From positions 1 to 31,770 of IMG/VR virus record IMGVR_UViG_3300008110_000344: a stretch of DNA of 31,770 bases. One strand, given 5' to 3'. A program made the translations under genes and the position numbers. This DNA comes from a virus. Shown one piece after another: positions 1 through 31,770 of the stretch; positions within the stretch are counted from its first letter, which is position 1, and the number at the start of each line of letters is the position of its first letter. The notes beneath the pieces were generated by a model. That model had not been told where the DNA came from. It saw only the letters and a list, made by a program, of their open reading frames with translations, and did no database searches.

Positions 1-107
1 CATCACGGGTTCGCCCGTGGTGCCCTCACAGTGCATCGGCGTTGTGTCGGTGCATTGTGAGGGCATACAATTGCCCGTTCAACTAACAGACCCGAGGAGG
101 TCACACC
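1..107 (+). promoter_or_regulatory. Structured leader L1 (three hairpins plus Shine-Dalgarno hairpin)
   Basis: Non-coding leader of the 84-aa gene. H1 is 1-22: a 9-bp stem (one G-U) with a UUCG loop. H2 is 23-63: a 13-bp stem (one G-U), 5' strand 23-35 and 3' strand 51-63. H3 is 61-76, GGGCA paired with TGCCC, reusing the last GGG of H2. The Shine-Dalgarno hairpin is GACCC-GAGG-AGGTC at 89-102, with a C-A mismatch next to the loop. ATG is at 108. No promoter is apparent between H2 and the ATG, so the structures probably sit in an mRNA. Its left end coincides with the window edge. Confidence 0.75.
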
Positions 108-362
108 ATGGATGCAAGTATTCACAAAGTAACTGGGTTTCGCATTGAGCGATCCGATGACTCACGAATCAACACAATTGATCTCGTGATTCAGTACGAG
201 GACTTGTCATTTGTCCGTCCCCAATGGGAACAGGACAAGGAGTCATTCGGTTACGCAAAGTTGGAGTCCACAATCACCCTCTTCATCAGTGATGAGGTGA
301 ACATGGACACGGTGTTGTGGCAAGCAATTGCAGATGTCACTTCACAACTTGCCAAAGCGTGA
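108..362 (+). CDS. Hypothetical 84-aa phage protein
   Basis: Unrecognised small protein. The ATG follows a strong GAGGAGG Shine-Dalgarno placed in the leader hairpin, which fixes the start. The sequence has no cysteine, no membrane segment and no motif I know. The first two thirds look beta-rich and the last 25 residues look helical. It stands alone between two structured leaders, so it is probably translated independently. A role in early phage infection is inferred only from its place among other small phage genes. Confidence 0.7.
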   Translation: MDASIHKVTGFRIERSDDSRINTIDLVIQYEDLSFVRPQWEQDKESFGYAKLESTITLFISDEVNMDTVLWQAIADVTSQLAKA

Positions 363-488
363 GTATCAAGCAGTGGGCAGTCATGGCGCAAGCCATGGCG
401 TGCTCGGAGTGCACTGACCCCCATCGGTGCATTCCGAGGACGCAAGTCCATTTAGTAATTCAAAACAGAATCTGAGGAGGTTCTCACC
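363..488 (+). promoter_or_regulatory. Structured leader L2
   Basis: Leader with the same architecture as L1. H1 is 380-399, an 8-bp stem with a GCAA (GNRA) loop. H2 is 403-438, 13 bp with two G-U pairs and a 10-nt loop. H3 is 438-449, GGAC-GCAA-GTCC, sharing G438 with H2. The Shine-Dalgarno hairpin is GAATCT-GAGG-AGGTTC at 468-483, six pairs, two of them changed on both sides relative to L4 and L6. ATG is at 489. Confidence 0.75.
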
Positions 489-632
489 ATGGGTGCAATA
501 ACACCAAAGCAACAGGCATTCATTCGCACGATGCTCTTAGAGCGTGCTTCAACACTCGGTCTTGATGAGGCTGGTGTTGACCAGTACATCATTGATCAGA
601 GCAACAGGCATTCATTCGCACGATGCTCTTAG
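489..632 (+). pseudogene. Truncated 5' end of the DUF6011-like gene (frameshifted by duplication)
   Basis: This ATG is placed 5 nt after the Shine-Dalgarno hairpin of L2, so it is the natural start of the following gene. It encodes MGAITPKQQAFIRTMLLER and so on, then runs into the second copy of a 92-bp tandem duplication. Because 92 is not a multiple of three, translation leaves the frame after residue 37 and stops at 630-632 (47 aa). Removing one repeat copy restores a continuous reading frame with 623-1306. Either the gene is truly interrupted or the duplication is an assembly error. Confidence 0.75.
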
Positions 633-692
633 AGCGTGCTTCAACACTCGGTCTTGATGAGGCTGGTGTTGACCAGTACATCATTGATCAGA
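508..692 (+). repeat. 92-bp perfect tandem duplication
   Basis: Positions 508-600 and 600-692 are identical, a direct repeat with period 92. Both copies encode the same start-proximal segment of the DUF6011-like protein. The copies show no divergence, which fits a very recent event or an assembly or read-overlap artefact. Confidence 0.95.
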
Positions 693-1306
693 AGTTGAAT
701 GAGTTGTCCAGCAAGTCAGCATCGTTCGCCATTGACGCAATCAAGAAGATTGAGGTCAAGCGTGTGGGCACTGACCACTTGCCTAAGGCAGAGCGCACCA
801 TCGTCAACAAGTATGCGAACCCGTGCACATTGTGCGGGCATCCTGTACCTGTCGGTGCTGGTCACGCATTGCTCATCAGTGGCAAGTGGCAGACATTCCA
901 CAAGGCTGGTGAATGCTCATCGGAGCCTGTTGCTCGTCCAGTGACGGTGACCAACGAACTCTTCGGCACACTTGCCGATGGGTTCTACGCACTGTCATCA
1001 ACTGGCGCCAACGATCTCGTGTTCTACGCAGTGAAGACCAACAAGGGCGTGCATAACGCAAGCCTCAAGGGTCAGCGTGCGATCTACATGGTCGTGGGTG
1101 GTCATCGTGACGAGCGACTACACGGTGAGCGTGCAGTGAACGCTGTGAAGCGTCTACTTGCGCTCAGCGATCAAGAACGCATGGATGCACAGGCACTGTA
1201 CGGTCAAGAGATCGGACGGTGTGGTGTGTGCGGGCGTCACTTGACCGATGAGGTCACACGCAAGCGTGGCATCGGCAACGACTGCGCAAAGCGATTGGGT
1301 TTCTAG
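623..1306 (+). CDS. DUF6011-like zinc-binding phage protein (main part)
   Basis: The 227-aa frame begins at an internal ATG inside the second repeat copy; the original start was probably 489. It has two cysteine clusters. The first is CTLCGHPVPVGAGHA with a later C near residue 100. The C-terminal one is CGVCGRHLTDEVTRKRGIG with a final C near the end, typical of DUF6011, a small zinc-ribbon domain found in actinobacterial and phage proteins. The molecular role is unknown; nucleic-acid binding is inferred from the zinc ribbons. It precedes the SNF2 helicase, separated from it by leader L3. As it stands this frame lacks a good ribosome-binding site, so expression of an intact product is doubtful. 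Confidence 0.75.
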   Translation: MLLERASTLGLDEAGVDQYIIDQKLNELSSKSASFAIDAIKKIEVKRVGTDHLPKAERTIVNKYANPCTLCGHPVPVGAGHALLISGKWQTFHKAGECSSEPVARPVTVTNELFGTLADGFYALSSTGANDLVFYAVKTNKGVHNASLKGQRAIYMVVGGHRDERLHGERAVNAVKRLLALSDQERMDAQALYGQEIGRCGVCGRHLTDEVTRKRGIGNDCAKRLGF

Positions 1307-1413
1307 CCCGAGGATGTCACACCGCAAGGTGTGGCGCCCTCACAGCACATCGGGCAACTGGTGTGTTGTGAGGACGCAAGTCCACTAACAATTACCTGAG
1401 GAGGTAACAGACC
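1307..1413 (+). promoter_or_regulatory. Structured leader L3
   Basis: H1 is 1315-1336, 9 bp with G-U pairs and a GCAA loop closed by C-G. H2 is 1338-1373, 13 bp. H3 is 1372-1383, GGAC-GCAA-GTCC, overlapping H2 by two bases. The Shine-Dalgarno hairpin is TTACCT-GAGG-AGGTAA at 1392-1407, six perfect pairs whose outer pairs differ on both sides from those of L1, L2 and L4. ATG is at 1414. Confidence 0.75.
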
Positions 1414-2937
1414 ATGAATACACAACTAGAAGGACTGAGTGCACTGCTATCGGGGCTTGATCGTGTTGCGCCAGCAATCACTGCTGACCCAGCACTCCTT
1501 GCTCTCAGTAGCGCTCACGATGGTGAGGTCGCTGTAGATCTCGCTCAACCTCTCTTCCCGTTCCAGCGTGCTGGCGTGGCGTATGCAATCAAGCAACGCC
1601 GTGTCATCATCGGTGACGAGATGGGGCTGGGCAAGACTCCGCAGGGCATCGCAGTGGCTGTGCAGGCTGTCAATGAGAAGCACAAGGTGCTTGTCGTGGT
1701 GCCTCCGTCATTGCGCACCAACTGGGTTCGCTCATTCAAGCAGTTCGCACCGTGGCTCTCTGTAGCCGTGGTGAAGGGCAGTCGTGTCGGTGCCATACCT
1801 AAGGCTGATGTGGTGATCATTGGTGACAGCAATGTTGACCTGTGGTCACTCAAGTTGGCTGGCAAGTTTGGAGCGCTCATCGTTGATGAGGCACACCGTG
1901 CGAAGAATGCGAAGTCAGGTCGCACTAAGGGTATTGCATACATCGCCAAGTCAATTCCGACTGAGGGGTATGTGGTATTGCTCAGTGGCACCATCATCGT
2001 GAATCGTCCAAGCGAACTCGTTGCTCCGCTGTCAATCATTGACAGACTGGACAGAGGGTTCGGTGGACGCAATGCATTCCTGTTTCGTTACTGTGATCCG
2101 ATCCACAATGGATGGGGTTATGTGTACAACGGAGCCAGCAACACCACTGAGTTGAACGACAAATTGCGTGGCATCTGCTATGTGAGGCGTAACAAGTCAG
2201 ATGTGTTGAAGGAACTCCCAGCGAAGCGCCGTGCTCAAGTGGCGGTAGAGATCACAGAAGATGATCTCGCTACATATCGTCACGCCGAGAATGACTTCCG
2301 TGACTTCGTCATCGCCAATGGTGGTGCCGAGGCATGGCAGAAGGCATCCAAGGCTGAGGTGATCACTCGCCTCAACGCACTGCGCAAGTTGCTCGGTATC
2401 GCCAAGATCCCGTATGTGGTTGAGCATGTAGAAGAACTTGTCGCTCAAGGCGAGAAGGTCATCGTGTTCGCACATCACCGAGATGTCATCGCAGGCTTAG
2501 CCAGTGCTCTTAACAAGCACGGCGTAGTCAAGGTGGCTGGCGGTCTTACCGATGAGCAGAAGCAGGAAGCAGTTGACGCATTCCAACAAGGTGACGCCAA
2601 GGTGTTCATCGGACAATTCACAAGTGCTGGTGTCGGTCTTACATTGACCGCATCATCGCATGTGGTGTTCGCTGAAGTGCCATGGACACCAGCGGAAGCA
2701 GTGCAATCAGAAGACCGTGCACACCGCATCGGTCAAGACAACGCAGTCGTTGCGTGGTGGTTGTTGGCTGTAGATGACACAAGCGAGATCCCAACAGTGG
2801 ACGATCGCATGTGGGCACTACTCAACGCCAAGCACGAGACGGTATCGGCTGTCTTGACAGGTCACGGTGAAGACATGGGTGCAGAGGGTGGAAGCATTAC
2901 GCAAGCCCTCATTGACGGGATCGTTGGTAACGGATAA
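1414..2937 (+). CDS. SNF2-type DEAD/DEAH-box helicase (ATPase)
   Basis: A 507-aa superfamily 2 ATPase of the SNF2 type, expected to translocate on or remodel DNA during replication or recombination. Visible motifs are a Q-like motif (PFQRAGV, about residues 49-55), Walker A GDEMGLGKT (67-75), the DEAH box in IVDEAHRAKN (about 154-163), and motif VI SEDRAHRIGQ (about 431-440), all in normal order and spacing. It has its own structured leader and no coupled partner. A second, clearly different SNF2 helicase lies at 29028-30587 in the replication cluster, so the two probably have separate tasks. Function in this phage is inferred. Confidence 0.92.
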   Translation: MNTQLEGLSALLSGLDRVAPAITADPALLALSSAHDGEVAVDLAQPLFPFQRAGVAYAIKQRRVIIGDEMGLGKTPQGIAVAVQAVNEKHKVLVVVPPSLRTNWVRSFKQFAPWLSVAVVKGSRVGAIPKADVVIIGDSNVDLWSLKLAGKFGALIVDEAHRAKNAKSGRTKGIAYIAKSIPTEGYVVLLSGTIIVNRPSELVAPLSIIDRLDRGFGGRNAFLFRYCDPIHNGWGYVYNGASNTTELNDKLRGICYVRRNKSDVLKELPAKRRAQVAVEITEDDLATYRHAENDFRDFVIANGGAEAWQKASKAEVITRLNALRKLLGIAKIPYVVEHVEELVAQGEKVIVFAHHRDVIAGLASALNKHGVVKVAGGLTDEQKQEAVDAFQQGDAKVFIGQFTSAGVGLTLTASSHVVFAEVPWTPAEAVQSEDRAHRIGQDNAVVAWWLLAVDDTSEIPTVDDRMWALLNAKHETVSAVLTGHGEDMGAEGGSITQALIDGIVGNG

Positions 2938-3121
2938 TCGTGGGCGCTGTAGCGCTTCATGGTCAGCGTTACGAGCGACAGTCGGTGCACTCTTGTCCTC
3001 ACGGGAGCCACCACAGTTCATCACGGGCGCAAGCCCGTGGTGTTCTGACAGTACATTGACACACCGTTGATGTACTGTCAGAACATCACCCGATGTTCAT
3101 TCAAGACCTGAGGAGGTCACC
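2938..3121 (+). promoter_or_regulatory. Structured leader L4
   Basis: The 184-nt gap has no credible gene. H1 is 3019-3042, a perfect 10-bp stem with a GCAA loop. H2 is 3042-3084, a perfect 15-bp stem with a 13-nt loop. H3 is 3081-3098, GAACATC-ACCC-GATGTTC, which reuses the last four bases of H2. The Shine-Dalgarno hairpin is GACCT-GAGG-AGGTC at 3105-3118. ATG is at 3122. The first 80 nt hold only a short GCGC-TGTA-GCGC hairpin near 2944-2955. Confidence 0.75.
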
Positions 3122-3337
3122 ATGTACAACTTAAATATCACTCTCAACGGAGGCATTGATCGCCGTGGATCCGAACTGGACATCCTGTACCAGTTGGTGC
3201 GAGACGGCATGGAAGCGGTTCACAACCGACTCGGTGACGATGGCATCTATCCATGGGGTTCTCTTGAGCAGTATCTCGCTGTAGAGGACAAGGTCATTGG
3301 CGCTCTCAGCAAGATCTGTGACGAGAACGGCTTCTAG
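3122..3337 (+). CDS. Hypothetical 71-aa phage protein
   Basis: Unrecognised. The start is fixed by the leader L4 Shine-Dalgarno hairpin 4 nt upstream. It has a hydrophilic N-terminus, then a mainly helical, acidic body (MEAVHNRLGDDG, VEDKVIGALSKI). There is no membrane segment and only one cysteine. It stands alone between L4 and L5. Confidence 0.65.
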   Translation: MYNLNITLNGGIDRRGSELDILYQLVRDGMEAVHNRLGDDGIYPWGSLEQYLAVEDKVIGALSKICDENGF

Positions 3338-3427
3338 AGAGATCCCCCAGCGCTACAGGCGTGCGGATTCAATTCCGACTGGGGACAAGGCAACACCGCC
3401 GAAGTAAACAAAGCCTGAGGAGGCACC
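3338..3427 (+). promoter_or_regulatory. Structured leader L5 (branched fold plus Shine-Dalgarno hairpin)
   Basis: The usual first hairpins are replaced by a branched fold. The outer stem is CCCCAG (3345-3350) with CTGGGG (3379-3384). It encloses arm CGC-TACAG-GCG (3351-3361) and arm CGGA-TTCAAT-TCCG (3364-3377). The second arm resembles a tRNA T-arm, but no complete tRNA can be drawn. The Shine-Dalgarno hairpin is GCCT-GAGG-AGGC at 3413-3424, with a G-C pair where the other leaders have A-T. ATG is at 3428. Confidence 0.6.
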
Positions 3428-3667
3428 ATGAAAGTAAGTCACGCAATTAAATTATTGAGTGAGATCAATCCTGACGAAGAGATCGCTATCTCTTGGTGGG
3501 AAGCAAACCTGTTCACCATCGGTGACAATGACGAACCCTTGTCGGCAGATTCAGAACAATGGCTCAGGGCTGTTGAAGTGTTTGATGCCAACGGTGGTTA
3601 CGACAGCGTAAACCAAGATGTATGGACATACCTCAATTACGACATCACAGAAGAAGGAGAGTTCTAA
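3428..3667 (+). CDS. Hypothetical acidic 79-aa phage protein
   Basis: Unrecognised. It opens with MKVSHAIKLLSEINPDEEI, a helix followed by an xPDxEI turn that is common at the start of small phage proteins of unknown function. The rest is strongly acidic and rich in W and Y. It is the first gene of a four-gene coupled run (3428-4408). Its stop codon TAA overlaps the next ATG (TAATG). Confidence 0.7.
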   Translation: MKVSHAIKLLSEINPDEEIAISWWEANLFTIGDNDEPLSADSEQWLRAVEVFDANGGYDSVNQDVWTYLNYDITEEGEF

Positions 3668-3870
3668 TGGCAAGTGAAGTGGTAGTCAAATGGTCTTGGG
3701 AAGATGCCAAGGCGATGTACCCACATTGGACTAAGAAACAGTCCATTGAAGCAATGGAAGAAGTTGAAGGCTATGTCCACGAGCGAATCGTGGAACTAGG
3801 CAATGAAGTACTGGAACAAGTCTTGTACGAAATGGTTGAAATGCAAAACGAAATAGAGGAGGAAGAATGA
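3667..3870 (+). CDS. Hypothetical 67-aa coiled-coil protein
   Basis: The start at 3667 is chosen because AAGGAG lies 6-12 nt upstream and the ATG overlaps the previous stop (TAATG). An in-frame earlier start at 3622 would lie inside the preceding gene. The protein is almost entirely helical, with an E-rich second half (EAMEEVEGYVHERIVELGNEVLEQ) ending in EIEEEE, so a coiled coil is likely. Function unknown. Confidence 0.7.
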   Translation: MASEVVVKWSWEDAKAMYPHWTKKQSIEAMEEVEGYVHERIVELGNEVLEQVLYEMVEMQNEIEEEE

Positions 3871-4154
3871 GCAACATCGGAACACCAATCGGTGCATGGG
3901 CAATCATCCAGTGGTATGACTCAGGCATGGAGGACGAGGTATTCATCTCGTTTGGTACATGGAATGAGAACGAGTGGGGAGGTGAGTTTGACTCGTTGGG
4001 CAACAAAGACGATGAGGTCTTCTTCTACTGCGAAGGCGGAGAAGAAGAACTCAAGTCGCTTGTAGGCAACAACGGCGAAGACTTCAATGTCCTGTCGTAC
4101 AACATTGAGTACAAGATTCCACTCGTACTCGCTGACATGGAGGTAGAGCAATGA
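3867..4154 (+). CDS. Hypothetical acidic 95-aa protein
   Basis: Unrecognised. Coupled to the preceding gene by an ATGA overlap, with the Shine-Dalgarno GAGGAGG lying in the Glu-rich end of that gene. It is very acidic (EDEV, DDEV, GGEEE) and rich in aromatics and glycine, probably a small beta-rich domain. No catalytic motif is visible. Confidence 0.7.
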   Translation: MSNIGTPIGAWAIIQWYDSGMEDEVFISFGTWNENEWGGEFDSLGNKDDEVFFYCEGGEEELKSLVGNNGEDFNVLSYNIEYKIPLVLADMEVEQ

Positions 4155-4408
4155 GCAAGGTCATGGTGCTTACTGGGTTGTTGTTAGACAACCACTACGG
4201 CGTCTACAGCGCCATGGAAGCGTGCAGGCTCGCACGAGAACTCGGATGGGATGGGCGCCAGCCCACCGACATTGAGGACTCGTGGTACCAAGAACAGGTA
4301 GCCACTGATTGGCTGAATGAACAGGTCGCTACTGACGGGCACTCATTCGGCTGGCACGAGGGCGGGTACCTCTACATGCCACAGGCATGGTGGGAGGATG
4401 TCGCCTGA
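4151..4408 (+). CDS. Hypothetical 85-aa protein
   Basis: Unrecognised. ATGA overlap with the previous gene and GGAGG upstream. It contains a helical segment, YSAMEACRLARELGWD, and a near-repeat, YQEQVATDWLNEQVATDGH, in which the five-residue EQVAT-D unit occurs twice. It is rich in Trp near the C-terminus. Last gene of the L5 unit. Confidence 0.7.
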   Translation: MSKVMVLTGLLLDNHYGVYSAMEACRLARELGWDGRQPTDIEDSWYQEQVATDWLNEQVATDGHSFGWHEGGYLYMPQAWWEDVA

Positions 4409-4527
4409 TCGGGGCATCACGGGCTACGGCTCGTGGTGCTCTCACAGCACATAAATTCTGTTTGTGTGTTGTGAGGGTACCTAGTACCCGATAAATTAGT
4501 TAATCCCTAAAGACCTGAGGAGGTCAA
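4409..4527 (+). promoter_or_regulatory. Structured leader L6
   Basis: H1 is 4415-4438, 10 bp with two G-U pairs and a UACG (UNCG) loop closed by C-G. H2 is 4439-4477, which can form 17 pairs including G-U around a 5-nt loop. H3 is 4475-4489, GGGTAC-CTA-GTACCC, overlapping H2 by three bases. The Shine-Dalgarno hairpin is GACCT-GAGG-AGGTC at 4512-4525. ATG is at 4528. Confidence 0.78.
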
Positions 4528-4887
4528 ATGATACAACCAGTAATCAAAATGTCTGTTGAAGAATGGGAGGCAAAGTTCAAGCCTGTCAACAATCACCTAG
4601 ATGACAACGCATCGTGGTCAGACGATGAAGGCAACGGCATCATGTTTGAAACATACGGTGCCGAAGTTGACCATGTGTTTGATCAGCCATTGCATTACAC
4701 ATGGACATATGTGGACGGCGAGGAAGGCACATACATCATCGCTGGACGACACATCGTTAACCGCATCGGTTATTTCATAACTGAGAACCAGTGGGACGAT
4801 GACTTCAACACCAAGTATGAAGTTCAAGTAATCAGCAACGAAGACATGTACAAAACAGTGTTAGACCTTGAAGGAGGCAACAAATGA
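4528..4887 (+). CDS. Conserved-looking 119-aa phage protein of unknown function
   Basis: The start follows the L6 Shine-Dalgarno hairpin by 2 nt. The pattern EEWEAKFKP, FETYG, WTYVDGEEG, NRIGYFIT resembles a small family repeatedly seen in early regions of tailed phages, with no established function. It is acidic and soluble, with no Cys or membrane segment. First gene of the four-gene run 4528-5505; its end overlaps the next start (ATGA). Confidence 0.75.
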   Translation: MIQPVIKMSVEEWEAKFKPVNNHLDDNASWSDDEGNGIMFETYGAEVDHVFDQPLHYTWTYVDGEEGTYIIAGRHIVNRIGYFITENQWDDDFNTKYEVQVISNEDMYKTVLDLEGGNK

Positions 4888-5093
4888 AAACAATCAATGT
4901 GGCAGTAGGAGACGAAGTAGAAGTATCCGTGCAGATCTCTCCGATAGAGACATATGACTACTCAGGAATTGTCTCACGAATCAGCGACACCGAGTTGTCA
5001 ATGTGGACTAGCGACAGCCCATACGACACCTACGAGAACGAGCGTGAGATTGACATCGCACTCTCAAAGATCATCGCAGTGGATGTGTTCTGA
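4884..5093 (+). CDS. Hypothetical 69-aa beta-rich protein
   Basis: ATGA overlap and a strong AAGGAGG upstream define the start. Alternating hydrophobic segments (INVAVGDEVEVSVQ, YSGIVSRISDTELSMW, IIAVDVF) suggest a small SH3-like beta barrel, but no family is recognised. Acidic. Confidence 0.65.
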   Translation: MKTINVAVGDEVEVSVQISPIETYDYSGIVSRISDTELSMWTSDSPYDTYENEREIDIALSKIIAVDVF

Positions 5094-5257
5094 TGCAAAG
5101 CGTCATGGAATATTTCAATCGCACGGGAGAGACTCCAACAGCGGTGATCTTGTGTCACCACGACTTCCGTCCAGCGTCTGACTTACCTCTGAATGTGTGG
5201 AGGTGCGTCAAGTGTGCTGAGAACGGCTGGGACAGCCGTTGTGGAGGCGAGCAATGA
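5093..5257 (+). CDS. Hypothetical 54-aa zinc-binding protein
   Basis: Short gene whose ATG overlaps the preceding stop (TGATG) and whose stop overlaps the next ATG (ATGA). It encodes MQSVMEYFNRTG..., with CHH near residue 21, CVKC near residues 38-41 and a final C near 49, enough ligands for one small zinc ribbon. No strong Shine-Dalgarno is seen, so expression probably depends on translational coupling. Function unknown. Confidence 0.65.
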   Translation: MQSVMEYFNRTGETPTAVILCHHDFRPASDLPLNVWRCVKCAENGWDSRCGGEQ

Positions 5258-5505
5258 TCCTCGGTGGTTACCCAGTAGTGCGCAGGGACTTGGTGGAGGC
5301 GAATCTCTTGATCCCCTCTGTCAATACCAATGAGTACTACGGGCAAGAACAACTGTCCAAGATGAAGTACATCGGCAGTGTCAATGAGCAGTTTGAAGAT
5401 GACGACTCGGGCGCTTACATCAAGTTCTATGCACCTGAGGGTCATGTCGTATATCTGTACAACATTGACTTAGATTGGATTGAAACATCGTTAAGCGAGT
5501 CCTGA
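5254..5505 (+). CDS. Hypothetical 83-aa protein
   Basis: ATG at 5254 is preferred over an in-frame TTG at 5239, because GGAGG lies 7 nt upstream and it forms the ATGA junction typical of this run. No known motif is seen. It is acidic with a Tyr-rich middle (YYGQEQ, YIKFYAPEGHVVYLYNIDLDW). Last gene of the L6 unit. Confidence 0.68.
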   Translation: MILGGYPVVRRDLVEANLLIPSVNTNEYYGQEQLSKMKYIGSVNEQFEDDDSGAYIKFYAPEGHVVYLYNIDLDWIETSLSES

Positions 5506-5642
5506 GAGGCTCGTACGAAGGGTGGCATCAGCCTCGGCTGGTGTCATCCCGTGAGTACTCCCCTTGATCCGCCTTGGGGAGTGCTCACGGGGTGAAGCAA
5601 CCTTGCAACACCTGTCAACAACAATGATCTGAGGAGGTCATC
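5506..5642 (+). promoter_or_regulatory. Structured leader L7
   Basis: H1 is 5520-5549, 13 bp with several G-U pairs and a CUCG loop. H2 is 5549-5590, 15 bp (one G-U) with a 12-nt loop. H3 is 5591-5612, GGTG with CACC plus an inner GCA/TGC. The Shine-Dalgarno hairpin is GATCT-GAGG-AGGTC at 5626-5639. ATG is at 5643. The sequence of H2 is unrelated to that of L1-L6 although the layout is the same. Confidence 0.75.
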
Positions 5643-5888
5643 ATGAACAAATGGAATGTAAGTATCTCGCTCCAAACGGGCGTGTATCTAGAAGGAGTCA
5701 ATGCAAGCGACCCTGCAACATTGATCGCAGGCGATCTCAACTACGGCGATGTAGTTACAGCATTGATTGATCAATTGCAATCAGGTCAAGCAACACTTGA
5801 CTGGGTTGTAGAGGAAGTGCAGACACTGGACGGTCGTACCGTTCGGGCTGACGATGAAGACCGTCTATGGCTCGGAGATGCGGTATGA
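5643..5888 (+). CDS. Hypothetical 81-aa protein
   Basis: Start fixed by L7. The N-terminus (KWNVSISLQTGVYLEGVNASDPATLIAGDL) looks beta-rich, followed by a helix (VTALIDQLQSG) and an acidic end. No recognised family. First of a coupled run of ten genes extending to 7956. Confidence 0.68.
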   Translation: MNKWNVSISLQTGVYLEGVNASDPATLIAGDLNYGDVVTALIDQLQSGQATLDWVVEEVQTLDGRTVRADDEDRLWLGDAV

Positions 5889-6091
5889 GGCTCCGAGACA
5901 TGATGGTCATGATGCTCGGCATTACCGACATGGAAGCCGAGCAAGTACACAACTTCTGCTGGGACACAGAGATGTATCCCGACATGCAGAAGTTGAAGAC
6001 TGAAGCCTCAGTGGCTGACATCAAAGCATTCTTCGCACATGCGTGCGATGAGTACCGCAAAGCAAACAACATTCAAACAAAGAGCCTTTAG
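5885..6091 (+). CDS. Hypothetical 68-aa helical protein
   Basis: The ATG at 5885 overlaps the upstream stop (ATGA) and has GGAG nearby; an in-frame earlier start lies inside the previous gene. Predominantly helical, Met-rich at the start (MRLRDMMVMMLGI), with two cysteines. Function unknown. Confidence 0.65.
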   Translation: MRLRDMMVMMLGITDMEAEQVHNFCWDTEMYPDMQKLKTEASVADIKAFFAHACDEYRKANNIQTKSL

Positions 6092-6099
6092 GAGGGCAC

Positions 6100-6234
6100 A
6101 TGGATAACGGATTCACCATTCACATAAGCGGTTACGCAATTGATTGCTTTGTGTTTTTTGTAATTGGGATCTCTTGGGGGATCGTATTAACACGGGCAGT
6201 AGACATGTTCAGAGACAGAAGGAAGGCAAAGTAA
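6100..6234 (+). CDS. Single-pass membrane micro-protein (44 aa)
   Basis: Small gene with a strong GGAGG 4 nt upstream of its ATG and a stop overlapping the next start (TAATG). The hydrophobic segment (about residues 11-31, YAIDCFVFFVIGISWGIVLT) is long enough to span the membrane. It is followed by a basic tail (MFRDRRKAK), which by the positive-inside rule would be cytoplasmic. It could be a holin-like or host-membrane-acting protein, but nothing specific supports that. Confidence 0.65.
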   Translation: MDNGFTIHISGYAIDCFVFFVIGISWGIVLTRAVDMFRDRRKAK

Positions 6235-6530
6235 TGGGAAGCATCAACGCACTAGGCATGGCGGAAGCCATGGAAGACGGAATGATTGAACTACGACAGG
6301 CGCTCGCATGGCACCTGCAAAGCAATCACTATCCACCAGTACCACTCAACATGGTTGATCCATGTGTGGTCGCAATTCAATTGGTCACCGAAGGTGAGCA
6401 CGACACCAATGTCACGCTCCCCGATGGCATCATGTGGAGGGGTCAGCCAGTTGCTCCAGCGTGGGCAGTGGTGGATGCACACCACCTTGACTCATTCATT
6501 GACACCAGTGAAGAGGAATGGGGCTTCTAA
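6234..6530 (+). CDS. Hypothetical 98-aa protein
   Basis: The ATG at 6234 (TAATG overlap, AGGAAGG upstream) is chosen over an in-frame start at 6144 inside the membrane micro-protein gene. A helical N-terminus (MAEAMEDGMIELRQALAWHLQ) is followed by a Pro-rich stretch and an acidic end. No family recognised. Confidence 0.65.
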   Translation: MGSINALGMAEAMEDGMIELRQALAWHLQSNHYPPVPLNMVDPCVVAIQLVTEGEHDTNVTLPDGIMWRGQPVAPAWAVVDAHHLDSFIDTSEEEWGF

Positions 6531-6742
6531 TGATGATTGACACAGCCAACATCGTTGGTGCCAACGAGATCGCTGACAGGCTCCAACGAGCACACTCAAC
6601 GATCGTGCACCAATGGAGAATGCGAAACATCGGATTCCCCGAGCCATGTCTTGTACTCAGTGCAGGACTGTTTTGGGAATGGGACAAAGTAGAAGCATGG
6701 TTTAACGGAAGAATGAACAAGACCAAAAAGGAGACAGCATGA
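6530..6742 (+). CDS. AlpA/excisionase-like HTH DNA-binding protein
   Basis: 70-aa protein with a helix-turn-helix of the excisionase/AlpA type: VGANEIADRLQRAHSTIVHQWRMRNIGFPEP followed by the wing-like FWEWDKVEAWFNGR. Such proteins bind DNA and act as regulators or recombination directionality factors. No integrase is visible here, so a regulatory role is more likely. It resembles the product of 10611-10820 in layout. The start at 6530 overlaps the upstream stop (TAATG); ATG 6533 is an alternative. Confidence 0.72.
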   Translation: MMIDTANIVGANEIADRLQRAHSTIVHQWRMRNIGFPEPCLVLSAGLFWEWDKVEAWFNGRMNKTKKETA

Positions 6743-6942
6743 ACACCTATCAAATAACCGCACAGCGCTTAGGCAAAGTGAAGGCACACACATTCACCGA
6801 TGTGAATGACAATGAAGCAACAATGACTGCAATCTTCTACATCCTTGATCAAGCAAAGACCAAGGACATGTGGGCAAAGGGTCGCATTGAATTGAAGAAC
6901 ACAACAACCAACGAGTTACTCAAAGTAATGGAGGCAAAGTAA
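6739..6942 (+). CDS. Hypothetical 67-aa protein
   Basis: ATGA overlap plus AAAGGAGA upstream. Begins MNTYQITAQRLGKVKAHTFTDVNDNEATMTAIFYILDQA, a beta-hairpin-then-helix pattern. Basic to neutral, unlike its acidic neighbours. Function unknown. Confidence 0.65.
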   Translation: MNTYQITAQRLGKVKAHTFTDVNDNEATMTAIFYILDQAKTKDMWAKGRIELKNTTTNELLKVMEAK

Positions 6943-7523
6943 TGGATGAAATTCAACAAGAAGTGAAAGAACTTCTGAAGGACGAGTGCTGTGAATGTAG
7001 CGAAATCGTGGACACCGATGGTGACCATGGCTGGAGCAATGTACACGATGGTTACCTCTGCTGGGGTTGCTACGAGTCCGATCAGAACCACTCTTCAACA
7101 GTGCAGATCGTGGATGACGGTGCGGTACTCAAGTACCACATCGGAGACCACATTCGCATGGACGAGTTTGGCGATGACATGTATCAAACCAACCTTACGA
7201 TCAATCGTGAGTACATCCAGTCAAGTGACTGGCGTGGTCACTACGAGACCACCATTGAAGGCTGGACAGAGATCATGGCTGGCTGGACAACTGGTGGCTG
7301 GGGTGACCCAATCGCTGACAAGAAACAGATATTCAATCAGTGGGCTGAACGCTTGTTGACAGGTGAAGTTGATTATGGCGACATACCAATCGCCATCGTG
7401 GCTGACCCAACGAGCAATGTGTTTAGCATGGGCATCTCGGTGCTCACACCTGAACCAAACAGGCTCATTGAATGGATGGAGCAAGGCGGAGATTACTTTC
7501 TACTCAAGAATGCTCTGTTATGA
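6942..7523 (+). CDS. Hypothetical 193-aa protein with N-terminal zinc ribbon
   Basis: Start at 6942 (TAATG overlap, GGAGG upstream). Residues 16-43 carry CCEC and CWGC pairs about 20 residues apart, typical of a small zinc ribbon. The rest is rich in Trp, Asp and Tyr (GWTEIMAGWTTGGWGDPI) without a known catalytic motif. It is the largest gene of the small-protein run. Function unknown; nucleic-acid or protein binding through the zinc ribbon is a guess. Confidence 0.68.
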   Translation: MDEIQQEVKELLKDECCECSEIVDTDGDHGWSNVHDGYLCWGCYESDQNHSSTVQIVDDGAVLKYHIGDHIRMDEFGDDMYQTNLTINREYIQSSDWRGHYETTIEGWTEIMAGWTTGGWGDPIADKKQIFNQWAERLLTGEVDYGDIPIAIVADPTSNVFSMGISVLTPEPNRLIEWMEQGGDYFLLKNALL

Positions 7524-7675
7524 GTGCAACCGAATTCACTCTTCAGGTCACAGTGCGCAAGCGCTGTGACTTGGATGAACCAACCAATGCTCCCGATGCA
7601 GTACGCCTTGTTGAGGCGCTGTTGACGCTGGGAGCCTTCATAGAAATCGTGGAGATCACGGAGGTAAAGCAATGA
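7520..7675 (+). CDS. Hypothetical 51-aa protein
   Basis: The ATG at 7520 overlaps the previous stop (ATGA); an in-frame upstream start at 7472 would lie deep in the previous gene. No Shine-Dalgarno is seen, so translation is probably coupled. Contains TEFTLQVTVRKRCDLDEP and a hydrophobic C-terminal half. Function unknown. Confidence 0.58.
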   Translation: MSATEFTLQVTVRKRCDLDEPTNAPDAVRLVEALLTLGAFIEIVEITEVKQ

Positions 7676-7956
7676 GGGACTACACAAAAATCAATCACAA
7701 AATTACATGGGCGTTCTATGGGTACCTTGCGGTGCTCGTAACAGCGTTCGTGTACTTCTTGCTTCAAGAGTCTGCGGAGCGTATGGATTCATATGTCTGC
7801 AATACGAAGCAACACACCGTGTCATACGGGGAGAGCCTATGGGAGATCGCTCAGAGCAACTGCTCGGGCAACATAGAGTCCGCCGTCAATGACCTAGTAG
7901 AGACCTACGGGTCAACCATCCAAAACGGGCAGGTCATTGACCTTCCTACAAAATAA
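7672..7956 (+). CDS. Membrane-anchored LysM-domain protein
   Basis: 94-aa protein with a short cytoplasmic N-terminus, one transmembrane helix (about residues 12-31) and an extracytoplasmic LysM domain (about residues 48-92: HTVSYGESLWEIAQ ... IQNGQVIDLP). LysM domains bind peptidoglycan. The same TM-plus-LysM layout and size are found in SOS-induced cell-division inhibitors (Bacillus YneA, mycobacterial ChiZ), so a phage-made block of host division is a plausible inference. It could instead be a general wall-binding accessory protein. ATGA overlap and GGAGG upstream fix the start. Confidence 0.8.
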   Translation: MRDYTKINHKITWAFYGYLAVLVTAFVYFLLQESAERMDSYVCNTKQHTVSYGESLWEIAQSNCSGNIESAVNDLVETYGSTIQNGQVIDLPTK

Positions 7957-8045
7957 GAACAGAAGTTGCAATTCCCGTCCCACTGAGGTAGTTTTATCTC
8001 AGTGGTACAACAAACCAAATAACTCAAACAACAAGGAGAAACATC
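7957..8045 (+). promoter_or_regulatory. Leader L8 with single hairpin
   Basis: One hairpin at 7980-8005 (CCACTGAG with CTCAGTGG, extendable to 10 bp), then an A-rich, unstructured stretch and an ordinary AAGGAGA ribosome-binding site 8 nt before ATG 8046. It lacks the GAGG-loop Shine-Dalgarno hairpin of L1-L7, so it forms a different class. Confidence 0.6.
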
Positions 8046-9068
8046 ATGTCAAGAGAAACCAGCCAGTGGCTCAACCAAAATGTATTGGTGGGCTTTACAT
8101 CCAAGCGTGGGAACGCATGGCACTACAAGGCAACCGATCAGGGAACTGAGCCAAACCATTACGAGCAGGCAATCCCTGTTGAAGATGTCAAGCGTCGTCT
8201 GTTCCACTGGAAGGCAATTGAAGCACCAGTGTTCGTGCAGGTGCCTAACAATGGAACCTTCAAGTACATCCCACAGGATGACCGCAAGGCAATTGTGCGT
8301 GACGACAACTACGAGACGCTTGGTCTCTTCAAGGATTCGTATCAGATCCACCAGTACGAGGAGTGGTTGCTCGGCACCGTGGCAAACGTGATTGATGACA
8401 GCAACTTGCAGATCGGTTCTGCGGGCTTGCTTCGCAGTGGCGGTGTCGCATGGGTCAGCATTGAGATGCCTGAGACAATCAGCACCAAGGCGGGCTTTGA
8501 GTTCCGTCCACACTTGCTCGCAACTACGAGCCACAACGGCACGCTTGCAACCACCTTCAAACGAGTCGTCACTGCGGTGGTCTGCGACAATACGCTCGCT
8601 GGAGCGCTCGGTGAGCAGGGATCAGAGTTCAAGACTCGTCACAGCAAGTACAGCAACGGACGCATTCAAGACATCCGTGACGCTCTCGGAATCATTCACA
8701 GCATGGCTGATGAGGTGTCGCTTGAGATTGAGCGCCTCTCGTCCCTCACTGTGACTCAGTCCGAATGGGACGCCATCGTGGATCGTCTCGTGCCTGTTGG
8801 TACCGAAGGTGAGGCTCGCCCACAAGCGATCAGTCGCTCACAGAACAAGCAGGAAGCGATCCGTCACCTCTACAAGAACGACCCACGAGTCGCTCCATGG
8901 ATGGGAACTGGTCTCGGCGTGTTGCAAGCATTCAACACCTACCAGCACCACATGAGTGGCAAGGACGACAGCCGTGTTGAGCGCAACGCAATGAACGCAC
9001 TCAACGGCAAGACCGATGAGTTTGACCGTCAGGTCATTCGGATCTTGGAGGATGTAGTCCTCGTATGA
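8046..9068 (+). CDS. DUF932 (phage/plasmid-like) protein
   Basis: 340-aa protein whose sequence follows the DUF932 / phage-plasmid-like (TIGR03299) pattern: SRETSQWLNQNVLVGFTSKRGNAWHY at the start, LGLFKDSYQIHQYEEWL near residue 90, RPHLLATTSHNGT near 155 and VVCDNTLAGAL near 180. The family is widespread on phages, plasmids and conjugative elements; its biochemical activity is not established. Length is normal. Leader L8 precedes it and it is coupled by ATGA to the WhiB gene. Confidence 0.85.
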   Translation: MSRETSQWLNQNVLVGFTSKRGNAWHYKATDQGTEPNHYEQAIPVEDVKRRLFHWKAIEAPVFVQVPNNGTFKYIPQDDRKAIVRDDNYETLGLFKDSYQIHQYEEWLLGTVANVIDDSNLQIGSAGLLRSGGVAWVSIEMPETISTKAGFEFRPHLLATTSHNGTLATTFKRVVTAVVCDNTLAGALGEQGSEFKTRHSKYSNGRIQDIRDALGIIHSMADEVSLEIERLSSLTVTQSEWDAIVDRLVPVGTEGEARPQAISRSQNKQEAIRHLYKNDPRVAPWMGTGLGVLQAFNTYQHHMSGKDDSRVERNAMNALNGKTDEFDRQVIRILEDVVLV

Positions 9069-9430
9069 ACCGTTGGGATTACTACGATGATGCGGGGGAG
9101 TCAAACCCCCCGCTACATCGGGGCACCTTGCTCAACAAAGAGATCATGGAGCCTCTACCATTCCCCGAGGTTGGAACATGGCGCAAGTTTGCGTCATGCC
9201 GACATGAAGACACAACTACCTTCTTTGCTACTGGCTTAGTAGGACACAACAAAGAAGTACGACAAAAGAGACAACAAGCCGTAGAAATATGCCAAGGCTG
9301 TCCTGTAGCACTACAGTGCCTGCGCTATGCCGTCAAGAACGACATCCGCTGGGGCGTGTGGGGTGGTAGGGACATGCAGTCTCTCAAGAAGATAGAGCGT
9401 ATTAAGTTACGAAATATCTTCAATAAGTGA
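9065..9430 (+). CDS. whiB: WhiB-family Fe-S transcription regulator
   Basis: 121-aa WhiB-like protein with the four iron-sulfur cysteines C45, C76, C79 and C85 (ASCRHED ... CQGCPVALQC) and the GVWGG turn at 97-101. WhiB proteins bind a [4Fe-4S] cluster and usually act with the primary sigma factor, so this may redirect host transcription. Start 9065 forms an ATGA overlap but has its GGAGG 13 nt away. ATG 9146 (residue 28) would give a more typical N-terminus and place a GC hairpin in the leader. The last 24 nt overlap the convergent glycosyltransferase gene. Confidence 0.92.
   Translation: MNRWDYYDDAGESNPPLHRGTLLNKEIMEPLPFPEVGTWRKFASCRHEDTTTFFATGLVGHNKEVRQKRQQAVEICQGCPVALQCLRYAVKNDIRWGVWGGRDMQSLKKIERIKLRNIFNK
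9092..9113 (+). promoter_or_regulatory. GC-rich hairpin near the start of whiB
   Basis: GCGGGGG (9092-9098) pairs perfectly with CCCCCGC (9107-9113) around an 8-nt loop. It lies in codons 10-17 if translation starts at 9065, or in the leader if it starts at 9146. Seven G-C pairs this close to a start could limit translation. Confidence 0.55.
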
Positions 9431-10480
9431 GTTGAGGCGGTGTGCTCCGAGGCTGATGTCTCGTGAGCGCACTGCTTCTCTTAAAGCCTCTCCCTCGTCT
9501 GCTCGCCTGACTGGATCCTTGAGATCCCTCAGATGCTTGAGCCACTGCGATGGTTTACTCGCAGTACGACCAACTCCCCAACTATCACGCAAAGCCTCAT
9601 ACGCTGACAGAGATGAACCGACCCATGGAATCCCCGAGGCTGAGTACTCCAGCAACTTGATGTCGCTCTTGGCATGGTTGAACGGTGTGTCACGCAATGG
9701 TGCGATACCCACGTCCATGGTCAACAGCGATGGGTATTCTTTGGCGTCCACTGCATTCGCAACAGTCACCTGATCTTCGTGCAGTCCTAACTTACTGGCG
9801 ACTGATGGTGCATGCGAGTAGTGACCGCTGTGATGGAACTTAATCTCGTTGTTAGCGATTAAAGGGTTGATGATCCCCTTCATGATCTCTAAGTCACTGG
9901 AGCGATGGCTCGTGGCTCCCACCCAACCAACTACAGGAACAGAACTATCGGTGTGTTTGTGAAGTGTAAACCGTGAGATGTCTACCGTGTTCTCCAGTGT
10001 GATAATTGGGCAGTGCACAAACGACTTGATGCGATCGGCAAGATATGGCGTTGACACGGTGACCAGCGTGCTGGATGCGAGCACCTTCTTGTAGTGGTCT
10101 CGGTTCTCTTTCGGGTTGGTCTTTGGGTGTGATGACATAAAGGCATCGTTGGCTGGATCCAGCCCCCAGTACCAGTCATCTAAATCATTAATTACAATTT
10201 GTCCAACAGCACGAGCCTTGTGAATGTGATCGGCTAGTGAGTCGTGCATGAGGCGTTGCATCACAATGATGTCAACAGGTATCAACTCATCGTTGGCACC
10301 TCGGATACAGAAGTAGTTCTTGTTCCATGTGAGCACTCCTACAATTACATCTTTTTCAAAATGCTCCAACCACTCCACATACTGACCAATGCGTGCCCAG
10401 CCCGAACCACCCCAATGCTGTTTACCATCTGTGGAGCGTTGTACTGGAACGTAGTCACCACTGGCAAAGCCAATTCTCAC
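9407..10480 (-). CDS. Glycosyltransferase (GT4/GT-B-like)
   Basis: 357-aa protein, similar in length and layout to GT-B-fold glycosyltransferases. It has an N-terminal MRIGFASGDYVPV strand, WGGSGWARIGQYVEWL (acceptor-side helix), a central VPVVGWVGATSHRSSDLEIMKGI at the start of the donor domain, and a C-terminal KLLEYSASGIPWVGSSLSAYEAL resembling the sugar-nucleotide-binding EX7E region. It would transfer a sugar from a nucleotide donor; the acceptor (host wall glycan, virion protein or DNA base) is unknown. GTG start, overlapping the upstream stop (GTGA) after GGAG. Last gene of a three-gene module. Confidence 0.85.
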   Translation of the reverse strand: MRIGFASGDYVPVQRSTDGKQHWGGSGWARIGQYVEWLEHFEKDVIVGVLTWNKNYFCIRGANDELIPVDIIVMQRLMHDSLADHIHKARAVGQIVINDLDDWYWGLDPANDAFMSSHPKTNPKENRDHYKKVLASSTLVTVSTPYLADRIKSFVHCPIITLENTVDISRFTLHKHTDSSVPVVGWVGATSHRSSDLEIMKGIINPLIANNEIKFHHSGHYSHAPSVASKLGLHEDQVTVANAVDAKEYPSLLTMDVGIAPLRDTPFNHAKSDIKLLEYSASGIPWVGSSLSAYEALRDSWGVGRTASKPSQWLKHLRDLKDPVRRADEGEALREAVRSRDISLGAHRLNSLIEDIS

Positions 10481-10614
10481 TTCTTCTCCACCATTTCAAC
10501 GGTAAGGCTGGTGTGCTTATCAGGGTTAGTGCATGTTGGTGGCACCGATGGCTTTACATATACGGTGACTACCTTCTTGCACTGCGGGCATTCGTAGTGG
10601 CGTTTGTCGCTCAT
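10477..10614 (-). CDS. 45-aa zinc-ribbon protein
   Basis: Short gene tied to both neighbours by ATGA/GTGA overlaps. It encodes MSDKRHYECPQCKKVVTVYV..., with C9 and C12 (CPQC) and a later C and H (CTNPDKH near residues 28-34), enough for one zinc site. GGAAGGT lies upstream. Function unknown; it probably works with the adjacent HTH protein or glycosyltransferase. Confidence 0.68.
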   Translation of the reverse strand: MSDKRHYECPQCKKVVTVYVKPSVPPTCTNPDKHTSLTVEMVEKK

Positions 10615-10820
10615 TGTGGTGTTACCTTCCATGGGCGCCATTCAGCAAGGAATGCTTGGATGTCACGCTTATCCCAAATTGGTGTTGATGCCAAGTTTGC
10701 GATCGGTTGTGGAAACTTCTTCTGCTTACGCAGGGCATGAATTCGCTGTTTAGTTACTCCAAGGATTACAGCGATTTCACTTGTGCCTGCCAAGTGTTCG
10801 GGTTGTAGTTCGTTTGTCAT
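10611..10820 (-). CDS. AlpA/excisionase-like HTH regulator
   Basis: 69-aa protein with a helix-turn-helix GTSEIAVILGVTKQRIHALRKQKKFPQPIANLASTPIWDKRDIQAFLAEW, the usual AlpA/HTH_17 arrangement in which the second part (IWDKRDIQAFL) closes the domain. Expected to bind DNA. First gene of the module leading to the glycosyltransferase; likely to regulate it or itself. Direct TGTAC repeats lie just upstream. Related in layout to the product of 6530-6742. Confidence 0.78.
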   Translation of the reverse strand: MTNELQPEHLAGTSEIAVILGVTKQRIHALRKQKKFPQPIANLASTPIWDKRDIQAFLAEWRPWKVTPQ

Positions 10821-10845
10821 GTGTACATCCTACTTGTTCGTGTAC
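10821..10845 (-). promoter_or_regulatory. Possible operator: two GTGTAC boxes
   Basis: The + strand shows GTGTAC at 10821-10826 and again at 10840-10845, 19 bp apart, about two helical turns. They overlap the ribosome-binding region of the HTH gene. This suits an autoregulatory operator, but two 6-bp matches are weak evidence. Confidence 0.3.
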
Positions 10846-10852
10846 GTTGTGT

Positions 10853-11350
10853 CTAGAGGCTCCAGTGTCGCAGTCCGCCATTGTCGTAGAGGTACTTTGC
10901 TACTGACAAGTTGCAGTCCACATCAAATAGACCCTTGATTCCTGTTCCGCATATGTCCCTCGTGACCGTGCGCCAACTGCTGTTGACCTGTACCAGCCCG
11001 AGGTCATGTGATTTATTTTTGTTTAGCGTGGTGTTGTGTGCGAGTTCGTTGCACCGTGACTCACGCCATGAAATATACGAAAACGCAACTACTGGCAAGC
11101 CGTATTCACGGAACTTGGCTTCCCATTGTGGGCAACGCTTCGTCTTATCTTTAGGGATTCCTTTAGGCACCACCATCTCTTCGGGTGCCAATTCCTTTGC
11201 ATTTACTACCTCAAGTGCTACTGCCGTAACAAATGGGGTTAACTGAACTGTTGTTACTTCGGACTGTTGATTACTTGGAGCCAGCCCCACCAACAACGAT
11301 GTGATTGATGTGAACACGAGTCCAACGATAACTAACGAGCGATCTAACAA
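10853..11350 (-). CDS. Secreted lytic-transglycosylase-like (SLT/lysozyme-fold) protein
   Basis: 165-aa protein with an N-terminal hydrophobic segment (about residues 5-23, signal peptide or anchor) and a C-terminal SLT-like domain. FSYISWRESRCN carries the likely catalytic Glu (E97), followed by HDLGLVQVNSSW and NLSVAKYLYDNGGLRHWS. Such enzymes cleave peptidoglycan glycan strands. Cys at 73, 100, 134 and 146 could form disulfides after export. TTG start, supported by AAGGAG 8 nt upstream. It stands apart behind a terminator. It may aid lysis or DNA entry. Confidence 0.8.
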   Translation of the reverse strand: MLDRSLVIVGLVFTSITSLLVGLAPSNQQSEVTTVQLTPFVTAVALEVVNAKELAPEEMVVPKGIPKDKTKRCPQWEAKFREYGLPVVAFSYISWRESRCNELAHNTTLNKNKSHDLGLVQVNSSWRTVTRDICGTGIKGLFDVDCNLSVAKYLYDNGGLRHWSL

Positions 11351-11381
11351 TATTCTTCTCCTTGATAGGCGGATAAAGCAA

Positions 11382-11419
11382 AACGCCCACAGGATTCTGT
11401 AAAGAACTCTATGGGCGTT
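11382..11419 (-). terminator. Rho-independent-like terminator
   Basis: AACGCCCA and TGGGCGTT form an 8-bp stem with a partly paired interior (GTTC with GAAT). On the - strand the stem is followed by TTTTGCTTT. It lies between the WhiB gene (11440) and the transglycosylase gene (11350), in the right direction to end the upstream unit. Confidence 0.65.
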
Positions 11420-11439
11420 ACCCTTCTAGTTTACAGGTG

Positions 11440-11856
11440 TTAAGGCTGAATCAACCTAAACTTAAGCATCTCTAAATCAATCAGTTCCGTACCCATTTTA
11501 GGAATCTCTTGAATATTTATTTCATTAATCTCTTTTGACTCAGCGTCTACACATTCCGTACACCTGCATCCTTGGCGGTAGCGCATCCATGTGCCGTGTG
11601 CACGAAGTACACTCGCTTTCGGATGTTCAACAGTGAGCGCTGTTCGCTCCTGTGGTGTGAGTCCGCCCCATAGCCCCCACTTCTCTTCCACCCCATCATC
11701 TAAACAGTCATTCCATACAGGACACTGTCTGCATACGGCTCTAGAGATCGTGTAGTAATTCTCTGGCACGTCTGTGTCTAGCGGTGGGTACCAAAGATCT
11801 ATGTGTCGGTCTTTGCAGAGTGCCTGCTTACGCCAATCCTCTGCGAACTGAGGCAA
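11440..11856 (-). CDS. whiB: WhiB-family regulator with extra C-terminal Cys motif
   Basis: 138-aa WhiB-like protein. Cluster cysteines are C14, C42, C45 and C51, and the GLWGG turn is at 61-65. After the WhiB domain it continues with HGTWMRYRQGCRCTEC (about 87-102), a H-G-T-x3-Y-x2-GCRC-x2-C motif that also occurs alone in many actinophage proteins, then an acidic tail. It probably binds an Fe-S cluster and transcription machinery; the extra motif may bind zinc. TTG start directly after the upstream stop, with GGAAGAG upstream. Confidence 0.88.
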   Translation of the reverse strand: MPQFAEDWRKQALCKDRHIDLWYPPLDTDVPENYYTISRAVCRQCPVWNDCLDDGVEEKWGLWGGLTPQERTALTVEHPKASVLRAHGTWMRYRQGCRCTECVDAESKEINEINIQEIPKMGTELIDLEMLKFRLIQP

Positions 11857-12288
11857 CTAGAACTCTTCCATTGGAATGTCATCGTGAACACGCTTGTCAC
11901 GAAGCGGGCGAATGGTTGCTTCAATTGCGGTATAGATCGCTGTACTCATTCGCTCTACTTGCTCATTCATCTGTTCAATCTGTCCGAGAAGAGTTACAAC
12001 TTCACCTGACAGGCGCTTGTTCTCTACAGCCAGTTGAAGGATGCTGTCCCAATTGTCTAGCAAGATCTCTGCCATGGACAATTCTGTTTGAGCAGAGAAT
12101 TCCGCCAGTGTTGACGCAGTTTGTTCTTTAACGATCTGCGGGATCATGCCAAGGGCTTTAGACAGGCGCCTACGTTCTGCTTCTAACTCTTGATTCATTG
12201 TCCAGTGATTTGGTTCTTTTTTTGTCTTCTTCTCACCGTGTGGGTTTTGTTCGTTCCACTCATTGAAGTACATGTGACCATTAGGCAT
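11857..12288 (-). CDS. Hypothetical 143-aa coiled-coil protein
   Basis: ATG 12288 is preferred (GAGGGG 7 nt upstream, 8-nt overlap with the previous gene); GTG 12306 would add six residues. The middle and C-terminal two thirds are continuous helix with heptad-like hydrophobics (ENKRLSGEVVTLLGQIEQMNEQVERM), so a coiled coil is likely. The N-terminus is polar (NEQNPHGEKKTKKEPNHW). Function unknown. Confidence 0.65.
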   Translation of the reverse strand: MPNGHMYFNEWNEQNPHGEKKTKKEPNHWTMNQELEAERRRLSKALGMIPQIVKEQTASTLAEFSAQTELSMAEILLDNWDSILQLAVENKRLSGEVVTLLGQIEQMNEQVERMSTAIYTAIEATIRPLRDKRVHDDIPMEEF

Positions 12289-12607
12289 TGTGATACCCCT
12301 CTTCACGAACTACGCAGTCCCAACCACATGCGATGTAGCCAGCGCTGTCTGCCCAGTGATCACGCTTCTCAGGTGACCATGAGATACGAGAGATCTTGAG
12401 AAGGGTCATCATGACAGCAACATCATGAGGCTTGAGTTGTGTTGACTCTCGCTTGTCCACAACACGGCGAAGGTATGTTGACCACATCTCTGCCGTGGTG
12501 GCGAAGTCATCAATCGGGTCACCGTATGTATCGTTGCGGTCACCATTGACGAGGGTTTCTGCCTCCGTCAAGATGTCTGTTCGGTTATTGAAGGTGGGTG
12601 GTTTCAT
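12281..12607 (-). CDS. DUF6378-like phage protein
   Basis: 108-aa protein matching the DUF6378 pattern: NGDRNDTYGDPIDDFATTAEMWSTYL near the N-terminus, then LKPHDVAVMMTLLKISRISWSPEKRDHWADSAGYIACGWDC. The family is common in phages and has no known activity. ATGA overlap with the HAD gene upstream and a good GAGGT site. Confidence 0.82.
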   Translation of the reverse strand: MKPPTFNNRTDILTEAETLVNGDRNDTYGDPIDDFATTAEMWSTYLRRVVDKRESTQLKPHDVAVMMTLLKISRISWSPEKRDHWADSAGYIACGWDCVVREEGYHNA

Positions 12608-13197
12608 AGGTATACCTCGTTGTTTGGATTGAGAAGGTTAATGATCTGGGCAAAACTGCGAAGGTTAGGAACACGCACGGCGTCAACTTGGTAGGTGTTC
12701 CATGGCTGTGTAAGAAGCATGGACATTGCTCCAGCGTTGTCCATGTCTAAGTAGTACTCCACATTGTCATCAATTGCGATAGTGGGTTTACCGATCTCTT
12801 TAATGACCCTTCCTTTAGTACTTGATGGGAACCACAAGTAATCGGGAGTAAGGTTGTGTGCGTCTAGCCATTTGCGTGTCTGCTCGTGGGCTTCCTTCGG
12901 TCTGAAAGTTACGACATGAATAGTTAGTTTGAGTTCTCTGATGACACTCCATGCGTAGTCGGCGTTGTACTCAGGTGGCATCGTGGCATATAGGTTGTGA
13001 TCAATAGTTGCCTGCAACAGGTGGGCGTCAAACTCTTCACGGGTCATTCCCCAGTCTTCGTAGAATTCCCAGCGTGTTGGGTATGCCAACTGCTTGGGGT
13101 TCATGTGCAGTTCTCGGACGCAATACTGTTTGAAAGCATCGGCAAAGGGGTAGACAACGCCGTCAAGGTCAATGACAACATCCGTTATTCGGTTCAT
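12604..13197 (-). CDS. HAD-superfamily phosphatase, 5'(3')-nucleotidase-like
   Basis: 197-aa HAD-fold protein. Motif I is VVIDLDGVVYPF (D10, D12), motif II the T in VVTFRP, a Lys follows in SSTKGRVIKE, and the acidic motif is AIDDNVEYY. This arrangement suits small deoxyribonucleotidase-like phosphatases, which trim nucleotide monophosphates. Phages use them in nucleotide-pool control, but the substrate cannot be read here. A candidate promoter lies just upstream; the gene starts a coupled run down to 11440. Confidence 0.82.
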   Translation of the reverse strand: MNRITDVVIDLDGVVYPFADAFKQYCVRELHMNPKQLAYPTRWEFYEDWGMTREEFDAHLLQATIDHNLYATMPPEYNADYAWSVIRELKLTIHVVTFRPKEAHEQTRKWLDAHNLTPDYLWFPSSTKGRVIKEIGKPTIAIDDNVEYYLDMDNAGAMSMLLTQPWNTYQVDAVRVPNLRSFAQIINLLNPNNEVYL

Positions 13198-13225
13198 AAG
13201 CCCCCGTATTACATAAAGACAGCGA

Positions 13226-13255
13226 ATACTACAGGGTGAACTACGTGTTTGTCAA
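13226..13255 (-). promoter_or_regulatory. Candidate sigma70-type promoter
   Basis: On the - strand, TTGACA (13255-13250) is followed after 18 nt by TAGTAT (13231-13226), in one of the few real gaps of the left-going region and pointing at the HAD gene. Sequence match only. Confidence 0.5.
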
Positions 13256-14688
13256 TTATCGTCTGAGAGATCCAGCACGTCTGCGTACAGGGCGTTGGTT
13301 GCTTGGGCGCCCATACCGCCACCCTCAAGCATGCGACTAGTTTCTCCAGCCTTGGCACCGAACAAGCGGGACAAGACACCGCTAGATCCTCGGGCTTCCA
13401 TCTCCAGTCGGATGGTGTCACGGGTATCGGAGATGTTTTTGAAGCGATCAATCAAGTTAAACAAACGATCCATTTCCGATGACAACGCTGGGTCAAGACC
13501 CTGTCCTTCAAGTTCTTCTGCGAAGCGGGCGAACATCACACGACCTACTTGCATCTCTAACAAGGCACGCATCGCCGCCTGTAACTGATCCTTTGTACGG
13601 ATCTCAATCGGGAGGTTAAACGCACATTCTGAATGTTCCTTGAAACTAGGACATCTATTGCTCAGATAGCAACTATCGCACTGGCGTAAAGGGTTCGCAT
13701 TGTAACGAATTACGTTGACCTTTTCAGGGTCAATTTCTATAGAATCCCCTTCTGTATCAACGGTTTGCGAGCCAAAGGAGGTGATGGTTTCCATACCCAT
13801 TACTGGTAGCAATACACGCTCACTCTCGTGCCTCTTCGTTGGGGTGTTGATAGCAATAGTTGACCCCCCAGAAACCAAAGAAGTGGGGGTATGTGTTACA
13901 GGGGGTATAGCAACTATCTGCCCTTCATTTGGGGTCAAGATCTCTTGCTCGTCATCGTCATTCATAGGGTCATAGCCCCCAAAAGTATGGGTCTCCCATT
14001 GTTGCCATGAGGCAATTGCAAGGTTACCGATTGCGGATACGTTGTCGTCCATTACAGCATCAAAGTCAATACCAAGTCGGACAATGTCCGCACGATGCTT
14101 TCTGCGTGAGGACTCTTTTTGCTGTGCTGGATATCTGCGCAAGCCGTGACCGTCCCACACCTGTGTCTCTCCGTAGCGAATAGCGCTCGTCCACGAACCT
14201 ACGATTACGCTGTCCCATGGCACACGCTCAATGAGATCGGGCTTTGAAGTAATGCCGACTAACTTGGCGTTCCAGCGCTGTGCAATGGACGCTATGCGCC
14301 CCACATTGCGCCCTGTGACCGCTTTGTCGCTAATCGCCGCCCGACCGTACTTCTGGCAAAGCCATGTCAAACGCTCCAGATCCTGCTCATCGTTCCATAG
14401 CGGGTAGTACTTCTCTCCTAGCCATGAACCCTCATAATCAGGGCGTCCAATTACAATATGTAAACTATCTGCGTGATCACGGACGAACTGGTCAAAGCGG
14501 TTTGTGTCCTCATCGTTTTCTGATGTGTACACAATGATCTCGCCCTCATCAAAGAGGGCACTGAGATCTAATTCCTTCTTCTTGGGAATCGGAAAGTGGG
14601 TCAGGTTGAGAGCATGGCGAGTTACGCCAGCAGTCAACAGCATCTTGCGATACGTCCCCTTTTCCGCTCCGCCAAAGAATACTTTCAT
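13252..14688 (-). CDS. Conserved-type actinophage protein, unknown function, with 4-Cys cluster
   Basis: 478-aa protein in two parts. The N-terminal half (1-235) looks like an alpha/beta domain: MKVFFGGAEKGTYRKMLLTAGV, LVGITSKPDLI, VPWDSVIVGSWTSAIRYGETQVWDGHGLRRYP. A disordered Thr/Pro/Glu linker follows. The C-terminal part has C337-x2-C340-x5-C346-x8-C355, then a helical domain ending GVLSRLFGAKAGE. The Cys spacing could hold Fe-S or zinc. I do not recognise an enzyme; a packaging or DNA-binding role is possible but unsupported. ATGA-coupled to the gene upstream. In-gene inverted repeats at 13856-13917 coincide with the linker. Confidence 0.75.
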   Translation of the reverse strand: MKVFFGGAEKGTYRKMLLTAGVTRHALNLTHFPIPKKKELDLSALFDEGEIIVYTSENDEDTNRFDQFVRDHADSLHIVIGRPDYEGSWLGEKYYPLWNDEQDLERLTWLCQKYGRAAISDKAVTGRNVGRIASIAQRWNAKLVGITSKPDLIERVPWDSVIVGSWTSAIRYGETQVWDGHGLRRYPAQQKESSRRKHRADIVRLGIDFDAVMDDNVSAIGNLAIASWQQWETHTFGGYDPMNDDDEQEILTPNEGQIVAIPPVTHTPTSLVSGGSTIAINTPTKRHESERVLLPVMGMETITSFGSQTVDTEGDSIEIDPEKVNVIRYNANPLRQCDSCYLSNRCPSFKEHSECAFNLPIEIRTKDQLQAAMRALLEMQVGRVMFARFAEELEGQGLDPALSSEMDRLFNLIDRFKNISDTRDTIRLEMEARGSSGVLSRLFGAKAGETSRMLEGGGMGAQATNALYADVLDLSDDN

Positions 14689-14939
14689 TCGTCTGTTGGT
14701 TCGGTTTCCCAGCCAGCCTTACGCCATACTGATGGACTGTGGTTCTGCTCTACAAGCAATGCTTCAAGATCATCTACATAGAGACGCAAGATATGGATGC
14801 AAGGGTCATCGCCCTCGTCCCATGCCGAGTCTTCGTCCTCGGTTGAAGGTAGCCCATCATGTGTTGAGCACACTGGAGGACCAACCCACTTATTCTCTAA
14901 TCCTATTTTAAGCCATGAGTCAAAATCCATTTCAGACAT
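14685..14939 (-). CDS. Hypothetical acidic 84-aa protein
   Basis: ATG 14939 (MSEMDFDSWLKIGLENKWVGPPVC) is preferred to 14978, because AAAGGA lies upstream and it gives an 8-nt overlap like others on this strand. It contains CSTHDG and a DPCIHILRLY segment, with two Cys and two His that might bind metal. Very acidic. Function unknown. Confidence 0.68.
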   Translation of the reverse strand: MSEMDFDSWLKIGLENKWVGPPVCSTHDGLPSTEDEDSAWDEGDDPCIHILRLYVDDLEALLVEQNHSPSVWRKAGWETEPTDE

Positions 14940-15414
14940 CTCCCCAATTCCTTTCTGCTCTCGCAAGAGCCTGTGCATCTACTTCTTCTACGATTGTGTC
15001 CCACGCTTTTTTAGTGCGTGCTTCTGACCATTCAGGTCTGACGATGTGTGGCACCGTCATCAACAGTGTAGGGATTCCGTTGTGAGAAACCTTTGCTATC
15101 ACCCGAGGGTCAATGTCAATGTACCAGTTGATGCGTCCATAAACAGCATGCAAGTTCTGAATTCTTTCTACACGAGCCTCAACCGTACTTTCAGCAATAA
15201 AATCAACTGTTGACGCTTTGAAGCCTTCTCGCTTTAACCATTCAAGACAGCCTTGTTCATTGGTAACGCCTGAAGCAAACACTGCCATGCGACCATTAAA
15301 TGCAGGGAAGAAAGTGTTCCACAACCTACGTCCCTCTGGGCTTGGTTGTCTGGCTCCTACTTCATCACTGACATTGCTTGGTATAGAAAGAACGTCTAGC
15401 GATATCAGGATCAT
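14932..15414 (-). CDS. Possible degenerate HAD-like protein
   Basis: 160-aa protein beginning MILISLDVLSIPSN, where a HAD motif I would read DxD but the second Asp is replaced. Near residue 115 INWYIDIDPRVIAKVSHNGIPTLLMT resembles the HAD C-terminal segment that senses the second acidic pair. The fold may be HAD with lost catalysis. Length and neighbourhood (another HAD at 12604) fit. Assignment is tentative. TGATG overlap with the upstream gene. Confidence 0.6.
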   Translation of the reverse strand: MILISLDVLSIPSNVSDEVGARQPSPEGRRLWNTFFPAFNGRMAVFASGVTNEQGCLEWLKREGFKASTVDFIAESTVEARVERIQNLHAVYGRINWYIDIDPRVIAKVSHNGIPTLLMTVPHIVRPEWSEARTKKAWDTIVEEVDAQALARAERNWGDV

Positions 15415-15878
15415 CAGTCGTACATGCCCATTTCAACACGCTGACGATGCGTGTAGTACTCGGCGGCTGGACAGTACATGCAAAGATACTGACGCTTTTC
15501 TGGTGGCACACCAACTTTACGACCAATCGTCTTAGCGTCTGTGCACCAGTCAATACAACCTTGCTTAGGGCGATTGTGGCGGTTAAAGCACTTAAGTGCA
15601 TCTACTTTGAGTTCGTCACGAGTGTCTTTGATGTAGACATCGTTCTTTGCTAGTTCGCTTTTAACTGCTGTTTCTGAGTCCAGTTTCTTTGCGGTCTCTT
15701 CATCTGTGCGATAAATGAGTGCACTGCAATTCTGTGGGTCTGGCACCTGTGCGTTGTGACGGTCACAGAGTTCACGCAACTCTTGGTCGTGTTCTGGTGG
15801 TCCATCGTATGGACGCATCTTCCACATAACACCGTGCGTTTTGCATACCAAAAGACGGTGTGCTTGTTCATTAGCCAT
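15414..15878 (-). CDS. Cys/His-rich 154-aa protein
   Basis: Contains several possible zinc sites: C12-x2-H15 with C38-x2-H41 near the N-terminus, and KCFNRHNRPKQGCIDWC plus CMYC in the last third. Charged middle with a helical stretch. No known family; nucleic-acid binding is plausible. AGGAG lies 8 nt upstream, just behind a hairpin (15892-15908). Confidence 0.7.
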   Translation of the reverse strand: MANEQAHRLLVCKTHGVMWKMRPYDGPPEHDQELRELCDRHNAQVPDPQNCSALIYRTDEETAKKLDSETAVKSELAKNDVYIKDTRDELKVDALKCFNRHNRPKQGCIDWCTDAKTIGRKVGVPPEKRQYLCMYCPAAEYYTHRQRVEMGMYD

Positions 15879-15891
15879 GTTGTGCTCCTAA

Positions 15892-15908
15892 CTTCGGTCT
15901 AGCCGAAG
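15892..15908 (-). promoter_or_regulatory. Leader hairpin before the 15878 gene
   Basis: CTTCGG and CCGAAG form a 6-bp stem with a 5-nt loop between the stop of the upstream gene and the Shine-Dalgarno AGGAGC. No U-run follows, so it is not an obvious terminator. It echoes the hairpin-plus-Shine-Dalgarno layout of the + strand. Confidence 0.45.
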
Positions 15909-15919
15909 ACTACTACAAA

Positions 15920-16258
15920 TTAATATGAGTTAGCGTTGTCACCACGTCCAGTAGTTCCGTATGTCATGTATTTAGCCTGATCCATATCTCTAACACGGCG
16001 TGCGGTACTATTACCATACAAAATCTCTGCGGGGTCATGTCCTCGGTAACTCATGTCTTCGGCATCGTCCATATCTGCGGAGCCTAAACGATCCCTAGAG
16101 ATGTCGTCTTCTGGCTCCCAGTTCTTACCTGCAACATTTCCTAAGTTATACCAATCATCATTGGTATTGCGAGGATCAGTTGCCATTTCTCGGCGCATAC
16201 GGTTTACTTTATTGAGGTGTGGCTCACCTACTTCATTCATGCGATGGTCATGTGCCAT
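15920..16258 (-). CDS. Small disordered protein A with MAHDHRMNEV tag
   Basis: 112 aa, highly polar (Asp, Arg, Asn, Gly), probably disordered. Residues 1-20 (MAHDHRMNEV...LNKVNR) are identical to those of the next gene upstream, while the rest differs. Last gene of the 15.9-21.1 kb cluster. No enzyme motif. It could be a virion-internal, scaffold or host-interaction protein; nothing decides between them. Confidence 0.7.
   Translation of the reverse strand: MAHDHRMNEVGEPHLNKVNRMRREMATDPRNTNDDWYNLGNVAGKNWEPEDDISRDRLGSADMDDAEDMSYRGHDPAEILYGNSTARRVRDMDQAKYMTYGTTGRGDNANSY
16199..16258 (-). repeat. 20-codon N-terminal tag, copy 1
   Basis: Encodes the 20-residue N-terminus shared with copy 2 at 16579-16638. 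The two DNA copies differ at 8 positions, all silent. Confidence 0.9.
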
Positions 16259-16260
16259 GG

Positions 16261-16638
16261 TTATGCCCAGTCCCCATCACCAAAGTATTGGCGCCGTGAG
16301 AAACGAGCACCAACTTCACGAGCGGTATCTCGTGACAGCGAAGACTGAGGCAGATTAGTCCGATTAGCAAAGTTACGATCTTCACGGTAGTTAGAAATAC
16401 GAGCGTCTACGGCTTCTGCAATCGCAGGTGTTAGATCTGGCTCTATAACACTGTTACCACTGATAGGAGAAGCAGCAGTGCCTCGCATATCAGCCCACTG
16501 ATTAACATGTCTATGTTCATCTACAAGTTGGTTAGTGATCATACCCCTAAGACGAGGAAGGTGTGACCGCCCACCAGCACGGTTTACTTTGTTGAGGTGG
16601 GGTTCGCCCACTTCGTTCATGCGATGATCGTGTGCCAT
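16261..16638 (-). CDS. Small disordered protein B with MAHDHRMNEV tag
   Basis: 125 aa; shares the exact 20-residue N-terminus of the 15920 gene, then diverges completely (AGGRSHLPRLRGMITNQLVDEHRHVNQW...). Polar, Arg- and Asn-rich, no Cys. HLPRLRGMITNQLVDEHRHVNQWADMRG may be helical. AAGGAT Shine-Dalgarno upstream. Function unknown; the shared tag suggests both proteins go to, or bind, the same partner. Confidence 0.7.
   Translation of the reverse strand: MAHDHRMNEVGEPHLNKVNRAGGRSHLPRLRGMITNQLVDEHRHVNQWADMRGTAASPISGNSVIEPDLTPAIAEAVDARISNYREDRNFANRTNLPQSSLSRDTAREVGARFSRRQYFGDGDWA
16579..16638 (-). repeat. 20-codon N-terminal tag, copy 2
   Basis: Second copy of the conserved tag. Identical at protein level to copy 1 with eight synonymous differences, showing selection on the peptide rather than a recent DNA duplication. 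Confidence 0.9.
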
Positions 16639-16647
16639 GGTTAATCC

Positions 16648-16851
16648 TTACTTGTGTAGATGTGCTTCAGGGGCGTTAGCCAAAGGGGTTCGCTCTACGA
16701 GACCGTACTGTGGCTGTACTTCCATAGCACGGACTGAGGCATCAGTTGGGTCAATATCGCCACCACGATCTGGTGTGAGTGACTTGAACTTGCCGTCCTT
16801 GGCACCAAGGCTAAGGTCGTTGTTCATTGAGCGGGTTTCGTTTACAGCCAT
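16648..16851 (-). CDS. Hypothetical 67-aa disordered protein
   Basis: Polar protein MAVNETRSMNNDLSLGAKDGKFKSLTPDRGG... with a KSLTP motif that also ends the protein from 18860-19351. AGGAT upstream. No Cys, no membrane segment, probably disordered. Part of the small-protein cluster. Confidence 0.65.
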   Translation of the reverse strand: MAVNETRSMNNDLSLGAKDGKFKSLTPDRGGDIDPTDASVRAMEVQPQYGLVERTPLANAPEAHLHK

Positions 16852-16864
16852 AGTATTAATCCTA

Positions 16865-17551
16865 TCACGGTTTCTGATTATTTAAAGATTCACGAATTCT
16901 AGCAATAGCGTCAGCACCCATTGCTCTGCGTTGTGCACGAGTTTTGGCTGGAGCAGTTGCGGAAGGGGCACGAGGTGGTCGGTTAGTTGCCGTTACTGCT
17001 GGGGGGCGTTGCATTGGGGGCAATGGGTTAACTGGTTGACCCGCAGGCGTGGTAGACGTAGGTACCGCTTTATTTTGAGAAACCCCAGCAACTGCCTGCT
17101 GTTGTATTGGTGTCAATACGGTAGGGGCAGGTGGTTCTGGAGTAACCCGTTCCATGTTGATTTTGACCCTAGGACGTTCAATTGGTGTTGGTGCTGGGCG
17201 TGGTGCTGGAGGAGTTACTTCAATTATTGGGCGATCAGATACGCCAGCAACAGCCCGTTGTTGTAGTGGAGTTAGGGATCCTACTGGCGTCTTTGTAGCC
17301 ACAGGAGACATACGCAAAGTTGGACGTGGTTTACCCATTGGCAGAGCACCAGGAGGTGGTGGAACCAATGGAGATGTAGGAAGCACTGGAACCACTGGTG
17401 GTGTCACAACGGGTGGCGGTGGAGGTGCTGGTTTTTTAGCATCCTCTTTTGCTTTTTTAATGTCAGCAATACCTGCTTTAACTTCGTTTACTGTTTTTGC
17501 TGTTGCTGTCTGTTGAACAACCAGTTTTGCAAAGTCTTTCATACCGCCCAT
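16865..17551 (-). CDS. Proline/alanine-rich disordered protein (228 aa)
   Basis: Residues 1-40 form a Lys-rich helix (KDFAKLVVQQTATAKTVNEVKAGIADIKKAKEDAKK). The rest is Pro/Ala/Val/Thr-rich with a duplicated unit, LTPLQQRAVAGVS and LTPIQQQAVAGVS, about 65 residues apart. The basic C-terminus is KTRAQRRAMGADAIARIRESL. ATG 17551 is chosen; TTG 17557 and ATG 17542 are alternatives, none with a strong Shine-Dalgarno. Long flexible linkers of this kind occur in virion-internal and cell-surface proteins. Function unknown. Confidence 0.65.
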   Translation of the reverse strand: MGGMKDFAKLVVQQTATAKTVNEVKAGIADIKKAKEDAKKPAPPPPPVVTPPVVPVLPTSPLVPPPPGALPMGKPRPTLRMSPVATKTPVGSLTPLQQRAVAGVSDRPIIEVTPPAPRPAPTPIERPRVKINMERVTPEPPAPTVLTPIQQQAVAGVSQNKAVPTSTTPAGQPVNPLPPMQRPPAVTATNRPPRAPSATAPAKTRAQRRAMGADAIARIRESLNNQKP

Positions 17552-17553
17552 GA

Positions 17554-18099
17554 TCAAATCACCGTTCCCGAAGACCTGCGGTTTGCACGGGTGTTCCTGA
17601 TTGCGCCAATGCGGGTTCTAACTTGACCCATGGTCTGACCAAACGGAGTTTGTTGAACAGCATTTTGTGCCATGCTAATTAATGGGCGAGCGCCTCCAGA
17701 AGACGCCATTGTCATTGGCGAACTAGAAGGTGCTGGTAAGTTCGCAGACGCTGTTGGGGTACTAGGGGTTGCTGGAGCAGTTGGACCAGTTACAGCAGTC
17801 CCTGGAGTTGGGGACGGTAATGGTGTTCCTGTGGTTGAGGAATCAGGTGTGGGTTTATCTTTGTAACGCTCACTCCACTTTTCACCTTTATTAAAGCCAC
17901 GATCCATGATGTGCTCGTTGGCTCCCCAATCTAGGCGCATGCCAATTCTAGGTGGTTTAAATGCAGGTGCCTGACTGACACGTGGACCTTGTTTAAAGCC
18001 AGCCTGCATCCACGATGGCGTAGACCATTGCATGGAGTTTGACCATTGCTGGTTAAGGCGTTGGTTTTGGATCTCTCCGATGTAATCGTTTTCTGCCAT
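17554..18099 (-). CDS. Proline/serine-rich disordered protein (181 aa)
   Basis: ATG 18099 (MAENDYIGEIQNQRLNQQW) follows GGGG at normal distance and is preferred to 18168. The first 90 residues are Trp/Gln/Lys-rich. They are followed by a Pro/Thr/Ser linker (TPLPSPTPGTAVTGPTAPATPSTPT) and a basic tail (VRTRIGAIRNTRANRRSS). Same overall plan as its downstream neighbour. Function unknown. Confidence 0.65.
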   Translation of the reverse strand: MAENDYIGEIQNQRLNQQWSNSMQWSTPSWMQAGFKQGPRVSQAPAFKPPRIGMRLDWGANEHIMDRGFNKGEKWSERYKDKPTPDSSTTGTPLPSPTPGTAVTGPTAPATPSTPTASANLPAPSSSPMTMASSGGARPLISMAQNAVQQTPFGQTMGQVRTRIGAIRNTRANRRSSGTVI

Positions 18100-18100
18100 A

Positions 18101-18415
18101 TCAGCCCCACAAACTTTGCATTGAGTAGCGACTAGAACTAGAGAAGTTATCTTCCATGAAACCATCACGGAACATCACAGGTGCCCCTGAGACCCACGAA
18201 CGGTTAGATGCGGTGTAACGATCAATGTTTAGTACGTCCATTATACCCATTGTTTGCTTGGCATAACCTTCACGAACAGTAAACAATTGTTGTGGGTGTA
18301 CTGGGCGGATTTGGCGGATCGTGTCAGGATCGGAGATAGCCGTCTGCAACGCCATGTCAACGAGCATCTCAGAATGAGACTGCCATGGGCGTGCGGTAGG
18401 CATCTGTTGAGCCAT
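18101..18415 (-). CDS. Hypothetical 104-aa protein
   Basis: More ordered than its neighbours. A helical N-terminal half (HSEMLVDMALQTAISDPDTIRQI) is followed by ASNRSWVSGAPVMFRDGFMEDNFSSSSRYSMQSLWG, rich in Ser and aromatics. AGGAT upstream. No recognised family. The next gene starts 2 nt after the stop. Confidence 0.62.
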   Translation of the reverse strand: MAQQMPTARPWQSHSEMLVDMALQTAISDPDTIRQIRPVHPQQLFTVREGYAKQTMGIMDVLNIDRYTASNRSWVSGAPVMFRDGFMEDNFSSSSRYSMQSLWG

Positions 18416-18418
18416 TAT

Positions 18419-18634
18419 TTAATCCTGAAACCAATCTGTGTTTGGTCGTGGCATGCCATAAGGATTTGCATGGTCGTCACCATATGGCTCTTTACCACTA
18501 CCACCTGTTTGGGTGTATGGCTTCTTTGGTGGCTTACCACCAGCACCACCAGAGGCAGGGTGATTACGCATCTTCCATGTCTTCATGTCAACGATGCGTG
18601 CTTCGTTGCGTGATTCGTCAATTCCACTTGCCAT
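18419..18634 (-). CDS. Hypothetical 71-aa disordered protein
   Basis: Starts MASGIDESRNEARIVDMKTW after AAGGA. The rest is Gly/Pro/Lys-rich and probably disordered (HPASGGAGGKPPKKPYTQTGGSG). Function unknown. Confidence 0.6.
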   Translation of the reverse strand: MASGIDESRNEARIVDMKTWKMRNHPASGGAGGKPPKKPYTQTGGSGKEPYGDDHANPYGMPRPNTDWFQD

Positions 18635-18644
18635 GATTATTCCT

Positions 18645-18857
18645 TTATGCCCAAGTGTTTAAGTAAGGATCAAATGGTTGCTGTTTGCTCTTTCCTTTTT
18701 TAAAAAAGTGATCGGCGGCGGCATGGTAATCTGCCCAATCTTCAGGACTGCTGTGTTCATTGGGTTTTGGGCGAGTAGTACCGTCAGGTCTAGCGTACAT
18801 AACATCTCTACTTACTTGACGGTTAGGGTGCCGTCCTGTTTCTTCTCCACGTGCCAT
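18645..18857 (-). CDS. Hypothetical 70-aa polar protein
   Basis: MARGEETGRHPNRQVSRDVMYARPDGTTRPKP..., basic and disordered at first. A short helical end follows, SPEDWADYHAAADHFFKKGKSKQQPFDPYLNTW. GGAG upstream. Function unknown. Confidence 0.6.
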   Translation of the reverse strand: MARGEETGRHPNRQVSRDVMYARPDGTTRPKPNEHSSPEDWADYHAAADHFFKKGKSKQQPFDPYLNTWA

Positions 18858-18859
18858 TA

Positions 18860-19351
18860 TTATCTCCAGTTCGGGGTGAGTGATTTAAGTTTTGATCGGC
18901 GCTCAAGGCTCATTTCCATAGCCTCATCACGCTTGTCGTCTCGTGAAATACCACGAGGACCAACCTTGCCATCGTTAGTAAGTCGCACTGGCTCTGCACC
19001 CTGTGGCGCAAACTTCAAACCTTGTGCTTGATACTGAAGAGCAGTATAAAGGTTGAACTCATCGGGCCATAGGTAATCGCCCGCATTAATGCGTTCACCT
19101 TTATGCACACCACGTGAGTACTGGCGGGCATTCATTCGGCTGAGTGAGCCAAGGATCTTGTCTTGACGGCGGTTAGCCGACATGGTGCCGAGGTATCCGT
19201 CTGGATACTGTGTGTCAGCGCCACGCTGGTAGCCAGAGAGCGCTAGATCTTTGGCGTTGCGGAACACTGGCTGTGGACCAAAGTCAGTCTGCGAGTTACC
19301 ACCTGGGGGTGCCGATGGTGTCTGCCAAGATGTAAAAGTGTTCTTACTCAT
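18860..19351 (-). CDS. Hypothetical 163-aa protein
   Basis: Polar, Gly/Arg/Asn-rich. YLWPDEFNLYTALQYQAQGLKFAPQGAEP in the middle may fold. The end is RDEAMEMSLERRSKLKSLTPNWR, whose KSLTP recurs in the 16648-16851 product. ATGA overlap with the small gene upstream. No Cys and no known family. Confidence 0.65.
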   Translation of the reverse strand: MSKNTFTSWQTPSAPPGGNSQTDFGPQPVFRNAKDLALSGYQRGADTQYPDGYLGTMSANRRQDKILGSLSRMNARQYSRGVHKGERINAGDYLWPDEFNLYTALQYQAQGLKFAPQGAEPVRLTNDGKVGPRGISRDDKRDEAMEMSLERRSKLKSLTPNWR

Positions 19352-19515
19352 ATGCCTACTTGACCCTGTCCACTTGGTGTAAGTAGACCTCCCATTGTAC
19401 CTCCACCTAGAGGTGAGATCGGGCGAGGTGAGTAGCGTGCACCATTACGCTCTTGAGACAATGATGGAGGAACACGAGTTCCTCTTGTCTTGCGGGGCTT
19501 CTTTTTGGAAGCCAC
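19348..19515 (-). CDS. Basic 55-aa Gly/Pro-rich protein
   Basis: GTG start 2 nt after the upstream stop, ending in an ATGA overlap with the next gene. Encodes VASKKKPRKTRGTRVPPSLSQERNGARYSP... then PISPLGGGTMGGLLTPSGQGQ. Strongly basic start and Gly-rich end; probably disordered and possibly nucleic-acid binding. Weak Shine-Dalgarno. Confidence 0.55.
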   Translation of the reverse strand: MASKKKPRKTRGTRVPPSLSQERNGARYSPRPISPLGGGTMGGLLTPSGQGQVGI

Positions 19516-19517
19516 AA

Positions 19518-20147
19518 TTACATCTCGTTAGGCTTTTTTGCCCTAGGGTTTGGGATTGTTGCTTGCGGGTAATCTTTAGTTGCTACTGAAGGTGCCTCAA
19601 TGCGCTTGGTGCGCTTCCTAGGCTTCTCATTAGGCAACAAAGCCATGCGCCGTTCACGCTTTGCTTTGCTTCCTTGCTTTTTCTTGGCGGCTTTTTGTTG
19701 GTCTGCCCATGCAAGTTTGTCTGCAACGTACTTATCTCTGCCAGCCATGTATTCATCATCTGTAGCAGGAGCACCTACTGTCTTACCCAGTTGGCGTGGG
19801 TGCTGGCGCTCTAGTGCTTCTGGGTCTGTGGTAGTCATACCACGACCTGCAAGGCTTTCAACAGTTCGTGTGTTTGGGTCACGCAAAGCAATGCGAACGT
19901 TACCTACATCACCAATCTTGCTTGTCTTAGTGGTAGTGCCACGCTCAATTTTGATGCGGTTAGTCCATTTAACTGGGAACCCAGCATCATCTGGACCCAG
20001 TGTGCCTGCTTCACGAGCAGGCGTGTGGATCATAGGAACAACAATCTCACGAGGTTCTTCCGAAGATTTAGCGGTGTTAGGTTGATCCCAAATCTTAAAT
20101 GGAGATTCTGAACCCGCTCCAGATGCGAAGTGGTCTTTACGAGCCAT
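19518..20147 (-). CDS. Basic disordered 209-aa protein
   Basis: Polar and Lys/Arg/Pro-rich. There is a more ordered middle (FPVKWTNRIKIERGTTTKTSKIGDVGNVRIALRDPNTRTVESLAGRG) and a very basic C-terminus (QQKAAKKKQGSKAKRERRMALLPNEKPRKRTKR). Such tails bind nucleic acid or acidic partners. TAATG overlap with the upstream gene. No recognised family. Confidence 0.68.
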   Translation of the reverse strand: MARKDHFASGAGSESPFKIWDQPNTAKSSEEPREIVVPMIHTPAREAGTLGPDDAGFPVKWTNRIKIERGTTTKTSKIGDVGNVRIALRDPNTRTVESLAGRGMTTTDPEALERQHPRQLGKTVGAPATDDEYMAGRDKYVADKLAWADQQKAAKKKQGSKAKRERRMALLPNEKPRKRTKRIEAPSVATKDYPQATIPNPRAKKPNEM

Positions 20148-20767
20148 TAACGCTTTTTGTTTTCGTCCATGATTCGCTTTGAGCGTGCATCTTGTGCATC
20201 ATCCATCATACTTGGGTTGTCCTTCATGCGCTTTTGTACGCCTTTAACACCATCAGTTTTCATGGCTTTAACTGTTGCCTTGTCAGCGGTTTCTTGGTCA
20301 CTGCCCATGTATTTCATACCGCCAGGCTTGAGCCAACTATTGTCTACACGATCCTCAGCGGCTTTAGCGGCGTCATATGCCTGACCTGCTTTGCGTGACT
20401 TTTCCATTGCTCTAGGCTTGTTGATTTTCTTCAAAGCCTTTGCATCACGCTTGTCTGACTTGCTTTGGGCTTTTCCTGCTGGAGTGTCCTCACCAACCCA
20501 TGTTTTTCCGCCGTCATAGTTGTCATGCAGGTTGATATAAACCTTACCCGTTAGACCAGACACAGCACTCTTTGGTCCACCATGGCGAACCCCTACTTCA
20601 TTACGATCACGAGTTTCGTTGAAACGAGTGTTCAAACCTGTTGAACGAGTCTTATCTTCTACTGGAAGACTGTTTGATCCAAGGTTCCATGAAGAAGTTG
20701 TTACGTTGTGGGCGTCATCTCCACGACCTGCACCTGCTCCACCACGAATCTTATTAAAAATGCCCAT
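20147..20767 (-). CDS. Basic disordered 206-aa protein
   Basis: Gly/Asp/Lys-rich. The start MGIFNKIRGGAGAGRGDD is disordered, and VRHGGPKSAVSGLTGKVYINLHDNYDGGKTWVGEDTP may be ordered. A long basic helical part (KSDKRDAKALKKINKPRAMEKSRKAGQAYDAAKAAEDRV) and a charged end follow. GAGGT upstream. No known family. Resembles its downstream neighbour in composition. Confidence 0.68.
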   Translation of the reverse strand: MGIFNKIRGGAGAGRGDDAHNVTTSSWNLGSNSLPVEDKTRSTGLNTRFNETRDRNEVGVRHGGPKSAVSGLTGKVYINLHDNYDGGKTWVGEDTPAGKAQSKSDKRDAKALKKINKPRAMEKSRKAGQAYDAAKAAEDRVDNSWLKPGGMKYMGSDQETADKATVKAMKTDGVKGVQKRMKDNPSMMDDAQDARSKRIMDENKKR

Positions 20768-20769
20768 GA

Positions 20770-21060
20770 CTACCTCACGATTGGTTTAAATGAGATAGCC
20801 GAAATGGCTTCTCCGTTATCACCAATAATATCATCAAAGCCAATAATGTACGTGAGATCAACACCACGTGGGGCAACAAAGCCTCTAGCAATAGCAGCCG
20901 CTTTTGCTGCTTGGTTGACTGCACTTGCACCGATGGCTCGCATCTTTGGTGCTTGCCCTGCGTTTACTGCACGGGCGAGAATGGATCCAACGCTCTGAGG
21001 GTTGCTTGAACCCGATACTTTAAGAACGTCTTCAATAGCGGAATTAAGGTCTTGCGACAT
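20770..21060 (-). CDS. Hypothetical 96-aa Ala-rich protein
   Basis: Better ordered than its neighbours. Helical Ala-rich middle (SILARAVNAGQAPKMRAIGASAVNQAAKAAAIARGF) and a beta-like end (VDLTYIIGFDDIIGDNGEAISAISFKPI). AGGAG upstream, behind a small hairpin at 21076-21097. First gene of the small-protein cluster. Function unknown. Confidence 0.65.
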   Translation of the reverse strand: MSQDLNSAIEDVLKVSGSSNPQSVGSILARAVNAGQAPKMRAIGASAVNQAAKAAAIARGFVAPRGVDLTYIIGFDDIIGDNGEAISAISFKPIVR

Positions 21061-21075
21061 TGTGTACTCCTAATA

Positions 21076-21097
21076 GAACAAAGTGTTTAAATTGTTC
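21076..21097 (-). promoter_or_regulatory. Leader hairpin at the head of the small-protein cluster
   Basis: GAACAA and TTGTTC form a 6-bp stem with a 10-nt A/T loop in the 44-nt gap before the 21060 gene, directly upstream of TTAGGAGT (Shine-Dalgarno). No U-run follows on the - strand. Possible regulatory or processing site. Confidence 0.4.
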
Positions 21098-21104
21098 CCA
21101 AAGT

Positions 21105-21470
21105 TTAGAAGTACTCTGCTTCCTTTAAGAGTTCTATCAGGTCATCTAGCCTCATCACAGCGTATGAGTCACCCAACGCTTTTTCCCCTTTACCTTTCCT
21201 CTTCACAACCAACGCAGGAACCCCGTCACCTAAACGGTCTGCCTGCTCTACGGTGTCGTTGAGCCAGCCACTGATGTTAAATGACTTGTCGTTCTTGCAC
21301 TGAATCGCAACCTCACGTTCGGTTACACGGCGCACAATGCCATTGATGTCACCTGTATCTTGTGCTCCAGCAAGGGCTGTTCTACGAGCGTTCTTGAAAC
21401 CTGCGCTGATCAAGTACTCCTTGACCAAAGTCTCAAAGGCTGTCCCTTTGGCTTTGTGTTTATTTCCCAT
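21105..21470 (-). CDS. Hjc-like PD-(D/E)XK nuclease (Holliday junction resolvase candidate)
   Basis: 121-aa protein, the usual size of archaeal Hjc-type resolvases and their phage relatives. E13 in GTAFETLVKEYL, D41 in DTGDINGI and Q57-C-K59 in REVAIQCKN form the PD-(D/E)XK active site with normal spacing. Such enzymes cut four-way junctions or process replication intermediates before packaging. It lies at the end of the recombination gene series. Start overlaps the upstream stop. Confidence 0.82.
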   Translation of the reverse strand: MGNKHKAKGTAFETLVKEYLISAGFKNARRTALAGAQDTGDINGIVRRVTEREVAIQCKNDKSFNISGWLNDTVEQADRLGDGVPALVVKRKGKGEKALGDSYAVMRLDDLIELLKEAEYF

Positions 21471-21642
21471 TGATTAGTCCGTCTGCCTCAGCAAGCAATC
21501 TAAATGCATGACGCTTGTCCACTGGCTGATCACACATGAAATCTTTAACTACTTCTACAAGGTCATGAATGACAAGGAGGCAGGCGCCTTTGTCAATGGC
21601 ATTAATTGTTTCGTTATTAAGCAAGCGTGCGTAATTGCCCAT
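21460..21642 (-). CDS. Hypothetical 60-aa helical protein
   Basis: MGNYARLLNNETINAIDKGACLLVIHDLVEVVKDFM..., mostly helical, two Cys, no family recognised. It overlaps the upstream membrane-protein gene by 26 nt and the downstream nuclease gene by 11 nt, a tight coupled arrangement. Confidence 0.6.
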   Translation of the reverse strand: MGNYARLLNNETINAIDKGACLLVIHDLVEVVKDFMCDQPVDKRHAFRLLAEADGLINGK

Positions 21643-21850
21643 GATGTGCTTTTCTCCATTTGTATCCGTGATATGCGTTTACTGAACCATAGGCAAGAGC
21701 GGCGAAACAAAACCCATACTGTTTCGTTGTCCAGCCATAGATGAGCCATAGGCACTCGTTGGTAAATGCCATAGCCCAGCCGTACCACTTCTTTTTACCA
21801 ATGGTAAATAAAGCGGTAACACCCAATGCACCAAGAACGTACGACCACAT
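21617..21850 (-). CDS. Small membrane protein (77 aa)
   Basis: Two to three hydrophobic stretches: YVLGALGVTALFTIG (3-17), WAMAFTNECLWLIYGW (25-40) and GFCFAALAYGSVNAY (46-60), separated by KKK and TTKQ. Small proteins of this pattern recur in actinophages; a holin-like role is possible but unproven. TAATG overlap with the upstream gene. Confidence 0.65.
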   Translation of the reverse strand: MWSYVLGALGVTALFTIGKKKWYGWAMAFTNECLWLIYGWTTKQYGFCFAALAYGSVNAYHGYKWRKAHHGQLRTLA

Positions 21851-22371
21851 TACGGGTTATACCTTGCTTGTCTGCGTTCTTGCGGAGCGATGCTGATACG
21901 GCGACTCAACTCTCGTGACAACACCTGTGCGCCACGTTCACACCTCTCAAACACAGCGTCCACCATCTTGCGGTAGGCACGAGAATTCAGGTGCTCTTCT
22001 TGTTGTTCAATTACTTCAGGGTCTACGTCTCGGCGGGCTTTAGCCAGCGTTACGGTGTCACCTTTAGCGGTGTCACTCCACTGTCCAATCAGGCACTTGG
22101 CTTCAACGATCCGACAGTTGTTTGCTTGTCGCTCTTCGTTGATCTCTGCCTCAACTAGTTCTGCTTTTGAGTAAGACACCCATGCCATGAACTCTCCGTA
22201 GAGAGACATCAACTCAGCGTCTGATAACTCGTCCAGATACTGGGGTACCTGTGGCATCTCCCCCGCTGGTCGTGGGGGCATCGTGAACTTCTGATTGAAC
22301 TTCTCCCTCACTGACGAGTCGTTCTGTGGCTTTGTTAGTGTCATCGGTTCTGGGCGCAGTATTGTTCTCAT
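21850..22371 (-). CDS. Hypothetical 173-aa helical protein, overprinting the nuclease tail
   Basis: ATG 22371 is preceded by GGAAGGA at normal distance, so the start is well supported although it lies 158 nt inside the upstream nuclease gene. It begins MRTILRPEPMTLTKPQNDSS. The rest is mainly charged helix (DAELMSLYGEFMAWVSYSKAELVEAEINEERQ, REYRKM-like segments). ATG 22344 is an alternative with no Shine-Dalgarno. No family recognised. Its place between nuclease and Hjc-like genes suggests a role in DNA metabolism, by context only. Confidence 0.72.
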   Translation of the reverse strand: MRTILRPEPMTLTKPQNDSSVREKFNQKFTMPPRPAGEMPQVPQYLDELSDAELMSLYGEFMAWVSYSKAELVEAEINEERQANNCRIVEAKCLIGQWSDTAKGDTVTLAKARRDVDPEVIEQQEEHLNSRAYRKMVDAVFERCERGAQVLSRELSRRISIAPQERRQARYNP

Positions 22372-23239
22372 CGTTTTCCTTCCAGCATGTGTTTTTGTAT
22401 GGGCATTGTTTGCATGTTTTATGTTCTGAGTCCGTTACCCACGCTGGACGCATGGGTGGGACTGAAGAATCTAGCGCCCGAACTACGGTTTCGCAAGCGC
22501 TGAGAATTGGGTCAACTAGTTCCTGCTGGAATTGCACCACAAACTCTTTAACTTCTTGGGTGGCTTTCCACTCATAGATAAACACCATGGTGTCAATGCC
22601 TGTGCAGTACATATACAGCATGGCTTGACGAACGTGAGACTGAAATGGTTGACGGATGCGCTTCCACATCTCATCAGGATTACCTTCAGAGTCTTTAAAC
22701 AAATCGTAACTCTCAAAGCGAATCGTGCCAGCGCCAACGCTCTTAATCTCAATAAGGAATGGCTTGTCTTTACCATTGTTAACGATCCCGTCAGCATGAC
22801 CGAGGATATGGAACTGCTCGTTGGTTACAGGCACCTCACGGTAGATAGGACCAGGGGTTCCACATGATGGGCACTTTTGTGGACTCAATCCCACCCATTT
22901 GTGACCACAAATATCGCTCTTGCATTGCCACGTACCATGAAGCACACCAGCATCACGGAGCCACCCTTGCCATTTAGCGTGGATTGCATGACCTTCTGCA
23001 AATACGTTTAAGCGCTGGAACGCAAACTTCTCGTCTTCTTTCTCGTACCCTTTGATGGTGTACCAAGACGAACGGGGGCACCAATCCTTCTTAGCAATCT
23101 CGCTTGGATGCAGGTGTGCGGTGTCTCGTGTAGATGACAAGCGCTCTTTAATTAACTGAGCCTGCACAATAGGAAGCACCTTGCCTTTACTGGTGAGTGC
23201 CTTTTTATATTCCTGTAAGTGCCATGGTGTTTCAGCCAT
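22214..23239 (-). CDS. Cas4/RecB-like PD-(D/E)XK exonuclease with Fe-S cluster
   Basis: 341 aa. The nuclease core shows H148-A-D150 (LGHADG), E164-I-K166 (LIEIKS) and the Q205-x3-Y209 motif. C53 together with C276-x2-C279-x5-C285 matches the four-Cys [4Fe-4S] staple of Cas4/AddB-type nucleases. An extra zinc-ribbon-like insertion (C106, C111, C123, C126) lies before the core. Probably a 5' or bidirectional ssDNA exonuclease feeding the nearby RecA-like protein. Residues after about 290 are low-complexity and lie wholly over the next gene. ATG 23239 has AGGA upstream. Confidence 0.88.
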   Translation of the reverse strand: MAETPWHLQEYKKALTSKGKVLPIVQAQLIKERLSSTRDTAHLHPSEIAKKDWCPRSSWYTIKGYEKEDEKFAFQRLNVFAEGHAIHAKWQGWLRDAGVLHGTWQCKSDICGHKWVGLSPQKCPSCGTPGPIYREVPVTNEQFHILGHADGIVNNGKDKPFLIEIKSVGAGTIRFESYDLFKDSEGNPDEMWKRIRQPFQSHVRQAMLYMYCTGIDTMVFIYEWKATQEVKEFVVQFQQELVDPILSACETVVRALDSSVPPMRPAWVTDSEHKTCKQCPYKNTCWKENDENNTAPRTDDTNKATERLVSEGEVQSEVHDAPTTSGGDATGTPVSGRVIRR

Positions 23240-23567
23240 CGTTTAGTCCTGTCATCTCTATGAAATCGTCTTCTGTTAAAACCACATACCGTCTGTTATT
23301 TAAATCAAATTGTAATACTGGAAGGCGGTCTTCTAATATGGCACGCTCCACCAGTTCTGACAAGTCTTTGTGCTTGAGTGTGATCTGCTTGGCGTTTGTG
23401 GTGAACTTGTTTTCAATCAAGATCTCGCTAGTGCGGACGTCATTCTTCCGTAACCAACCTGAACCTGATCCAGCATTACGACTTCCTTTGTAGGTCTTAG
23501 CGCTTCGCTGTTCCTGCTTCTTGGAAGTCTTGTTGATGGCTTTGCGGTCGTCTCCGCCAAGGATCAT
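23232..23567 (-). CDS. Small PD-(D/E)XK-like protein (resolvase/endonuclease candidate)
   Basis: 111-aa basic protein. RNAGSGSGWLRKNDVRTSEILIENKFTT (about residues 30-57) has the Gly-rich loop, Asp and E-N-K arrangement expected of a compact PD-(D/E)XK active site. A hydrophobic segment follows, LPVLQFDLNNRRYVVLTEDDFIEM. It lies between recA and the Cas4-like nuclease. Probably a structure-specific nuclease; residue assignment is tentative. ATGA overlap with recA. Confidence 0.68.
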   Translation of the reverse strand: MILGGDDRKAINKTSKKQEQRSAKTYKGSRNAGSGSGWLRKNDVRTSEILIENKFTTNAKQITLKHKDLSELVERAILEDRLPVLQFDLNNRRYVVLTEDDFIEMTGLNDG

Positions 23568-24580
23568 TCAAGACCAAACTTTGTAAATACTTCTTTAGTG
23601 ATCTTGTCTCGGAGGTCTGCGTCTTCACGAACTGCTTGGAGCACACCGTCTTTGCCTTGCCACTTCTGATCGCCGTACGAGTAGTAAGCGCCAGCACGAG
23701 TAATCAACTCATACGCAATAGCGATGTTGACAACGTCTTTAGTGGTGTCATAGTCGCCACGGTTGAAGCCTGTGGTGTCTGCAAAGTAGTAATCAACTAC
23801 TGCAACTTGCTGTGGTCGGTAGGTCTTGTTCTTCATGGTGCGAGCCTTAATAGTTTGACCAACAGTCTCGTCCTTGGCTTTAATCCACTCATCACGCTTT
23901 ACTTCAACACGGCAGAAGTAGTGGAAGTTCTTAGCCTTACCACCTGGGGTCGTGCGATTGTCTCCCCACATGACGCCGATCTTCTCACGCCACTGGTTAA
24001 TCATGATGCCTGTGCACTGGCGCTCGTCATGAATCAATGAGCGCTTCTGTGACTTAGAAGACTTGCGGAAGAACTTTCCTGTAAGGCGAGCACCGAGACC
24101 TACAGTGAACTCTTCCATCATCTTTTCTGACTCATCACTTGGTACTAGTGCGGGCAGTGAGTCAATTACAATCATGTCAACAGCACGGTTGTCCAGTGTC
24201 TTGATAACAAGGTCGTACACCTGTTCCATGATGTTGGATTCAACAACCCACAATCGTTCAAGGTCTACGCCGATGCTCTTGGCATAATCAGGTACATACT
24301 CTTCAGCCGCAATCCAAAGTGCTGTGAACTCTGGGTCAAGCGCTTGATTAGCCGCAATGGTTTTGTAAGCAAGAGCAGTCTTACCCGAGGACTCTTCACC
24401 AATGATTTCACTCCATTGGTTAGCGGGCCAACCTCCACCAAGCATGAGGTCGTACGCAAGAATACCTGTAGTGATGCGTGGCATGAGTTCACGAACCTCA
24501 CTACCTTTGACGATGGCTCCATCGCCATACTTCTTGTTCATCGCATTGATGATTGAATTGAGCGACTCGTAGTCTGACAT
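23564..24580 (-). CDS. recA: RecA-like recombinase
   Basis: 338-aa RecA/UvsX-type ATPase. Walker A is GEESSGKT (61-68), the catalytic EE region AAEE follows near 92, and Walker B is MIVIDSLPALVP near 135-146. An L2-like segment, MINQWREKIGVMWGDNRTTPGGKAKNFH, lies near 192-219. It binds ssDNA and drives strand exchange in recombination-dependent replication and repair. GGGGAG lies 7 nt before the ATG. Neighbours are nucleases downstream and a zinc protein and DNA polymerase upstream, a normal phage recombination cluster. Confidence 0.93.
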   Translation of the reverse strand: MSDYESLNSIINAMNKKYGDGAIVKGSEVRELMPRITTGILAYDLMLGGGWPANQWSEIIGEESSGKTALAYKTIAANQALDPEFTALWIAAEEYVPDYAKSIGVDLERLWVVESNIMEQVYDLVIKTLDNRAVDMIVIDSLPALVPSDESEKMMEEFTVGLGARLTGKFFRKSSKSQKRSLIHDERQCTGIMINQWREKIGVMWGDNRTTPGGKAKNFHYFCRVEVKRDEWIKAKDETVGQTIKARTMKNKTYRPQQVAVVDYYFADTTGFNRGDYDTTKDVVNIAIAYELITRAGAYYSYGDQKWQGKDGVLQAVREDADLRDKITKEVFTKFGLE

Positions 24581-24982
24581 TTATACTCCCCAGTTGGATT
24601 GATCTGCTTGTGAATATCTTCCGTTCCAACCACACGAGTAACAACGTGGGGCTGGCTGTGCTCCGTTGATCATACTGTTGGAACCACGCCCAACACGACT
24701 AAATACATAAATACTTCCGCATTCTGGACAAGTGGCGTCACCTTCTTTACGAGCGGCTTCACCACCCTTCCACAAACGCAATGCTTCACCCATAGAGATT
24801 TGTTCTGTAGGTGCACGGTTTGGATCTAGAACATTTTGGTTATGCGCTGTTTGATGCACCTGCGGAGCAGTTTGTTGTTGTGGTGCAGGGAAACGCAAAG
24901 GAGGAGTAGTAGGTGGGGTTGCTGTTGTCCGTGTAGGCGCTGGCTTCTCTCCTGCGATCTTTTTGCTCCACCAATCACTCAT
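24581..24982 (-). CDS. Zinc-ribbon protein with Pro/Gln-rich linker
   Basis: ATG 24982 (MSDWWSKKIAGEKP) follows GGAGA and overlaps the upstream stop by 8 nt; 25003 is less likely. A disordered Pro/Thr/Gln segment (residues 15-60) leads to a C-terminal zinc ribbon, CPECGSIYVFSRV ... CYSCGWNG. It may recruit factors to DNA beside recA. Function unknown. Confidence 0.72.
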   Translation of the reverse strand: MSDWWSKKIAGEKPAPTRTTATPPTTPPLRFPAPQQQTAPQVHQTAHNQNVLDPNRAPTEQISMGEALRLWKGGEAARKEGDATCPECGSIYVFSRVGRGSNSMINGAQPAPRCYSCGWNGRYSQADQSNWGV

Positions 24983-25328
24983 ACTCTTCTCCGTAAAGTA
25001 CATCGTCCAACATGATTAACACTTTCTCAGACTCAGCAAGTTTGTTTACTACAGCCATGCCAAAGACAGTCAACACCGAAGTGATCTCGTCTTTAGGGGA
25101 AATTAGTTTATCGGACTTCTCTAGGAAATCAGCAAACCAATTTGCTCCTTCTAATATTTCGTTGTAAACCTCAGTTGCCAAGAAGACACCCCAGCGTGAC
25201 AGGATGTCTGCGTATTCAACCTCTCGCACGTCTTCGGAAGGTGGTGAGAAGCCCATAGTCTCGGCGTACCCTTGCCCATCAGGAACTGACAGCATTAAAT
25301 AAAAGTTACGCCGATCTATGTCGGTCAT
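24975..25328 (-). CDS. Hypothetical 117-aa acidic helical protein
   Basis: ATG 25328 overlaps the polymerase stop (TGATG); GTG 25331 is possible. Helical and acidic, with two hydrophobic stretches (WGVFLATEVYNEILEGANWFADFL and VLTVFGMAVVNKLAE). No known family. Its position directly after the DNA polymerase suggests an accessory role, by context only. Confidence 0.65.
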   Translation of the reverse strand: MTDIDRRNFYLMLSVPDGQGYAETMGFSPPSEDVREVEYADILSRWGVFLATEVYNEILEGANWFADFLEKSDKLISPKDEITSVLTVFGMAVVNKLAESEKVLIMLDDVLYGEEYE

Positions 25329-27409
25329 CACTTAGCATCCGCCCAGTTATGAGCGACATTGCATGACACTCGTAGCGGTACGCCCTTGAGGATGACGCCG
25401 TCACCCATTGCTTCCATAAATCGTGGCATGATTGCCTCCCATGAGTCTTCTGGTACTGCGGTCACGATTTCGTCATGAACCTGAACCAACATCCTAGTAT
25501 CAGTTCCTCGTAGGGCTTTTTCAATATCAATCATGGCAATCTTGCAGATGTCAGCCGCACTGCCTTGTACCACTGCGTTAACAGCCTGTCTCTCTGCTCT
25601 GGAGCGCTTCTCATCGTCTGTGGACTTAATATCGGGCAAATGGCGCCTACGACCTGTCAGAGTCGTTACATAGCCTTTGGCACGGGCTTGGGACACCACA
25701 TGACGCTTCCACTGGGTCAAGCCTGAGAATTGCTCGTAGTAGCGGTTGATCATGTACTTGGCACGCTCTTCAGGGATCCCTGTGGTGCGAGCCAGTTTCA
25801 TGTAGCCACCGCCGTAAGCGGTCAAGAAGTTCACACCTTTACCAATCTGACGTTCGTCATCGGTTACTTCGGTAACGTCCTTGCCAAACAGTAGAGCCGC
25901 CGCACCAGCGTGAATGTCAATGTTGTTATTAAAAATGTGAATTAACTCAGGATCCTTAGAGAACATTGCCATCACTCGGAGTTCAATTTGGTCGTAGTCA
26001 GCCACCATCATGGTGTAGCCATTAGGGGCTGTAAACAAACTACGGATACTGGACTCTCGTGGGATGTTCTGTAGGTTCGGGTTAGACGATGACAGACGAC
26101 CTGTTGCAGTTCGGTGCAGGTTGAATGAAGGATGCAAGCGCCCCTTAGACAACTTAGGCAACAATCCATCAACATATGTTGATTTAAGTTTCTGCGTTTC
26201 TGACCATTGCAAGAGCAACGTAATGGCTGGGTGCTTTGACTCAAGTCGCTTTAGTGACTCTTCATCAACTGATGGTGCGCCATTCTTAGTTTCTTTAAAC
26301 GGTTTTAGTCCTAGCCCGCCCTCACGCTTCTTGTTGAACAAGAATGCTTGCTTGTGCTTGGTGGAGTCTGGGTTGAACCCAACAGGTGCGTACTTGGACA
26401 ACTCCAAGAGAATCTCACGCATTTTGCCATCTAACTCGTTACCGAGACTCTTAAGACGGTATTGGTCAACAGGGATACCTTCGTTCTCCATGAGCATGAG
26501 CACACGAAGCACTTCTGAGTCCTGTACCACTACACGCTGTAGGTCGTTGTGGTGCTTTAGATAACTGGATAGGCGCTCGTAGAGCATCCAAGTCCAACGA
26601 GCATCAAGGTGTACATAGCGAGCCGCTACGTCAAATGGCACCTCATCAATGATCTTGCCCAACTTACCTTCACGGAAGTATGCGTTGTGCTTGTCATAGT
26701 TCTGTTGAATCAAACTCTCTAACGAGTACGACATCATGTTCTCGTTAATGGCATGTTGTAACAGCATCGTGTCACGGTACGGACCATCAGGTACGGTGCC
26801 GTAGTACTTGCTTAAAGAACGAGCGTCAAACTTTACGTTGTGCCCTACTTTAATGAGGTCACTAAAGAACAGCGGACGTAGGATCTCTAGTACAACAGAA
26901 CGAGACAGTTGTTCAGGTACTGGTGAGTACTGCGCTGGAATGTGATACTTGGCTTTAGCAGTGGACTCTTGACCGTTCTTGAGAACCTTACGGTAACCCT
27001 CAGGTGGTACGGTACTGCCATCACCAATCTCTTCAGGCACCAAGATAGTGCCATGGCTGTGACCCATAGGGATTGCCCACGACTGTCCTTTAGTAGCGAT
27101 ACCAATCCAAAACACCTCATTGCGCAATGGGTCAAGCGCCAGCATCTTGCGATAGTCACCTTCTATCTTCTCTCGTGCTTTACGAGCAATGTCTGGTGAA
27201 GCGCTCTTTAGTTTTGAGACGTGCGCTTTCCATTCCGCTTCAATGTGCTCAAGAAGGTCGGGATGGCGATCAAGGACTCCACGGGTTTCAAGGTCAAATG
27301 CAAAAGCACCAGTGCCTTGGATAATGGAGACGATTTCATGTAGTTCCTCGGTGGTAGACACAACATGGGGCGCTAAGCGCCCCATGTCATTATCTTTAAT
27401 AGTTGTCAC
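25328..27409 (-). CDS. Family A DNA polymerase with 3'-5' exonuclease
   Basis: 693 aa, the usual phage length without an N-terminal 5'-3' exonuclease. Exonuclease motifs are FDLETRG (near 36), VGHNVKFDARSL (near 205) and YVHLDARW (near 265). Polymerase motifs are A, VADYDQIELR (near 466); B, RQIGKGVNFLTAYGGG (near 518-533); and C, VQVHDEIV (near 645). Replicates the phage genome. GTG 27409 is 3 nt after the upstream stop; neither it nor ATG 27385 has a good Shine-Dalgarno, so coupling to ssb is likely. A strong hairpin (27363-27387) covers codons 8-16. Confidence 0.95.
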   Translation of the reverse strand: MTTIKDNDMGRLAPHVVSTTEELHEIVSIIQGTGAFAFDLETRGVLDRHPDLLEHIEAEWKAHVSKLKSASPDIARKAREKIEGDYRKMLALDPLRNEVFWIGIATKGQSWAIPMGHSHGTILVPEEIGDGSTVPPEGYRKVLKNGQESTAKAKYHIPAQYSPVPEQLSRSVVLEILRPLFFSDLIKVGHNVKFDARSLSKYYGTVPDGPYRDTMLLQHAINENMMSYSLESLIQQNYDKHNAYFREGKLGKIIDEVPFDVAARYVHLDARWTWMLYERLSSYLKHHNDLQRVVVQDSEVLRVLMLMENEGIPVDQYRLKSLGNELDGKMREILLELSKYAPVGFNPDSTKHKQAFLFNKKREGGLGLKPFKETKNGAPSVDEESLKRLESKHPAITLLLQWSETQKLKSTYVDGLLPKLSKGRLHPSFNLHRTATGRLSSSNPNLQNIPRESSIRSLFTAPNGYTMMVADYDQIELRVMAMFSKDPELIHIFNNNIDIHAGAAALLFGKDVTEVTDDERQIGKGVNFLTAYGGGYMKLARTTGIPEERAKYMINRYYEQFSGLTQWKRHVVSQARAKGYVTTLTGRRRHLPDIKSTDDEKRSRAERQAVNAVVQGSAADICKIAMIDIEKALRGTDTRMLVQVHDEIVTAVPEDSWEAIMPRFMEAMGDGVILKGVPLRVSCNVAHNWADAK
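27363..27387 (-). promoter_or_regulatory. Perfect 11-bp hairpin at the start of the DNA polymerase gene
   Basis: ACATGGGGCGC and GCGCCCCATGT pair perfectly around a 3-nt loop. The hairpin begins 22 nt after the GTG start, and the alternative ATG at 27385 lies inside the stem. No U-run follows on either strand, which argues against simple termination. Likely to slow translation initiation or act as an mRNA processing or pausing site. Confidence 0.7.
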
Positions 27410-27412
27410 GGC

Positions 27413-28141
27413 TTAGTTGTTAAAGCCGAGTTCTTCTGATGCGATCTGCATCAAGTCACGCTTGGAAGGGACCTGAATGATCTCTTCTGTGTAAGCAGTT
27501 TCTGAGAACTCTGCAAGTTGATCTGCGGTAAGTGCGGACAAGCCCCACTCCTCAAGATCTGATGCTTTAACCATCTGAAGCAAAGTGGACGATGTTGCGC
27601 CCTTACCTGTGCGTGAGATTGCCCAGTAGTGCTTGTCCAATGGACCAGTACGATCTGAGTTGTGGAAGTTCTTCAATTGGTCAATTACTCGTGGGCCAAC
27701 TTCAAGTGAACGGAGCGCTGGCTCTTCACCTTCGGTTAGCAGAGCAACGTTAAAGTTGTGTCGCTTGGATGGGCGATTGCCTGCCTTGCAAAGTGGGCAG
27801 TCCTCACCAATGCAAACGAATGACTTCTGACCAGAGCGCTCAAGCCAGTGCTGACCATACGAAGCGTATGGGGCATCACCGATGAAGCGGATGATCTGAG
27901 TGTCTTCGGTCAACTTAAGACGGACAGCATAGTCACTGTTTCCAGTCTTTACGGAATCAACACCGCTCCAACCACTGCGAACAACACGGCGTGCTTTTGG
28001 TGAGGCTTCGCCGTCTTCTTCAAGAACGATTGATGGGCGTGGATTGCGTGTGATTTCTACATTGCCCGTTGCTTGGGCTGGCTTCTTACGAACGACTGGT
28101 TGAAATTCCTGTTCGTCGTCTTCAAATTCATTGAATGGCAT
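27413..28141 (-). CDS. ssb: Single-stranded DNA-binding protein (gp32-like, zinc-containing)
   Basis: 242-aa protein with an acidic/basic disordered N-terminus, a DNA-binding core and a zinc-type motif, VCIGEDCPLCKAGNRPSKRHNFNVAL (C110, C115, C118 and H128), as in T4 gp32-type phage SSBs. The C-terminal part is acidic, as expected for partner contacts. It protects ssDNA and organises the polymerase and recombinase. AAGGA upstream; sits directly before the polymerase gene. Confidence 0.82.
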   Translation of the reverse strand: MPFNEFEDDEQEFQPVVRKKPAQATGNVEITRNPRPSIVLEEDGEASPKARRVVRSGWSGVDSVKTGNSDYAVRLKLTEDTQIIRFIGDAPYASYGQHWLERSGQKSFVCIGEDCPLCKAGNRPSKRHNFNVALLTEGEEPALRSLEVGPRVIDQLKNFHNSDRTGPLDKHYWAISRTGKGATSSTLLQMVKASDLEEWGLSALTADQLAEFSETAYTEEIIQVPSKRDLMQIASEELGFNN

Positions 28142-28159
28142 CGTTTTTCCTTCGTGTGT

Positions 28160-28597
28160 TTATTTTGGATAATTGCTTCTTACGTGATTTCTAAATGAGT
28201 CCCATTGAGGACTTGTCGTGTTGAGACGAAATCGCTCCAACGCTTCAAGCAGGAACTCTACCTGTTCAAGGCTGTATAACCTACGTCCTTGGACACTTTT
28301 ATCAGGAATTTGTACGCCCTTTGGTTTAGGCGTACGGTACGTGGCTTTAGGTATCCAGCCACGTGATTCCCACATGCGAAGCGTAACAGGACGGCGTCCC
28401 AACGCTTTAGCAAGTTCACCAATGCTGAAGAACAACTTATCTTCACCATTGACTTTAAAACTCTTTCCTTTGGCACCATTGAGTCGGTCGTTGATACCAA
28501 GGTCATTAGTACGTTTAGTTGTTGTTCTGTTTTTGGGCGCACGCTTCCCTGGAAAGTCAGGCAGTTCGCCAAACATATCCAAGGCTTTGTCACTCAT
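28160..28597 (-). CDS. MerR-type HTH DNA-binding protein
   Basis: 145 aa. After a basic N-terminus, residues 55-120 form a winged HTH of the MerR type: LFFSIGELAKALGRRPVTLRMWESRGWIPKATYRTP ... GRRLYSLEQVEFLLEAL. Binds DNA; may control replication genes or mark an origin. No effector domain follows, unlike classical MerR regulators. ATGA overlap with the upstream gene. Confidence 0.82.
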   Translation of the reverse strand: MSDKALDMFGELPDFPGKRAPKNRTTTKRTNDLGINDRLNGAKGKSFKVNGEDKLFFSIGELAKALGRRPVTLRMWESRGWIPKATYRTPKPKGVQIPDKSVQGRRLYSLEQVEFLLEALERFRLNTTSPQWDSFRNHVRSNYPK

Positions 28598-29025
28598 GCT
28601 TTAAATGCCCACGTCTCTTTCTCAGTGTAGAAAGCACTCACAGTGTCCATGTAATCCTTGTTCTCCCATGCGAGGCGAAGCAGGTTGGCTTCACTGGTTA
28701 CTTCCACAACTTCTTTGACTTCGTCCCACAAGCCATTTGCTTTAGCCCATGCTTCAGCGGAAGCAAGATCAAATGAACGAGCAACACGGCGCTCACGCTT
28801 TAGTTCGTAAGAACCAACCTTGAGCCATTGGTGACCCTTGTCGTCACTGTAACCAAAGACTGTTACAGCCTCGGTAAGTTGCTTCTTCATTTCGTTGTGG
28901 CGCTTCTCCAGAATTTCAATAGTCTCTTTGGACTTCTTGAATTCTTCTGCAAGGCGCTCTAGGTGCATCTCATCAAAGTTCTCAATGATGGAGTCTTGCG
29001 GTTTTTCTCTCTTTACTGTTGCCAT
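28594..29025 (-). CDS. Hypothetical 143-aa coiled-coil phage protein
   Basis: Residues 17-55 are a long charged helix (EMHLERLAEEFKKSKETIEILEKRHNEMKKQLTEAV), likely a coiled coil. A conserved-looking domain follows, VFGYSDDKGHQWLKVGSYELKRERRVARSFD. GGAGG lies 9 nt upstream. It lies between the second SNF2 helicase and the MerR-like gene. Function unknown. Confidence 0.7.
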   Translation of the reverse strand: MATVKREKPQDSIIENFDEMHLERLAEEFKKSKETIEILEKRHNEMKKQLTEAVTVFGYSDDKGHQWLKVGSYELKRERRVARSFDLASAEAWAKANGLWDEVKEVVEVTSEANLLRLAWENKDYMDTVSAFYTEKETWAFKA

Positions 29026-29027
29026 GT

Positions 29028-30587
29028 TTATACCTCCGAGTTTGATAAAAAGTCAGACAAGGTACCAATCGTTAATTCGTACTTTCCCTGACTGTCGTAG
29101 TTTCCATCAATAAAGGCTTCGTTAATACCTCGCTTCTGCTGAAGCATTTCGTATTGACGTTCCTCAATTGATCCCTTCATAACGAAGGATGCAACTGTAA
29201 CATGGGGGTGTACTGAAGACAACCTGATAATTCGGGCTTCTCTTTGATCCAGTTTTCCAGCGCTCCACGGCAGGTCATAAGAGATGAGGTAGTTGGCGTT
29301 GGGCAAGTCCACGCCGTAACCCCCAGCGTCTGACGATAAGAACAGGCGGGTATGCGGGTCAGTAGCAAACTGTTGTTTGGCGGCGTCTCGCTCTTCGGCG
29401 GTCATACCGCCCATGAACAGCACGCTGTTGGTGGTTGACGCCATAGCCTCTTGTATGAGTTTAAGGTTTCGTTTAAAGAATGAAAAGAGAACAACCTTGC
29501 TGGTCGTATCACTATCCAAGATGTTCTTGATGTATTCCATGACCGACTCTAACTTCGGTGACTTTGCTGTTTCACTCAGCCAACCTAGTTTGATGATGTT
29601 GTCTGCATAGAGACTTCCTGTGTCGCCACCAGTGGTTCGGTAGTTATGGGCAGACTCATACACAAGCGCTGGGTTGTCACAGAGCATACGAAGAATGGTG
29701 AGGCGGGACATAATCTGCCCTTGTGCCTCACCACCCTTGTCTCCCCCGTTGTAATGAGACCACAAATCAAAACCACGTCCGTGTTGACTAATGGCGTTTT
29801 GTATCTCCTTTACAAGGTCTTTAGTAATTGCACGGTATGCATTGGCACCAGCGTTGTCAAACACAACTGGTATGAGTTGATGCACAACCTTTGGAAGTTG
29901 GTCAGCGATGTCAGCACGGGTCTTGCGAACCATTACTTCGGTCAGGCTTTCTTGCAGACTCTTTAAGTTGCGGTAGCGAACTGGTTTACCGAAATGGTCA
30001 CGCTGAATGAAGGTACGGTCAAAGATGTCAAAGCGACCAAGAACAGTCTTGTCAACAAACTCCATAATAGAGAACAATTCTTCTGGCTTGTTCTCAATGG
30101 GCTGACCTGTTAGTGCAAAGCGATAGTGACACTTGGAACCAAGTCGCTTAAGCAACTTGGAACGTTTTGCTTTTGGTGACTTAATGATAGTTGCTTCGTC
30201 AATCACCATGGCGTTGCATTTCAGCGCCAAGAACTCTTTCTCATCGTTAACCAACATCTCAGGGTTGACAATGACGTACTTGCACATACGTGCCATGCGC
30301 CAAAGGTTTGCACGAGCCGCTTTAGAGCCATCAATAACAATTGCTTTAGAGTCTGTGAACTTCTTGATTTCACGAAGCCACTGGAACTTCAATGATGATG
30401 GTACGACAATGGCAACACGGTCAATCTCTTTGTTATCAAACAAATGTTCTAGCGTTGAAAGAGTGGTTGGTGTCTTTCCAGCACCCATCACCATGGCAAG
30501 CAACATCTGACCACGGTCGCTCATGCGCTCCATGGCTTCTTGTTGGAACGGGTACAGTTCGCCCTTAAAGGTCACGTCATCCACCAT
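29028..30587 (-). CDS. Second SNF2-type helicase (replication cluster)
   Basis: 519-aa superfamily 2 ATPase: YPFQQEAMERM near 12, Walker A VMGAGKT (33-39), DEAT box VIDEATIIKS near 128-137, FALTGQPIEN (motif III) near 155, and motif VI DQREARIIRLSS near 456-467. It replaces the usual DEAH with DEAT and differs clearly from the + strand helicase. Probably remodels forks or branched DNA together with primase, DnaB and RecA. Starts 16 nt inside the primase gene; GTG 30575, which forms a GTGA junction, is an alternative start. Confidence 0.9.
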   Translation of the reverse strand: MVDDVTFKGELYPFQQEAMERMSDRGQMLLAMVMGAGKTPTTLSTLEHLFDNKEIDRVAIVVPSSLKFQWLREIKKFTDSKAIVIDGSKAARANLWRMARMCKYVIVNPEMLVNDEKEFLALKCNAMVIDEATIIKSPKAKRSKLLKRLGSKCHYRFALTGQPIENKPEELFSIMEFVDKTVLGRFDIFDRTFIQRDHFGKPVRYRNLKSLQESLTEVMVRKTRADIADQLPKVVHQLIPVVFDNAGANAYRAITKDLVKEIQNAISQHGRGFDLWSHYNGGDKGGEAQGQIMSRLTILRMLCDNPALVYESAHNYRTTGGDTGSLYADNIIKLGWLSETAKSPKLESVMEYIKNILDSDTTSKVVLFSFFKRNLKLIQEAMASTTNSVLFMGGMTAEERDAAKQQFATDPHTRLFLSSDAGGYGVDLPNANYLISYDLPWSAGKLDQREARIIRLSSVHPHVTVASFVMKGSIEERQYEMLQQKRGINEAFIDGNYDSQGKYELTIGTLSDFLSNSEV

Positions 30588-31495
30588 GGCAACACAGACG
30601 CATTACCTATTGCATAACTTACTTCATCGTCTGTCATATCGCCAATATCTTTTGCATCTGTTCGTGAATAGTCTAACCAAAAGATACCACTGCGGAAGCG
30701 TGGGAGTGTCTTAAACAAAGTCTTTGCTGATTCAGTTCCTGCTTTATCGTGATCCATTGCGATTATCACACGATCTGCAACACTCACCAATATGTTGATT
30801 TGTTCTTTGCTTACATGAGCGCCGAACGTGGCAAGTGCTTGCATGCCCCCGAATGCAGATGCAAACCTCACCACGTCCAGCGGTGATTCAACAAGGACAG
30901 CAGTGCGTGACTGAAAACGCTCAATGCCAAAAAGAGTGTTGCTCTTCTTAACACCCGCAGGTTCGTTGTTGAAATAATCAGGACCTTTTTCCTGCCAGCC
31001 CATAAGTTCTCCGAGTGGGGAAACAATAGGAATGACCCATGCATGTTTACGCACATTCCACTTGATTCCGTGCGCTAGTGCAACATCAGGATCCAGGTTT
31101 CGTTTAACGATCTCATGTAGCGGTGGGTTCTCATAACGGCTGTATGACACCCAGTCAACTTCTGGCTTGTACTCAACACGCTCTGGGGCGGTGAGGCGGT
31201 TAATACCTGTTTCAATTAGTAATTGGTTAACAGCAGAAACACTGTCAGGGTTACCTGTCAGTTCTGATACAAGCGAGGCAAGCGTTCCTTTGCCACCGCA
31301 TGAGTGACAGATCCATAGACCTGTTTCTGAATTCATTGACCATGATGGTGAACCATCTGCACGACCTGTTCGCTTTTCGTGTACTGGGCAACATCCTGAA
31401 ATCTCTCGTCCATTTGAACGGCGTACCTCTACGCCAAGTTCTAACAGAACGTTATAAAGATCAGTAGTACCAGTTGTCATGATCGCCTGTGTCAT
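30572..31495 (-). CDS. DnaG-type primase (CHC2 zinc finger plus Toprim)
   Basis: 307 aa. Residues 35-70 hold the CHC2 zinc finger (CCPVHEKR ... WICHSCGGKG; ligands C36, H39, C63, C66). A Toprim core follows, with AVLVESPLDVVRFA near 203 and VIIAMDHDKAG near 250. Makes RNA primers for lagging-strand synthesis. The ATG at 31495 has GGAGG 9 nt upstream, inside the end of the helicase gene (35-nt overlap). Shorter than bacterial DnaG because the C-terminal helicase-binding domain is missing or separate. Confidence 0.9.
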   Translation of the reverse strand: MTQAIMTTGTTDLYNVLLELGVEVRRSNGREISGCCPVHEKRTGRADGSPSWSMNSETGLWICHSCGGKGTLASLVSELTGNPDSVSAVNQLLIETGINRLTAPERVEYKPEVDWVSYSRYENPPLHEIVKRNLDPDVALAHGIKWNVRKHAWVIPIVSPLGELMGWQEKGPDYFNNEPAGVKKSNTLFGIERFQSRTAVLVESPLDVVRFASAFGGMQALATFGAHVSKEQINILVSVADRVIIAMDHDKAGTESAKTLFKTLPRFRSGIFWLDYSRTDAKDIGDMTDDEVSYAIGNASVLPWWMT

Positions 31496-31770
31496 CTTCG
31501 TCTACCTCCGTGAAATTCATTGTGTCCCAATCCCATTTGATTCTTACTTCTCCCTTTGGGGATGAGCGGGACAAAATTACTCTGATGATTGCTTGGTTGT
31601 CTACATCGGGGTCTGACTCAACGCCCAACACAAGGTCTGAGTCTTGTGCGAATGATGAGGTGTATCCGATTGCTTCCGCAGTAATTTGACGTGACTTCTT
31701 GTTGCCAAGTTTCCACGACAGAACCTGCGTAGTTCCGATGATAGGGATATCAAAGCGCTGTGCCAACCTC
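31461..31770 (-). CDS. dnaB: DnaB-like replicative helicase, C-terminal end (partial)
   Basis: The reading frame is open through the right edge, so only the last 103 or so residues are present: RFDIPIIGTTQVLSWKLGNKKSRQITAEAIGYTSSFAQDSDLVLGVE ... VILSRSSPKGEVRIKWDWDTMNF. The order IIGTTQ (walker-H/Q segment), SFAQDSDLVL and R-fingers-like SRSSPKG is that of RecA/DnaB-fold helicase C-domains. Adjacent primase supports a replicative helicase. Walker A would be outside the window. Confidence 0.75.
   Translation of the reverse strand, partial: RLAQRFDIPIIGTTQVLSWKLGNKKSRQITAEAIGYTSSFAQDSDLVLGVESDPDVDNQAIIRVILSRSSPKGEVRIKWDWDTMNFTEVDEDDTGDHDNWYY

Follow-up and report, generated by a model that had tools for sequence, protein, structure and literature searches.

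Interchangeable folded RNA designs, including a candidate self-cutting type, between the small genes of a freshwater phage family

Structured leaders at the start of the window

The window analysed here is the whole stretch of 31,770 nucleotides in the IMG/VR virus record IMGVR_UViG_3300008110_000344, and its + strand begins with an array of tiny genes separated by gaps of approximately 90–140 nt each. An earlier note on this DNA had described six multi-hairpin leaders within positions 1–5642, and all six (6/6) fold as described, with z-scores of −5.0 to −6.8 and none of 200 shuffles of each leader being as stable. That count overlooked a seventh leader at 3338–3427, which belongs to another structural type (type B) but carries the same Shine–Dalgarno (SD) hairpin, and whose folding energy is unremarkable (z −1.9; 10 of 200 shuffles as good). 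All seven leaders terminate with a hairpin containing the SD sequence.

Five leaders on the + strand have the type A layout. Leader 1 (1–119), truncated by the first base of the window, comprises H1 (1–22), H2 (23–63), and the SD hairpin (89–102) and serves the ORF at 108, while leader 2 (363–491) contains H1 (382–397), H2 (403–438), H3 (438–449), and the SD hairpin (468–483) in front of the ATG at 489. Leader 3 (1307–1416; H1 1316–1335, H2 1338–1373, SD hairpin 1392–1407) serves an SNF2-type helicase gene (1414–2937), at which one relative (L026) has type B. Leader 4 (2985–3124) consists of H1 (3019–3042), H2 (3043–3083), H3 (3081–3098), and the SD hairpin before the ATG at 3122, and leader 6 (4409–4530) of H1 (4414–4439), H2 (4441–4475), H3 (4475–4489), and the SD hairpin before the ATG at 4528. 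Leader 7 (5506–5645, + strand; ATG 5643) shows a divergent type A layout with H1 (5524–5545), H2 (5545–5594), H3 (5597–5606), and an SD hairpin (5626–5639) that is found in the centroid and is absent from the minimum-energy fold of one prediction, and is present in the minimum-energy fold of another. The + strand type B leader begins with a B1 three-way-junction element at 3341–3390 (P1–P1′ 3345–3384, UUCAAU hexaloop), followed by a downstream part (3389–3427) with a short hairpin (3389–3400) and the SD hairpin (3413–3424) before the ATG at 3428.

In the window and seven relatives, the covariance models of Rfam 15 gave no match at gathering threshold for types A, B1, or B2. At E-values up to 10 (L032, L009) or up to 5 (L071, L081, L133, L105), only hammerhead, two microRNA, and one lncRNA models were returned, and, hammerheads aside, these matches (E 0.06 to 3.1) were taken as chance. 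No tRNA or tmRNA was found in the window, and named phages gave no match to its first 8 kb or to four longer stretches; matches of single elements in named phages (E 2–3) were likewise taken as chance. Neither type A nor type B was recognised in literature descriptions, including the available portions of PMC3203893, PMC3088659, PMC11373665, PMC12699233, PMC7302621, and PMC10085705.

Covariation of the type A double hairpin

The second hairpin, previously given as 13–17 bp, is longer: the H2 stem has 19–25 pairs with at most one mismatch in 194 of the group's 218 type A leaders, whereas random 125-nt stretches (n = 400) reach 16 pairs at most, with a median of 9. The criterion for a type A call was a hairpin with 13 or more pairs, for which 14 of 400 random stretches also qualify, so that a few calls are false (e.g., L001 at 808). 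The alignment (A3) holds 42 of 65 rows; those removed by hand were rows resembling leader 7, further ones in which H2 is longer, weak ones, and near duplicates. It contains 197 doubly changed cells compared with 47.3 in shuffles, and none of five measures was reached in any of 500 shuffles. As had been proposed from the window, stem sequences vary while pairing is kept: across relatives 20 of 27 pairs have changed on both sides and 96.1% of cells are paired, compared with 31–48% when the partners are slid, although the paired fraction arises partly by construction because the copies were found by their hairpin. A U·G wobble in H1 is nearly fixed (37/41 rows), and a CA/UG step in H2 is invariant (42/42). 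The common order of parts extends to leader 7, but the type A covariance model (R2) recovers only the other five (leaders 1, 2, 3, 4, and 6); leader 7, the kind of which was left out of the model, is unmatched at E ≤ 1.

With strand-symmetric detection, G·U pairs outnumber A·C pairs by 179 to 6 in the type A upstream stems, which points to selection on RNA and not on DNA palindromes. Selection on RNA structure had been suggested in the earlier note, with covariation in homologous phages as the check, and such covariation is present in the upstream hairpins, in the element type at 3338–3427, and in the SD hairpin. The elements could instead be sites that act at the DNA level, such as dyad operators or promoters resembling the extended start-associated sequences (ESAS) of cluster K mycobacteriophages; they are placed upstream of starts, their inverted repeats are similar in size, and putative SigA-like promoter hexamers have been reported with the ESAS of phage Adephagia (PMC11373665, in the portion available). 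DNA operators are contradicted by the type A asymmetry, while the corresponding test is weak for type B (G·U 39 vs. A·C 2, or 6 vs. 2 without the top P2 pair). The reverse strand also scores lower with the type A model (31.1 vs. 80.4 bits for leader 4), and no sigma-70-like pair lies on the + strand within the leaders; an action at the DNA level is thus highly implausible. Sigma-70-like pairs number two in 7 kb on both strands against 6.1 expected, the − strand one ending at 4528 on the edge of leader 6. Terminator-like sites (a G+C-rich hairpin plus a U-run) are absent from the + strand of the leaders as well; the earlier note had seen no U-runs and no room for a promoter between the hairpins and each ATG, and had called simple terminators unlikely.

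Type B three-way junction and SD hairpin

Type B is a three-way junction of approximately 45 nt with two forms, B1 with a UUCAAU hexaloop and B2 with a GUCRUA hexaloop. The alignment (A1) comprises 63 of 84 distinct cores, hand-picked for diversity, and the window row. Its rows were selected for the UUCAAU loop, for a GUG-like linker, and for at least five P1 and three P3 pairs. To some extent this selection itself accounts for the paired fraction and for the constancy of loop and linker, but it does not bear on the range of pair types, on the slid controls, or on the array leaders assigned to a type from their sequence only, 91 of 91 of which satisfy the type B pairing thresholds. Doubly changed cells amount to 178 compared with 47.5 in shuffles, and two of the five measures were reached by shuffles, "pairs changed on both sides" (10) by 18 of 500 and "pair types" by 3 of 500. 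The outermost P3 pair fails in 35 of 64 rows. The window element scores 63.9 bits (E 2.3e-15) with a type B model that includes the window row itself. A permuted hammerhead, with non-circular permutations as treated in PMC10085705, was rejected for type B, which has no CUGANGA or GAAA core, and a pseudoknot between the UUCAAU loop and an upstream AUUGA, visible by eye in some copies and absent in others, was dropped.

The SD hairpin also covaries, with 42 doubly changed cells against 12.1 in shuffles, whereas its "pairs changed on both sides" (2) is non-discriminating, being reached by 499 of 500 shuffles. This alignment (A4) holds 67 of 76 distinct SD windows; the omitted ones are two from L027 and the complete set of seven from L011, of which five are in another register and two in the usual register. 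On the + strand of the group, 331 of 354 GAGGAGG motifs that stand before an ATG can form a stem of at least four pairs, compared with 30% of random flanks under the same rule.

Exchange of elements in related phages

The slot before orthologous genes holds type A, type B, or, in sister phages, a type II hammerhead, and the multi-hairpin layout first taken as the leader design is therefore one of at least three designs found there. Among 39 groups built from similar downstream genes, 11 show more than one element type, also when type A is required to have at least 17 pairs; these groups were joined at ≥35% similarity and possibly include paralogues. One gene that is 97.9% identical in protein follows type A in L031 and type B in L022–L024, and another, at 57–59% identity, follows a hammerhead in L032 and L051, type A in L021, and type B in L007. 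A structural search identified 15 type II hammerhead cores in L032 and L051, all on the + strand, with the predicted cut site 51–62 nt before the ATG. These elements have the complete core (CUGANGA ... GAAA ... UH), in which stem II is the open one and stems I and III are closed. In L032 one site scores 28.5 bits with Hammerhead_II (gathering 37) and one 30.9 bits with Hammerhead_3 (gathering 48.5), none at gathering. No type I, II, or III hammerhead core was found in the window and thus none in its type A and B elements.

Outside the group, type B was found in 35 loci from 12 DNA clusters, selected for lacking the SD hairpin motif. All 44 copies begin 5–21 nt past an ORF stop, as do 311 of 2100 random places in the same loci, and 41 of 44 are followed by an ORF of 30 codons or more that has an SD-like match; 57 of 2100 random places satisfy both the stop-distance and downstream-ORF criteria. 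The 123 strict type B matches represent 24 distinct sequences from overlapping loci. In one DNA cluster outside the group, hammerheads occupy gaps neighbouring type B (six loci, five of them in one DNA cluster with six others). Among 120 loci chosen for hammerheads, no convincing type B was found (one match at E 0.97 in 100 and none in the other 20), and two type B patterns gave no match in the genomes of 84,980 prokaryote species. Type A gave no convincing match outside the group, with none in 100 hammerhead loci and one at E 0.68 (L264) among other loci.

The term "leader" is half right, because the elements precede starts but sit directly behind the upstream gene. Within the group, 208 of 234 distinct pairs in which only the upstream gene is orthologous share the element type, as do 209 of 291 in which only the downstream gene is; agreement with the upstream orthologue is thus at least as frequent. 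Since many loci are near copies, counts across loci are in general non-independent. This agreement, together with the distance from the upstream stop outside the group, would suit elements that are uncut 3′ parts of the upstream gene, i.e., terminators, attenuators, or hairpins for 3′-end stability. Element similarity follows the upstream gene more closely in type B (0.77 vs. 0.68 downstream) but not in type A (0.68 vs. 0.71), U-runs and + strand terminator-like sites are missing from the leaders, and hammerheads stand in the slot. Moreover, termination would silence the next gene, for which the + strand of the leaders shows no promoter-like site, and a purely 3′ role is considered distinctly improbable.

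The elements may also be bound by an RNA-binding protein, from the phage or its host, that sets the timing of translation in the array, with the SD hairpin as a switch, upstream hairpins adding affinity, and no cutting. The excess of pairable GAGGAGG sites favours such a switch, and the near-fixed H1 wobble and invariant H2 step are features that a binding site might have. However, hammerheads fill the same slot, type B is found in the 35 loci that were selected for lacking the SD hairpin motif, and in one case the upstream element is switched while the SD hairpin stays unchanged, which makes protein-timed translation an unlikely account.

Proposed processing of the polycistronic message

The elements, which combine RNA-level covariation, a position between genes, and interchange, are best explained as intercistronic modules at which a polycistronic message is cut, with a probability of roughly 0.6. 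Separation of cistrons by processing was among the roles offered earlier, and it is the best supported of these owing to the hammerheads in the same slot of sister phages. Transcription from a promoter that heads the array may give one long message with about a dozen small genes, and the compact folded RNA between a cistron stop and the next SD hairpin may serve as the cut site. Cutting would end the upstream piece in a 3′ hairpin and give the downstream mRNA a structured 5′ end, possibly with an effect on expression. Several designs would perform the same job and be exchanged for one another by recombination. Type II hammerheads cut themselves by known chemistry, a candidate activity for the present copies, and type B may be self-cleaving or recognised by a nuclease. 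The type A stem length is compatible with an RNase III stem of about two turns, and the agent that most probably cuts type A is a double-strand RNase, for instance RNase III of the host. The SD hairpin would be a separate part that travels with the downstream gene and keeps the ribosome site within a weak 4–7-pair stem. Several observations speak against this reading: the two hammerhead matches in L032 lie below the Rfam gathering scores, no convincing type B turned up in the 120 hammerhead-selected loci, type A shows no unpaired conserved core typical of ribozymes and gave no convincing match beyond the group, and exchange at one slot could instead answer a need for any stable structure.

A further, tentative possibility is that B1 and B2 represent, in two variants, a class of small self-cleaving ribozyme (~45 nt) that has yet to be described, with which environmental phages would cut polycistronic mRNA between genes and which would be exchanged with hammerheads and RNase-cut type A. 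It is clearly less likely than not, and its odds are lowered slightly by the possible relatedness of the type B phages and by the lack of convincing type B in the hammerhead-chosen loci.

Significance and comparison with known systems

Judged from sequence, interchangeable folded RNA designs, one of which is a known self-cutting RNA type, stand between consecutive small genes in a family of freshwater phages. The swapping of designs suggests that a long message is divided into shorter RNAs and that a new kind of self-cutting RNA may be among the other designs. If so, phages would handle the cutting of messages as a module for which several exchangeable solutions are available, which would explain the length spent on each gap in an array of tiny genes and could supply natural insulators for synthetic operons. 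Type B would then be a short candidate for a new ribozyme class; a 2023 count lists nine well-studied self-cleaving classes and one proposed class (PMC10085705, in the portion available), and with so few, each addition is notable. Even without cutting, covarying RNA elements (A, B1/B2, and the SD hairpin) that have no Rfam match in the stretches searched need explaining.

Among known systems, phage T7 carries RNase III processing sites between its early genes as long hairpins in the polycistronic message. Type A differs from these in its covarying two-hairpin design, nearly fixed wobble, and added SD hairpin, and its cutting by RNase III is putative. A search for new ribozymes near hammerheads reportedly yielded twister-sister, pistol, and hatchet; type B similarly adjoins hammerheads in gaps of one phage cluster but, unlike those three, is a candidate ribozyme that gave no convincing match in the hammerhead-selected loci and has no Rfam match in the stretches searched.

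In cluster K mycobacteriophages, an SD-containing start-associated sequence (SAS) is found at many starts with further upstream sequence and 17-bp inverted repeats (PMC3203893), and cluster EF Microbacterium phages have an SD-containing start-associated motif with conserved sequence upstream (PMC7302621). The window leaders likewise place an SD motif at many starts and a conserved part upstream, and the analogy with cluster K drawn in the earlier note is apt to that extent. Nevertheless, the 13-bp SAS consensus has no match in the window with up to two mismatches, no promoter-like hexamers lie on the + strand of the leaders, and the window stems covary with a G·U bias, whereas Pope et al. found little support for mRNA hairpins at SAS/ESAS in the available portion of their report (PMC3203893).

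A precedent for cutting is given by clustered prophage hammerheads, which have been proposed to cut long phage RNAs and were reported to be active in vitro on fragments of ~2 kb (Perreault et al. 2011, PMC3088659, in the portion available). As in those (pro)phage type II hammerhead clusters, several RNA elements here stand in a row between phage genes, and L032 and L051 possess the complete self-cleavage core. In contrast to them, the window group bears types A and B without a hammerhead core, adds an SD hairpin, and exchanges its element types at orthologous genes.

Leaders of the window and the gene array

The earlier note had described six multi-hairpin leaders on the + strand of the first 5.6 kb. 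All six fold as described, each beating 200 of 200 dinucleotide shuffles, and GAGGAGG lies in the loop and 3' arm of the terminal Shine-Dalgarno (SD) hairpin, just before the start codon. The six are real, but a seventh leader (3338-3427) had been overlooked, in which the SD hairpin is alike and the upstream part is different. Its folding energy alone is unremarkable (10/200 shuffles are equally good), and it is convincing only because of its relatives.

The window is a virus record of 31,770 bases. The helicase encoded at 1414-2937 is SNF2-type (Pfam) and shows less than 60% identity to named phages, in which the first 8 kb of the window also found no match. A scan of IMG/VR yielded 50 relatives of this helicase, 36 of which (loci L001-L036, together with the window "the group") are 68-100% identical over the best segment. 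Thirteen records were mapped for GAGGAGG sites preceding an ATG, and complete site sets are given for three that are near full length. In a 94,977-base record, 12 of 12 sites lie on a single strand at 19.5-28.3 kb; a 97,131-base record has 13 on a single strand at 25.8-34.9 kb and 2 elsewhere; a 94,948-base record has 14 on a single strand at both ends (1.4-2.9 and 90.6-94.7 kb), which are contiguous if the record is a circle. Based on this distribution, the leaders mark a single small-gene array of about 9 kb.

Long ORFs on the - strand of the window (about 9400-31770) include a family A DNA polymerase (25328-27409), a UvsX-like recombinase (23564-24580) and a second helicase (29028-30587). 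A relative of queuine tRNA-ribosyltransferase (13252-14688, - strand, phrog_887) belongs to a family that can modify phage DNA with deazaguanine. Where the DUF6011 gene begins, about 92 bp are duplicated in direct tandem (508-691), possibly as an assembly artefact; the frame seems shifted, because the listed ORF starts at 623 and not at 489. The region 5' of the array in three relatives (L011 4540-4860, L035 4440-4760 and L027 5950-6260) carries DnaA-box-like TTATCCACA and TGTGGATAC, two to three TGACnnTCGTCA repeats and TTGACA ahead of a plain SD; judged by these motifs, it looks like a regulated promoter and perhaps also a replication origin.

Structural conservation of the elements

The longest stem of the double-hairpin element, type A, to which the six described leaders belong, has 19-25 pairs in 194 of 218 copies, compared with 16 at most (median 9) in 400 random stretches. 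Across 42 distinct copies, 96.1% of cells are paired and both-side changes occur at 20 of 27 pairs; when the partners were slid as a control, pairing fell to 31-48% and doubly changed cells fell from 197 to at most 30. Hairpin H1 contains a U·G wobble in 37 of the 41 copies with letters at that place, and the CA/UG step of H2 is invariant (42/42). It is unlikely that the elements are DNA operators or promoters: in type A, G·U pairs outnumber A·C pairs by 179 to 6 (65 distinct rows, with detection symmetric for both), an excess not expected of a DNA-level palindrome. Selection therefore acts on the transcript of type A, as had been proposed from the six leaders. A covariance model recovered five of these six in the window and left leader 7, a longer type A variant, unmatched.

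The 67 distinct SD hairpins covary in their two outermost pairs, with 42 doubly changed cells where shuffles give 12.1 and slid partners no more than 23; the inner three pairs are kept nearly constant by GAGGAGG itself. A stem of at least four pairs is possible at 331 of 354 GAGGAGG-before-ATG sites on the + strand of the group, against 30% of random flanks under the same lenient rule. At five genes of L011 (6062-11706), the SD hairpin stands in another register (CCTAGAGGAGG not CCTGAGGAGG), as if the hairpins had been homogenised within this genome.

The seventh leader contains type B, a three-way junction composed of P1 (about six pairs), P2, a UG linker, P3 capped by a UUCAAU hexaloop (form B1), A, P1' and AC. 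In 64 copies, 178 cells are doubly changed, against 47.5 shuffled and at most 66 slid, and both-side changes occur at 10 of 14 pairs, a level that 18 of 500 shuffles also reach. Unconstrained RNAalifold predicted P1, P2 and, within P3, the two inner pairs plus a third one that is shifted. Twelve unpaired positions are near-invariant, eight of which belonged to the search rule, and the strand test is weak (G·U 39 vs A·C 2; 6 vs 2 without the top pair of P2). A strict structural filter gave 123 matches (24 distinct sequences) in 2.6 Mb and 0 in reversed sequence; a looser one picked up 93 copies in the group, all of them on the + strand, and an average of 0.2 in shuffles. A second form, B2 (GUCRUA hexaloop), was found with the type B model and a scan. 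The group member L026 has, at about 2050-2600 and 2850-2960, elements that resemble type B but carry UUCACGA and UUCGUGA loops, as well as one that resembles a hammerhead whose stem II is flawed; all stand ahead of SD hairpins. Locus L133 (174-1171) has three type B elements spaced about 300 nt, of which two have UUCGAU as the loop; a fourth match there is weak (15 bits, E 0.4).

Hammerheads and the exchange of elements

The hammerhead is a self-cleaving RNA of established chemistry. Two sister loci, L032 and L051 (the latter from the record of L036), contain 15 complete cores, all on the + strand, that agree with type II hammerheads in sequence and structural features; two L032 sites were scored as hammerhead by Rfam, under gathering scores. 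The predicted cut site lies 51-62 nt before the ATG, directly 5' of the SD hairpin. A search of the window for hammerhead cores found none, and its own elements are not filed as hammerheads because type II features are absent. In 120 loci selected for hammerheads, 182 of 209 copies have an SD-like match and a start codon within 90 nt downstream, compared with 717 of 2090 random places. Among the matches listed, L150, L196, L231, L242 and L264 have six or seven hammerheads per stretch on a single strand. Putative ribozyme arrays occur in several environmental phage contigs.

Typing of 338 SD-hairpin leaders gave 215 with type A, 91 with type B, 16 with a hammerhead (one of them the flawed copy in L026), 2 with a B variant, 10 with none and 4 too short. 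Of the 39 groups of similar downstream genes, 11 include more than one element type, a count that does not change when 17 or more pairs are required of type A. The gene that follows leader 2 has type B in front of it in L022-L024 and type A in L031, at 97.9% protein identity, and similarity between L022 and L031 returns just 5' of the SD hairpin. For another gene (57-59% protein identity), the preceding element is a hammerhead in two loci (L032, L051), of type A in L021 and of type B in L007. The element type is the same in 276/276 distinct pairs with both flanking genes orthologous, in 208/234 with the upstream gene alone and in 209/291 with the downstream gene alone. Similarity of same-type elements is mixed (upstream gene only, downstream only and neither: 0.68, 0.71 and 0.52 for type A; 0.77, 0.68 and 0.64 for type B), and together with the type agreement this makes the element part of the gap, not clearly of either gene.

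Type B outside the group

Pattern scans found 44 type B copies without the SD hairpin motif in 35 loci (12 DNA clusters). Each of the 44 begins 5-21 nt past the stop of an ORF that is 40 codons or longer, and each is followed by an SD-like match and a start codon (median distance 47 nt), in 41 cases with an ORF of 30 codons or more. Random positions in these loci satisfied the stop condition in 311/2100, the lax start condition in 764/2100, and stop plus 30-codon ORF in 57/2100. These phages are called distant and not proven unrelated, because 23 of the 35 loci have at least one ORF weakly to moderately similar to group ORFs (29-59% identity, best matches shown). In the 120 hammerhead-selected loci, no convincing hit of the type B model came up. 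Two type B patterns were absent from the genomes of 84,980 prokaryote species, and searches of named phages gave no convincing match either.

More than one element type, or more than one B element, was found on 31 locus strands; the reversed controls contained a single B1 and a single hammerhead but no B2. A hammerhead, B2 and B1 lie within about 800 nt in L071, L072, L074 and L147, and a hammerhead stands beside a B element in L059 and L293; the first four and L059 belong to one DNA cluster, in a clustering that did not take in L293. In L112 and L146 the two are far apart, and the hammerhead has no leader-like context.

Possible mechanism and comparison with known systems

Given that types A and B occupy the gap of the hammerhead and take its place at orthologous genes, the most economical reading would be that all three cut or are cut. 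Type B may be a self-cleaving RNA or a nuclease site, which its small size and near-invariant unpaired positions would fit, and the two long helices of type A would point to a double-strand RNase as the cutter. The chief alternative to cutting is that the elements are protein-binding sites controlling translation; they may possibly also protect or end the upstream message.

In the stretches searched, Rfam 15 had no family that matched type A, B1 or B2. The layout of the leaders is similar to the start-associated sequences of cluster K mycobacteriophages, whose consensus is absent from the window, in agreement with the earlier note, which saw no sequence match. Pope et al. found little to support hairpins in the cluster K sequences (PMC3203893), and putative promoter hexamers are reported inside the extended ones of Adephagia (PMC11373665). 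In proposed function, the system of the window and its group would resemble the hammerhead clusters of prophages, active in vitro, for which the account in PMC3088659 proposes cutting of long phage RNAs into gene- or operon-length mRNAs.

Follow-up and report, generated by a model that had tools for sequence, protein, structure and literature searches.

Why should two neighbouring phage proteins that have nothing else in common begin with the same 20 residues? The question is raised by a virus record of 31,770 bases, analysed here over its whole length (the window), which contains two WhiB genes, DNA polymerase A, RecA and a Toprim primase and is therefore a fragment of an actinophage. Protein A (16261..16638, 125 aa) and protein B (15920..16258, 112 aa) are both encoded on the minus strand and share the N-terminus MAHDHRMNEVGEPHLNKVNR, hereafter the tag, which is encoded by the 20 codons at 16579..16638 in A and at 16199..16258 in B. 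The body of A carries a GRSxLPRL motif, the unrelated body of B a SYRGHDPAEIL motif. The initial annotation had described an identical 20-residue start on two adjacent and otherwise unrelated proteins, and its coordinates and counts are right: the two 60-base segments differ at eight sites, all of them third codon positions and all synonymous, so that 8 of 20 codons differ, and A and B cannot be aligned beyond residues 1-21. Correct for the pair, this description is incomplete for the locus, as three further genes of the window carry sister tags. The common start is not due to chance, because about 25 IMG/VR contigs contain the same N-terminus, both on the bodies of A and B and on others. A search for the 20-mer, as had been proposed, thus finds it widely in IMG/VR; an exact pattern search of GTDB genomes gave no match, and neither the tag nor tagged proteins had a relevant match among INPHARED phages.

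Proteins A and B are the last of twelve small, closely packed minus-strand open reading frames (ORFs) between a gene of the SpoVS family (20770..21060; PF04232, E 8.8e-20), which opens the block, and a conserved 154-aa gene (15414..15878), which closes it; both of these genes also lie on the minus strand. From the SpoVS gene onwards, the block encodes a 206-aa tagged protein of the GRGD class starting with MGIFNKIRGGAGAGRGDDAHNVT (20147..20767), a variable protein to which no tag class was assigned (19518..20147), a small conserved protein with an RPISxxGGG motif (19348..19515) and the conserved untagged protein CORE163 (18860..19351). There follow two tagged proteins of the HPNR class, one of 70 aa starting with MARGEETGRHPNRQVSR (18645..18857) and one of 71 aa starting with MASGIDESRNEARIVDMKTW (18419..18634), the latter also containing the recurring motifs KPPKKPxTxTGG and GMPRPNTDW. 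The remaining genes before A and B encode the conserved untagged CORE104 (18101..18415), two low-complexity proteins rich in Pro, Ala and Gln (16865..18099) and the conserved untagged CORE67 (16648..16851; MAVNxSRSMNxDL). The window thus holds five tagged genes, two of the DHR class (A and B), two of the HPNR class and one of the GRGD class.

Using the conserved 163-aa block protein as query, 202 relatives were found in IMG/VR, and 80 loci were fetched. In these actinophage contigs the block is an operon-like run of small, low-complexity ORFs with a median intergenic distance of 2 bases. The gene order HJ resolvase - SpoVS - CORE163 - CORE104 - CORE67 - 154 aa - 160 aa is conserved, and 8-22 genes, depending on the locus, lie between the SpoVS gene and the 154-aa gene. 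The SpoVS-family gene is the first block gene in 79 of 83 loci and is also present in Streptomyces phages. Five of these, BRock, LuckySocke, Alone3, GiJojo and pSt2308, have homologues of CORE163 and keep the same order SpoVS, CORE163, CORE104 and CORE67, followed by a homologue of the 154-aa protein and a DpdA-like gene. Their blocks, as read for LuckySocke and BRock, consist of seven genes including SpoVS, and their proteins are annotated as hypothetical and lack tags. Downstream of its block the window, too, encodes a DpdA-like tRNA-guanine transglycosylase homologue (13252..14688, minus strand), which matches GiJojo gene 181, annotated as dpdA-like. The homologue is divergent, with about 28% identity to the Streptomyces phage proteins, and suggests a putative 7-deazaguanine modification of the DNA.

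Four recurring N-terminal classes were recognised in the block: DHR (MAHDHRMNPVGEPHLNK, MTTDHRGNSVGGNHRSTPR), HPNR (MARGEDTRHHPNRKVSR), FRG (MPTFRGKPVFRRQG) and GRGD (AGRGDDPHGVT). The classes were defined by eye and then written as regular expressions, so that variants such as MATHDRAGNAYG went uncounted and the counts are likely lower bounds. At least 210 of 552 unique non-core block proteins from the 80 loci are tagged, whereas none of the 892 unique proteins encoded elsewhere at the same loci carries a tag. Profile HMMs of the DHR, HPNR and FRG classes, run against 898 proteins of seven large contigs, gave clear matches in the block only; with looser patterns, 1 of 34 matches in these contigs fell outside it. 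The tags sit on about 75-100 unrelated bodies, with 75-90 body clusters between loose and strict clustering; a first clustering had given 103 by over-splitting very short proteins. The initial annotation had named absence of the tag from related phages as evidence against its proposal. Yet at least one tagged gene is present in 55 of 55 complete related blocks, with a mean of 4.3 and a maximum of 8 per block, and 44 of the 55 contain two or more tagged genes of one class. In most tagged genes the tag begins at the start codon, and in some it lies behind an N-terminal extension, although gene calls were made by a simple script and some starts may be off.

Other short motifs also recur on different bodies, namely GKKPPKKPxTKTGG, DDAPPHGIPRPxxDW, IVDMxxWKxRNHP, GRSxLPRL and Y(R/Q)G(H/K)DPAEI (in the protein at 18419-18634 of the window and in many block proteins of L085-L163). 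The proteins of the block thus resemble mosaics composed of linear motifs. Searches of the tagged and the large variable block proteins against PHROGs and Pfam gave no usable match and no database function, and tblastn with the tagged proteins gave no relevant match in either INPHARED phages or PLSDB plasmids. Nor did we find these tags described in the literature.

What has kept the tags alike is revealed when those on unrelated bodies are compared with each other. DHR tags of the MAHDHR type differ at synonymous sites with a pS of 0.71 and at replacement sites with a pN of 0.24; for HPNR tags, the values are 0.70 and 0.43. The null, taken from the same genes just behind the tag, is a pS of 0.73-0.75 and a pN of 0.72. 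Over all comparisons between unrelated bodies the tag pS is 0.65-0.73, which is near random, and arginine codons in the tags switch between CGN and AGA. Synonymous sites being near-random and replacement change being held down, selection acts on the peptide and not on the DNA. In this respect the initial annotation, which held that the peptide had been maintained by selection, was borne out. The tag could instead be a regulatory or translation signal in DNA or RNA that is associated with the start and is read as a peptide by chance. Such an element would fit the position of most tags at the start codon, but it should be conserved at the nucleotide level, and synonymous sites are close to saturation. 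Promoter and terminator scans of the region were at chance level, with 3 promoter-like sequences found and 6.1 expected. We therefore reject a start-associated element at the DNA level, the least credible of the explanations considered.

Hardly more credible is a plain relic, that is, an N-terminus made the same by duplication or recent gene conversion and left without function. In its favour, tags are somewhat more alike in their codons within a genome than between genomes. The tags of A and B, however, differ at 8 of 20 codons without a single replacement and are not recent copies, and unconstrained relics would have lost the peptide, whereas replacement change is suppressed throughout the family. 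Both results effectively refute the relic, and with it a recent duplication or conversion of the A/B pair. Both tags of the pair have Glu (GAA) at position 9, where nearly all others have Pro (CCA), and the flanking codons 8 and 10 differ between them; this may reflect a joint change, or an old conversion followed by synonymous drift.

The likeness within genomes extends to the peptide. Tags on unrelated bodies are more alike within a genome than between genomes, a difference reached in 0 of 2000 and 1 of 2000 label shuffles. To allow for dependence among the loci, the shuffles were based on 34 groups at 93% core identity; the other counts are of unique proteins. This is as expected if the tags track one partner in each phage. 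Codon identity at matched tag residues is raised as well (0.52 within loci, 0.445 between loci, 0.38 expected), and part of the likeness could therefore be due to copying.

The tags are not tied to their bodies. About ten clusters of homologous bodies carry differing tag classes, and in ten such pairs, aligned individually, the alignment mostly begins directly behind the tag. The body of protein A has a DHR tag in the window, L001 and L004 and an HPNR tag in L096/L037 and L098; from residue 23 on, the bodies of the window and L096 are 71% identical. Further swaps were seen between DHR and HPNR on an HPTGPTT body and on a GKDPAEIV body, and between FRG and HPNR on an HWGSY body. In these alignments the classes are exchangeable between homologous bodies, and since homologous bodies carry different classes, the classes probably do the same job. 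The DNA itself retains a trace of such exchange. Against L001, which holds the closest relative of protein A, identity of the window is about 85% upstream, then 82% for tag A and 96% for body A, a significant step (Fisher p = 0.0005); tag B and body B follow with 90% and 92%, and the next gene with about 66%. From these steps it follows that a cassette was exchanged, with one edge at the junction of tag A and body A; by these comparisons the tags are also sites at which bodies are re-sorted by recombination. A perfect small hairpin (CTTCGG-loop-CCGAAG) lies at 15890-15910 of the window, immediately upstream of the 154-aa gene that closes the block and also near an edge of the exchanged cassette. 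The old duplication of two genes that had been proposed gives way to a wider picture, in which the A/B tag is one of at least four interchangeable classes found on dozens of bodies and re-sorted by recombination.

Exchange of this kind raises the possibility that the tags are kept chiefly as recombination linkers, whose short homology at the boundaries would allow gene bodies to be swapped. The shift in identity to L001 at the tag A/body A junction and the homologous bodies behind different tags are what linkers would produce. Selection for linkers would, however, conserve the DNA, and it is the peptide that has been kept over near-random synonymous sites. Exchange at the tags is then a consequence of the shared sequence and not its reason, and we consider linkers an improbable explanation.

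When a peptide is conserved as a peptide, occurs in exchangeable classes and is found at a single locus on many small proteins that are unrelated to each other, the best reading is a docking or targeting signal. Among the roles suggested in the initial annotation this one fits best, and that the 20-mer is an N-terminal signal of some such kind appears likely. From the sharing of tags, their exchange and the selection on them we infer a common partner to which they bind; with less certainty, and by analogy, this partner would be in the virion, and the bodies would be effectors directed against the host or its defence. At least four interchangeable versions of the tag would bring a large, fast-changing bank of mostly unrelated small proteins to one partner, most likely a component of the phage head or core during its assembly. 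The proteins would be packaged into the particle and enter the host together with the DNA, and their variable bodies would act on host or defence targets, in the manner of the T4 internal proteins with their capsid-targeting sequence (CTS). We give this whole route, from a common partner in the head or core to action on the host, somewhat less than an even chance, and packaging into the virion taken by itself is about as well placed, a serious candidate short of probable.

The internal proteins of T4 are the textbook case of unrelated phage proteins that have only a targeting leader in common, and they turned out to be anti-restriction weapons. IPII and IPIII have identical leaders, and the CTS is regarded as a means to bring various proteins into the head (PMC9026906); Ip1-3 have only the N-terminal leader in common and differ in the type IV restriction enzyme that they block (PMC12373910). 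Like the tagged proteins, IPI, IPII and IPIII are small, hypervariable and mutually unrelated except for a short N-terminal leader, and there are several per phage in sets that differ between related phages (PMC3012670, PMC9026906, PMC12373910). The CTS is the closest known design, and a virion location of the tagged proteins is suggested by this analogy. Two features of the T4 system recur here, a single short leader on otherwise unrelated small proteins of one phage and a hypervariable set at a conserved locus that differs between related phages. There are also differences. No sequence relation of the tags to the CTS was seen, at least four interchangeable leader classes correspond to one in T4, and up to 8 recognised tagged genes stand in one compact block. 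T4 internal proteins are basic, whereas the tagged proteins have a median net charge of +0.5. If the nearby DpdA-like gene does point to modified DNA, the phage would need proteins of the anti-restriction type, and modification-dependent restriction is a plausible target of the bodies.

The T4 leader ends in an L/I-x-E site of the gp21 protease, and the tag could likewise be a propeptide, cleaved by a phage protease in head maturation, which is a special case of virion targeting. In phiKZ-like giant phages many head proteins are processed by the prohead protease (PMC9026906), their propeptides being cut after glutamate by a gp21-type enzyme. No such motif is enriched in the tagged proteins: L/I-x-E occurs in residues 6-30 of 12.4% of them and in 9.5% of shuffles (sd 1.9%), which is no clear enrichment, and no junction motif is common to the four tag classes. 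A search for Peptidase_S78 (HK97-type prohead protease) gave no match; one for Peptidase_S77 (gp21-like, T4-type) gave none either, but neither did the control genomes. A propeptide would fit the proteasome/HslV-like peptidase gene that the contig examined has in its head module and that has matches in 5 of 7 contigs searched. Still, as there is no shared cleavage motif and some tags lie behind an N-terminal extension, this second role from the initial annotation is doubtful, with perhaps one chance in many. The peptidase gene itself (phrog_1040, PF00227; L047:2956-3588, minus strand) lies beside portal and metallophosphoesterase genes and is also found in G010, G016, G023 and G024. In this phage group, in which no S78 prohead protease was detected, it may be the maturation protease, a candidate not linked to the tags.

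Several observations count against packaging into the virion. The block adjoins replication genes and, in one 97-kb contig examined, is separated from the head genes, which occupy about 19-29 kb, while it lies at 76-81 kb. The tagged proteins lack a basic charge, some of the tags follow an N-terminal extension, and the cultured Streptomyces relatives keep the core of the block without tags. No virion proteome was found for any member or relative, and the BRock announcement reports none. The tags could accordingly direct the small proteins to a docking partner outside the virion, in the infected cell, for example a host protease, RNA polymerase or a conserved block protein, the bodies being variable modules of host takeover that are not packaged. 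Selection on the peptide and exchange of tags fit this equally well, as does the location of the block; some bodies contain zinc-ribbon-like C..C/C..C motifs and other recurring short motifs, and the conserved block proteins without tags could serve as the hub. The small size, the hypervariability and the leader as the only resemblance are closer to the T4 internal proteins, and we know of no non-virion system that resembles the tagged set as closely. A non-virion partner is therefore the strongest alternative to a partner in the head, though in our view an unlikely one.

Whichever partner applies, the tags may constitute a modular delivery system unrelated to that of T4, in which several interchangeable address tags, sorted by recombination, would direct up to about 20 fast-evolving small proteins of each phage to a single destination, either the virion or a hub in the host; we put this forward tentatively. 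If true, the tags would be a way to list effector candidates in uncultured actinophages from sequence only. A second, unrelated and more elaborate case of a shared leader, in actinobacterial phages, would show that the design recurs. The tags would, moreover, open to searches dozens of small genes that otherwise defy classification, and would provide a small genetically encoded tag for packaging or docking.

Structure prediction added little on the partner or the bodies. The AlphaFold2 model of protein A (10 sequences) has a mean pLDDT of 52.5, with helices at residues 26-55, 70-94 and 99-118 and the tag at low confidence; this model and that of CORE163 (27 sequences) were too poor for a fold search, and a profile search with CORE163 against the PDB gave no match. 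About 60 of the 163 residues of CORE163 are invariant among 27 relatives, yet its model is of low confidence (mean pLDDT 53.2), as if the protein folded only in a complex. Finally, some block proteins reach about 500-560 aa (in L110, L157 and L104) and have long C-terminal tails rich in Lys, Ala and Pro that resemble histone H1-like sequence.
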